Shown piece after piece: positions 1 to 41,071 of a stretch of DNA of 41,071 nucleotides. Both the position numbers and the translations under genes were made by a program. Source of the DNA: a virus; the IMG/VR virus record IMGVR_UViG_3300035698_023108, positions 1-41,071 of that record. One strand, 5' to 3'. The notes beneath the pieces are model-generated. The model was given only the letters and a program-made list of their open reading frames with translations, did no database searches and was not told the DNA's origin. Numbering within the stretch: the stretch's first letter is position 1; every line of letters starts with the position of its first letter.

Positions 1-292
1 TAGTATAGGTAGTAGTATCGAATCTCTCCGGGAGCGCGTACCCCTCAGCACGGCAGCGCGGTGTCACTATAACATAGGATAGAATGCAGCATGATCCAGG
101 CCCCTATGATCCGGCGCTATGATCCGCGCTCATGATCCGGCCCTATTATGATATGACATCCCTATACCATATAGGCACGGCGGCGCATAGGCACATACGC
201 CCGGCCCCTATATGCCGCGCTATTATCAGCGCTATGCTGGCCGGCACATATAGCCCTGGATCCGGCCCGATAAAAAAAGGTGTAAAGTATAC

Positions 293-322
293 TTGACATA
301 TACCCGTTATATATGTTATATT
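293..322 (+). promoter_or_regulatory. Sigma70-type promoter
   Basis: TTGACA at 293-298 is followed by TTATAT at 316-321 (17-base spacer) or TATATT at 317-322 (18-base spacer). It sits just upstream of the first small plus-strand gene, with an AT-rich leader between. The match to the bacterial housekeeping consensus is good. Confidence 0.65.
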
Positions 323-347
323 CTTAATAACGTATAACTTATTAATA

Positions 348-364
348 TTCAATTGAAAGGGGCG
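348..364 (+). repeat. Repeated leader with ribosome binding site, copy 1
   Basis: The 17 bases here, containing the palindrome TTCAATTGAA followed by GAAAGGGGCG, recur identically at 554-570. Each copy sits just before a start codon, so it works as a shared ribosome-binding leader and probably reflects duplication of a gene-leader unit. Confidence 0.6.
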
Positions 365-365
365 C

Positions 366-533
366 ATGATGAAAGAATTCAAAACGTGTAGCAAGGCATG
401 GAAAGCAATTAGGTCCGGAGCAATAGCGGCTAAGGAAAAAATAAAATATATCAGCTTTACTGGAAAAGAAGTGGTGGCTGTTTATAGTGGGATTAATGTA
501 TTAGGTAACGAGTATCTAAACGAAATAAAATAG
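366..533 (+). CDS. Small basic protein, unknown function (55 aa)
   Basis: Short open frame that starts ATGATG just after GAAAGGGGCG and ends in TAG. The product is Lys-rich with a core reading KEKIKYISFTGKEVVAVYSG, which looks like a beta hairpin. No family was recognised. It is the first gene after the 293 promoter, and the next gene has the same 17-base leader. The leader and clean frame support it being real; function is unknown. Confidence 0.5.
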   Translation: MMKEFKTCSKAWKAIRSGAIAAKEKIKYISFTGKEVVAVYSGINVLGNEYLNEIK

Positions 534-573
534 TATGAAATTCTTTATTAACGTTCAATTGAAAGGGGCGGAC

Positions 574-756
574 ATGGAAACACTAACAAGGGAAAAATTT
601 AAAAGAGAACTAGAAAAAAGCGGAGAAACATTTTCTTTATTATGTGACGTGTGTATGCATGAATTACGTTTTAAATGTAATTATGTTTCATTTATTAATG
701 ATGATGAAAAAAAACAATTACATGTTTTATTGAAAAAAGTAAATACGAATACATAA
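574..756 (+). CDS. Small unknown protein (60 aa)
   Basis: The frame opens at 535, but the start at 574 is chosen because GAAAGGGGCG lies just upstream, as in the preceding gene. The product is charged, with a CDVCMHELRFKC segment giving three Cys and one His, so a metal site is possible. No family was recognised. Stop is TAA. Confidence 0.5.
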   Translation: METLTREKFKRELEKSGETFSLLCDVCMHELRFKCNYVSFINDDEKKQLHVLLKKVNTNT

Positions 757-769
757 TAACACTATAACC

Positions 770-790
770 GCGGCCCGGATCCCGGGCCGC
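770..790 (+). promoter_or_regulatory. Leader hairpin 1 (9-bp stem)
   Basis: GCGGCCCGG and CCGGGCCGC form a perfect 9-bp stem around the triloop ATC. It lies between the stop of one gene and the ribosome binding site of the next. CACTATAA at 760-767 precedes it. It has no T-run, so it is not a normal terminator. Three close relatives lie upstream of later genes. Confidence 0.6.
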
Positions 791-803
791 ATGAAAGGGC
801 CGC

Positions 804-998
804 ATGATGAAAAATAACATACTAGCACTGAATACAGAATACCAAATTATGACTAGTCGAAAGGATCAAATATTTAACCATATAGGCGCTATGCTCAGAG
901 AGCAAAAATGTTTTGGAAAAGTACACCTCTATTTTCATATACGCGGGATCGTCCGCGCTTTATCAATCAAGCGCAAAAGTGGAATGCGCGCACTATAG
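804..998 (+). CDS. Small unknown protein (64 aa)
   Basis: Starts ATGATG after GAAAGGGCCGC, downstream of leader hairpin 1, and ends at a TAG inside the CACTATAG motif before the next gene. The product is basic with a weakly hydrophobic C-terminal half. No family was recognised. The leader supports expression; the function is unknown. Confidence 0.4.
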   Translation: MMKNNILALNTEYQIMTSRKDQIFNHIGAMLREQKCFGKVHLYFHIRGIVRALSIKRKSGMRAL

Positions 999-1011
999 AA
1001 AGGGGCATATC

Positions 1012-1293
1012 ATGAGCACTAATTTTTTGTATAACGAGGATATCACACTAAAAGAGCACATCAAAGGCATGCAAGGCCTTATTGACTCCGGCCTGGCCTG
1101 GAAGCTTGAAGGATCGACCGGGCGCGCTGCTATGGCCCTTCTTGAAAGCGGAGATTGCATCCTGGGCACGGAAGGATATAGGGATTATTACGGGAATTAT
1201 GTTCCTTCGCGCCGTGAGGTGAAACAAGGCAGCAAGGGATCAAGGCGTTATCAATTGCGAATGCTTAAAGAAAGGGCCGCAAGTGGATCGTAA
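1012..1293 (+). CDS. Conserved phage hypothetical protein (93 aa)
   Basis: Start at 1012 is chosen because GAAAGGGG sits just upstream; the open frame extends further 5' but without a ribosome site. The segments SGLAWKLEGSTGRAAMALLE and DYYGNYVPSRREVKQGSKGS resemble a small phage family I have seen beside DUF932 and GP88 genes. The function is unknown. The C-terminus is basic, so nucleic-acid contact is possible but not shown. Confidence 0.6.
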   Translation: MSTNFLYNEDITLKEHIKGMQGLIDSGLAWKLEGSTGRAAMALLESGDCILGTEGYRDYYGNYVPSRREVKQGSKGSRRYQLRMLKERAASGS

Positions 1294-1326
1294 AATAATA
1301 AAGGCCATAGAGACAATAGAAGAAAC

Positions 1327-1370
1327 ATTACAAACACTATAGGCCCGGGATCCGGGCCGGAAAGCGGGTT
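1327..1370 (+). repeat. 44-base leader repeat, copy 1, with hairpin 2
   Basis: The 44 bases are identical to 1596-1639. They hold CACTATAG (1335-1342), the hairpin GGCCCGG-GAT-CCGGGCC (1342-1358) and the ribosome-binding run GGAAAGCGGG. The unit is a complete non-coding leader placed directly before the next start codon. Confidence 0.8.
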
Positions 1371-1373
1371 CTC

Positions 1374-1583
1374 ATGTATACCAATATCAATTTCAAGACA
1401 AAAAAAGCTTTAAAAGAGGCAATAGCGGCAGGGCAAAAGGTAGGATTTTATCAGCCGGGCCCGTTTGGCGGCAATGAACCACAAACCGGATCTATTACGT
1501 TAGAAGGTCCACACTACCCGGCGCCGCATAAATGGTATGCGCAAGCGCAAACGAAAGACGGGTATATTGTTAGCGTAAAATAA
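1374..1583 (+). CDS. Conserved phage hypothetical protein (69 aa)
   Basis: ATG follows the 44-base leader repeat. The product begins with a short helix (KKALKEAIAAGQKVGFYQPG) and has the Pro/aromatic-rich motif LEGPHYPAPHKWYAQAQTKD, which I recognise from conserved small phage proteins of unknown role. It probably folds as a small beta domain. It is one of a run of small genes sharing the same leader, so co-expression with its neighbours is likely. Confidence 0.65.
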   Translation: MYTNINFKTKKALKEAIAAGQKVGFYQPGPFGGNEPQTGSITLEGPHYPAPHKWYAQAQTKDGYIVSVK

Positions 1584-1595
1584 GAAAAGGTATAT

Positions 1596-1639
1596 ATTAC
1601 AAACACTATAGGCCCGGGATCCGGGCCGGAAAGCGGGTT
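1596..1639 (+). repeat. 44-base leader repeat, copy 2, with hairpin 3
   Basis: Identical to 1327-1370. The hairpin spans 1611-1627 and CACTATAG spans 1604-1611. It ends four bases before the start codon of the DUF932-like gene. Confidence 0.8.
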
Positions 1640-1642
1640 GTT

Positions 1643-2422
1643 ATGTACGCAAATTTTAACGAATTCTATCACAAACAACAAACACGGAAAAATATTAATA
1701 CCGCAATGCAGCACGTGGAAAGCATACCGTTTATCGATCCGGACACTAACAGGCGCAAGGCCTCAATAGTAAACGAGCGCGGTATTGTATTATCGACGGT
1801 ATCGGATCGATATACTTTAGTACAAAATAAGGACGTATTTTTACCGTTTATTGATCGTTTTGGCCTCGATAGTGTAAAAAAATTCCATGCATATAAAAGC
1901 CAATTCATTATGGAAATTAACACAGGCCGCGAATTCAATCTGAATTCAAACGATATTATTAAAGAACGGCTTATAATACAAAATAGTTATAATAAGACCC
2001 GGTCCTTTTCTTTTATGTTTGGCGCTTTTCGTATGGTATGCAGTAACGGCCTTTACTCTAGTGTAGCGTATGCCGCGGTTAAAAAAATACACGTCGGTGT
2101 AATTCCTATTAATGATATTGTGCAAGGCGCTTTAAATAATTATGATCAAAATAATTTTGATCAGTGGTATAGGTTACGAGATAAAAATATCGATCCCGAT
2201 TTTATGCCGATTATTAAAAATTATAATCCTTTCAATGAAGACGCGCCGCCGGATCGTTACTTTTCCTACCAATTTGATCGATCTTTCAAACAAGACAGGG
2301 GTGCCAATTTATGGCACGTCTTTAATGCGTACAACTTCGCGATTGCTAACACGACAAACGATATAAGAAAACGGATATCAGCAAACAAGAAAGCGGAAGC
2401 TTTTTTACTAAGTAACGTATAA
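1643..2422 (+). CDS. DUF932-like phage/plasmid protein (259 aa)
   Basis: The N-terminal half looks like the DUF932 (phage/plasmid-like TIGR03299-type) fold: VNERGIVLSTVSDRYTLVQN, then FIMEINTGREF, IIQNSYNKTRSFSFMFGAFR and MVCSNGLY. This family is common in phages and plasmids, often near recombination or replication genes; its biochemical role is not settled. The 259 residues are within or slightly below usual size. Start is ATG directly after leader hairpin 3. The C-terminal part, rich in Asp, Asn and Tyr, is less conserved. Confidence 0.75.
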   Translation: MYANFNEFYHKQQTRKNINTAMQHVESIPFIDPDTNRRKASIVNERGIVLSTVSDRYTLVQNKDVFLPFIDRFGLDSVKKFHAYKSQFIMEINTGREFNLNSNDIIKERLIIQNSYNKTRSFSFMFGAFRMVCSNGLYSSVAYAAVKKIHVGVIPINDIVQGALNNYDQNNFDQWYRLRDKNIDPDFMPIIKNYNPFNEDAPPDRYFSYQFDRSFKQDRGANLWHVFNAYNFAIANTTNDIRKRISANKKAEAFLLSNV

Positions 2423-2423
2423 T

Positions 2424-2456
2424 CATAGGCCCGGGATCCGGGCCGGAAAGAAGGTT
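2424..2456 (+). promoter_or_regulatory. Leader hairpin 4 with ribosome binding site
   Basis: GGCCCGG (2428-2434), loop GAT, CCGGGCC (2438-2444), then GGAAAGAAGG before the start at 2460. It has the same stem and loop as hairpins 2 and 3, but the upstream flank is shorter and lacks a full CACTATAG (only CATAG). Confidence 0.7.
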
Positions 2457-2459
2457 ATT

Positions 2460-3119
2460 ATGGCCGTGTTAGAAAGCATATCGACTGAGTACAGAAAAAA
2501 GGCAATAGAAAAACATGAGAAGGACAAATTATTATGCAAAAAGGGCAACTACAAAATAGGAAAGGACACAATTATATTGAATATGGGATTCGCGACACAC
2601 TGCCCTTCGGCGGCGCGGGGCCTATGTAAAATAGTAAATAAAGGCTATGCGCTGAAGGCGGAAAAAATGTATAAGGCCGTACTACCTTATAGAGAACGGC
2701 AGGCGGACCAGTGGCGCCGGCTTCCGGTGTGCGTATATATTGAAAAGCTTAAACGTATGATCGAGAAAAGCAAAAAAGGAAAGCATCCGATTAAATACGT
2801 CCGCTTTAATGAAAGCGGGGATTTTTACGATCAATCTTGTGTTTTAAAATTGGATCTTATTGCGCGGGCGCTTAAAGGCCTGGCAAAAGTATACACGTAT
2901 ACGGCGCGGCGAGACCTTCACATTGCCGGTGTATGTGATAATCTAAATATTGTAACATCCGGCTTTGATCTTTTCGGCTTCACGCGCTTTTTGCCGGTTA
3001 AGAAGGCAAGCGGATCAAGGCCCTTATGCCCGGCCGACTGTACTGTATGCGGCATGTGCAAGTCGCGGTATAACTTGCGCGCAAATCAATCAATGATAAT
3101 AGAAGTTATTATTCACTAG
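2460..3119 (+). CDS. GP88-like phage protein (219 aa)
   Basis: Resembles the GP88 family (mycobacteriophage gene product 88-like, Pfam GP88): ILNMGFATHCPSAARGLCKI, then the KAEKMYKAVLPYRERQADQW helix, YVRFNESGDFYDQ, and a C-terminal Cys cluster CPADCTVCGMCKSR. Several conserved Cys suggest bound metal or an iron-sulfur site. The family's function is not established, though its layout recalls radical-SAM-like or metal-dependent folds. It follows leader hairpin 4 and forms a block with the DUF932-like gene. Confidence 0.7.
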   Translation: MAVLESISTEYRKKAIEKHEKDKLLCKKGNYKIGKDTIILNMGFATHCPSAARGLCKIVNKGYALKAEKMYKAVLPYRERQADQWRRLPVCVYIEKLKRMIEKSKKGKHPIKYVRFNESGDFYDQSCVLKLDLIARALKGLAKVYTYTARRDLHIAGVCDNLNIVTSGFDLFGFTRFLPVKKASGSRPLCPADCTVCGMCKSRYNLRANQSMIIEVIIH

Positions 3120-3129
3120 CCTATACTGA

Positions 3130-3171
3130 AGAGGCCGAAAGGCCGAAAGGCGCGAGGAAAGGCGCGCCTCT
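3130..3171 (+). other. Structured RNA segment with GAAA tetraloop
   Basis: AGAGGC (3130-3135) pairs with GCCTCT (3166-3171). Inside, GGCC-GAAA-GGCC (3133-3144) forms an alternative GNRA-type hairpin. The GGCCGAAAGGC string recurs at 3262-3272, before the next small gene. No T-run follows. It could be an mRNA-stability or attenuation element; the evidence is complementarity only. Confidence 0.35.
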
Positions 3172-3197
3172 GTAGGTAACATAGGAGGGATCATATC

Positions 3198-3215
3198 ATG
3201 ATATACAGCGCATAA
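3198..3215 (+). CDS. Possible five-codon leader peptide MIYSA
   Basis: A strong AGGAGG (3183-3188) sits nine bases before an ATG that reads M-I-Y-S-A then TAA. It is immediately followed by GC-rich palindromic DNA. It may be a leader peptide controlling the downstream hairpins, or a decayed gene start. It is too short to judge by coding content. Confidence 0.2.
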   Translation: MIYSA

Positions 3216-3293
3216 AGGCGCCGCGGCCCGGCATGCAGGCTTTTGCTGGGATCGATTACAAGGCCGAAAGGCATAACATAGAAAGGGGATTAC

Positions 3294-3392
3294 ATGAAAA
3301 AGGAAGTAATAGCCGGGATTATAGCAGCCGGCGCCGCGATATATGCGCCGGCATTGGTCCGGATCATTTGTCTTTTGATCGTTAACGTTTGA
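3294..3392 (+). CDS. Short hydrophobic membrane peptide (32 aa)
   Basis: ATG follows GAAAGGGG at good distance. The product begins MKKEV, has an Ala/Gly/Ile-rich segment and then a hydrophobic end LVRIICLLIVNV, consistent with one membrane-spanning helix. The stop overlaps the first GATCATGAGC repeat. No family was recognised; such peptides in phages can be membrane effectors, but this is only inference. Confidence 0.4.
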   Translation: MKKEVIAGIIAAGAAIYAPALVRIICLLIVNV

Positions 3393-3530
3393 TCATGAGC
3401 GGATCCAGGGCAGCCGGATCATGAGCGGATCCAGGGCAGCGGTATCATGAGCGGATCCAGGGCTATAGGATCATGAGCGCCGCGGATCGTCCCGGCCTGG
3501 ATCATGAGCGCCGCGGATCGTCCCGGTGTC
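3391..3530 (+). repeat. GGATCATGAGCG direct-repeat array
   Basis: Three 26-base units (3391-3416, 3417-3442, 3443-3468) built on GATCATGAGCGGATCCAGGG are followed by two roughly 31-base units (3469-3499, 3500-3530) built on GATCATGAGCGCCGCGGATC. The GGATCATGAGCG core is the reverse complement of 127-138. The array abuts the DnaA-box-like cluster, so it may be part of an origin. Confidence 0.8.
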
Positions 3531-3830
3531 CCAAAAATGGGAAAAAGTTATCAACAGGTTATCAACATATCAACAATCGGCTCTTTGAAAAGTTATCAAC
3601 AGGTTATCGACAGGCAAAACGACTGTAACAAAAATGTTACAATGCGAGAAAATGGAGAAAAACGGCGCGATTTTTTTTCCCCGTAATATCTAATCTCCCA
3701 GACCCCAAGCCCAAGTCAATACCTGTTGGCTTGAAGTGAAAAAATTTTTAAGACTTTCCCATTTTTGGGAAAAATATTCATCAAAAATTCTAACCCTACT
3801 ATAAGTATATACTTATAAATAGAAAGGATT
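3529..3830. other. Candidate replication origin (DnaA-box cluster and AT-rich DNA)
   Basis: Five DnaA-box-like 9-mers lie in 65 bases: TTATCAACA at 3548, 3559 and 3593, ATATCAACA at 3567 and TTATCGACA at 3604; the E. coli consensus is TTATCCACA. Dyads flank them: TCCCA-AAAA-TGGGA (3529-3542), TGTAACA-AAAA-TGTTACA (3624-3641), and TTTCCCA-TTTT-TGGGAAA (3755-3772). AT-rich DNA follows to about 3830. This arrangement fits host-DnaA-dependent melting. No gene is supported in it. Confidence 0.55.
3800..3817. promoter_or_regulatory. 18-bp perfect palindrome (operator-like)
   Basis: TATAAGTATATACTTATA is a perfect palindrome just upstream of the 3835 gene and its AGAAAGGA ribosome site. It includes a possible -10 element, so a dimeric repressor bound here could block transcription. 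No convincing -35 is seen. Confidence 0.45.
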
Positions 3831-3834
3831 CATT

Positions 3835-4017
3835 ATGGGAATAAGCCCTATCGAACCACTTACGCCATCGCAGCACAGATCAAATCTAAGAAAAATGAAC
3901 TACCCTCAGTTATACGCAATATATAAGCGTAGACAACGGGAGAAGGGAGTAAAGGACAGTTTCAAGCCGCCAACAAAGCGAAAAACGATCGAATTAATCA
4001 TGCATTGGTATGCGTGA
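3835..4017 (+). CDS. Small basic protein, possibly SAP-like DNA-binding (60 aa)
   Basis: ATG follows AGAAAGGA at good spacing. The pattern LRKMNYPQLYAIYKRRQREK followed by PPTKRKTIELIMHWY resembles the helix-loop-helix of SAP-type DNA-binding motifs, and the protein is strongly basic. This is a pattern-level impression only. It is the first gene after the candidate origin and the palindromic operator, so a role in origin control is plausible. Confidence 0.5.
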   Translation: MGISPIEPLTPSQHRSNLRKMNYPQLYAIYKRRQREKGVKDSFKPPTKRKTIELIMHWYA

Positions 4018-4030
4018 TATAAGAAAGTGC

Positions 4031-4059
4031 TTGACAGCATACGTGACATACTGTATAAT
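4031..4059 (+). promoter_or_regulatory. Consensus sigma70 promoter
   Basis: TTGACA at 4031-4036 and TATAAT at 4054-4059 are separated by exactly 17 bases, a full consensus match. It lies 43 bases upstream of the WYL_2-like gene and probably drives the 4.1-6.3 kb early cluster with the host RNA polymerase. Confidence 0.85.
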
Positions 4060-4102
4060 TCAAATATCTCAAAAAAAACCAATCTACAGAGGAGGGAAAG
4101 AC

Positions 4103-4384
4103 ATGATCGCAATTAACAAGCAAGAAGCACAGGAGAAAATTTACAACACAAAAGGAAAGATTTTCCACGCTACATTTATTAAAAAAGATGGCACGGCACG
4201 CTCAATGAATGCTCGGCTGCACGTCAAGAAAGGGGTGAAGGGTGTAGGCATGGCATTCAATCCGAAAGACTACGAGTTGATCGGTGTGTATGACATGGTA
4301 AAAAAAGGTTTCCGCATGATCAATATTAAAACACTAATCGACATAACCGTTGAAGGCGTGAAGTACGTTATTCAGCACAGTTAG
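4103..4384 (+). CDS. SH3 beta-barrel WYL_2/DUF2693-like protein (93 aa)
   Basis: Start at 4103 is chosen for the upstream GAGGAGGG. The order FIKKDGTARSMNARLHVKKG, then FNPKDYELIGVYDMVKKGFR, then MINIKTL matches the phage SH3 beta-barrel (WYL_2, formerly DUF2693) family at its usual length of about 90 residues. Members are small early phage proteins of unclear role, likely binding nucleic acid or ligand. It sits directly behind the consensus promoter at 4031. Confidence 0.75.
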   Translation: MIAINKQEAQEKIYNTKGKIFHATFIKKDGTARSMNARLHVKKGVKGVGMAFNPKDYELIGVYDMVKKGFRMINIKTLIDITVEGVKYVIQHS

Positions 4385-4393
4385 GAGAATCTT

Positions 4394-4612
4394 ATGCCAC
4401 ATGATCCAGATATTGATAGACTATATCAACAATACATCAATGTAAGAAGGGAATTGGAGGTAAAGCTTTTTACATTACCGTTTCACGGCACTGAATGTCA
4501 CTGCGATGAGCACGAAGAAACATTCACGTCCATTCACACCGGACATTTATTCACTGAATACCACGACATATGCGTTAACTGTGGCGGGTATATTATTATT
4601 ACCCAGATATAA
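4394..4612 (+). CDS. Small Cys/His-rich protein (72 aa)
   Basis: ATG follows AGGAG nine bases after the preceding stop. An N-terminal helix is followed by HGTECHCDEHEET and later ICVNCGG, giving paired Cys/His motifs that could form a zinc ribbon. No family was recognised. Tight spacing suggests co-transcription with its neighbours. Confidence 0.55.
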   Translation: MPHDPDIDRLYQQYINVRRELEVKLFTLPFHGTECHCDEHEETFTSIHTGHLFTEYHDICVNCGGYIIITQI

Positions 4613-4663
4613 AAAGCCAGGAATATTATCAACACGCAGAATGATAAGTAAAGGAGGATTGGC

Positions 4664-5932
4664 ATGGAATACTTAGAGATATCAAACAAAAATGAAATAT
4701 GCAAAAGCGCGTTTGTTCTTATGGGGGCGAGCACGAAGCGTGACGATAATTCAAAGATTGGGTATTTTGGAACCGGTATAAAGTACGCAATAGCAACAAT
4801 CGTTAGGAGCGAACTGCCTCTTACAATTTATTCCGGCGAACAGGAAATCGTTGTTAAGGTAAAGGCTGAAAAAATGAGGGACAGAGTATTTAAGACCCTC
4901 ACCATTGCTGGGCGCAGAACAAGTATAACCACGGAAATGGGAATTGATTGGGAGGTCTGGCAATCGATCAGAGAGATTTATTGCAATGCTCTCGACGAAG
5001 AAGATCCTACAATTAAGATCGTTAGCGATATCCAACCAGAGGCAGGACGTACAAAATTCTTTATAGGTATCAAGGATGACATTCAAGATGTTCTTGATGA
5101 TTGGGACAAATATTTCTCAAACAAGAGAACGGATATTATGGTTGAAAACAAGGACTGGCAGGTATTCTCAGGTAAAGACACGTTGAGTCTGTATAGAAAG
5201 CAGATTAAGTGTTACAACACCGACAGAAGTTCTTTGTATGACTATAATTTAAATGACGTGGAAATCTCTGAATCGCGGCTTGTTAAGTACGAATGGACGA
5301 TTAAAGAAAAGATCGCAAAACTTTGGGGTCTATACGCAAATGCTACAATGATCCGTAATTTATTCGATAATTGCAGCATGTTTGCATACGAGAACTCGCT
5401 GTATTGGTCGTGGGCTAAAACGTACCATGAAGGATGGTTAGACGTTATCAATGGAAGAACACTAATACATAGAAACGTCGCCGGTTATTTTATGCGCGAG
5501 CAAGCTGACGGAAAATGTCTTGTGCTTGAGACAAGCCTGATCAATTCGTTGAAACGGTATTTTGGCGAAAAAGTTAAAGTGGCCGGGCAATCTGATCCTG
5601 AAGGCCAATACATTGTCGTTGACAGAACGCAGAAGATGGACTACTTGATCGATGAGACGTTAAAGTTTTTCAAAGATGTTGGCCTCGAAATAGAATTCCC
5701 AATCAAGGTGGCAATGTTTGTTGACAAAAAAGTATTAGGCCAAGCAGACGAACAAGAAATAATCTTGTCAGTAGACCTTTTCGAATTAGGGAGAAAGCAA
5801 GTCGCCTCAACAGTTCTTGAGGAAGCCTTTCATATTCAAAGCGGCTTACACGATGAGACACGCGGTTTCCAAAACTATCTTATTAATAAAGTAATAACAT
5901 TACTTGAAAACAAGAACGGGTACTTCTTGTAG
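4664..5932 (+). CDS. GHKL-like ATP-binding protein with C-terminal EEAFH motif (422 aa)
   Basis: ATG follows AAAGGAGG. Near the N-terminus, NSKIGYFGTGIKYAIATIVR resembles the glycine-rich ATP box of GHKL (Hsp90/histidine-kinase/MutL-type) ATPases, as in phage rIIA-like proteins. EIYCNALDEED may be part of the same fold. The C-terminus has VLEEAFHIQSGLHDETRGFQ, reminiscent of a metallopeptidase-like helix but without a canonical HExxH. I recognise this as a recurring uncharacterised phage architecture. Function is inferred; an ATP-driven role in host takeover is one possibility. Confidence 0.6.
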   Translation: MEYLEISNKNEICKSAFVLMGASTKRDDNSKIGYFGTGIKYAIATIVRSELPLTIYSGEQEIVVKVKAEKMRDRVFKTLTIAGRRTSITTEMGIDWEVWQSIREIYCNALDEEDPTIKIVSDIQPEAGRTKFFIGIKDDIQDVLDDWDKYFSNKRTDIMVENKDWQVFSGKDTLSLYRKQIKCYNTDRSSLYDYNLNDVEISESRLVKYEWTIKEKIAKLWGLYANATMIRNLFDNCSMFAYENSLYWSWAKTYHEGWLDVINGRTLIHRNVAGYFMREQADGKCLVLETSLINSLKRYFGEKVKVAGQSDPEGQYIVVDRTQKMDYLIDETLKFFKDVGLEIEFPIKVAMFVDKKVLGQADEQEIILSVDLFELGRKQVASTVLEEAFHIQSGLHDETRGFQNYLINKVITLLENKNGYFL

Positions 5933-5943
5933 AAAGGCTCGTT

Positions 5944-6324
5944 ATGAAAAAAACAATAGCATTACTTATGGCATTTTCATTTATGTTTTTAGCTTGCACT
6001 GAATGTAGTACGGACCAGGCATTGAAAAAAAAAGAGTGGCGCATATCAGCGTACTGTACCTGCGAGAAGTGCTGCGGTAAGTGGGCGGATGGCAAGACAG
6101 CGAGCGGTAGACGTGCATTTGTAGGATGCGTGGCATGCAATATACTGCCTTTCGGCATGAAGATCTATATTGATGGCCTCGGCGCCTTTGAAGTCCAGGA
6201 TCGCGGCTCAAAGCGTTACTTTGGCACCATGCGCAAGCCTGTGTATGCGATTGATATTTTTATGCATAGCCACGAGGAGGCAAAAAAGTTCGGCGTGCAG
6301 TATAAAACAATAACTATTGTATAA
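5944..6324 (+). CDS. 3D-domain cell-wall protein, lipoprotein-like (126 aa)
   Basis: The N-terminus MKKTIALLMAFSFMFLAC is a signal peptide with a lipobox-like end at Cys18. The mature part has 3D-domain hallmarks: ISAYCTCEKCCGKWADGKTA, then LPFGMKIYIDGLGAFEVQDR, then VYAIDIFMHSHEEAKKFG, with Asp in each segment. The fold is shared with MltA/RlpA-type lytic transglycosylases, so it probably cleaves or binds peptidoglycan in the envelope. It lies 11 bases after the ATPase gene, in the early block, not with the late lysis genes. Confidence 0.8.
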   Translation: MKKTIALLMAFSFMFLACTECSTDQALKKKEWRISAYCTCEKCCGKWADGKTASGRRAFVGCVACNILPFGMKIYIDGLGAFEVQDRGSKRYFGTMRKPVYAIDIFMHSHEEAKKFGVQYKTITIV

Positions 6325-6329
6325 ATCAT

Positions 6330-6358
6330 TTGACTTTATACAGCGAATAGTGTATAAG
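6330..6358 (+). promoter_or_regulatory. Sigma70-type promoter
   Basis: TTGACT (6330-6335), a 17-base spacer, then TATAAG (6353-6358) preceded by TG. It lies just upstream of a run of small genes starting at 6379 with the ribosome site AAGGAG. Confidence 0.6.
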
Positions 6359-6378
6359 CTGTATACCAAGGAGCTGTG

Positions 6379-6480
6379 ATGTCCGGCATAGAATTAGAGC
6401 AAAATGTACAGTTCGTTTTGATAATCTTTATTTTATCAGTTGTGGGCATGTGTTTTAGTTCTCACGAACACAAGGAGTAA
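6379..6480 (+). CDS. Single-pass membrane peptide (33 aa)
   Basis: ATG follows CAAGGAGCTG. The product has a short polar N-terminus, a 15-residue hydrophobic helix FVLIIFILSVVGMCF and a polar end SSHEHKE. No family was recognised. It directly follows the 6330 promoter. Good ribosome site and topology make it credible; it could be a small membrane effector. Confidence 0.5.
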   Translation: MSGIELEQNVQFVLIIFILSVVGMCFSSHEHKE

Positions 6481-6483
6481 GTC

Positions 6484-6747
6484 ATGCTGAACAGAATGAT
6501 TGAGGTCGGTGGCAAATTTATAGAATTAAATTCAGTCATCGATAACATTACGAGTGAAGTAGACAAATTTTATTACATGAAAATACATTTTCCATTATCG
6601 CCGCATTCAACAAGGGCCCCGATTTGCGCTATGGGCGCTGATTCACTTCAACATAGCATCAAAGCAACCCGTCAGTATCAGGAGAAAAGAAAATTACTCA
6701 GACTTATAACGCCTCCAACAATGGAGGAGAATGGAAGGCTTGCATGA
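6484..6747 (+). CDS. Unknown protein (87 aa)
   Basis: ATG follows AAGGAGTAAGTC. The product has an N-terminal amphipathic stretch (IEVGGKFIELNSVIDNITSE) and a basic helix (KATRQYQEKRKLLRL). No family was recognised. The stop overlaps the next start (ATGA), indicating translational coupling. Confidence 0.55.
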   Translation: MLNRMIEVGGKFIELNSVIDNITSEVDKFYYMKIHFPLSPHSTRAPICAMGADSLQHSIKATRQYQEKRKLLRLITPPTMEENGRLA

Positions 6748-6884
6748 AAGAATTACAATTCAAAAATCATAAAATAGCGAATAAAAATTCGCAGAAAGGC
6801 TTTAAGAAATATTGCAGCAAGAAAAAACTTTTAGAATCTATAACACAGAAAAGGGTTGTGATTGCTAATGAGCAAAAAGATTAA
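6744..6884 (+). CDS. Small Lys-rich protein (46 aa)
   Basis: Starts at the ATGA overlap with the preceding gene and is preceded by GGAAGG. The product is very basic, with many Lys and Asn, and contains KKYCSKKKLLESI. No family was recognised. Nucleic-acid binding is plausible from charge only. Confidence 0.4.
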   Translation: MKELQFKNHKIANKNSQKGFKKYCSKKKLLESITQKRVVIANEQKD

Positions 6885-7020
6885 TGAATTTCAAAAACCT
6901 TACTCAAAAAAAGGGCGCGAAAATTATGCGCGGATCTTCGGGTACACGAAGCCCAAAATAAGAAAGGAAGAAAACAATGACAAACAGGCTGAAAGAAATG
7001 GGAACGAACGAAGAGACTAA
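6868..7020 (+). CDS. Small basic protein (50 aa)
   Basis: Open frame overlapping the end of the preceding gene and the start of the next. The segment KPYSKKGRENYARIFGYTKP looks like a compact conserved motif, while the C-terminal part overlaps the next gene in another frame and is low complexity. The ribosome site is weak. No family was recognised. Confidence 0.3.
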   Translation: MSKKINEFQKPYSKKGRENYARIFGYTKPKIRKEENNDKQAERNGNERRD

Positions 7021-7378
7021 GTATGTGTACGATAGCATGAAAGATATGATGAATGACATTGATCTGCTACAAAACGGCGGAACAGTAATGAAAGAACGAA
7101 TCACCATCGACTTAGATTCTTACGAAGCAGTATTGTATCGCACGCTAAGAATGATGTGCGACAGTGACAAGAGAGCATTACTGTTAGTGAGAATTTTTAA
7201 TGCCGGGCTAATTAAAAACCATCGGATAGTCAGCGAGGCATTTGCGAAGACGCTCCTTTTTACGCTACTCGCAGATGAAGCAAATGGCTTAATTCCTGAA
7301 GGAAGCGCACTTCAAGAAAGTAAGGATATTATTTCTGATCTTATTGAAGGAATGTGTAGAGAGATAGGTGAAAAGTGA
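6977..7378 (+). CDS. Helical unknown protein (133 aa)
   Basis: ATG follows AAGGAAGAAAAC. It is predicted mostly helical and acidic at the N-terminus, with a hydrophobic middle (RALLLVRIFNAGLIKNH, FAKTLLFTLLADEANG). No family was recognised. Its stop overlaps the GTG of the next gene (GTGA), so the two are coupled. Confidence 0.55.
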   Translation: MTNRLKEMGTNEETKYVYDSMKDMMNDIDLLQNGGTVMKERITIDLDSYEAVLYRTLRMMCDSDKRALLLVRIFNAGLIKNHRIVSEAFAKTLLFTLLADEANGLIPEGSALQESKDIISDLIEGMCREIGEK

Positions 7379-7596
7379 ACTGCCCGTTTTGTGAAGTATC
7401 AAATCAGAAAGAAATACCAGAATTTAACGCAACCTCTGCGCATTTAATCGCAGTGGTTTCTCAAAGCGGGGCCGTGCATGTGCATGCTCCGTTTGAATCG
7501 CCGGCTATCATGCTTAACTTAATCGAGAAAATTGTTATCGAAGCAGAGAAGCATGGAGTCGTATATAAACCACGAACGAACAACAAAGGAGATTAA
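7375..7596 (+). CDS. Small protein with N-terminal CPFC (73 aa)
   Basis: GTG start overlapping the preceding stop. It begins MNCPFCEVSN, a possible half zinc finger, then a beta-rich segment HLIAVVSQSGAVHVHAPFES and a C-terminal helix. No family was recognised. Coupling to the upstream gene supports translation. Confidence 0.5.
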   Translation: MNCPFCEVSNQKEIPEFNATSAHLIAVVSQSGAVHVHAPFESPAIMLNLIEKIVIEAEKHGVVYKPRTNNKGD

Positions 7597-7597
7597 T

Positions 7598-7795
7598 TTG
7601 AAAACCAAAACAGTTATTGTTAAACTTGAAGAATCGGCATCGAACTTTTTGTCTGATAGTGTAAAGTTGCGAGTACCACAGCGCAGAAGCAGATCAGCAA
7701 TCGTAAGGCATTTAATCAGTGTAGCGCAAGCTAATCCAATACTGTTAGGTCCTCTCGGTAGCGTCGTTTTCAGCCCCAACATTCAGGCTGAATAA
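7598..7795 (+). CDS. Small basic protein, possible ribbon-helix-helix type (65 aa)
   Basis: The frame extends upstream, but the TTG at 7598 is preferred because AAAGGAG lies just before it and upstream codons overlap the previous gene. It has a starting beta strand (KTVIVKLEE), then SVKLRVPQRRSRSAIVRHLI, which recalls a CopG-like DNA-binding layout. That assignment is weak. The promoter and perfect dyad just downstream make a regulator plausible. Confidence 0.4.
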   Translation: MKTKTVIVKLEESASNFLSDSVKLRVPQRRSRSAIVRHLISVAQANPILLGPLGSVVFSPNIQAE

Positions 7796-7799
7796 TGGC

Positions 7800-7831
7800 T
7801 TGACTTTTAGCACTAAAAGTGTATCCTATAA
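7800..7831 (+). promoter_or_regulatory. Promoter with operator-like dyad
   Basis: TTGACT at 7800-7805 pairs with TATCCT (7822-7827, 16-base spacer), a fair promoter. Its spacer holds a perfect dyad, ACTTTTAG-CA-CTAAAAGT (7803-7820), placed where a bound dimer would block polymerase. It drives the helicase gene. Confidence 0.5.
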
Positions 7832-7872
7832 CTTCGTTTTTTTGAATCGTATCATAGAGTTAAAAGGCTCAG

Positions 7873-7893
7873 GCGCGGTATAATAAACCGCGC
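7873..7893 (+). promoter_or_regulatory. Leader hairpin before the helicase gene
   Basis: GCGCGGT (7873-7879) pairs perfectly with ACCGCGC (7887-7893) around a 7-base AT loop. It lies between the promoter and the helicase start, with no T-run. It may stabilise or attenuate the mRNA. Confidence 0.45.
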
Positions 7894-7917
7894 GCTCGCC
7901 TAACTAACAAAAGAAAG

Positions 7918-9552
7918 ATGCGCATGAAAGTCTGGACAGATAAAGATAAGGCCGTTGTCTCTTGCACTTTTTTAGAAAAAGAGATCGTGAAAGCAATAGG
8001 CGATTATAAGTTTGATAAAAAAAGTAAGACATGGTTATTCCCCCTCAAAAAACTTGTTGAGATCGTTGAGAACTTAAACATTGTATACGATGATGACACA
8101 AAAGCGATCTATAATGAGCTACGTAAAGCACGTGAAGGCCTGCATAAAAAAATCAACCTCGCAAACAAAATCAAAGACAAGAAAACAGAACCAGTCGGAC
8201 TGGATTCCTTGTATTATCACCAACGACAAGCCGTGTCTCTGGGTTTTATGTTCAATTCGTATGCGTACTTCATGGAAACAGGAACAGGGAAAACTTTAGT
8301 TGCTATTACGCTTATGCAGTACGTTGTTGAGAAGTTCAGAGAAGAACGCGGTGAAAGCGGTCGGTGTTTAGTTGTTGCACCCCTCTCTATTCTCAAAAGT
8401 GTGTGGGGAAAAGAAATAACGAAATGGTGTTCCGATCTTACCTTCACCAATCTATGGCGGAATATTGACGCGCTCAAACTAAAAGAGTCTGACGTTTATA
8501 TTATCAACTACGAACAATTCAAAAAATTAATCAAGCAATACAACCTTGCTGATTACATTGATTGCATTATTATTGATGAATCATCAAAGTTGAAGAATCC
8601 GAAATCAGCTATTACAAAAGCCTTCCTTACTTGCCGTGACATTATGTATCGCTACTGCCTGACCGGTACGCCTGCACCTAATAATCTTTTAGAATATTGG
8701 GGGCAGCTTTCCTTCGTTAACGATGAAATACTCGGTAGCAGCTTCTATAAGTATCGTGCCACGTATTTCTATTCCTCAGGGTATGGCGGGTATCAATTCT
8801 TCCCTATGAAAAACGCTAAAGACGCTATTATGGCGCAAGTATCAAAGCAAGCCTTTAGTATACGTAAGCAAGATTGCCTTGACCTGCCTGATCGTGTTTA
8901 TGAAGTGCGGTTAATCGACATGGATGATATTCAGCAAACCGCATACGACGAAATGAAAAGAGAGAACGTTCTCGAGTTTAAAGGGCATACTGTTTTGTCA
9001 GCGAATGAGCTTGCTAAAATGATGAAGCTGCGGCAAGTAACGAGTGGGTTCATTATTAATAACGCGAGTGTTCCGCTTCTAATATCTGAAAGCAAGATTA
9101 ACGCGCTTAAAGATCTTCTTGACGAAATACCAGAGGACGAGCAAATCATAATCTGGTGTCAATTCCACTTCGAAATAGAAAGGCTACATAATGAGTTCAA
9201 AAATGACTCGCTCACATTATTCGGTGCCATGGCACAGACCGATAAAGAGCAATCTATCCAAGACTTCCTCGACAAGAAAAAACGTATTCTTATCGGTCAT
9301 CCTAAAACTGGCGGGATGGGTCTTAATTTTCAGCACAATTCTTCTTATATGGTATGGTATTCACTCTCCTATTCTCAAGAAGAATACTCTCAAGCATGTG
9401 ATAGAATTTATCGCTCAGGCCAAAAAAACAAATGTACTTATTACATCCTTGCGGCCCGGAATTCCATCGATGAAATTATATACAAGGCGTTAGACAAAAA
9501 AGCAAGCTTAATGAATTATTGCCTAGAAGCACTCAAGAAAGGGGATTTATGA
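7918..9552 (+). CDS. SNF2-type DEAD/H helicase (544 aa)
   Basis: Superfamily 2 helicase. Around residues 1-60 is a HARP-like N-terminal module (SKTWLFPLKKLVEIVENLNI). Walker A is METGTGKT at about residue 119. The Walker B variant IIIDESSKLKN lies near 220, with motif III LTGTPAPNN. The C-terminal lobe has GGMGLNFQ and the arginine-finger motif CDRIYRSGQ near 495. All motors needed for ATP-dependent DNA translocation are present and the length is typical of phage SNF2 proteins. Start is ATGCGCATG after AAGAAAG. It is coupled to the next gene by ATGA overlap; likely a replication or recombination remodeller. Confidence 0.9.
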   Translation: MRMKVWTDKDKAVVSCTFLEKEIVKAIGDYKFDKKSKTWLFPLKKLVEIVENLNIVYDDDTKAIYNELRKAREGLHKKINLANKIKDKKTEPVGLDSLYYHQRQAVSLGFMFNSYAYFMETGTGKTLVAITLMQYVVEKFREERGESGRCLVVAPLSILKSVWGKEITKWCSDLTFTNLWRNIDALKLKESDVYIINYEQFKKLIKQYNLADYIDCIIIDESSKLKNPKSAITKAFLTCRDIMYRYCLTGTPAPNNLLEYWGQLSFVNDEILGSSFYKYRATYFYSSGYGGYQFFPMKNAKDAIMAQVSKQAFSIRKQDCLDLPDRVYEVRLIDMDDIQQTAYDEMKRENVLEFKGHTVLSANELAKMMKLRQVTSGFIINNASVPLLISESKINALKDLLDEIPEDEQIIIWCQFHFEIERLHNEFKNDSLTLFGAMAQTDKEQSIQDFLDKKKRILIGHPKTGGMGLNFQHNSSYMVWYSLSYSQEEYSQACDRIYRSGQKNKCTYYILAARNSIDEIIYKALDKKASLMNYCLEALKKGDL

Positions 9553-10328
9553 CAAAAGAATACGAATGGCCCGAGCAATGCTTAAAGTGCTCGCTTTATC
9601 CTTGCTCAAGCATGAACAGGAATGGAGGAAACGATTGCAAGTTTTTTAAAAAGGACACCCAAGAACGCATTGATGCTATGATGAAGACACAGAAGATGCA
9701 CAAACTCGACAGGGAATACTTTGATGATTTTCCCGCTCCGATCATGGAGCACATGCACAAACAACACTCAGTGAATATTAACGCGACAATTCCGTTCTTC
9801 GGCCCTATGATGTATTATCTGATTCGCGCCTTGCGCTGCAGGAACGTATTAGAGATTGGGCATGCGTATGGTTACACGTCATGGTATATGGCCCACGCTA
9901 TCAAGGACAACATAGCGCGCTTCCAATACACTTCAGGCCAGTACTACGGTATCGATATTGTCAAGTCAGATGAAGTAGCTGAAATGTTGAAAGATTTACC
10001 TGCTACGATTTATCAGCTCGACTCAGCAACCATGACAACATGCAGCTTTAATGACGTGAATTTTGATCTTATCTTCCAGGATGGCGCGCACGACACAGAA
10101 CACGTTGTGCATGAAATTGAGTGCTTATACCCTCTTCTTTGCGGCAATGGTAAGGGTTATCTTGTTATGCATGATTGCTATGGTCCAGCAGAGGAGGGGT
10201 ATCAGAGGATTATTAACGACCCGCGTTATCATTTTGAACATGTTCGCCTCGACGACATGGTGTATGGCTTAGCAATCTTACGCAAAATGGACGGGTATAA
10301 AGAACACAAACATTGGCAGGGGGGATAA
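9549..10328 (+). CDS. SAM-dependent methyltransferase-like protein with Cys cluster (259 aa)
   Basis: Start at 9549 overlaps the helicase stop (ATGA) and follows AAGAAAGGGG. Four Cys (11, 14, 19 and 30) form an N-terminal metal-binding cluster. The body looks like a class I methyltransferase of the Methyltransf_24 type: VLEIGHAYGYTSWYMA (motif I), YYGIDIVKSDE, DLIFQDGAHD and YLVMHDCYGP. The substrate is unknown; small-molecule, sugar or nucleotide targets are possible. Operon position beside a helicase suggests DNA metabolism or base modification, but this is inference. Confidence 0.7.
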   Translation: MTKEYEWPEQCLKCSLYPCSSMNRNGGNDCKFFKKDTQERIDAMMKTQKMHKLDREYFDDFPAPIMEHMHKQHSVNINATIPFFGPMMYYLIRALRCRNVLEIGHAYGYTSWYMAHAIKDNIARFQYTSGQYYGIDIVKSDEVAEMLKDLPATIYQLDSATMTTCSFNDVNFDLIFQDGAHDTEHVVHEIECLYPLLCGNGKGYLVMHDCYGPAEEGYQRIINDPRYHFEHVRLDDMVYGLAILRKMDGYKEHKHWQGG

Positions 10329-10666
10329 TGGACACAAGCAAAGAATACATTTTGATGTGCGAGAAGGCTGAGGAGATACAGAAAATAAAACAATCCAAGA
10401 TAGCAGATCAACATGACTATGGTGTGCTTAAGAATAAAGATGATGATTTGGGTATTTGGCTACCCCGCCAAGACCAGTTGCAGGAGATGACAGGGCATAA
10501 ACCTGCATACGCAAATGCTGGCTTGTTTTATCATTGGCTGAAAGATAATTGTTATTTTCATTACACTCGCAACTCAATGGAGCAACTTTGGCTCGCATTT
10601 GCAATGAAAGAAAAACACCAGAAAGTGTGGAAAGGAATGGAGTGGCAATGCATTACAAAAAAATGA
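10328..10666 (+). CDS. Conserved phage hypothetical protein (112 aa)
   Basis: ATG overlaps the preceding stop by one base (TAATG). The product is helical and charged, with IADQHDYGVLKNKDDDLGIW and LPRQDQLQEMTG followed by an aromatic C-terminal half (FYHWLKDNCYFHY). The family's function is unknown to me. Tight coupling places it in the helicase/methyltransferase operon. Confidence 0.6.
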   Translation: MDTSKEYILMCEKAEEIQKIKQSKIADQHDYGVLKNKDDDLGIWLPRQDQLQEMTGHKPAYANAGLFYHWLKDNCYFHYTRNSMEQLWLAFAMKEKHQKVWKGMEWQCITKK

Positions 10667-10962
10667 TTAGAAGGCTTCGTTTAGAAGAAGGTGATTTAGT
10701 CGCACTATCATCAGACACGTTTGATGAGGAAAAAAAGATTAATCAATTTATGAAGTGTTTAGCCGACGTGCACTTCGGAAAGATTCACGTCGGTGTTGTA
10801 GTAGTAAAGGATGTGCATGATGATATATCGATCAAAAAAGGCATTATTAAGAGTATGGAAAGGAAGTTGGCTGAACAAAATGAGGGAAGCGAAACTGTAC
10901 AGCAAGTTCAAAAAGAAGATACAGGTGAAGGATCCGAAAAGCTTTTGGTACAAGATACCTGA
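10648..10962 (+). CDS. Unknown protein overlapping both neighbours (104 aa)
   Basis: Start at 10648 is taken for the preceding GGAATGGAG. It has a beta-rich core (EGDLVALSSDTF, HFGKIHVGVVVVKDV) and an acidic, Gln/Glu-rich tail that overlaps the nuclease gene by 83 bases in another frame. No family was recognised. Confidence 0.5.
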   Translation: MHYKKMIRRLRLEEGDLVALSSDTFDEEKKINQFMKCLADVHFGKIHVGVVVVKDVHDDISIKKGIIKSMERKLAEQNEGSETVQQVQKEDTGEGSEKLLVQDT

Positions 10963-11179
10963 TACTGGGAAGCTCGGCGGCAAGAAGCCTTTTGATGGCT
11001 TTCTCGTCATGAACAAAATTTTCTTCGCAATAGAATTTAAGATACGCGGCTCAAAGCCAACGCCTTACCAAAGAGCTAATTTGGCGCGCGCTAAGATGGC
11101 CGGCGGTGAATCATTTGTTATTTACGACACTGACGACATGGATAAGATAATAGACAACATGTATAAATTTGCTTATTAA
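10880..11179 (+). CDS. PD-(D/E)xK / VRR-NUC-like nuclease (99 aa)
   Basis: The frame opens earlier, but the ATG at 10880 gives MREAKLYSKFKKK, the usual N-terminus of this small phage nuclease family. Catalytic core: PFDGFLVMNKIFFAIEFKIR, with Asp then Glu-x-Lys, and later PYQRANLARAKMAGG. Such proteins are Holliday-junction resolvase-like or penetration-type endonucleases acting on DNA. The length of 99 residues is normal. It overlaps the upstream gene by 83 bases. Confidence 0.75.
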   Translation: MREAKLYSKFKKKIQVKDPKSFWYKIPDTGKLGGKKPFDGFLVMNKIFFAIEFKIRGSKPTPYQRANLARAKMAGGESFVIYDTDDMDKIIDNMYKFAY

Positions 11180-11204
11180 CGTGTAACAAGAAAGGGGTGA
11201 AGTA

Positions 11205-11459
11205 GTGAAGAGATATGTTTTAATAGCAACGCGAGATCGTAGCATGTGTTCGCATCCGATTAATGCGAGAGACGACGAAATGGCTAAGCATGAGGCATTC
11301 CATATTATCAACAAAAATAAAGTGTCTGATAAGAGGGTGGCTCGTGGCGAGTTGACGTTGCAAGAAGATGGTGGACGTGTAGTATGGTTATGCCAGGATC
11401 TTGATGATGAAATGGAAAATGGTGAGTGGAAAAAGAAAGGAGACGAGTCGAGTGAGTGA
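11205..11459 (+). CDS. Unknown small protein (84 aa)
   Basis: GTG start after AAAGGGGTGAA. Beta-rich: RYVLIATRDRSMCSHPI, then GELTLQEDGGRVVWLCQDLD, then an acidic C-terminus. No family was recognised. It overlaps the next gene's GTG by eight bases. Confidence 0.5.
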   Translation: MKRYVLIATRDRSMCSHPINARDDEMAKHEAFHIINKNKVSDKRVARGELTLQEDGGRVVWLCQDLDDEMENGEWKKKGDESSE

Positions 11460-11853
11460 AAACGAGTTACTTCAAGAAGTGCTGGACACAAGGGAAGCAG
11501 CGCATAAAGCGTCTGAGGTAGAGAAGGTCGCGAAAATGAAAAAGCGACAAGCAGAAGAGAAGTTGATTGAATATTTAGATGAGAAAGGTATGAAAGGATT
11601 TAAAAGCGCGGTACTTAATTGTGCGGTGACAAGGACAGAGCAGTTGTATGCAAGTGTTGTCCCCGACAATAAAGAAGAAGCGTTACGTTGGATCGAAGAA
11701 GATTGTGGGCGCGGTGATATTATTAAGCGCTCAGTGCACCCGAAGACATTGTCATCATTTATTGGTGGCATGATTAAAGAATGCACGCCAATCCCAAGTG
11801 AATTAATTAAAAACTATTTTCGTCCAGAATTATCAGTAAGAATGGACGGATAA
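11452..11853 (+). CDS. Coiled-coil protein upstream of a conserved phage gene (133 aa)
   Basis: GTG at 11452 is chosen for AAAGGAGACGAG upstream. It has a long Lys/Glu helix (AHKASEVEKVAKMKKRQAEE), then FKSAVLNCAVTRTEQLYASV and a C-terminal globular part with ECTPIPSELIKNYFRPELSV. The layout resembles small phage proteins often found next to recombination or ssDNA-binding genes. Function is not proven. Confidence 0.5.
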   Translation: MSENELLQEVLDTREAAHKASEVEKVAKMKKRQAEEKLIEYLDEKGMKGFKSAVLNCAVTRTEQLYASVVPDNKEEALRWIEEDCGRGDIIKRSVHPKTLSSFIGGMIKECTPIPSELIKNYFRPELSVRMDG

Positions 11854-11874
11854 CTAAAAAACGAAAGGGTTGTA

Positions 11875-12591
11875 ATGGAACCAAAAGAATTAGAAAAAGT
11901 AGAAGACAAAGAAGTGGTACGTAAATCAAATGGTGGTGCAGCAGCAGGATTCGATGACGTGGATGTGAACGCAGATATTAAGATGCCTCGCTTATTAATT
12001 CTGCAAGGGCTCTCGGAATTAGTGTCGCAAGGCAAGGGTATGGTCGGGCAGATTGCTAATTCAGTAACTGAGGAAATATATGGCGATCATATCGACATTA
12101 TTCCTTTATTCATGTTTAAGACTCGCGCTCGCTTTGAAGTAGGCCGCGGTCTTGTGATGATGAGTAGAGATAATAAATTCGTCACCATGGCGAAGGATGA
12201 GTTCGCTGACTATGAAGGTAGACCTGTGCAAGAAGCACCAGGTTATGCATGGGATGGCTCAGAGCCACCATCGTTTGGTGAGATCTTTAATTATCCCGTG
12301 TTGCTTGCTGATTCACCGAATGCGTTTCCACTTTCGCTGACATTTATGCGCTCAGCTATTAAGGTAGCGAAAGAGTTAAATTCAAAAGCGTTCTTTACTG
12401 GTGAGGATTTCTTTTCCCGCGTGTATCGCTTGTCATCAAGACAAGAGAACGGTAAAAAAGGAGCCTTCTCTATGCCGGTTATTGAAATCGTCGGCAGGGC
12501 TTCAGACGAACAGTATGAAGCAGGTAAGCAAAGCTATCAAACCTTCCACAAGCAAAAAGAGGATATTGCAGTAGATCTTGAAGCAGAGTAA
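11875..12591 (+). CDS. Conserved phage protein, possibly ssDNA-binding (238 aa)
   Basis: ATG follows GAAAGGGTTGTA. The protein has an acidic N-terminus, then KMPRLLILQGLSELVSQGKG, a beta-rich core (DHIDIIPLFMFKTRARF) and FPLSLTFMRSAIKVAKELNS, ending in an acidic tail (VDLEAE). I recognise this arrangement from a common early phage protein of unknown function. The OB-like beta core with an acidic tail is reminiscent of phage ssDNA-binding proteins, but no motif proves it. It is the last gene before a strong terminator. Confidence 0.55.
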   Translation: MEPKELEKVEDKEVVRKSNGGAAAGFDDVDVNADIKMPRLLILQGLSELVSQGKGMVGQIANSVTEEIYGDHIDIIPLFMFKTRARFEVGRGLVMMSRDNKFVTMAKDEFADYEGRPVQEAPGYAWDGSEPPSFGEIFNYPVLLADSPNAFPLSLTFMRSAIKVAKELNSKAFFTGEDFFSRVYRLSSRQENGKKGAFSMPVIEIVGRASDEQYEAGKQSYQTFHKQKEDIAVDLEAE

Positions 12592-12601
12592 GTAGTGCGA
12601 A

Positions 12602-12628
12602 GGGGCGGGCATTCCGCCCCTTTTTTTT
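12602..12628 (+). terminator. Rho-independent terminator
   Basis: GGGGCGG (12602-12608), loop GCATT, CCGCCCC (12614-12620), then eight T. It cleanly ends the 7.9-12.6 kb operon before the primase-helicase gene. Confidence 0.92.
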
Positions 12629-12653
12629 ACAACACCAGAGGAAGGAGTTTTAC

Positions 12654-15230
12654 ATGCCCGCGAAGAATATCCATCTTGCTCCATTTATTCGTTTATTCCG
12701 TGGCCGCACTGATGTGTATGGGATGAATCAGCTGTGTCTCAAGGAACCCTTAACGGATACAATCTACGAGGAGCACCTACGTGGAATAAAACGTATCGGC
12801 GTTTATCCGATTTTTAATAAACAATTTGTGCAATGGATTGCATGCGACCTTGATGACGGAGACTTTAATAAAGTTGCCGCATTATATAATAAAATCACAA
12901 ACTCTGGCCTTGTGTGTTATCTTGAGCGCAGCAAAAGCAAAGGGCATCACATATGGACATTCTTTGAGAAACCAATAGAAGCTGTGAAAGTGCGCCTTGT
13001 TTATGAAATGTTTCTTGATGAGCTTGAATTCAAATGCGAATTGTTTCCTAAGCAAGACGAAGTCCATGAAGGTTATTTTGGTAACTTTATTTTCTTACCG
13101 TTATTCGGCGGCGATTTAGTTCATGATCGTACCGTTTTCGTTGATCCTTACGATGTTGTGTTACACAAAAACACCATGGCTTTAGAGGAATTCAAAACGA
13201 ATGACTGTAAGTTGATCGACGAGATCATTGAGATCAACGAATTGAAGAGAGTTCGCTACGATCTTCAAGAAAGACCGAAGAGCATTCGCAATCTTGGCGG
13301 CGAGCTGCTCCCTTGTATTAATAAGATGAGGCACGGCGTTGATGCAGGCCATAGAGACATGGCTTGTTTTCGCATTGCATCATATTATAAACAACAGGGG
13401 ATGGTCCGTGAAGACGTTGAAGCAATTCTTTGTTCATGGCGACTCAATAATGAGAAACCAGCAACCTACACTGTTAAGGATGTCCAAAAGACCGTTGACT
13501 CTGTATGGCGATCGCCTTACCGAGGCTATGGCTGTGAAGACCCTATCGTGCAGGAATACTGTGATCAAAGCGCTTGCCCTATGAAGAACGCACAGGAGAA
13601 AAAGCAGGCAATCTCGGAGGGAATTATTAGTCTGACTTTCCGTGACGCTGAGGTAATGGTTTTTAAGAAAAAGAATTATGAGTTTCGATTGACAGGATTT
13701 GAATTTACGAAAGCGGGAAAATTCAAATGTGACACCACATTATCTCGTAATGGTAAAATTCTCTTCAGGGATTTTGCGAACCTAGTTATGGATTCTCATA
13801 AGAAGCGCTTCGCGGTTGCAGCAGATGATAACGAGATCATTCATGACATGGGTGTTATTTTTGATTTAACACGCAAGCAACTTGACAAGGAAGCAAAAGA
13901 AGCTATTGAGAAAAAGAAGCAAGTATATGTAATGACCGAGCAGGAAAAAGAAGAAGCCCTTTCTTTTTTAGAGAAAAACAATGATCCACTTTCACATGTC
14001 ATGGACGTAACAAATAGAATGGGGGTTGTCGGCGAAGAAGATTTGCGATTGTTAGTGTATTTACAGTTTACGTCAAGGATCACAAAAGAACCGTTACACG
14101 TAACCGTTAAAGGTGAATCATCCAGTGGAAAATCGTTCTCTTGCCAAAATGTTATGAAGCTTATACCAGAAGAAGGTGTCAGGTATGTTACTAAAGCAAC
14201 AGCACAAGCATTTTATCATTTGCCTGAGGACGGCCTACAGAATAAGATTGTCTACATAAACGAACTCCCTGGATCAGAATCAGCTGATTATTCCATCAGG
14301 TCTGCGCAATCAGAAGGCGACTTGATCTTGATGATGCCGATTAAAGATCCTTCCTCAGGAGCAATGGAAACAATATCTAAAACGGTTAAGGGGCCAGCTG
14401 GGTTCTTATGCACGACAACACAAGCGTCAATCTTTGATGAGAATGAAACAAGAAACTTCTCTGTATTCTCAGATGACTCACCGGAGCTTACTGGAAGAAT
14501 TAAAAAGATCACCGCAAGGAAGATGAAAGGTGAAAAATTCGTTATCGATCCTAAGGAATTAGCGTTGTGGAAAAATATTCAACGAATACTCAACCCTGAT
14601 TTTAATGTGCTTATTCCTTTCGCTGACGAGATCACGGAAGCATTTCCTAATGAGCCTGTGCGTATACGCCGTGATATTGAACGCTTCAGAGTCTTGATTG
14701 AAGTAATTACTATTTTCCATCAATTTCATCGTGAACAAAAGAAGACCGCAGCTGGTGAAAATATTCTAATAGCTACGTTGGCTGATTATTATATAGCTAA
14801 GGTCATCATGGACACCGTGCTGCAGCATACAATCAACGAAAGCGGCCCGGCGGCATTTGAACTCTTAGGCATTATCCAAGACATGGCAGTAAGTTTTAAT
14901 TCAATTACCGAAGGGGCTGAAGAGTTTACGTGCACGTATCGCACGATATCAGATAAGTGTGGTTGGAAAAAATCAAAAGTGAAGAAATGGGCGAAAAGCC
15001 TTACCGAGAAAAACTACCTTGAGTACGCTGAACAAGGCGGTGGAAAGAAAGAGTCCGTTTTCAAGCTTTCCGCTATCGGCAGAACCGTGAAGGGGAAGGA
15101 CCCAAGCTTTTTGCCTAAGGTCGAAGATTTATTTGAAAAGTATCCCTGCGATCGTAGTTTGTTCCATAATCCAAAAACAGGTAAAAAAATAGACCCAATC
15201 AACGTTGATATGCCGGAGGGATTACTGTGA
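12654..15230 (+). CDS. Primase-helicase (AEP primase fused to P-loop ATPase, 858 aa)
   Basis: ATG follows GAAGGAGTTTTAC. Residues 1-190 look like an archaeo-eukaryotic primase of the TOTE type: WIACDLDDGDF with catalytic Asp near 62, and SKSKGHHIWTFF near 100. About residues 235-305 hold a helical primase C-terminal segment and a Cys-rich stretch (CEDPIVQEYCDQSACPM). Walker A GESSSGKS lies at about residue 487 and the Walker B variant IVYINELPGS near 532, followed by an AAA+-like ATPase and a winged-helix-like tail. It most likely primes and unwinds phage DNA. The length fits large phage primase-helicases. Confidence 0.8.
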   Translation: MPAKNIHLAPFIRLFRGRTDVYGMNQLCLKEPLTDTIYEEHLRGIKRIGVYPIFNKQFVQWIACDLDDGDFNKVAALYNKITNSGLVCYLERSKSKGHHIWTFFEKPIEAVKVRLVYEMFLDELEFKCELFPKQDEVHEGYFGNFIFLPLFGGDLVHDRTVFVDPYDVVLHKNTMALEEFKTNDCKLIDEIIEINELKRVRYDLQERPKSIRNLGGELLPCINKMRHGVDAGHRDMACFRIASYYKQQGMVREDVEAILCSWRLNNEKPATYTVKDVQKTVDSVWRSPYRGYGCEDPIVQEYCDQSACPMKNAQEKKQAISEGIISLTFRDAEVMVFKKKNYEFRLTGFEFTKAGKFKCDTTLSRNGKILFRDFANLVMDSHKKRFAVAADDNEIIHDMGVIFDLTRKQLDKEAKEAIEKKKQVYVMTEQEKEEALSFLEKNNDPLSHVMDVTNRMGVVGEEDLRLLVYLQFTSRITKEPLHVTVKGESSSGKSFSCQNVMKLIPEEGVRYVTKATAQAFYHLPEDGLQNKIVYINELPGSESADYSIRSAQSEGDLILMMPIKDPSSGAMETISKTVKGPAGFLCTTTQASIFDENETRNFSVFSDDSPELTGRIKKITARKMKGEKFVIDPKELALWKNIQRILNPDFNVLIPFADEITEAFPNEPVRIRRDIERFRVLIEVITIFHQFHREQKKTAAGENILIATLADYYIAKVIMDTVLQHTINESGPAAFELLGIIQDMAVSFNSITEGAEEFTCTYRTISDKCGWKKSKVKKWAKSLTEKNYLEYAEQGGGKKESVFKLSAIGRTVKGKDPSFLPKVEDLFEKYPCDRSLFHNPKTGKKIDPINVDMPEGLL

Positions 15231-15707
15231 AAATGAGCAGCCCTATTATTACTATATTAAGCCGATATTTGCGTATCGCCTGCGTATCGGGGGTCGTATC
15301 GGGTGTCAAAAAGTTGACTTTTGGGGCTATCAAACAACTTAACCTATGTCGGCCCTCAAAAAGGGCCAGCCGATATGCCGATACGGTTTGTGAACGAGAC
15401 GCATTTTTTTTCAAATTAGATTTCTTGTATAATACATACTATCATAATAGTATGATACATCAAAAATCTGATCTTGGCAGCTTTTCAAAATCTTGATGTA
15501 TCATACTACTTAGTATATAGTATGGTAACTATTACATATTATGATACATCAAACCCTATGAAAAAAAGTGCTTCCTACCTCTCGTAGCGTATCGGCATAG
15601 CGGCTGGAACTAAGTTGTTGTTTAAGAACACTTTAAAGGCGATACGGGGTCAAATATCGGCTCGTATCGGCATATCGGCTAAGAAAAAAATGGAAACGGA
15701 GGCTATA
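15231..15707. repeat. Iteron-like repeat region, candidate origin or control locus
   Basis: No convincing gene. CGTATCGG-type 8-mers occur at 15272, 15283, 15295, 15588 and 15663, with inverted copies at 15378 and 15640 and partial ones nearby. A second set, TATGATACATCAAA, occurs at 15451 and 15540, with an inverted copy at 15493-15505. TACTAT-CATA-ATAGTA (15437-15452) is a dyad. A TATAAT at 15428 may be a -10. Placement right after the primase-helicase fits an iteron origin or regulator-binding site. Confidence 0.6.
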
Positions 15708-15947
15708 ATGAGCCATAAAATGAAGATTTTCAAAGATCGTTACGCGAAGTTTTTAGAAGCAGAAAAGTGGGTCCGCGACAACGCAGATCGTCTCAATAAT
15801 GACCCGGTGCTTTATGAGCGTGTTAAAAAAAATTTACTTGAAAAATGCGCAGCGCCAATGGATGAAGCTTTCAACGAGTTGAGCGAGGAAGAGAGAAAGC
15901 ATTTCGTGCGCGTCTACGCCCCTGTAAAACCGTTGGTGGAGGTATAA
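15708..15947 (+). CDS. Helical unknown protein (79 aa)
   Basis: Start at 15708 is chosen for the ACGGAGGCT upstream; the open frame extends 5' into the repeat region but has no ribosome site there. Highly charged and helical, with FLEAEKWVRDNADRLNNDPV and FNELSEEERKHFVRVY. No family was recognised. One base separates it from the next gene. Confidence 0.55.
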   Translation: MSHKMKIFKDRYAKFLEAEKWVRDNADRLNNDPVLYERVKKNLLEKCAAPMDEAFNELSEEERKHFVRVYAPVKPLVEV

Positions 15948-15948
15948 T

Positions 15949-16158
15949 ATGCCTTATTTAAAAGAAAAGTGCCCTGTCTGCATGGCGAAACAGACGAAGA
16001 AGCAGGTTAAGAACCAAAAACCTGAGGTTGTGCCTTGCTTAGTCGATAACCCGTCAGCGAGTAACGAATATAGGATTATAAATTGTTCGAGCATGAAGTG
16101 TAAGTACAAACGTGTATACAAAGTGAAGGAGGAGAAGCATGGAGCGGAAACTGATTGA
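15949..16158 (+). CDS. Small Cys-rich protein, possible zinc ribbon (69 aa)
   Basis: ATG directly follows the previous stop. Cys pairs occur at KCPVCMAK and later NCSSMKCKYKRVYK, with a further Cys between, consistent with a zinc ribbon. No family was recognised. It overlaps the acyl carrier gene by 20 bases. Confidence 0.55.
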   Translation: MPYLKEKCPVCMAKQTKKQVKNQKPEVVPCLVDNPSASNEYRIINCSSMKCKYKRVYKVKEEKHGAETD

Positions 16159-16402
16159 AGAAAAGGTTATTGAATGTCTTATTGACCAAGATTGCGGTGA
16201 TCATCAAAAAGAAGAGTTTACCTTAACTGCTCGTATACGAGACGATCTTAAGTTCGATTCCCTCGATGAAGTAGAATTAGTGATGAATATTGAGGAAGAG
16301 TTCACAATCGAGATTTCTGATGAAGAAGCAACATTATGCAACACTGTCAATGGTGTTGTTGATCTTGTGGTTAAAAAGCTTGCAAAAAAGGAGGCAAAAT
16401 GA
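16139..16402 (+). CDS. acpP: Acyl carrier protein (87 aa)
   Basis: ATG lies inside the end of the preceding gene, after AAGGAGGAGAAGC. The core DDLKFDSLDEVELVMNIEEE contains the DSL phosphopantetheine site with Ser41, followed by FTIEISDEEATLCNTVNGVV, the usual helix III and IV pattern. The size and acidic character match bacterial carrier proteins. The family carries acyl chains for fatty acid, lipid or peptide synthesis once modified by host phosphopantetheinyl transferase. No acyl-enzyme partner is visible here, so it may alter host lipid metabolism. It overlaps the next gene (ATGA). Confidence 0.85.
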   Translation: MERKLIEEKVIECLIDQDCGDHQKEEFTLTARIRDDLKFDSLDEVELVMNIEEEFTIEISDEEATLCNTVNGVVDLVVKKLAKKEAK

Positions 16403-16902
16403 GTGAAAAGAAACTCCAACTGATTGAAGCATCAAAGGTTATATTTGTTCTCGCATTTGCATTATTGTATGCGTGGGGCGGCATGGAAGAAAAATGGCTT
16501 AGGCGTTTTTTAGCGCCGTGCGTACTGTGTTTAGGCATGTTTTTATACACCCGCGATTGGCGAACCTTACTGCAGGCGCCAATAATGTTTGGTACATTAT
16601 GTTTGGGCTACGGAGCGTACTCTGTTGCCGGCAAAGTGTTTCTACGCATAGTGTTTGGTGTGACAAATGGTGTGACAAGTAGTGCATATATTTCTTACCG
16701 CGCGTTAAAGCGGCCCCTGCTCTGGTGGCTTGTTGGCTGCCATATCACTGTTTTAACAATATGCTATGCGGTATTAGGCGTCGTCAATCCATTGCCGAGC
16801 GCCCGGGCCGAGGAATTCGCTTTAGGCTGGCTTATAGCGTTTTTGCCAATGATGTTTGCCAGCAGGGTACATCATTACGATGTCCGTAGCGAGAATAACT
16901 GA
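16399..16902 (+). CDS. Multi-pass membrane protein (167 aa)
   Basis: ATG overlaps the acyl carrier stop. Hydrophobic segments lie near residues 13-30, 37-50, 58-85, 107-127 and 140-155, giving four to five helices. No family was recognised. Coupling to the acyl carrier gene suggests a membrane or lipid-related role, which is inference. Confidence 0.6.
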   Translation: MSEKKLQLIEASKVIFVLAFALLYAWGGMEEKWLRRFLAPCVLCLGMFLYTRDWRTLLQAPIMFGTLCLGYGAYSVAGKVFLRIVFGVTNGVTSSAYISYRALKRPLLWWLVGCHITVLTICYAVLGVVNPLPSARAEEFALGWLIAFLPMMFASRVHHYDVRSENN

Positions 16903-17069
16903 TTCGATGCTATATAATTTTATCGAAATAGCGCGTTACGTAGCCTAATAGGCTTTTAAACGATTAATGAGTCGTATTTCTGGAGAAAGTGCCGGAAAAC
17001 CGTGTTTCTGTTAGCTTGTGGGCGTATTACGGCGTATTTCTAACAGCTTTTAACCCCTGGAGGAAAAAA

Positions 17070-17399
17070 ATGAACAATAAAGGTGGAGGAATCACAGAAG
17101 TCTTGTCACTTGGGCCAGTAGTTCTGGGCCTTGTTGGATGGGCGGTATGGTTTGGTATTGAAACAGGCAATTGGTTGTGGTGTATTACCATGAGTATTAT
17201 TTTATTAGTAGTAGTTGTTATGGAAATAATATCATACTGCATACATAAGAAAACGATCAGCCAGATCTTTTGGGCGTTTTGCTTAGTCCGCAACGAGAAT
17301 GGGAAGCTTAAAAACAGATGGAAAGCGTGGACGATGATGGGTATGCTGCTAACAGGGATTGTATTCCTTATTATACATTTAATCTATAAGTTAATATAA
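17070..17399 (+). CDS. Three-helix membrane protein, holin-like topology (109 aa)
   Basis: The frame begins at 16989, but ATG 17070 follows CTGGAGGAAAAAA and gives a polar N-terminus MNNKGGG. Membrane segments: VLGLVGWAVWFGI, CITMSIILLVVVVMEII and MMGMLLTGIVFLIIHLIY. Length and topology fit a class I holin, but no family was recognised and it sits on the early strand. It is the last gene before the strand switch. Confidence 0.5.
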   Translation: MNNKGGGITEVLSLGPVVLGLVGWAVWFGIETGNWLWCITMSIILLVVVVMEIISYCIHKKTISQIFWAFCLVRNENGKLKNRWKAWTMMGMLLTGIVFLIIHLIYKLI

Positions 17400-17420
17400 T
17401 ACAATAGTTTAAAAGGTAAG

Positions 17421-17448
17421 TGCGGAGATTACGTGAATAACCTCCGCA
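17421..17448. terminator. Possible hairpin between convergent operons
   Basis: TGCGGAG (17421-17427) pairs with CTCCGCA (17442-17448), extended by TTA/TAA across one mismatch, loop CGTGAA. It sits between the ends of the plus- and minus-strand operons. No clear T-run follows on either strand, so the terminator role is tentative. Confidence 0.35.
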
Positions 17449-17480
17449 AGATGAAGAGTGCCCGGGGATTTTGGCGGGGA

Positions 17481-17894
17481 TTAAGAAAATAATATCGGCG
17501 ACGAAACAGTAAGTCCTTTTGTTTTATTAATTAAGAAAAAGTTTTGGCACGGCGGCTCGTAGTCGGCTTTAATTGATAGCGCGTAGGCATTGTAACCAAT
17601 CATACTTCCGTTACAAATAATGTTACCAAAGTACCTGTACTGATGGTAATGATTGACTAACGTCAAGTCAGCGCGGTTCGCTTTATCCCATTGTGCAACG
17701 GCCTTGTTGAGAGGAATCGATATTCCGCCAACTCCCCCACCATAACGCACTGAATGTCCATGACAGCATCTAAGGCGCGTGTTATATACGTCAATGTATG
17801 CTAATCGTCCTCGAGGCACAATAAATGAGAGCCTCTTCTCGCTTTTGAAATAATTAGCACACGTTATTGCTCCACTCGTGCTTGAACAACTTCT
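17481..17894 (-). pseudogene. Truncated metallophosphoesterase (C-terminal part only)
   Basis: The frame is open from 17894 and the first usual start is GTG at 17819. LRCCHGHSVRYGGGVGGISI and LTLVNHYHQYRYFGNIICNG-SMIGYNAYALS resemble the C-terminal half of phage metallophosphoesterases, including the late GH and HxH metal-binding motifs. The upstream motifs (D-x-H, GD, GNH) that complete the two-metal site are missing; upstream DNA encodes a lipoprotein-like gene in another frame. Homology-like sequence continues 5' of the GTG (ANYFKSEKRLSFIV), which argues for truncation over a short natural gene. Confidence 0.55.
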
Positions 17895-18088
17895 TTAAGA
17901 TACATGTCAGAAATAAACCAGCCGTCCTTTTGGACGGCCTGGTTGTTAACAATAGCTTCTTGTTTAATTCTGAATATATCCTGATCAGTTATGGGGTGGA
18001 GGATAACTTTCCTAGCACAACCTGTTGAGCTTATCAAAGCCAGCAGTGATAATGTTAGGGTCGTCTGCCTCAATACCTGTGAGAACAT
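17864..18088 (-). CDS. Small lipoprotein, outer-membrane spanin candidate (74 aa)
   Basis: ATG follows AGAGGGGTTAC. N-terminal signal with hydrophobic TLTLSLLALISSTGC; Cys24 could be lipidated, although the lipobox (STGC) is weak. The mature part HPITDQDIFRIKQEAI and GWFISDMYLKEVVQARVE resembles short phage lipoproteins of unknown role. It starts inside the 18012-18206 gene in another frame, an arrangement seen for Rz/Rz1 spanin pairs. It would act in the outer membrane at lysis. Confidence 0.5.
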   Translation of the reverse strand: MFSQVLRQTTLTLSLLALISSTGCARKVILHPITDQDIFRIKQEAIVNNQAVQKDGWFISDMYLKEVVQARVEQ

Positions 18089-18206
18089 TTTGTAACCCCT
18101 CTTTTTTGAAAGCCTGTTTCTTTTTATTTTTTTCTAATCGAACAGAGAAAACCATAAGGAATAATTTAAGAGCTACCTTTATTACTGCTATGATATCACT
18201 GACCAT
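18012..18206 (-). CDS. Small membrane protein, possible inner-membrane spanin partner (64 aa)
   Basis: ATG follows AAAGGAGCAATC. N-terminal hydrophobic helix (IIAVIKVALKLFLMVFSV), then a very basic segment (RLEKNKKKQAFKKE) and a soluble end. It is short for an inner-membrane spanin. Its 77-base out-of-frame overlap with the lipoprotein gene supports a paired role, by inference only. Confidence 0.5.
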   Translation of the reverse strand: MVSDIIAVIKVALKLFLMVFSVRLEKNKKKQAFKKEGLQNVLTGIEADDPNIITAGFDKLNRLC

Positions 18207-18216
18207 GATTGCTCCT

Positions 18217-18417
18217 TTAATTAATGGTGGTTTTAGCTACTGCTCTTCCGTACAGACCAAGAGCGGAAGCAATTGATATAATCGCTGCAACGCCACTTGA
18301 TGTCATAATAGATGTTCCGAGCTGCTGGTCAACCAACAATCCAACACCGATGATTAATGTGACGATGTTAGCCCACATTGTTTTTGATAAATACCATTTC
18401 TTTTTTTGTTCTGCCAT
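18217..18417 (-). CDS. Holin-like two-helix membrane protein (66 aa)
   Basis: ATG follows AGGAGGATGAAAA. The N-terminus KKKWYLSKTMWANIVTLIIG matches the start of many small phage holins, then a second helix VAAIISIASALGLYGRAVAK. Two membrane segments, a charged N-terminus and its place in the late lysis-type cluster fit a holin. It would form lesions in the inner membrane to end infection. Confidence 0.65.
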   Translation of the reverse strand: MAEQKKKWYLSKTMWANIVTLIIGVGLLVDQQLGTSIMTSSGVAAIISIASALGLYGRAVAKTTIN

Positions 18418-18435
18418 TTTTCATCCTCCTCGTTA

Positions 18436-18618
18436 TTAACCGTTTTGTCCTCTGCGCATTTGTCTATTGCGTGTTACATTGAGCTGTGCGCCTACTCTTC
18501 TTCCTTGCCCACGTCCTGTCTGTCCATAACCATTGTTTTGTCCCGCCCGGTCTTTCTTGGCAGTATCATTACAATCGTTTCCTCTTCCTAATCTACCCGT
18601 ACCGTCTCCGTTAGGCAT
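18436..18618 (-). CDS. Gly/Arg/Asn-rich small protein, DUF5320-like start (60 aa)
   Basis: ATG at 18618 is preferred over the TTG at 18624 because AGGAGG sits six bases upstream. The N-terminus MPNGDGTGRLGRGND recalls the DUF5320 opening (MPxGDGTGPxGxG) of small proteins from anaerobic bacteria. The rest is Gly, Asn, Gln and Arg-rich and probably disordered. Function is unknown. It overlaps the next upstream gene by eight bases. Confidence 0.45.
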   Translation of the reverse strand: MPNGDGTGRLGRGNDCNDTAKKDRAGQNNGYGQTGRGQGRRVGAQLNVTRNRQMRRGQNG

Positions 18619-18814
18619 TGTCAACCTCCTTTGTTAAGCTTGATAAACTACTTGTCGCGTTCATGTTCGCACCAATCATGTGCGTCATACGCCCGCACAA
18701 CGTAATATATGCTAATTTCATCATAGTGGTTTCATCAGCGTACTCTGGCAGATCACGGTTAAGCCACTGCTCAGATAATAAGTTAAGCTGCTGAATAAAT
18801 TCATTCTTTTTCAT
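18611..18814 (-). CDS. Small helical protein (67 aa)
   Basis: ATG follows CGAGGCACTC. Helical and polar: FIQQLNLLSEQWLNRDLPEY, then ETTMMKLAYITLCGRMTHMI, then a Ser-rich end. No family was recognised. Tight spacing places it in the lysis-type operon. Confidence 0.5.
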   Translation of the reverse strand: MKKNEFIQQLNLLSEQWLNRDLPEYADETTMMKLAYITLCGRMTHMIGANMNATSSLSSLTKEVDNA

Positions 18815-18833
18815 GAGTGCCTCGTTATACCAC

Positions 18834-19157
18834 TTAGTGCAACTTTTTGCTATCCATCTTTATCAGCATGATCTTGATGTCGTTAATATCGTTACCCATA
18901 CAAGTCTGTGATGTTTTGATTTCGCCAATATCACAGTGAATGACTTCAATGTCTTTACCCATCAAGGCTATTTGTTGAACGTTAGAGTTGTGCTCCGCAA
19001 CCCTTACTTCGATGCCTTCCTTGTTAGAGTTGACGCAGGCTTCAATAACGCCGAGCCTATAATGACTTACGAACGCAGCGCCGACAAGGATCCCGATAGC
19101 AAACACTGGTGCAACAAATTTTATCCAGGTAACTTTATTCCCGTCCCCATTAGTCAT
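18834..19157 (-). CDS. Membrane-anchored coiled-coil protein (107 aa)
   Basis: ATG follows AAAGGAGCGTATC and overlaps the upstream stop (ATGA). N-terminal transmembrane helix (KFVAPVFAIGILVGAAFVSH), then a long helix with hydrophobic spacing (VIEACVNSNKEGIEV to MLIKMDSKKL). This resembles XhlA-like or inner-membrane-spanin topology. Location among lysis genes fits an envelope role. Confidence 0.55.
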   Translation of the reverse strand: MTNGDGNKVTWIKFVAPVFAIGILVGAAFVSHYRLGVIEACVNSNKEGIEVRVAEHNSNVQQIALMGKDIEVIHCDIGEIKTSQTCMGNDINDIKIMLIKMDSKKLH

Positions 19158-19402
19158 GATACGCTCCTTTGTGATTCCAACGATGGTCGTTTGTTTTCAA
19201 TGTTTCGTGCCCGTACTTTTGCTTTATTAGTGAAAGCAGTAATAGCTGCCGGCGTGGTGTCGCTTGTTACTTCGATTGATTTTATCTTTCCATCCGACGT
19301 ACCGCCTCCGTCAACTACAGTATATAAGAATATGCCTGATAAAAAACTACCGTCGGGATTATAATTAACAACTATCTTATGCGCATTGATTTCTTTTGCC
19401 AT
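19154..19402 (-). CDS. Unknown late protein (82 aa)
   Basis: ATG follows AAAGGAGAACGC. Beta-rich N-terminus (NAHKIVVNYNPDGSFLSGIF, LYTVVDGGG) and a basic C-terminus. No family was recognised. It lies directly downstream of the tail-tip gene, so it could be a small tail accessory or lysis protein. Confidence 0.5.
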   Translation of the reverse strand: MAKEINAHKIVVNYNPDGSFLSGIFLYTVVDGGGTSDGKIKSIEVTSDTTPAAITAFTNKAKVRARNIENKRPSLESQRSVS

Positions 19403-19413
19403 AGCGTTCTCCT

Positions 19414-22400
19414 TTATATGCCGTGAGCATGATATTTAATAGTTCCTGTTTTTTGTGTGCCGTCAAAGATATATGAGTGGATCACACACCCTGTTGTTGA
19501 GATAGAGCTTACTGTTGCTATAATTCCGTCACCGCTTGCTATATCGGCCCTAACTACAGGTATTTCGTGGAACGTTTTACTAAACGTAATAGTAACACCT
19601 GTTGCCGCTACAGATATGGTCCCCTCACCTGTTTCATCAACGTCTGGCAAGTCTGCCTTAAGAACGAACTCACTCACCGTAGGGTCTAGCGCGGTGCTGT
19701 CGCGTGTAATAGTCATACGAGCTTGGTAGTAACGCATATAGTAATCAGCAGAGACAAGGGTGTCCCATGTTGTCCATGTTGACCCATCAGTGGATGTCCT
19801 TACTTCAATATCGTAGTCAACACCGTCTTCTAAATCAGTGACATAGTCAACAAATATGCGCGCTTCAGCTATGTAACCCATATCTTTTTCGCTTGTGTAA
19901 TACACGCATGATAAGTCGCCGTCCTCATCGAAGGTTAAGTCTCCTGTTGACGTGTCGTAGTTTGAGCCTGACGGTGACTCGGTGATTGCAAAGAGGAAAT
20001 CATCATCGGTATCTGTCGCCCACGCGCCACCGTCTGAATGTTTGTTAGCGGCACCGTTAGCGAAGCTTCCTGATGATACGTCAGCGCGCCACTCGAGGTA
20101 AACGGTATCGCTCTTAGTGTAGCTCCCCTGAAGAACCACGTGGTATTTCGTTGCTGCTGACAAGGCAACGTCATCTGGAAACACGAATGAGTACCAACCA
20201 ATATCTGTGGTAATATCAGTTAGATCTATTTTAGCGGATGTTCCGTTAGCTAAAGGAGTGCCGTCAGGGTCATCACTACTATCTGTTTCTATTGTTACCC
20301 ACACATCATTTGTTGGCCCTGTGGAAGCGCTTGATGATGAAGAACTCGACATCGATGAAGAACTCGATGAAGAAGAACTCGAGCTGCTTGAGAATGAAGA
20401 AGAACTACTCGATGAAGAAGAACTCGATGAAGAGGATCCTCCCGGATAAGGAGCGTTAGGTACTGTGATAGTATCAGTCATTCCGATCACAGGGGACGCG
20501 TTAAACCAATTATCATGCCTGACTCGAAATTCATCTATATTACCTGGGAACGTCGAAGCAATAGCTCCACTATACCACCAACCGCCGACATACATATCCC
20601 CTTCGTATACGAATTCATGGGTGTCTTCAAAGTCATACGAGGTTTGAACCCCATCCATATACATGCCCCAGGTGTTCCCGTTTTTAACCAGAGCAAAATG
20701 ATGCCAGTCGGTATCTGCTATATAAGTTCTACCTGAACCTAGTCCCGGTGTACCATTGAAATAATTTGTATTCGTTCCTGTATAATTTGAAGTGACATAC
20801 ATACGAATGCCTTTACCATCATCGTGATACAATCCCCAACAATCATTCATAATGTCATACACCCCGCAAAAATAATCTTTACTGTTCGGGATTGCCGTGA
20901 ATTTAAACCAAAAGTCAAGAGTCCAGCTATCATCAACGTCACCAAATATATCCCATGAGCTTGAGTCCGGCATTCTTAGAACAGTGCCTGCTGTCAAGCC
21001 AAGCATTGATTGAGTACCAAACTTTTTCTGTGCTGTATCTCTTGCTATTGTGCCAATGAAAGTAACAGGGTGCTTCTGTGTTGACGCGTCAATAGACTCA
21101 AAGTGAAGTAGCAACTTAGTATTACCAGTCTTAGTGTGTTCTGTTGTAGGTACGGTAATGCTACTTGCACTCGTCGGATCAGCGTTGTAAGGGTTACTAT
21201 TTTCAATGCGTATTTCATCCATGTAGCCTTCCATGAATAAACTGCTTGCTTGTTCACCTATCCATAAGTCTCCAGCAAATGTGTCTGAATTATTATTCCC
21301 TTCGTCACTGTCAAACCGCACTCCATCTATATATAAACCCCAATTATTCCCTATTTTAATAACACATAAATGATGCCAGTCAGTGTCTCCTACCCCATCA
21401 GTGGCAGTTAGGTTAATAATTTCACTCCCGCCAGAAACGACACTGAAATCTATATCGTAGCTACCAGTGTCTTGCCTTAGTCTCCAATAATTGCTTGCGT
21501 CCTCATGCTGACTTATAAAAGCCGTTTGTCGACCCGCTGAGTTTTGTTTAACGAAGCACTCTATAGTCCAATTATCGGTTGTGTTCGCGGCTATATCCCA
21601 ATCAGGCGAATCAGCAATCCTTAGGCTTGCATCATAAAGATATAACGAAGAATCACCAAAGTATTTCTCAGTTGAACTGATAGCAGGTATAGGGTCATCA
21701 ATTAATACAATGTGTTGCGAGTCGCTGTAGTCAATAGCTATGCCTGAACCATCAACGCCTTCACCGTCCATGTGAAGTAGCAATTTCGTTGTGTCGTCTT
21801 GGCTGCTTGAAGACGAAGACCATGATGAGGAGCTCGATGAGGAGCTCGATGAGGATGAAGAACTCGAAGAGGACGAAGAGCTCGATGAGGAAACCCCTTG
21901 ATCTATCCTTCTTAATCTTAATTTGGCGCTTTGAACAGTAATTGCATCGCCGCCAACGGTAAAAGATTGCGATAATTTATCATACCCAGATGTTGCTTTC
22001 CTTAGAGGCCAGGCACCGTCCTCACCAGATGCATTATATATATTTGCATTATCCAGCCAGTTTGTGTGCTCGGTGTTAGTCTGCACTATGTTTTGAAATG
22101 GAATACCATAGACTGATACTGTTGCCTCCAGCGCATTCGCAGAATAATTACCCGATCGGTCAAGTGCTTTAATCCAGTACGATTGCGACACCCCTGTCTC
22201 AACGTCACGGAACTCAACTTCGTTACCAGTCTCTTGAGTAGCGACTGTTTTGCCTGCGGCCCATGATGCCCCTTTTCTGATTTCGTATTCCTGAACGTCG
22301 GTGTCTGCTACTAATGTCCAAGTTGCAAGAAGTCGATCACGGTATTTTCTCAAAAGGAAGTGGACTAAATCAGCCGGGTCGGCGTCTTTACCAGTGAGTG

Positions 22401-24210
22401 TAATTTGGCTTGACACGGTGCCGTTTGATAGAACATTGTTAACGGAATGCGTTTGGACTCTAACTCTGTATGTTTCACCGACTTCAAGGCTTTGTATAAT
22501 CCTATGTGCTGTATCACTTTGATGTGCACTGCCAACGGTAAGGTAGTCACCCCAGGTCCCGTCAAGTTTAGCAAGCTGAATAGCGTACCCGCTTAATAAT
22601 TCTTTTCTGCTTACTGGCGCGGTCCAGGCAACATTAATATGAGCCATATGTGTACCATCTTCGTTGCGCCAACCGACTTCCGTTACGGCTAGGCCAGTTA
22701 CATCGGTTACCGCAGCAAAAGGATTCGGTGGCGAACCGTAATCCCAGTCGTCAAACGTAGACGAAAATCCGTCATCATGCATAGAGGAATTATACGCCCG
22801 TAAAACGAATTGTGCTTTCCCAAAACCTGAGTCAGTCATGGACACAACTTTAAATAGCGCCGCGGTCCAAGCGGGCAGTGAGTGCGTTACAGAGACAATG
22901 TCGCCAAGCTCAATAGCCATTGCTTCTGGCGTGCTTTCGAAAGTGCACCACTCATCATTAATCTTTGCATCATATAGATTGAGCTTTGCCATGCGCAATG
23001 CTTGGCTTTGTCTACATACACCGAAAATTTCGATCTGCATTTCACGGCGACCATATGTTTCTTGGTCGATTTCATCATCAGCAATAGCCGCTCGTTTAGC
23101 GTTCTGCGTTTCGTCAGGCTTCCACCATTGCATGATCATTCTGTTTGGCGTTTCGTCTGCTTTGCCGTAACCGTAACTAAATGAGTCTTTAACAATGTTG
23201 TCTTCGGTAAACGCAAGAACTGCTGAAGACCCTGTTTTTTCTATTACTAATTTATACTTTCCTTCACTACGAATCAGTCTACCGTTAAAATTGATAAGCA
23301 TTTTTTGTACGTTATCTAAAGCAGGGTGTCGCGTATCGATAGAAAGGGACATTTCATAGCGCGCTTCGGTGCCGCCTTCACCATCAGAGACTAAGTCGTC
23401 GCATTCAACAGATACTGCGCCAAACGATGTTTCGCTTATATCAGTTGTGGCGAGGCCTCCACCGCCTAATACACGGCTTGTCAATAAGTAGTCGCGTAAA
23501 TTTGCTACCGGGTTGTTAGAAACAACTTTAGTATTTGTCGTCCAATCAGAGTTGCCAACGTTCCATGTTTGTACTTTTTTTGCTTTCAACTGACAACTCA
23601 CAACCGGGTTTCCGCTTACTTTATCGCTCGCCTGAATAGTTACCGCTAAATAGCACACGTCCCTCAGGCCTTTCACTTCATCATCGCATCGAGAGTCTGG
23701 GGTTTGCGTTGTGCTGCCGGAATAAAAAGTATACGAACAGCCTGATAGCGAGGCTATTGGTTCTTTATCGATACGTACATTCGTGACGCTTTCACATTCA
23801 CCGATAGAAAGACCTAAGAACCGTTTCACTGTTGTGCCCGGATCTGATTGCCATATTGTATTTCCGCCAACCATTAATCCATCCCCGTCGCCATTACCAT
23901 ATACGATAGGAACAACGTATTCATTTGAGCTTGTATTCGAAATCGTGCCACCAGAAGCGTAGCGTGATTGAGGCGCTGACATGCTGTCAGCTTTACGTGT
24001 TGCGCTCACAATAGACATAGCAGCTGCGGCAACAAACAGGCAAGCCTGAACAACTGCTCCCCAGGTAACAACAGTGGCCGTTCCAATAGTGAAGGCAGGA
24101 GCCGCAAGGAAACCTACAACAGCAACAAAAGTCGCAACAAACGCGAAAGCATTTTTAGCATACGCAAGAATACATGCCATTAACAGAATCGTTTTTATTT
24201 TTCTTATCAT
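19414..24210 (-). CDS. Tail-tip attachment protein, lambda J-like, with LamG and Ser-linker modules (1598 aa)
   Basis: ATG overlaps the upstream NlpC/P60-like gene (ATGA). Hydrophobic helices fill residues 1-75, as in J-type proteins. About 75-500 is the baseplate-hub-like part (EYVVPIVYGNGDGDGLMVGG, VVSCQLKAKK). Two fibronectin-III-like domains lie near 500-700. A polyserine linker (about 773-803) is followed by two LamG/concanavalin-like domains, each starting TKLLLH (about 808 and 1030). A second polyserine linker (about 1256-1293) precedes a C-terminal receptor-binding-like region ending in a fold like an H-type lectin. It would sit at the tail tip and contact the host surface. Confidence 0.85.
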   Translation of the reverse strand: MIRKIKTILLMACILAYAKNAFAFVATFVAVVGFLAAPAFTIGTATVVTWGAVVQACLFVAAAAMSIVSATRKADSMSAPQSRYASGGTISNTSSNEYVVPIVYGNGDGDGLMVGGNTIWQSDPGTTVKRFLGLSIGECESVTNVRIDKEPIASLSGCSYTFYSGSTTQTPDSRCDDEVKGLRDVCYLAVTIQASDKVSGNPVVSCQLKAKKVQTWNVGNSDWTTNTKVVSNNPVANLRDYLLTSRVLGGGGLATTDISETSFGAVSVECDDLVSDGEGGTEARYEMSLSIDTRHPALDNVQKMLINFNGRLIRSEGKYKLVIEKTGSSAVLAFTEDNIVKDSFSYGYGKADETPNRMIMQWWKPDETQNAKRAAIADDEIDQETYGRREMQIEIFGVCRQSQALRMAKLNLYDAKINDEWCTFESTPEAMAIELGDIVSVTHSLPAWTAALFKVVSMTDSGFGKAQFVLRAYNSSMHDDGFSSTFDDWDYGSPPNPFAAVTDVTGLAVTEVGWRNEDGTHMAHINVAWTAPVSRKELLSGYAIQLAKLDGTWGDYLTVGSAHQSDTAHRIIQSLEVGETYRVRVQTHSVNNVLSNGTVSSQITLTGKDADPADLVHFLLRKYRDRLLATWTLVADTDVQEYEIRKGASWAAGKTVATQETGNEVEFRDVETGVSQSYWIKALDRSGNYSANALEATVSVYGIPFQNIVQTNTEHTNWLDNANIYNASGEDGAWPLRKATSGYDKLSQSFTVGGDAITVQSAKLRLRRIDQGVSSSSSSSSSSSSSSSSSSSSSSSWSSSSSSQDDTTKLLLHMDGEGVDGSGIAIDYSDSQHIVLIDDPIPAISSTEKYFGDSSLYLYDASLRIADSPDWDIAANTTDNWTIECFVKQNSAGRQTAFISQHEDASNYWRLRQDTGSYDIDFSVVSGGSEIINLTATDGVGDTDWHHLCVIKIGNNWGLYIDGVRFDSDEGNNNSDTFAGDLWIGEQASSLFMEGYMDEIRIENSNPYNADPTSASSITVPTTEHTKTGNTKLLLHFESIDASTQKHPVTFIGTIARDTAQKKFGTQSMLGLTAGTVLRMPDSSSWDIFGDVDDSWTLDFWFKFTAIPNSKDYFCGVYDIMNDCWGLYHDDGKGIRMYVTSNYTGTNTNYFNGTPGLGSGRTYIADTDWHHFALVKNGNTWGMYMDGVQTSYDFEDTHEFVYEGDMYVGGWWYSGAIASTFPGNIDEFRVRHDNWFNASPVIGMTDTITVPNAPYPGGSSSSSSSSSSSSSSFSSSSSSSSSSSSSMSSSSSSSASTGPTNDVWVTIETDSSDDPDGTPLANGTSAKIDLTDITTDIGWYSFVFPDDVALSAATKYHVVLQGSYTKSDTVYLEWRADVSSGSFANGAANKHSDGGAWATDTDDDFLFAITESPSGSNYDTSTGDLTFDEDGDLSCVYYTSEKDMGYIAEARIFVDYVTDLEDGVDYDIEVRTSTDGSTWTTWDTLVSADYYMRYYQARMTITRDSTALDPTVSEFVLKADLPDVDETGEGTISVAATGVTITFSKTFHEIPVVRADIASGDGIIATVSSISTTGCVIHSYIFDGTQKTGTIKYHAHGI

Positions 24211-24611
24211 AACACTCTGATCCCTTTGTAAAATAGCCTGCGAAATTTTGGGTAATGCATTAAAAAAGTACCTAAGCTCCTACTTGTCGTTAAGCATTTT
24301 TCATAATCAATGATAACCCCTACAGCGAAGTCATGCCGAAGCCCTTTATAAACCATTATATCAAGCGGTTCTAAATCATCGAAGTTCGTAATAATTTTCT
24401 TAGTAACTGATTGATAACCGTTCATTATACGCCTGCCATCGAGCAAGCGATTACGTAACCAGAAAGGCAGTATTATCTTGCCGTCACCATAAGGAATATC
24501 GATTCCTTTTATGTGTTTAAAGAAAAGGTGTACGGCGCCGTAGCATCCGCACTTATTTAAGTCGTGTCGTCCTAACTTGTATGGTATACCAATTAAATCT
24601 TTAACTTCCAT
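24207..24611 (-). CDS. NlpC/P60-like tail assembly protein, lambda K-like (134 aa)
   Basis: The N-terminus LIGIPYKLGRHDLNKCGCYG carries the expected catalytic Cys region (normally DCxGL), and LRHDFAVGVIID the catalytic His region. Position between the L-like and J-like genes is the same as lambda K. The enzyme would cleave peptide crosslinks of peptidoglycan during entry. The family is usually longer when fused to a Mov34-like domain, which is absent here. Confidence 0.7.
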   Translation of the reverse strand: MEVKDLIGIPYKLGRHDLNKCGCYGAVHLFFKHIKGIDIPYGDGKIILPFWLRNRLLDGRRIMNGYQSVTKKIITNFDDLEPLDIMVYKGLRHDFAVGVIIDYEKCLTTSRSLGTFLMHYPKFRRLFYKGIRVL

Positions 24612-24617
24612 ACTACC

Positions 24618-25490
24618 TCATTTCGTTAGTGGGATCGAATGAAACCCATGGTAATTTGCATCATTGCTATATGTATTCGTGCACATGTCTAATGTTTTAT
24701 CACAGCCACGAAAAATATCAAAGGTATCACCTGCTGATACGGTATTAGGCAAAGCATAGTCCAATGTCGCTGTCTTAGTAGCGTTATCAAAGTCTATAAT
24801 CTTACGTTTATCACCATCGTTATCGCCCGATGTAAAATTTACTTGTCCGTAGTTCCAGTAATCATCAGCCTGATCGAGGTTAGTAGTATCAATTAGCGTT
24901 GACGTGGACCCACCGGTTGCCGTGCCGCTTACTTTGTTAGCGGCGATGTCTTTATCTACTGCACAAAATGTATCACCAAACTTACAGTTGCAGGGAATTT
25001 CATATGGCCAACCCGTCTCAATGTTTAAGCTATTCATTTTAGGCTTTGCGATAATTTTTACAGTGCGCGTTTTTTTCTTTTGCCAAAAAGATATTGATTG
25101 GATTAACCCGTCAAAGACAACAAAAGAATTATCGGCGGAGCTTAATTGGTCACGGAAGACAAGGCGAGCCACGATTCTTTTATTCCTGAAGTCGTGCGAA
25201 GCAGCGTAACTAGAAACAACTTGATTAACATTATCTACGCTGAATGTTACTGATTCTATTTCGCCTTGTGATGATCTTTTGATTGGGGTTCTTCTAACGC
25301 CTATCGGTGTATAGGCTTGCGCTGATTCCCCGATATAAGTAAAGAAATTTGTTGACTTGTAGAAATTAGCGTAATAAAGAGTGTTCGCATCCTCAGCTGT
25401 TTGTGAGCCCAGATAGATGTCGTACAACTCAAGAGGTTTAGCGTTGAGTAAGACTCTGATTGTTTCTAAAGCAGCGGGTAATGTGATCAT
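24618..25490 (-). CDS. Tail-tip protein, lambda L-like / DUF2163-BR0599 family (290 aa)
   Basis: ATG follows AAGGAGCCTTTATG-type spacing. The N-terminal half has LNAKPLELYDIYLGSQTAED and RVVRLVF-type strands; the C-terminal half has PCNCKFGDTFCAVDKD and FRGCDKTLDMCTNTYSNDAN, the Cys-rich motif of this family. In lambda, the related L protein binds an iron-sulfur cluster through such Cys. It builds the tail-tip hub with the neighbouring M-, K- and J-like proteins. Confidence 0.75.
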   Translation of the reverse strand: MITLPAALETIRVLLNAKPLELYDIYLGSQTAEDANTLYYANFYKSTNFFTYIGESAQAYTPIGVRRTPIKRSSQGEIESVTFSVDNVNQVVSSYAASHDFRNKRIVARLVFRDQLSSADNSFVVFDGLIQSISFWQKKKTRTVKIIAKPKMNSLNIETGWPYEIPCNCKFGDTFCAVDKDIAANKVSGTATGGSTSTLIDTTNLDQADDYWNYGQVNFTSGDNDGDKRKIIDFDNATKTATLDYALPNTVSAGDTFDIFRGCDKTLDMCTNTYSNDANYHGFHSIPLTK

Positions 25491-25499
25491 AAAGGCTCC

Positions 25500-26138
25500 T
25501 TAACCTGAGCTTGAACTTGAGCTTGAGCTCGAAGACGAGCTACTCGATGAATTCCCATTAGGCGGGACAAAAGAACTCCACCTAACTTCTGTGAATTTCA
25601 ATCCTGCGTGCAATAACTGATACGCAACAAGCTCTCTTGTAAGCGTGTCCTCTTTAAACCTAACGCGGTAATAAAAATCATACGTAACAAGTATTGCTGC
25701 CGCGGCTGGCGCACTATCAAAGGTAATGTATGACTTTTCAGTAACGAAGTTATTGCTTAACGTGTAATTCGTTTCCGCGGATCCGCCAACAGTACAAGAA
25801 TTGTTTGAGGCTATCTCAACAGGGAAGTGATGGAGCAAGAACTGAGTCTCAGCCGTGTCGCCGTTGCCAAGGCTCTCAGCGTCAGCGTCCATTTCTGTTT
25901 CTATTTTTAAAAGGAAACTATCGTAACTTCCTTTCCTCGCAATAAAAAAATCCCAAATCGTGTCCATATCTGTGTTTGATAAAAACTTCACATTAACAAC
26001 GTAATCACGTAAACCATCATCCCAAAGGCTCGCACGGTATTCAAGCCCGCTTTCCGTTTCAGTTTTCGATGTATTAAATTGTATTGATTCTTTAATCCCG
26101 AACTCAGGGGACAATGTTAATATATGCTCATTTCCCAT
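25500..26138 (-). CDS. Minor tail protein, DUF2460/lambda M-like, with polyserine tail (212 aa)
   Basis: GNEHILTLSPEFGIKESIQF, then WDDGLRDYVVNVKFLSNTDM, then YYRVRFKEDTLTRELVAYQL match the tail-tip connector family (DUF2460-like) in its normal position after the tape measure. The last residues are N followed by 15 consecutive Ser and a Gly, not expected in the family. Codons alternate between AGY and TCN, so the tail is not a homopolymer error. It overlaps the tape-measure stop by one base. Confidence 0.7.
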   Translation of the reverse strand: MGNEHILTLSPEFGIKESIQFNTSKTETESGLEYRASLWDDGLRDYVVNVKFLSNTDMDTIWDFFIARKGSYDSFLLKIETEMDADAESLGNGDTAETQFLLHHFPVEIASNNSCTVGGSAETNYTLSNNFVTEKSYITFDSAPAAAAILVTYDFYYRVRFKEDTLTRELVAYQLLHAGLKFTEVRWSSFVPPNGNSSSSSSSSSSSSSSSG

Positions 26139-28222
26139 TACGTCGCCTTTGTTTTCATTGTTGACCTTATCGATTCATTATTATTGATACCTGACTCAAC
26201 AGCGTCTTGAAAAATATCGCCGTTTTCTTCTAAGCGATCTCTAAAGCTTTGGACATCGATAGCATTAATGTTGTAATAATTTGTCACTGATCCACCACCG
26301 CCCTGCCCACGATTTAACTTATTCAGATTGTCGACTCCCATAGCGCTCATTGCGGGACGGTTTAGAACGCCTTCCCCTTCAAGTAGGGTTGCATTGACTT
26401 CATCAACTCTTCCTCCACTGTGGTACTTCTTTCCTTTAACAGGGCCGCCTAAATGGCTAATAGTATATGAAGACCCTGGTGCGTAGCCGGCGATAGATGC
26501 GTTTGCTCCTGCTATCGAGGGAGAAGCTGGGCTAAACATACCAGCAGCCATTGATACTCCACTAAGGATTGTTCCAAACAAACTATTCTTCGATCCCGTT
26601 GACTGCCCTAAAGCGTTTTGGAATCCTGCAGCCACTAGGGCTTCTGTCGCAACGATCTCGAGTAGTTTTTTTATAATAATGTCACCCATGGAAATGAAAA
26701 CATCTTTCATTTTTACTGTTTCGCCATGGATAACACGGAAGAATCCGTCGACGAAAGTATTACGCATGGTAGTTACTGTCCTCTGAGACAATTGTTCAAG
26801 GGCATCGTATTGATCTGCTACTTCTTCCGTGTTGTTTTCGCTTAACCCCGATAATTCTTTCTTGAGTTGCTCGTTAGCAATATGAATATCCTTCACTGTT
26901 TGTATGATATTATTTTTAAAATCCTCTACACTTTCCCCTGAGAGCGCTTTACTCGCCGAAACGCCTACCTTTTCAAGGTCTTCCGTCAACGCCGCTAATC
27001 GAAGCCGCGCGGCATCAAGAGTGCTCTGTAGCTCTTCTCCCATTGCACCGCCGCCTTCACCATCGAGCTCTTGAAGCTTATTCATGTAACCGGTCATTGC
27101 CCCGGTGGCGTCGCCCCACTTTGCTCCGAGTCGCGTAATCCAATTATCGACAGAAGCTTTTTTCTCTAATTTTGTTGTCAGTAGCACAAAAGCATTTAAT
27201 GCCATTTCAATAGAGATAGCAACGGTTTGGAAGCCCGCTGACATTGTCGAAACTACTCGGTGGATCACGGTCCCTGTCGCGATTAGCATGATCCACGTAT
27301 CATTAAGAGCTTCTGATTCTTCACGAGCGCTGTCTAGCGAAGTCTCCCACTCGTTTAATTTCGTTGCTAATACTGTTAAGGCAGCGCGTAAAGGGATTGA
27401 CTCAGTAAAAAACTCTCCAATCGCTTCCGTTAAATCGCCCCACGCTTCTGATGTTTTCTTTAAGGTACTCGTGTAAGTCATCCCAAGCATTTTTGCATTA
27501 CCCTCAACAGCGGCACGGACGTCTGTAAGGATGTCTCCGAAGGCTTTTGTTTTCATCGTAGTGTCTGATAAAGAGATACCATAAGTACGCAACGTCGTCA
27601 CACGTCCACCCATAGCCGTTAAGAAGCGGCGAGTAACATTCGTAACAGTTTCTTGCTCTTTGCCACTTGCTTTCAAGAATGCCGTCCAGTCAACCATCAA
27701 TGGAATTGCTTCTTTAATCTGGTCATTCGTAAATTTTCTGCTTGTCATTAATGCTTGAGACTTAATGATTTCATTATCTGATATACCGGAAAGATTTTGT
27801 AGCTCACCAGCGTATTTAATCATTGCCTTAGTCTGTGCTTCAGTGATTTTTTTAGTAGACATTGCGGCAGCAGCCAACGCTCTTTCAGCGTTTTCTTGAT
27901 CCATAGCTGCTTTAGTCACTGAAGTGATTGCTCTCTTGAGAGGATTGTATACAAAGTAGTATAACAGTAATATATTACGTAATTGCCCGATGCTACGCCG
28001 AAGCCCTTCAGTCGCTACTCGCATACGACCAAATTCTTGCGTGGTTTTTTTAGCAGCGGTCGTGGCTTTACCCATAGCCGCTGTCGTCACAAGGCCTGTC
28101 TTGGTCATCTCACCGTTAAATTGTTGAATAGCTCTCTTCTGTGCATTGAGAGCAGCGAGAAGTTTCTTCGTTGACTTATCCGCAAATGATAATTCTACGA
28201 TGTATTCTTGTTTCTTACCCAT
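26138..28222 (-). CDS. Tape measure protein (694 aa)
   Basis: Long helical protein between the tail chaperones and the tail-tip genes. N-terminal coiled coil (LLAALNAQKRAIQQFNGEMT), hydrophobic helix LRNILLLYYFVYNPLKRAIT, and a central Ala-rich region with membrane-like helices (WIMLIATGTVIHRVVSTM). The C-terminus has SYTISHLGGPVKGKKYHSGG and EVNATLLEGEGVLNRPAMSA, typical of tape-measure ends. It sets tail length, about 0.1 micrometre if roughly 1.5 Angstrom per residue applies. Confidence 0.85.
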   Translation of the reverse strand: MGKKQEYIVELSFADKSTKKLLAALNAQKRAIQQFNGEMTKTGLVTTAAMGKATTAAKKTTQEFGRMRVATEGLRRSIGQLRNILLLYYFVYNPLKRAITSVTKAAMDQENAERALAAAAMSTKKITEAQTKAMIKYAGELQNLSGISDNEIIKSQALMTSRKFTNDQIKEAIPLMVDWTAFLKASGKEQETVTNVTRRFLTAMGGRVTTLRTYGISLSDTTMKTKAFGDILTDVRAAVEGNAKMLGMTYTSTLKKTSEAWGDLTEAIGEFFTESIPLRAALTVLATKLNEWETSLDSAREESEALNDTWIMLIATGTVIHRVVSTMSAGFQTVAISIEMALNAFVLLTTKLEKKASVDNWITRLGAKWGDATGAMTGYMNKLQELDGEGGGAMGEELQSTLDAARLRLAALTEDLEKVGVSASKALSGESVEDFKNNIIQTVKDIHIANEQLKKELSGLSENNTEEVADQYDALEQLSQRTVTTMRNTFVDGFFRVIHGETVKMKDVFISMGDIIIKKLLEIVATEALVAAGFQNALGQSTGSKNSLFGTILSGVSMAAGMFSPASPSIAGANASIAGYAPGSSYTISHLGGPVKGKKYHSGGRVDEVNATLLEGEGVLNRPAMSAMGVDNLNKLNRGQGGGGSVTNYYNINAIDVQSFRDRLEENGDIFQDAVESGINNNESIRSTMKTKAT

Positions 28223-28249
28223 AATAAGCCCCTATCGTACAATTGATAA

Positions 28250-28558
28250 TTACTTCTTATCTTGCGCGTCGATCTCAGCGCCTTCTAAAACATTGAATGC
28301 TTCAAGCACTTTAATCGGTTGTTGCGCAATCGATCCAGGAAGCGGTAAGAACCCATTCTTGAACCAGCTGTAATACTGAATATAGCCATTCGTGTTTGCC
28401 GTTATTAGTTTCATAGGACAATAATCAATAACCTTACCGTCGTATTGAAACCCTAACTTGCCTCCACCGTCACACCCCCGGTACAACCTTAAAGCTTCTT
28501 TTTCTCTACAGTCTTGGCAGCTAAGACCTAAATAAGATAGCTGTACTGCCAGTATCAG
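28250..28558 (-). CDS. Tail chaperone C-terminal extension, made by -1 frameshift (GT-like part)
   Basis: This frame has no ATG; its only upstream start is a TTG at 28597 inside the other frame. It continues the preceding gene after a -1 shift at A AAA AAC (28558-28564), which would give a 226-residue fusion. The extension has a Cys cluster (LSCQDCREK, YRGCDGG, DYCPMK), as in GT-type chaperones. It helps load the tape measure. Position before the tape measure is canonical. Confidence 0.75.
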   Translation of the reverse strand: MILAVQLSYLGLSCQDCREKEALRLYRGCDGGGKLGFQYDGKVIDYCPMKLITANTNGYIQYYSWFKNGFLPLPGSIAQQPIKVLEAFNVLEGAEIDAQDKK

Positions 28559-28929
28559 TTTTTTGTTTCCGCTTCCGTTAGATGATTCATACCCCAAACA
28601 ACGCTTGCTAATTCTGTTATAACGGTAATTGGGATAACCAGCAACGACTCATCGGCGACTACTTCGCGATCTTTGTCCATGAATCTAACAGTTTCCTTAA
28701 CAAGCTCATGGCTTCCAAAGTTACGGACACTGTGCAAGCCATACTTGACGGCTTGAAAGTTCATTGAAGCAATCCCGGCTTTTTCAACTTCACCCTCTGC
28801 TGAATTTGCCATTAAAAGTTCAGATTGCTCAACCGAGTCTAACGAATTGATCATCCAAATAGTCGGGTTTACTGTGTCTTTTTTTAAAGTGTACTCTTTT
28901 GTTTGCCCTAAAGCGATTGGGTCAATCAT
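28555..28929 (-). CDS. Tail assembly chaperone, lambda G-like (124 aa)
   Basis: ATG follows AGGAGGAAATA. The sequence has the beta-rich start KEYTLKKDTVNPTIWMINSL, helices and an ending EAETKN, then TGA. It lies between the morphogenesis gene and the tape measure. The slippery heptamer A AAA AAC overlaps its last two sense codons, directly before the stop, so a fraction of ribosomes should read into the extension. Confidence 0.7.
   Translation of the reverse strand: MIDPIALGQTKEYTLKKDTVNPTIWMINSLDSVEQSELLMANSAEGEVEKAGIASMNFQAVKYGLHSVRNFGSHELVKETVRFMDKDREVVADESLLVIPITVITELASVVWGMNHLTEAETKN
28558..28564 (-). promoter_or_regulatory. Programmed -1 frameshift site A AAA AAC
   Basis: In the gene's frame the codons read ACA AAA AAC TGA. 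The heptamer matches X XXY YYZ, and after slipping one base back the next codon is CTG in the extension frame. The stop sits immediately 3' of the heptamer. Confidence 0.85.
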
Positions 28930-28938
28930 TATTTCCTC

Positions 28939-29403
28939 CTAGTTCCTTTTCTTACCTTGTTGAACAAACCATCTTTCAAACCTGGCATTGATCCAGGTAA
29001 TGAGCTTTGGGTTTAAGCCTATAAATGGTCGCTTTGTTTTCTGAGGGCCAACGCCCTCGTTGTGATGATATTGTGCTACGTCTGTACGGCTTGGATGACC
29101 TACATTCCTAACTCCAATACCGTAATGATTCTTACCGAGTTTCTTCGGTCGAATACCGCCATGCATCTGTCCGGTACCGAACAAAGGAGTCGTAGGGCGC
29201 GGCATCCCGGCCCTACGTTTCTTATCGATAGTTGATTTTTTAAGTTTGATTTGTGTAGAAAAATCAGGCCTGCGTCGTTGACGTATATTGATTTGAGCCT
29301 GGACGGCGATCTTCTTAGCTGCTTGCGCTAAAGGAACGCTTGCATCAAGAAAACTGGGCAGTGTAAACTTCTTAATTTTTATCTTCGCCAATACCTGCAT
29401 CAC
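28939..29403 (-). CDS. Virion morphogenesis protein, HK97 gp10/Mu G-like (154 aa)
   Basis: Basic N-terminal half with KSTIDKKRRAGMPRPTTPLF and FGTGQMHGGIRPK, followed by HHNEGVGPQKTKRPFIGLNP, the signature region of phage virion-morphogenesis (tail completion) proteins: a His-rich G segment then RPFxGL. It sits between the major tail protein and the chaperones. Probably finishes or joins the tail. Confidence 0.7.
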   Translation of the reverse strand: MMQVLAKIKIKKFTLPSFLDASVPLAQAAKKIAVQAQINIRQRRRPDFSTQIKLKKSTIDKKRRAGMPRPTTPLFGTGQMHGGIRPKKLGKNHYGIGVRNVGHPSRTDVAQYHHNEGVGPQKTKRPFIGLNPKLITWINARFERWFVQQGKKRN

Positions 29404-29410
29404 TCACCTC

Positions 29411-30403
29411 TTATGTAGAGCTGCTTGAGCTTGAGCTAGACGAACTCGAACTTGAACTCGAAGCAGCCATTAGTATTGCTATTTCATCGTTCCCTGCATC
29501 TGCTGATTTACATATTTCACATGTAGCGTTATTAATAGCCAAGCCAGATCGATCGCCAGGGGTAACGCTTGTGTACCTAACTGCTGGCATACTAAACTGA
29601 AGCATTGCGTCAGAGTTATTCATTCTTATAGTAACCGCCGCCGTGGCGCTTGATTGAAGCTTCCCAAGAAAATCGTGGTCAGCCATCAATACCATTTCTG
29701 GGTCAAACGTCATGACAGGGTCGCGCCCAACGATCTTAGCGTAATCAATGCCGCTTGCATCTGAAGGCAACGGAGAAATAACAATCTCATTCTGCATATC
29801 AATTTCAAGATTATCAATCGTTAACACATCCCCGAGAATCTCTACCGTTGCGCCCATAAACATAAAGGGAACAATGCTCGGATATGTTGGTGTCAACAGT
29901 GCCGTATCACTATGCGATGAATATTTGCCAACAAAGTCAAACTCACACATAACTGGCTCGCCGACTTTGAATTGAAACTTTACGTTCCCGGCGGCTCCTG
30001 CCATAACATGTCTAAACCCATCGAGGTAATACCCAAGAGTGGCTGTTTCGAACCCTGAAGATTTTGTTGCGTACGCGTTTGACGTCCCACCTAACAGTGT
30101 TTCTGCGAATCCACAAGCATTAAGCAATGGTGATAACGGAATAGCAACACCTTTGCCTGCTGACGCTGGAGCCATTAACTCAACCTTAAAGCTGGCTGAC
30201 ATTTTCTTCGCGCCAGGTAAACTACTAAAGCGAGACATGTGTTTCACGACCGGGTTGCGTTTAAATTGTTCATCATCTGATGAAAAACTTGGGTCATACG
30301 CCAACATCGTGGCCTCTGAGGCTGTTAAAGTTTCAGCCGTACCGCTTGTACTTTCTGCTTTCGCAGCTACTTGAGCAATTCGTTTTACTAAAGAATCAAC
30401 CAT
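29411..30403 (-). CDS. Major tail protein with polyserine C-terminus (330 aa)
   Basis: Beta-rich protein with the order of a tail-tube subunit: KRIAQVAAKAESTSGTAETL near the N-terminus, KKMSASFKVELMAPAS, CGFAETLLGGTS, GNVKFQFKVGEPVMCEFDFV, then VTIRMNNSDAMLQFSMPAV. It lies between the terminator candidate and the chaperones. The end is AA followed by 15 Ser and a Thr. A tail of this kind, repeated on every tube subunit, would cover the whole tail surface. Confidence 0.75.
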   Translation of the reverse strand: MVDSLVKRIAQVAAKAESTSGTAETLTASEATMLAYDPSFSSDDEQFKRNPVVKHMSRFSSLPGAKKMSASFKVELMAPASAGKGVAIPLSPLLNACGFAETLLGGTSNAYATKSSGFETATLGYYLDGFRHVMAGAAGNVKFQFKVGEPVMCEFDFVGKYSSHSDTALLTPTYPSIVPFMFMGATVEILGDVLTIDNLEIDMQNEIVISPLPSDASGIDYAKIVGRDPVMTFDPEMVLMADHDFLGKLQSSATAAVTIRMNNSDAMLQFSMPAVRYTSVTPGDRSGLAINNATCEICKSADAGNDEIAILMAASSSSSSSSSSSSSSST

Positions 30404-30415
30404 TTTGTTCCTCCC

Positions 30416-30868
30416 TTAAAAAATTCTTCGTTCTTGTACATTTATAGTTATCTCTGCTTTATGGCAAAGTACATGCGCAAACATCACATTAGTAATATCT
30501 GCTTCTATAGGAAATTCGATTGTTGTCGCCGTGGCGCCGAGCTGTATATCTTCAATAAACGCCTGTATAACGTCCTCTACGATGTCATTAAATGTTTTTT
30601 CAGACGCTAAGGAGTCATTTAAACGATAAAAACCACGTACCATAAAGGTGTGGACAGAGTCTTCTTGGCCCCCATGCCCGCCGTGCTGGTCTTTTGAAAC
30701 ATGCGGGCGCTCAATATCCCATGTGTGAATAATTTCGTTCTCCTTAAATAAGCTTTTGTAAGAATCAAAATCAGCACTATACCGTTTATACTCATAAACA
30801 GTATTAGCCAGCGATGTAGCTGCCTTGATCACTGTAGCAATTTGTGTTCTTATTAGTGCAAGTGACAT
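30416..30868 (-). CDS. Tail terminator-type protein candidate (150 aa)
   Basis: The frame opens at 30943, but the start at 30868 is preferred: AAGAAAGGG lies just before it and the upstream codons cross the tRNA-like element. The protein has SLALIRTQIATVIKAATSLA, a beta segment, HTFMVRGFYRLNDSLASEKT and NDIVEDVIQAFIED, plus a beta-rich C-terminus. Size and place before the major tail protein fit the tail terminator, although no motif is decisive. Confidence 0.5.
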   Translation of the reverse strand: MSLALIRTQIATVIKAATSLANTVYEYKRYSADFDSYKSLFKENEIIHTWDIERPHVSKDQHGGHGGQEDSVHTFMVRGFYRLNDSLASEKTFNDIVEDVIQAFIEDIQLGATATTIEFPIEADITNVMFAHVLCHKAEITINVQERRIF

Positions 30869-30889
30869 ATTTCCCTTTCTTATGGAGCC

Positions 30890-30963
30890 AGTGGGATTTG
30901 CACCCACGTCCAGCGCTTCCTCTCGGGTTAGTACTGTCGACATCTAGGACGGCCCCGTATGTT
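30890..30963 (-). tRNA. tRNA-like element (possible degenerate tRNA)
   Basis: On the minus strand, GGGGCCG at the 5' end pairs with TGGCTCC at the 3' end, allowing two G-T pairs, as a 7-bp acceptor followed by A. GTGGG-TGCAAAT-CCCAC forms a perfect T-arm whose loop differs by one base from the usual TTCAAAT. The length between acceptor and T-arm (42) fits a tRNA. The D-arm and anticodon arm do not fold convincingly, so no anticodon is called. Confidence 0.35.
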
Positions 30964-31041
30964 ATCAGATAGAGATAGAGATTGGGTGAGGTAAAATAAT
31001 GTACGTCAGTATCTCTGCCTTTACTACTTTGCTTTTGGGGG

Positions 31042-31773
31042 TTATCTTTGTCGACGCGGATGGGTCAAATAATCATCGCCCCATGGATAAATCACGTCGA
31101 ATTCCTTTTGCACGTTGCCGCTTGCTCCTGTGCCACGCTTACTTCCACCTGTCGCATTCGCATCGATACCCATTAAACCGTTATATCGACCGCGTTGCTC
31201 CTGTGCTAAAGAAATGTAAAGATCTGATTTCCGTTGATAATCAACAACATCAGCTTCGATAGTGCTGTCAACGGATTGTGCATATTTGGCCGCAAGAGCC
31301 CAAAAACAAAGGGAAGCTGCTAATGCTAGCACAGCTTCAGTATCGCTTTCATACACTGTATTGGATGAAGCGCTCAATGTATGCGGAATAGCATACGTAA
31401 ACCTAGCTTTTTTCGCACTTTCTGGTACGAATGCAAGAAAACGAAGAACGACTACGCGCACCGATGATGATAAAGTATCAATAAATCCCCAGTCAGCATC
31501 CTCGATGTAAGGAGGCACTTGATATTCGCCTGATGGATATTCTATTTTTCCCATTACGTAACTAAAGTTATCTTGCCAATCATTTGGTAAGTCAAAATCG
31601 TATGCGTCACCGTCGCCAGTAATCTCATGAACCATTTTCTGGGGCTTATCGCTTGAATAAAGAAGTACAGCCTGATCGACAAAGCGTTCTTTATCGTCAG
31701 GCTGTAATTCCTGGCCATGATCTTGCAACAATGCTTCTAGTCGACGTAAAAAATCTTCCTTCACTATAGGCAT
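31042..31773 (-). CDS. Head-tail connector-type protein (243 aa)
   Basis: Helical N-terminus (KEDFLRRLEALLQDHGQELQ), then a beta domain (KMVHEITGDGDAYDFDLPND, WQDNFSYVMGKIEYP), then a helical Ala-rich segment (EAVLALAASLCFWALAAKYA). It follows the head proteins and precedes the tail genes, as a connector does. Its C-terminus is basic and poorly conserved. Role inferred from position and domain layout. Confidence 0.55.
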   Translation of the reverse strand: MPIVKEDFLRRLEALLQDHGQELQPDDKERFVDQAVLLYSSDKPQKMVHEITGDGDAYDFDLPNDWQDNFSYVMGKIEYPSGEYQVPPYIEDADWGFIDTLSSSVRVVVLRFLAFVPESAKKARFTYAIPHTLSASSNTVYESDTEAVLALAASLCFWALAAKYAQSVDSTIEADVVDYQRKSDLYISLAQEQRGRYNGLMGIDANATGGSKRGTGASGNVQKEFDVIYPWGDDYLTHPRRQR

Positions 31774-31782
31774 ATCATTCCT

Positions 31783-32082
31783 TTACGTGCTTGTACTACT
31801 TGAACTACTTGAACTACTTGAGCTACTTGAGCTAAAGCTTGAGCTTGAGCTTGAACTTGAACTGCTTGAGCTTGAACTGCTTGAGCTTGAATGTTGAACA
31901 TTTACATTACCGCTGTCTTCTTTATACTTAGCAGCACCGAAAACGTTAACCTGGCGTCTCGCATTTAATATTAAATTACAATCTTCTTCTTTAACATTAT
32001 ACGCGCCGCACTTTATATTCTCGCAAACAATTCCATCGGCCGCGTTGTTCTTAAAAGGACATCTGTAACCTGGTACCCCCAC
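31783..32082 (-). CDS. Small Cys-containing protein with long polyserine tail (99 aa)
   Basis: The first 65 residues form a small domain with four Cys (YRCPFKNN, IVCENIKCGAYN, EEDCNLILNARRQ), likely a zinc- or disulfide-stabilised fold. The rest is a polyserine tail of about 30 residues broken by one Phe and ending STST. No family was recognised. It lies between the surface-protein pair and the connector, so it is probably a virion accessory protein. Confidence 0.6.
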   Translation of the reverse strand: MGVPGYRCPFKNNAADGIVCENIKCGAYNVKEEDCNLILNARRQVNVFGAAKYKEDSGNVNVQHSSSSSSSSSSSSSSSSSSFSSSSSSSSSSSSSTST

Positions 32083-32111
32083 GACAATCTCCTTTGTTGA
32101 ATGTTATACTC

Positions 32112-32534
32112 TTAGCCACTTGAGCTAGAGCTACTTGAGCTGCTTGAGCTGCTTGAACTTGAGCTTGAGCTAGAACCAGCGCCAGCAACTGAAACCGACA
32201 ATGCATACCAATAAGGTGTTGACTCGTTACTACACCAGAACTCAACCATTTCATACTTACCAATACTAACCGAGTCATAACTCGCACCACCACCACCAAA
32301 ACCGGCGGCAACGTATACGTAACCCTGGCTAGTTGTTGCGACATACACACTTGCTCCAGCTAAGGCTGCACTAGCTGCAGGTAAGGTTAACTTTACATTC
32401 GCTGATAACGAAATAAATGAATAACCATCGATTAAGATATTGTTTTGTGTTAACGCGTAATCGGCTGCCTTCGTAAGCTTAGTGCCACGTTTCTGCGCGA
32501 TCATATACTCAAAAGCCGTTTTCTTTCCCATCAT
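32112..32534 (-). CDS. Paralogous surface/decoration protein with polyserine tail (140 aa)
   Basis: Clearly related to the upstream 116-residue protein: shared IAQKRGT/IAEKRGT, NILxDGY, LTLP, VAAGFGGGG and SYDSVSIGKY/SFDSVTIGAY. It lies just after the capsid genes, so a capsid-decorating or vertex protein is likely. Unlike its paralogue it ends in AG, 19 Ser and Gly. ATG follows AAGGAGGAAATG in the duplicated leader. Confidence 0.6.
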   Translation of the reverse strand: MMGKKTAFEYMIAQKRGTKLTKAADYALTQNNILIDGYSFISLSANVKLTLPAASAALAGASVYVATTSQGYVYVAAGFGGGGASYDSVSIGKYEMVEFWCSNESTPYWYALSVSVAGAGSSSSSSSSSSSSSSSSSSSG

Positions 32535-32599
32535 TTCCTCCTTAACATTAAGTATTTTACAACTTAACAGCTGTGCTTGTCGCCATCGCCATTAAGGGT
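32529..32599. repeat. Duplicated intergenic segment, copy 1
   Basis: The 49 bases at 32529-32577 are identical to 32947-32995, and the 18 bases at 32582-32599 match 33015-33032. It carries the ribosome site of the polyserine-tailed paralogue. Confidence 0.85.
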
Positions 32600-32601
32600 A
32601 T

Positions 32602-32952
32602 TTAAGCAGTTACTGACTCGCCACATGCGTGCCAGTTAGAACCATCACACCATACTTTTATGGTGTTGTAAGCGCCTATGGTTACTGAATCAAAACTCGT
32701 GCCACCACCGCCAAACCCAGCAGCTACAGTGACAGCTGAGGAACCGTTATTTCCAGCGATAATAAGAACTATTCCTTTAAGAAACGACGAAGCAACGGGA
32801 AGGGTTAACGTATAGGCACCGTTAATTTTTATAAAACCATAACCATCTTGCAGAATGTTCGCAGCAGTGAGTGTAGTATTCGCAGCAATCGTGTAGGCTG
32901 TACCTCGCTTTTCAGCAATATGGTATTTAAAGCGGGACATCTTTGACATCAT
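32602..32952 (-). CDS. Small surface/decoration protein, untailed paralogue (116 aa)
   Basis: ATG follows AAGGAGGAAATG. Beta-rich: YHIAEKRGTAYTIAANTTLT, GFIKINGAYTLTLPVAS, AVTVAAGFGGGGTSFDSVTI and VWCDGSNWHACGESV. The next gene is a diverged copy with the same leader but a polyserine tail. It comes directly after the capsid polyprotein, typical for a decoration protein. The gene order and paralogy suggest duplication. Confidence 0.6.
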   Translation of the reverse strand: MMSKMSRFKYHIAEKRGTAYTIAANTTLTAANILQDGYGFIKINGAYTLTLPVASSFLKGIVLIIAGNNGSSAVTVAAGFGGGGTSFDSVTIGAYNTIKVWCDGSNWHACGESVTA

Positions 32953-33032
32953 TTCCTCCTTAACATTAAGTATTTTACAACTTAACAGCTGTGCTATGGC
33001 GCCGAAGCGCCATAGCCATCGCCATTAAGGGT
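32947..33032. repeat. Duplicated intergenic segment, copy 2, with TTCG hairpin
   Basis: The 49-base and 18-base blocks match copy 1. Between them, 32996-33013 forms ATGGCGC-TTCG-GCGCCAT on the minus strand, a 7-bp stem with a C(UUCG)G loop of high stability. The hairpin lies between the capsid and decoration genes and is absent from copy 1. It may stabilise the capsid mRNA 3' end. Confidence 0.8.
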
Positions 33033-33043
33033 TATTAATCTGC

Positions 33044-34987
33044 TTACGCTACAATTGAAGCAGCAAATGGACGATAATCAGTTACGCAACCGCCGTATTC
33101 ATGACGAACCTTGTAAGTGATCGTATCGGCTGTAAACACTGTACCGACAACAGGATTATCTTGAACAAAGAGCTCTGGTGCTTCTTTACCATTCAAAAAG
33201 CCCATTTCAATACCGGCCAACTTATCAACAGGAGACGATAAGAAATAGTTATTTTCATCACCCTGCAAGTAAGGGCAAGGACTCATTAAATTAAACTGAC
33301 CTTTAAGCGTGTTAACGCCGTTCTCTGCGTTCTCAGGATTGAGCACTGAGTCACGAAGCTGCATAGCAGTTGAATAAAGCGAACGAGGAACCCAAAGCTT
33401 AGGCTGATCGAGCCCTAAGAAACGAGTTACCAAGTAGACTGTCTTAGCATCTGCATGCGAGGTGTCAGTCGTTCCATATTGTCCACGAGCAACGGTAAGA
33501 TCATGCGTCGCAACACTGGTAATACGCATTAATTCACCTTCGCAAAGACACATGTCGCCGGCTTTAAAAATCGCGCCATTAGTCACAGTGAATGTCGTAT
33601 CAGATTCGGCGAGCGTGCCATCATTAGCAGTCGTCGTTGCGCCTGTTTCTACTTGAAACCACATATCCTGAACAAGAGAGCTGAGGTTATCATAACCTAA
33701 AGCTGTCGTTCTGTAATTTCTATGGTCTGTTGCGTATAATGCAACACTATCATACATCGATGCACCGTTAATGGTACCTGAAGACATGCCCAACATGAGA
33801 TCAAAGACAAACTGATTCAATGTATGAGCAGCGGCTGAACCTAATTTCTTAGGAATAGCGCGAAGAACTTTAAGGTCATCATTGATGATCATTCTACGAG
33901 TAAGCGTTACCTTACCACCTTTAGTACCGATGGCGTAAGTTGCTTCTTCATCAGCTGGGAAACCAAGTTCCGTATAGCTAATGCTTGCTGAGTCAACTGG
34001 CGTACCTTGAGAAGTACGAGCTGCCTGCACTTCAGGAAGAATACCAAAGCCTCCCCAACGGATTCTCTCTTGCATTTTAAAATCTTTAACTGGTGTGGTC
34101 GTAGCAATTTCACGCCACAGCTCAGGAATTTTTTGGTACTCAGGAAGCATCTTTCTATTAATCGTATACCCGAGGGCATAGGAAAAAGAGTTAGACGTCG
34201 CTGCTGCTTCTTGTAAACGACTAATTGCCGCAGGTCCCATTTGACCAGTGATCGTTGGGTCATCAGTATAAGCAACATATGCTTCTTTCAAACCACTAAA
34301 GGCATCAATGCCATCATACTGTTCTTTTTCGTCGTCTTTCGGCTCGTAACCAATCATAAGATCAAGCGATGCCTGCAACTTATCTGTTGGCGTGCGCAGC
34401 TCAAATGAGCCTTCACCGAGATCACCAAAATCTAAATTCTCACTCTCAACTAACTTCGCAAGAGTATCTCGTTCAAGCTTAATGTCTGCTTTTAATTCAG
34501 CGGCTTCAAAAACACGGTCGGCAAACCTTGATTTAATCTTTGCGCGAACAGGAATCGGAAGCTTACTTGCGTGCAACATTTCTGAAAGTATTTCCTTTGA
34601 TTCATTCAACGCAAGCTTTTCGTCTTGCTTAGCCATCTTCGCATCAAGAGCTTTTTCCTTCGCATCAATAGCTGCCAAACCTTCTTTAACAGCGTCTTCA
34701 ACCTTAGGCTCAGGCTTAGGATCTTCTACCTTAGGTTCAGGTTTAGGATCTTCTACCTTAGGTTCAGGTTTAGGATCTTCAACTTTTTCCTCTTCGATCA
34801 ACTTAGATGCCTCTTCAAACTTCTTTGCTTTTGTAAGCAATGTGATACTTTCAAGGCTTTTCTCTCCACCTTTAATAGCGGATTCAAGAATGCCAATAAG
34901 TTCCTCTTCACTGATGTTCTGTACATCAACAGCCTCAAACATTTTTGAATACTTTTTCTTTAATGCCGCGAGCAATTTTTTAAACAT
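33044..34987 (-). CDS. Scaffold-capsid form from an internal start (647 aa)
   Basis: In frame with the capsid polyprotein. ATG at 34987 follows AGGAGG with a 10-base spacer, one of the strongest ribosome sites of the region, in the middle of an open frame. It starts MFKKLLAALKKKYSKMFEAV, after the protease domain. It recalls lambda C/Nu3 nesting, but here the inner product would also contain the capsid subunit. It would let many capsid units be made per protease. Confidence 0.5.
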   Translation of the reverse strand: MFKKLLAALKKKYSKMFEAVDVQNISEEELIGILESAIKGGEKSLESITLLTKAKKFEEASKLIEEEKVEDPKPEPKVEDPKPEPKVEDPKPEPKVEDAVKEGLAAIDAKEKALDAKMAKQDEKLALNESKEILSEMLHASKLPIPVRAKIKSRFADRVFEAAELKADIKLERDTLAKLVESENLDFGDLGEGSFELRTPTDKLQASLDLMIGYEPKDDEKEQYDGIDAFSGLKEAYVAYTDDPTITGQMGPAAISRLQEAAATSNSFSYALGYTINRKMLPEYQKIPELWREIATTTPVKDFKMQERIRWGGFGILPEVQAARTSQGTPVDSASISYTELGFPADEEATYAIGTKGGKVTLTRRMIINDDLKVLRAIPKKLGSAAAHTLNQFVFDLMLGMSSGTINGASMYDSVALYATDHRNYRTTALGYDNLSSLVQDMWFQVETGATTTANDGTLAESDTTFTVTNGAIFKAGDMCLCEGELMRITSVATHDLTVARGQYGTTDTSHADAKTVYLVTRFLGLDQPKLWVPRSLYSTAMQLRDSVLNPENAENGVNTLKGQFNLMSPCPYLQGDENNYFLSSPVDKLAGIEMGFLNGKEAPELFVQDNPVVGTVFTADTITYKVRHEYGGCVTDYRPFAASIVA

Positions 34988-35578
34988 TTGTAATTCTCCT
35001 CCTTCTTGGTTATTAATACTTTCTATCAGAGATAACAAAGAACCTCCAGCTGCTGGCTGTGTAACTAAGTCAGTGCTGAATACCCGCTTAATTGCCTGCA
35101 CTATTTGCACAGGAACCCCATTAAGCATCTTCATTAATTGCGAGCCTTCAGCGTTAATAGATAAGCCTAAAAGATTCTTTAAGCCTTTGTTCCACGCAGA
35201 GGCAAGCAGTGATTTTAATTGATTGATTTTGCTGCTTTGTAAGAAATGAAGTTTTGCGGTAAGGCCTCGAACTTCACGGCCCTGATTTTTTGTAGTTTCG
35301 AACTTGATATTTTTTAACACGCCAGCGGTTTGAAGAGGGAAACCCTCAGGGCGTATATTTTCAATAGCCATAGGAAGATGGTTAAACTCACCACCTTTCC
35401 ATTCGTAAAAATTAACCTTTGAGTTTTCAAATAAATGAGCGGCTTCTCGTAATACTTCTTCGGAATAATACTTGCCATTCTTTGACAAGCCTTCCTCGAT
35501 GATCATTACTTTCCAGACATCTCCTGTTGCGGTTGCTTCAAGCAATGGCGTCAAAAGAACTTGTTTAAATAAATCCAT
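33044..35578 (-). CDS. Capsid polyprotein: prohead protease, scaffold and major capsid (844 aa)
   Basis: Residues 1-190 look like an HK97-family prohead protease: KVMIIEEGLSKNGKYYSEEV, FNHLPM (His), GLSINAEGS (Ser) and STDLVTQPAAGG. A scaffold-like, charged coiled-coil part follows, with three copies of a 9-residue EDPKPEPKV repeat at about residues 266-294. From about 420 to the end is the major capsid fold, including an inserted beta domain (DTTFTVTNGAIFKAGDMCLC to TDTSHADAKTVYL). Producing all three as one chain differs from the usual separate genes. A strong internal start at residue 198 may yield the scaffold-capsid part alone. Confidence 0.85.
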   Translation of the reverse strand: MDLFKQVLLTPLLEATATGDVWKVMIIEEGLSKNGKYYSEEVLREAAHLFENSKVNFYEWKGGEFNHLPMAIENIRPEGFPLQTAGVLKNIKFETTKNQGREVRGLTAKLHFLQSSKINQLKSLLASAWNKGLKNLLGLSINAEGSQLMKMLNGVPVQIVQAIKRVFSTDLVTQPAAGGSLLSLIESINNQEGGELQMFKKLLAALKKKYSKMFEAVDVQNISEEELIGILESAIKGGEKSLESITLLTKAKKFEEASKLIEEEKVEDPKPEPKVEDPKPEPKVEDPKPEPKVEDAVKEGLAAIDAKEKALDAKMAKQDEKLALNESKEILSEMLHASKLPIPVRAKIKSRFADRVFEAAELKADIKLERDTLAKLVESENLDFGDLGEGSFELRTPTDKLQASLDLMIGYEPKDDEKEQYDGIDAFSGLKEAYVAYTDDPTITGQMGPAAISRLQEAAATSNSFSYALGYTINRKMLPEYQKIPELWREIATTTPVKDFKMQERIRWGGFGILPEVQAARTSQGTPVDSASISYTELGFPADEEATYAIGTKGGKVTLTRRMIINDDLKVLRAIPKKLGSAAAHTLNQFVFDLMLGMSSGTINGASMYDSVALYATDHRNYRTTALGYDNLSSLVQDMWFQVETGATTTANDGTLAESDTTFTVTNGAIFKAGDMCLCEGELMRITSVATHDLTVARGQYGTTDTSHADAKTVYLVTRFLGLDQPKLWVPRSLYSTAMQLRDSVLNPENAENGVNTLKGQFNLMSPCPYLQGDENNYFLSSPVDKLAGIEMGFLNGKEAPELFVQDNPVVGTVFTADTITYKVRHEYGGCVTDYRPFAASIVA

Positions 35579-35669
35579 CGTGGCTCCTCAGGTAATCGTC
35601 TATATGATAAGCTATTTTGAAGTCGGCCACGACTATTATTTTTTTACAAATCTTTATTCAACTATACTA

Positions 35670-35698
35670 ATATATGCATATTCTTTACAAAAAGTCAA
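35670..35698 (-). promoter_or_regulatory. Possible late promoter before the capsid gene
   Basis: On the minus strand, TTGACT (35698-35693) is followed by a TGCATATAT stretch, an extended -10-like element (35670-35678), in a 116-base gene-free AT-rich gap before the capsid start. The spacing is about right and the -10 match is modest. Confidence 0.4.
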
Positions 35699-36498
35699 GC
35701 CTTTTTTATATTTTTTACAATTTTCCAGAAATCTGAGTTCTCGTCTTTACGTGTCGCCGTGTACGATCCTTCCAGTAATCCGCCAGCGAATTCCAATTTT
35801 TTTTCGCATGCATTGACGTCGACTATTGCTACCTGCCCAGCGTCTAAACGCTTTATCCATGATGGGTTAGCAGAAGCATTGAGGCTATGTCCTGCTTTAA
35901 CGAACTCAATTTCTTCGCAAATACTTTCGCGCAAATTCCCGCTCTTAATATAGAAGCTTGGTTCTGTTTGGGATTCCTCAAGCAAGTCTTGATTAATGAC
36001 GAAATTACAATCAATGCTTGTCGCTAATACGAAGTCATTTGAAAGAACCGACTCAGTGATGATGCTTTTCCACCATTGCTTATAATACACATACTGTATT
36101 ACCTGAGAAACACTTTCCTTCATACATGCTACACCATCAACGACACTCACATACTCGTCCAGGAGCTCTTGCGAGAACGCAGGAAGCTTAGATGCCTCCA
36201 AGGTAACGCCTAGGGCCACAGCGCCGCTTATAGCGTTATAAGCGCTATGCTTGATAGCCTCAAAAGAAAGCTCCACTTCATCGCCGCGACGCTTCTGCGC
36301 GTATAACTCTAGCGCAGCCTTAACGTTAACGAGTGTCTGCTCGGCTAACCTTTTTTTCTGCTTATCTTCGTTAAAAAAATCAACCACAAAGTCAAGCGAT
36401 TTAAAATCAGCGTTCCCTATTTCTTTGATTGTCTCGTTAAGAGACGTGAAAAACGTTTTCTGCTCTTCGTTGCATTGCCTACCCAGAAACTCACTCAT
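35695..36498 (-). CDS. Unknown head-region protein (267 aa)
   Basis: The frame opens at 36597 within the portal gene, but the start at 36498 follows GGGGAGGAAAAAG and overlaps the portal stop by eight bases. Helical N-terminal part (FFTSLNETIKEIGNADF, KRLAEQTLVNVKAALELYAQ), a middle AISGAVALGVTLEASKLPAF, and a mixed C-terminal half with VAIVDVNACEKKLEF. No family was recognised. The place between portal and capsid is where head-morphogenesis proteins lie. Confidence 0.55.
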   Translation of the reverse strand: MSEFLGRQCNEEQKTFFTSLNETIKEIGNADFKSLDFVVDFFNEDKQKKRLAEQTLVNVKAALELYAQKRRGDEVELSFEAIKHSAYNAISGAVALGVTLEASKLPAFSQELLDEYVSVVDGVACMKESVSQVIQYVYYKQWWKSIITESVLSNDFVLATSIDCNFVINQDLLEESQTEPSFYIKSGNLRESICEEIEFVKAGHSLNASANPSWIKRLDAGQVAIVDVNACEKKLEFAGGLLEGSYTATRKDENSDFWKIVKNIKKA

Positions 36499-37942
36499 CT
36501 TTTTCCTCCCCTTTTGGTTCAACCTTTTCAACTTTTTCAATATCAGGCATTTCACCGACGTTACTTTCATCGCTAATGTCGTCGAACTCAGCGCCAATCT
36601 GTGCTAATAATAACTTAAATGCCTTAGCAGCCCCTTGATTTGTAACCCACTTATTCCGGACCGCTGCACCCATTCCTTCAGTAAAGTCTTTCACTGCTGC
36701 AGCCATTGCTTTATTGTCACGCGAAACAATAGGTGAAGGAGCTAGGACATATTTTTTATTAACCTTTTCAGACAGCGTTCCTTTCAATACTGCCTGGTCA
36801 ATAACAAAATCAAGGATATGTTTCAACATAAACACTATTTTCTTTTGCCGTGATCGTAAACGTTTCAACGTTGGTAAGCCCATTTCTAATGCCGTTGCTC
36901 GAGTCGTCTTAGAGCCTTCAGCAAACCAATGTTCAGGAAAACCCGCACCGCCCAGTATTTGATTCTTAAACAAACGAGCTTCTTGAGAAGCGTCTGCTGA
37001 TTCAAGTTTAGGGTTCACCGCTTCCCATTTAATCTTATCATTATGAGCGCGAATAGATCCCGGTTTTAAGACACCAATAGTGCTGACAAATTCGATAAGC
37101 TCTTCTTTCGTCATGCCCTCGCAAGTAATGTCCCAGATGAAATTATTCAAAATGAAAGCACGCTCTAGCCTTGCAAATAAAAACTGATCATGGCCATCAA
37201 GCCAATCGGCTAACGCTAATAAATCTGAGCGTCCGCGTGTAGCGCTGTGCACTTTATTGATCGTGAAGTAAAAGCAATCACCGACGCGTATATTGTATGT
37301 ATCTGAACGAGGCTTCGTGTCTCGTTGGATAATATCAAATACATTAATGGTAGATCCATGCCTTGGTTTCTGCCATCTCACCTTAGCGTTAAAGCGGGGA
37401 TTCTTCTTATTCTTGACAACGCTTTTAATCAACGCAGGCTCTAAATAGCCTAAAGTAACTGAGCCGTCTATTTTATTCACCGAGACAGGAAGGCATAATT
37501 CACCAAACAACGATAGCTCAGCGATGTCTGTAAACAATTGCTCATCAAGCTCGTTATCCATCCAGAACCTGTCAATTACTTCCTGCACATCATCGTCCTC
37601 TGCCTTGTAAGTAAACCCGTCACCAACAACAAAGTCAGTCATAATTTCTATGATTCGGTGCCCCATAGGATTGGAGTCGTATAAATAAAAAGCGATGTCA
37701 CGCATCCTGTCTTGAGTCAGCGGGTTTAAATCGCGCGGACTATTATTTGATGAAATGTTTCTCCATTGAGCGTCTTGCCCTGAGTTTCCACCAACCATAG
37801 GATATGCTTCTTGAACGCGCTTAGCAACTCGCGCTGCTTGTCGTGTACGCGAGTTGTAAGACTCCTTCATAGGGCGATCACTACCTTCAGCCTCTGGGTT
37901 CCCTGTAGCTCCTTTGCTTGTCTTCTTTTTCTTTAATGCCAT
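36491..37942 (-). CDS. Portal protein (483 aa)
   Basis: Follows the large terminase by overlap. Conserved portal-like pattern: RDLNPLTQDRMRDIAFYLYD, NPMGHRIIEIMTDFVVGDGF, VNKIDGSVTLGYLEPALIKS, GRSDLLALADWLDGHDQFLF, FILNNFIWDIT and the lipoprotein-like helix GFPEHWFAEGSKTTRATALE. The C-terminus is acidic. It forms the dodecameric ring through which DNA enters the capsid. Length is typical. Confidence 0.85.
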   Translation of the reverse strand: MALKKKKTSKGATGNPEAEGSDRPMKESYNSRTRQAARVAKRVQEAYPMVGGNSGQDAQWRNISSNNSPRDLNPLTQDRMRDIAFYLYDSNPMGHRIIEIMTDFVVGDGFTYKAEDDDVQEVIDRFWMDNELDEQLFTDIAELSLFGELCLPVSVNKIDGSVTLGYLEPALIKSVVKNKKNPRFNAKVRWQKPRHGSTINVFDIIQRDTKPRSDTYNIRVGDCFYFTINKVHSATRGRSDLLALADWLDGHDQFLFARLERAFILNNFIWDITCEGMTKEELIEFVSTIGVLKPGSIRAHNDKIKWEAVNPKLESADASQEARLFKNQILGGAGFPEHWFAEGSKTTRATALEMGLPTLKRLRSRQKKIVFMLKHILDFVIDQAVLKGTLSEKVNKKYVLAPSPIVSRDNKAMAAAVKDFTEGMGAAVRNKWVTNQGAAKAFKLLLAQIGAEFDDISDESNVGEMPDIEKVEKVEPKGEEKDE

Positions 37943-39495
37943 ATCGAACTCCTTCTGTTAATTCTGTGAGAGTCAACAACGCTTGTCGCAGAAACGTGTC
38001 GGTTGTTTTTATTGTTTATATTATTACTTCCCGGGTCAACACCAACGACGATCGCTGCTGCTCTCTTGACAGGGAGTAAATGATTAACGCCGTACTCGAA
38101 AGCATTAACGGCGTGTGTGTATTTATTATCTTTATGATCAGTGCGTTTTTTATTCAAACTTAAATATTTCATACAATGAGAGAAACGTATGCATGATGGT
38201 TCTTTAGAAATATTTAACTGTGGCCTGCCGCTAATAAATGTTTTGAGTCTTGATTTCACACAACGCATCTTATGGTAATTATCCATCGACTTTGTTTTTA
38301 TCTTTATTTTACCATTTGATGCTCTTCGATATTCATCAATCACGCTTAGCTTATTACTGCGCATTCTTTTGTCACCAGCAACGTCTCCGATAAATACGAT
38401 TTCTTCGACTCCTCGCCTATACCCTAATTCGTTTAAAGACTTAAGCATTGCATTATATAGTTCATGAGTTAATAAATTCTTATATATATCATACTTCAGT
38501 ATAAACATTCTCTGGTCTTTATCAAGCTGCGCCCATAAATGAACCTCACCGGCTAACCCAAAATCCATAAAGCAATACAACGGCATTGCAGCATTAATGT
38601 ATACTTTATGATTAAGTAAGTGCATGTCATCTGAGTACTCAGGATACGACCTGTCTGATTGTGCTTTATCATAATCAATTTCAAGCTCTTGCGCGATCTC
38701 TTCATCGGTCATCGAAGCTGTATTTTTCTCAAACCACTTCTCGTCCTTTTCCGGATGTTGACTCCAGTGAAATTTCAATCTCTTAAATCCTGAGTCTTTC
38801 ATATCTTTTAATTCCATGTATTTATTATTAATAGCATCCTTAGGCGGTGTTGAGTTAACGCAGATCGCATCAGACGAAGATCTAACACCTTTCCACATTT
38901 CGTCTAAACATTTAATGTGCCCGGCTTCATCAAGTAACACGAACTTGTAGTTTGTATCACGGCCTGCGTTAGGATTAGCTGATTCACCTTTGATGATTGA
39001 GTTTGTTGAAAATACTTTAAATGTTAAAAAAGGATTATGGACCCGTGGCCGTAAGAACGGAGGAAGCTTTTGGTAAATGAAAAAGATCCTGCCCATCAAT
39101 GCGTGAAAGGTATTCCCTGAGTCCTGCACTTCTGATTCTTTGCGCGATACGTTAAGGGCAGTGTACCCTTCAGTGTATAATGCTTGATGTAATTCCCAAC
39201 CCATAATGGTCCAAGAAATTCCCATCTGCCTTGACTTCTCAATGAAGATGTCATGAAAAAGACCTAACTCTTTAATGAGGTGCTCTTGGAAGTCATATAA
39301 TACAAATGGTATTACGGGCGGAGTTTTTCTAGTGTTTACTGTCCATACGTACTGCTGAAACCAATAAGGTATGTCCTCAACGCACCGGCGGTACTCAGCG
39401 ATCTGCCAGGCTTGTGCATCTTTAGGACTCAATCGACCAAGCTTATCTTTCCAGTCGATGCGTTCAAATGGTTTTTTTATAATAATATCAACCAT
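37933..39495 (-). CDS. terL: Terminase large subunit (520 aa)
   Basis: Packaging motor ATPase and nuclease. Walker A-like EKSRQMGISW at 86-95, Walker B VLLDEA at about 186-191 with coupling motif VNSTPP near 213. The nuclease domain has CFMDFG (Asp311) and VFIGDVAGD (Asp371), then a C-terminal Asp/His-rich segment. It cuts concatemers and pumps DNA through the portal. ATG lies directly after the small-subunit stop, one base apart. The C-terminal tail (NNINNKNNRHVSATSV) is low complexity. Confidence 0.9.
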   Translation of the reverse strand: MVDIIIKKPFERIDWKDKLGRLSPKDAQAWQIAEYRRCVEDIPYWFQQYVWTVNTRKTPPVIPFVLYDFQEHLIKELGLFHDIFIEKSRQMGISWTIMGWELHQALYTEGYTALNVSRKESEVQDSGNTFHALMGRIFFIYQKLPPFLRPRVHNPFLTFKVFSTNSIIKGESANPNAGRDTNYKFVLLDEAGHIKCLDEMWKGVRSSSDAICVNSTPPKDAINNKYMELKDMKDSGFKRLKFHWSQHPEKDEKWFEKNTASMTDEEIAQELEIDYDKAQSDRSYPEYSDDMHLLNHKVYINAAMPLYCFMDFGLAGEVHLWAQLDKDQRMFILKYDIYKNLLTHELYNAMLKSLNELGYRRGVEEIVFIGDVAGDKRMRSNKLSVIDEYRRASNGKIKIKTKSMDNYHKMRCVKSRLKTFISGRPQLNISKEPSCIRFSHCMKYLSLNKKRTDHKDNKYTHAVNAFEYGVNHLLPVKRAAAIVVGVDPGSNNINNKNNRHVSATSVVDSHRINRRSSIWH

Positions 39496-39496
39496 A

Positions 39497-40036
39497 TTAA
39501 TTTCCTGCTATTTGTTCTGCTGTTAATATCTTTGTCGTTGACTCTGTTTCAGGCGAGGTGACTCCACCCATTAAAAACATTTGCAACTTAACTAATCTCT
39601 CGTAATCAGACACTTTTAAATTTCCAAGCTGCCCATCAATCTTAACTTCGTTACCTTCATCATCGATGTAAGAATACCCAAGCAATCCGTTCTCTACTTT
39701 ATCAATCAACTCACAGACAGTACGTAAGTGTTTGCTTCTTTGCTCTTGACAAATAACATTCAACTTTTCAAACGAACGATCTTGAAAAACCTCTAAGCGA
39801 TATTTTAATGGCTTAATGCCTCGCCGACTATCGCCTTTTTCGAAATACTTCTTAGCCGTATCGAAACAAATGCCAACCCGGTCAGCTGCTTTTTTTAAAG
39901 GTAGTCCCTCAGCAACACACACAAAGAGCTCGTCGATCTTCTCCTGCGGTATAGAATACTTGTGTCCGTAACCTTCTTTTTTTTGCTTTGGCTTTCGTAG
40001 ATTAGCCAGTGAATTTGCGCTTACGTTCTTTGCCAT
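39497..40036 (-). CDS. terS: Terminase small subunit (179 aa)
   Basis: Basic N-terminus (ANLRKPKQKKEGYGHKYS), then a helix-turn-helix (LFVCVAEGLPLKKAADRVGI, CFDTAKKYFEKGDS) and a helical middle. It is directly upstream of the large subunit. Small terminases recognise the packaging start on phage DNA. The start overlaps the preceding gene's stop by one base. Confidence 0.75.
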   Translation of the reverse strand: MAKNVSANSLANLRKPKQKKEGYGHKYSIPQEKIDELFVCVAEGLPLKKAADRVGICFDTAKKYFEKGDSRRGIKPLKYRLEVFQDRSFEKLNVICQEQRSKHLRTVCELIDKVENGLLGYSYIDDEGNEVKIDGQLGNLKVSDYERLVKLQMFLMGGVTSPETESTTKILTAEQIAGN

Positions 40037-40344
40037 TAGTATGCCTTTCGTTGTTTGACTGTAAATTCAATTACACCTGTTCTTTTATCAGCGGCGGTTT
40101 CATATTCAGCGGTTAAGTTTATCTGAAAAGATCCTTCCTCTGTTGTCGTGTAAGCATATTGTATCTGATTACTCACGATTGTTGCCGCCGTACTTGCCTG
40201 CACAGCCGTTGTTGTATCGCCTCTCTTCCATATCTCAGCAAGAGCTGATCCTGCATCAGGTTCTTGTTCAACACCGTCTACTTTAAAGACGCCCCTGAAT
40301 GTAATTTTATCACCAATGTAGTATTGATGCTTTCTATTAGGCAT
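40036..40344 (-). CDS. Small beta-sandwich protein, Ig-like (102 aa)
   Basis: Beta-rich: HQYYIGDKITFRGVFKVDGV, SALAEIWKRGDT, TIVSNQIQYAYTTTEEGSFQ, INLTAEYETA and GVIEFTVKQ, the strand spacing of an Ig-like or BppU-type domain. Such modules are often on virion surface proteins. It lies between the Ser-rich protein and the terminase genes and overlaps the former by eight bases. Confidence 0.6.
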   Translation of the reverse strand: MPNRKHQYYIGDKITFRGVFKVDGVEQEPDAGSALAEIWKRGDTTTAVQASTAATIVSNQIQYAYTTTEEGSFQINLTAEYETAADKRTGVIEFTVKQRKAY

Positions 40345-41071
40345 TTGATTCTCCCTTCATTTTGAACTCCTTTGTTTGATTCTCAAAATCTAAGCTTGAT
40401 GTCTGATCTTTCAATTTAAAGTCTTGCGTCTTATCTTCAAACCCAAGGCCATGTGTTTGATTTTTAAACTTGTAATCCGTTGTCTCTTCTTCAAACGAAG
40501 CTATAACACCCATGGGGTATGTTGAGCGGCTCGAGGAGCTACTGCTTGACATTGACGAAGATGAACTACTACTACTCGATGATGAGCTCGACGAGCTACT
40601 TGAGAAAGAGCTACTGCTACTGCTTGAGCTACTCGAGAAAGAGCTGCTGCTACTACTTGAGCTGCTTGAGAAAGAACTACTACTACTGCTTGAGCTACTC
40701 GAAAAAGAACTGCTACTGCTCGACGATGAACTACTGCTTGAGCTGCTTGAGAAAGAACTGCTGCTACTGCTTGAGCTGCTCGAAAAGGAGCTGCTGCTGC
40801 TCGACGACGAGCTACTACTCGACGACGAAAAACTTGAACTACTACTCGATGAGCTGCTGCTCGACGAAAAACTTGAGCTACTGCTTGAAGAACTTGAAGA
40901 GCTTGAGCTGCTCGAAGAAGAATGTGTAAAATCAACTCCCCATAAATCTGTCTTTAAGCTAATAACAACTGTTGTGGCGCTACTGCTCGAAGATGAACTA
41001 CTGCTGCTTGAGAAAGAACTCGATGACGAGCTACTGCTCGAAAAAGAACTGCTACTGCTCGAAGAACTCGA
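40337..41071 (-). CDS. Ser/Phe-repeat surface protein, N-terminus beyond window (at least 244 aa)
   Basis: The frame is open from the right edge to the TAA at 40337; its start lies outside. From the edge it reads runs of Ser with single Phe every 9-13 residues, then a 19-residue island (ATTVVISLKTDLWGVDFTH), then about 125 more residues of Ser with Phe. The C-terminal 60 residues hold an 18-residue repeat, TTDYKFKNQTHGLGFEDK followed by TQDFKLKDQTSSLDFENQ. Codons mix TCN and AGY. It is likely an extended virion surface or fibre protein; no family was recognised. Confidence 0.65.
   Translation of the reverse strand, partial: SSSSSSSSSFSSSSSSSSSFSSSSSSSSSSSATTVVISLKTDLWGVDFTHSSSSSSSSSSSSSSSSSFSSSSSSSSSSSSFSSSSSSSSSSSSSSFSSSSSSSSSSFSSSSSSSSSSSSSSSFSSSSSSSSSSFSSSSSSSSSSFSSSSSSSSSSFSSSSSSSSSSSSSSSSSMSSSSSSSRSTYPMGVIASFEEETTDYKFKNQTHGLGFEDKTQDFKLKDQTSSLDFENQTKEFKMKGESNA

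What the first reader, a model, noticed from the sequence alone, without database searches (positions are those of the whole stretch)
25500..32534. Polyserine C-terminal tails on four separate late proteins
The DUF2460-like tail protein (15 Ser), major tail protein (15 Ser), a 99-residue protein (about 30 Ser with one Phe) and a decoration-type paralogue (19 Ser) all end in polyserine just before the stop. Their folds are unrelated, so the tails were added repeatedly. Codons alternate AGY and TCN, which cannot interconvert by one mutation, so the tracts probably arose by spread of hexamer units (AGCTCN) and are kept as protein. Such tails would coat tail and head. Possible roles, all inferred: adhesion, hydration, glycosylation or phosphorylation by the host, or attachment of another protein.
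Basis: partly seen in the sequence, partly recalled or inferred. Interest (0 to 1): 0.78.

Follow-up and report, generated by a model that had tools for sequence, protein, structure and literature searches.

The report
Serine-tailed, probably sugar-coated phage virions
This phage hangs long strings of the amino acid serine on its tail, head and fibre proteins, and its relatives carry sugar-attaching enzymes beside the longest of these strings, so the strings are probably anchor points for a sugar coat on the virus particle.

Summary
Four late proteins end in 15-31 serines. The tail-fibre protein also has two internal polyserine linkers framing two lectin-like LamG domains. A further gene at the contig edge is almost all serine and runs off the contig. 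In 21 further species-level relatives the same genes carry tails wherever closed (tail tube 43/43 loci, distal tail 24/24, 99-aa protein 38/38, decoration 37/37). Ten other late genes essentially never do. Near-identical strains differ only by in-frame indels and synonymous changes (17:1), so serine is kept as protein. The hexamer idea is only partly right: long tracts have a 9-base period.

New evidence points to function. In all seven relatives whose upstream region could be read, a glycan cassette (GT9-like glycosyltransferases, sugar epimerase or aminotransferase, methyltransferases) sits directly upstream of the giant polyserine gene. Contigs retrieved only by these GT9-like enzymes carry polyserine in 26 of 27 clusters, against 0 of 27 in a control, including phages unrelated to the window. 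Best explanation: polyserine is the acceptor for phage-encoded O-glycosylation, giving glycan-coated tails and tethers for lectin domains. Glycosylation itself is inferred; the window contig stops before the place where the cassette should lie.

The parts
25506..25550 (-). S15 C-terminal tail of the distal tail protein (DUF2460, gene 25500-26138)
   Evidence: Pfam DUF2460 6.9e-24; profile match to GTA distal tail protein Rcc01695, 6tba, 1.7e-5; tail in 24/24 closed orthologues
29417..29461 (-). S15 C-terminal tail of the major tail tube protein (gene 29411-30403)
   Evidence: Pfam Phage_tube_2 1.5e-14; predicted fold matches the P74-26, SH-Ab15497 and T5 tail tubes; tail in 43/43 closed orthologues
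31795..31890 (-). S18-F-S13 tail of the 99-aa protein with a Cys-bearing N-terminus (gene 31783-32082)
   Evidence: tail in 38/38 closed orthologues
32118..32174 (-). S19 tail of the second decoration-type paralogue (gene 32112-32534); its neighbour 32602-32952 has none
   Evidence: 37/37 closed orthologues tailed; best fold match a capsid spike of phage Pa223, weak (E 2.4e-3)
21802..21891 (-). S23-W-S6 internal linker before the first LamG domain of the fibre/host-specificity protein (gene 19414-24210)
   Evidence: Laminin_G_3 domains 3.4e-22; central tail fibre J PHROG
20329..20436 (-). S14-F-S13-M-S7 internal linker after the second LamG domain of the same protein
40337..41071 (-). giant (S9-17 F)n polyserine gene running off the contig end, with a short C-terminal domain of F-x-x-x-T-x-x-F-like repeats
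   Evidence: full length in L003:604-1503; orthologues contain 182-852 Ser
32602..32952 (-). untailed decoration paralogue (internal negative control)
9519..10328 (+). Methyltransf_24 gene, 52% identical to a methyltransferase of the glycan cassette of relative G216

Best explanation
The polyserine tracts are acceptor scaffolds for phage-encoded O-glycosylation of the virion. As free C-terminal tails they put a flexible glycan coat on the tail tube, distal tail ring and head decoration protein. As internal linkers they tether lectin-like domains (LamG, F5/8C) and fibre domains. Shown: the tracts, their gene-by-gene conservation, purifying selection for Ser, and their statistical and operon-like linkage to a GT9-like glycosyltransferase cassette. 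Inferred: that the enzymes act on these serines, which sugar is attached, and the benefit (adhesion, hydration, shielding).
For: Same four genes tailed in every closed orthologue of 22 species-level clusters; ten other late genes essentially never (clusters). 17 synonymous to 1 non-synonymous change in tracts of near-identical strains against 22-28% synonymous expected, with indels of 9, 18 and 21 codons. Directly upstream of the giant polyserine gene, seven of seven assessable relatives carry a glycan cassette: Glyco_transf_9, LicD, cytidylyltransferase, NAD epimerase, DegT aminotransferase (1e-69), sugar C-methyltransferase, Methyltransf_24. Contigs fetched only by the GT9-like enzymes: 26/27 clusters with polyserine, all 63 tracts on the enzyme's strand, against 0/27 control clusters; 18/19 even where no homology to window genes was found. 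Conversely 7/18 polyserine contigs found by DNA pattern carry the enzyme, against 2/21 controls. The enzyme family has an invariant G-D motif and four invariant cysteines in 18/18; TibC, which glycosylates Ser, has a four-Cys finger (PMC4358343). Glycans are reported at the C-termini of tail tube and capsid subunits of mycobacteriophages (PMC12619734 citing Freeman 2023).
Against: The window contig ends inside the giant gene, so no cassette glycosyltransferase is seen in this phage itself. Family assignment of the enzymes is weak by sequence: one Pfam GT9 hit above cut-off and only E 0.04-0.3 to solved GT9 structures. Plain PF00535/PF00534 searches found nothing above cut-off. The cassette could instead modify host surface glycans. 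Large phages carry more enzymes of every kind, which confounds. The four-Cys spacing differs from TibC.
Confidence: 0.66

Rival explanations
1. Polyserine is an unmodified, flexible hydrophilic linker or brush, like the polyserine linkers of secreted carbohydrases; the nearby sugar genes serve host-surface modification.
For: Polyserine joins LamG, F5/8C and beta-helix-type domains in the window clade and in unrelated phages. In Saccharophagus and Teredinibacter polyserine linkers join catalytic and carbohydrate-binding modules, function unknown (PMC2386152, PMC2699552).
Against: Does not explain why serine rather than Gly/Pro/Thr is kept so strictly in free tails without any domain beyond them, nor the tight two-way linkage to a glycosyltransferase family.
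Confidence: 0.2
2. Tracts are modified by the host (glycosylation or phosphorylation by host enzymes).
For: The window contig shows no glycosyltransferase; host enzymes could act on any exposed Ser run.
Against: The cassette is phage-encoded in all seven assessable relatives. In the MAG that holds relative L019, and in the sampled genomes of its family, the only polyserine is on the phage contig; the host link is by binning only.
Confidence: 0.08
3. Selfish or neutral expansion of short repeats with no protein-level role.
For: Unit periodicity (9, 6, 15 bases) and length changes by whole units between strains; interrupting residues are shared among tracts of one phage (overlap 0.43 against 0.24, 0/500 permutations).
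Against: Confinement to the same few surface genes, absence from neighbours, synonymous-only change, all six Ser codons mixed.
Confidence: 0.04
4. Assembly artefact.
For: Contigs of another assembly break inside the decoration tail (L003 ends and L008 starts there).
Against: Same tracts in separate contigs and 22 species clusters; mixed codons give unique sequence.
Confidence: 0.01

Closest known systems
Virion glycosylation of mycobacteriophages (glycans at C-termini of tail tube and capsid subunits; Freeman 2023, cited in PMC12619734)
   Same: phage-encoded glycosyltransferases; C-terminal position on tail tube and head proteins
   Different: here the acceptor would be a nearly pure serine homopolymer, also in fibres and distal tail, with GT9-like enzymes; glycan not shown
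Serine-rich repeat adhesins Fap1/GspB/PsrP with linked glycosyltransferases (PMC6973325)
   Same: very long Ser-rich stalk, dedicated glycosyltransferase genes in the same cluster, binding domain held out by the stalk
   Different: virion not cell wall; no accessory Sec system expected; tracts are purer serine with F/I/L/R interruptions; enzymes GT9-like
Autotransporter heptosyltransferases TibC/AAH (PMC4358343)
   Same: protein O-glycosylation on serine (not threonine); heptosyltransferase-type enzyme with a four-Cys metal finger
   Different: TibC not found by profile search against PDB sequences; Cys spacing differs; acceptor would be polyserine
Polyserine linkers of Saccharophagus, Cellvibrio and Teredinibacter carbohydrases (PMC2386152, PMC2699552)
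   Same: near-pure Ser linkers between domains including carbohydrate-binding ones
   Different: those average 39-44 residues and link enzymes; here up to about 900 residues, on virions, and also as free C-terminal tails
Ig-like decoration domains of tail tubes and capsids (T5/DT57C, PMC10713586)
   Same: surface extension of tail tube and decoration proteins
   Different: no folded domain; serine tail predicted with low confidence

Membership tests
Virion glycosylation system (phage-encoded) | glycosyltransferase genes in the phage | tested here: met
   met in seven relatives; not seen in the truncated window
Virion glycosylation system (phage-encoded) | sugar covalently attached to virion proteins | not testable with these tools
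   needs mass spectrometry
GT9 (heptosyltransferase) family, cassette enzymes | profile match to Glyco_transf_9 above cut-off | tested here: inconclusive
   met for one of the proteins scanned (L194:16034-18562, 27.4 bits against 22); others only weak GT9 similarity
Autotransporter heptosyltransferase (BAHT) | sequence homology to TibC | tested here: not met
   no TibC chain at E<=1 with profiles A6 and A7
Autotransporter heptosyltransferase (BAHT) | four-Cys metal finger | tested here: inconclusive
   four invariant Cys in 18/18 but spacing differs from C339/342/358/370
Serine-rich repeat adhesins | accessory Sec (SecA2/SecY2) export | not tested
   virion proteins need no export; not searched
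Serine-rich repeat adhesins | glycosyltransferases linked to Ser-rich protein gene | tested here: met
Polyserine linkers (PSL) | Ser-rich linker between folded domains, one of them carbohydrate-binding | tested here: met
   LamG domains in the window, F5_F8_type_C_2 in L007/L012/L037 decoration proteins (L037 just below cut-off)
Siphophage tail tube protein (Phage_tube_2 / T5 pb6 type) | profile and fold match | tested here: met
   (model mean pLDDT 63.5)
Distal tail protein (DUF2460) | Pfam match and homology to GTA Dit | tested here: met

The most novel reading that the evidence does not exclude
A widespread, undescribed virion glycosylation system: unrelated uncultivated phages independently append homopolymeric serine to tail, head and fibre proteins as acceptors for a dedicated family of four-cysteine GT9-like glycosyltransferases, making mucin-like coats and long glycosylated stalks (up to about 900 residues) for lectin domains.
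Probability: 0.58. Interest if true: 0.9.

Novelty: new variant of a known kind. Interest (0 to 1): 0.83.

Why it matters
If true, polyserine is a sequence signature by which glycan-coated phages can be recognised directly in metagenomes, and it names the enzymes likely to build the coat. It links three separately known themes (virion glycosylation, serine-rich glycoprotein adhesins, polyserine linkers) and gives a simple two-component test system: a serine tail plus a GT9-like enzyme. It would also suggest how phages of uncultured bacteria bind surfaces or hide from recognition.

Tried and rejected
Pure DNA-repeat expansion without protein role: rejected by gene confinement and synonymous-only change. 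Universal hexamer origin: rejected as general rule. Imitation of host polyserine proteins: in the only MAG linked to a relative, polyserine lay only on the phage contig; the phylum-wide pattern search was too permissive to count and gave one clear polyserine match among those read. Phage tRNA-Ser supply: no tRNAs in the window or 13 loci. Generic glycosyltransferase families PF00535/PF00534: nothing above cut-off, which nearly made me drop glycosylation before reading the flanks of a full-length relative. Homology of pattern-found polyserine phages to the window through the tail tube profile: none of 21. Within-phage DNA homogenisation by shared codon strings: only a small excess. Literature: no held paper found that describes polyserine phage proteins; a 2019 survey put the longest phage low-complexity region at 115 residues (PMC6821194).

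Full report
OBSERVATION.

IDENTITY OF THE PROTEINS. The tube protein matches Pfam Phage_tube_2 and its predicted fold matches T5, P74-26 and SH-Ab15497 tail tubes (moderate model confidence). In DT57C/T5 the tube protein carries a protruding Ig-like decoration domain (PMC10713586); here the end of the protein is serine, with low model confidence. The DUF2460 protein is related to the distal tail protein of the R. capsulatus gene transfer agent (profile E 1.7e-5 to 6tba). The decoration protein lies just downstream of the capsid gene; its best fold match is a capsid spike (weak).

CONSERVATION. Relatives were fetched by terminase, tail tube and a tail-less tube profile: 22 species-level clusters, window included. 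Closed orthologues carry polyserine in 43/43 tube, 24/24 distal tail, 38/38 99-aa and 37/37 decoration genes, with 10-187 Ser. Capsid, portal, both terminase subunits, tape measure, BR0599, NlpC and three small genes never do (apart from one S5 run in a portal); one more (the 31042-31773 type) does so only in L021/L022, at its N-terminus. The first decoration paralogue lacks a tail in 31 loci; in the other seven the best match is a tailed paralogue. More distant cultured relatives S-CBS1 and JP1 have tube genes that stop within about ten residues of the aligned core, so the tail is an addition.

SELECTION AND ORIGIN. All six Ser codons are mixed in nearly every phage. Between near-identical strains, tract codons changed 17 times synonymously and once not (at an interrupting Lys), where 22-28% synonymous is expected; by my arithmetic the binomial probability is about 5e-9 if changes are independent. 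Indels are 9, 18 and 21 codons. Long tracts show a 3-codon period, other phages 2- or 5-codon periods; the window's four tails mostly alternate AGY/TCN. Interrupting residues are shared among genes of one phage, for example Cys-Arg in L011 and Ile in L006.

LINKER OR TAIL. In several relatives the decoration protein continues after the serine into a domain matched by F5_F8_type_C_2. In unrelated phages found by DNA pattern, polyserine adjoins LamG or F5/8C domains. So the same element serves as tether and as free tail.

GLYCAN CASSETTE. The full-length relative G216 has, directly upstream of its 852-Ser gene, a run of same-strand genes including LicD, cytidylyltransferase, NAD-sugar epimerase, several Methyltransf_24 proteins and GT9-like enzymes. 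Homologous or analogous cassettes stand at the same place in G217, G218 (with DegT aminotransferase, dehydratase-type epimerase and sugar C-methyltransferase), G220, L004, L006 and the MAG contig G001:C5, where the last cassette gene overlaps the polyserine gene. That is seven of seven assessable phages. The window ends inside the giant gene, so its cassette, if present, is off the contig; one cassette-type methyltransferase homologue lies at 9519-10328.

ASSOCIATION TESTS. Scanning viral contigs with GT9-like profiles A6 and A7 gave 60 loci in 27 clusters; 26 clusters hold polyserine, all 63 tracts on the enzyme's strand. A control set fetched with the S-CBS1 portal protein gave 0 of 27 clusters (Fisher 2.9e-14). 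Eighteen of 19 clusters without detectable homology to window genes also hold polyserine; in one such phage (L221/L222) a tail-tube-like protein itself ends in polyserine (the tube reading is mine, by sequence likeness). In the reverse direction 7 of 18 pattern-found polyserine contigs carry the enzyme (six with E below 1e-50) against 2 of 21 controls, one of them strong and large.

ENZYME. Across 18 homologues a G-D pair and four cysteines are invariant. From general knowledge the G-D fits the catalytic aspartate of GT9. TibC, a Ser-specific protein heptosyltransferase, has a four-Cys iron finger (PMC4358343), but it was not found by profile search and its spacing differs; I claim a similar way of working, not membership.

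CONCLUSION. Tails and their conservation are shown. Phage-encoded glycosylation of polyserine is the best-supported mechanism (0.66), resting on genomic linkage and analogy with mycobacteriophage virion glycosylation (PMC12619734) and serine-rich repeat adhesins (PMC6973325). No chemistry has been shown.

Noticed in passing
L021/L022 and L006 (orthologues of window 31042-31773): Polyserine also appears in or next to this otherwise untailed gene: an N-terminal S15 in L021/L022, and an S14 followed at once by a stop that splits the frame in L006.
   Followed up: partly
L005, L007, L012, L037, L042, L044 decoration proteins: After the polyserine comes a domain resembling F5/8C (galactose-binding-like); L057, with a different first domain, has a similar polyserine-F5/8C-polyserine module.
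   Followed up: partly
window 40337-40540 and L004-L007, L080, L255, L257: Short C-terminal repeats follow the giant polyserine: F-K-D-x-T-x-x-Y-K-F in this clade, W-x-D-R repeats in unrelated phages.
   Followed up: no
L213, L240, L243, L249, L250, L255, L257, L225: A recurrent small protein of unrelated GT9-bearing phages ends in ...GDVV-polyserine-ESIG or QAVV, another apparently dedicated tailed protein family.
   Followed up: no
window 16139-16402 (+): Acyl carrier protein-like gene (PP-binding) in the early region.
   Followed up: no
L019, contig CAJVXN010000005.1 in MAG DRR093005_bin.42: A 67-kb relative was binned with a ~1.9 Mb uncultured bacterium; the contig is phage-sized, so the host link is weak.
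   Followed up: partly
fibre protein 19414-24210 and L011, L017, L018, L019: Polyserine is inserted inside what looks like a single beta-sandwich domain; in the window the insertion also holds two LamG domains.
   Followed up: partly
all polyserine tracts of the window clade: Identical neighbouring Ser codons are about half as frequent as in shuffles, perhaps against slippage or single-tRNA depletion.
   Followed up: partly
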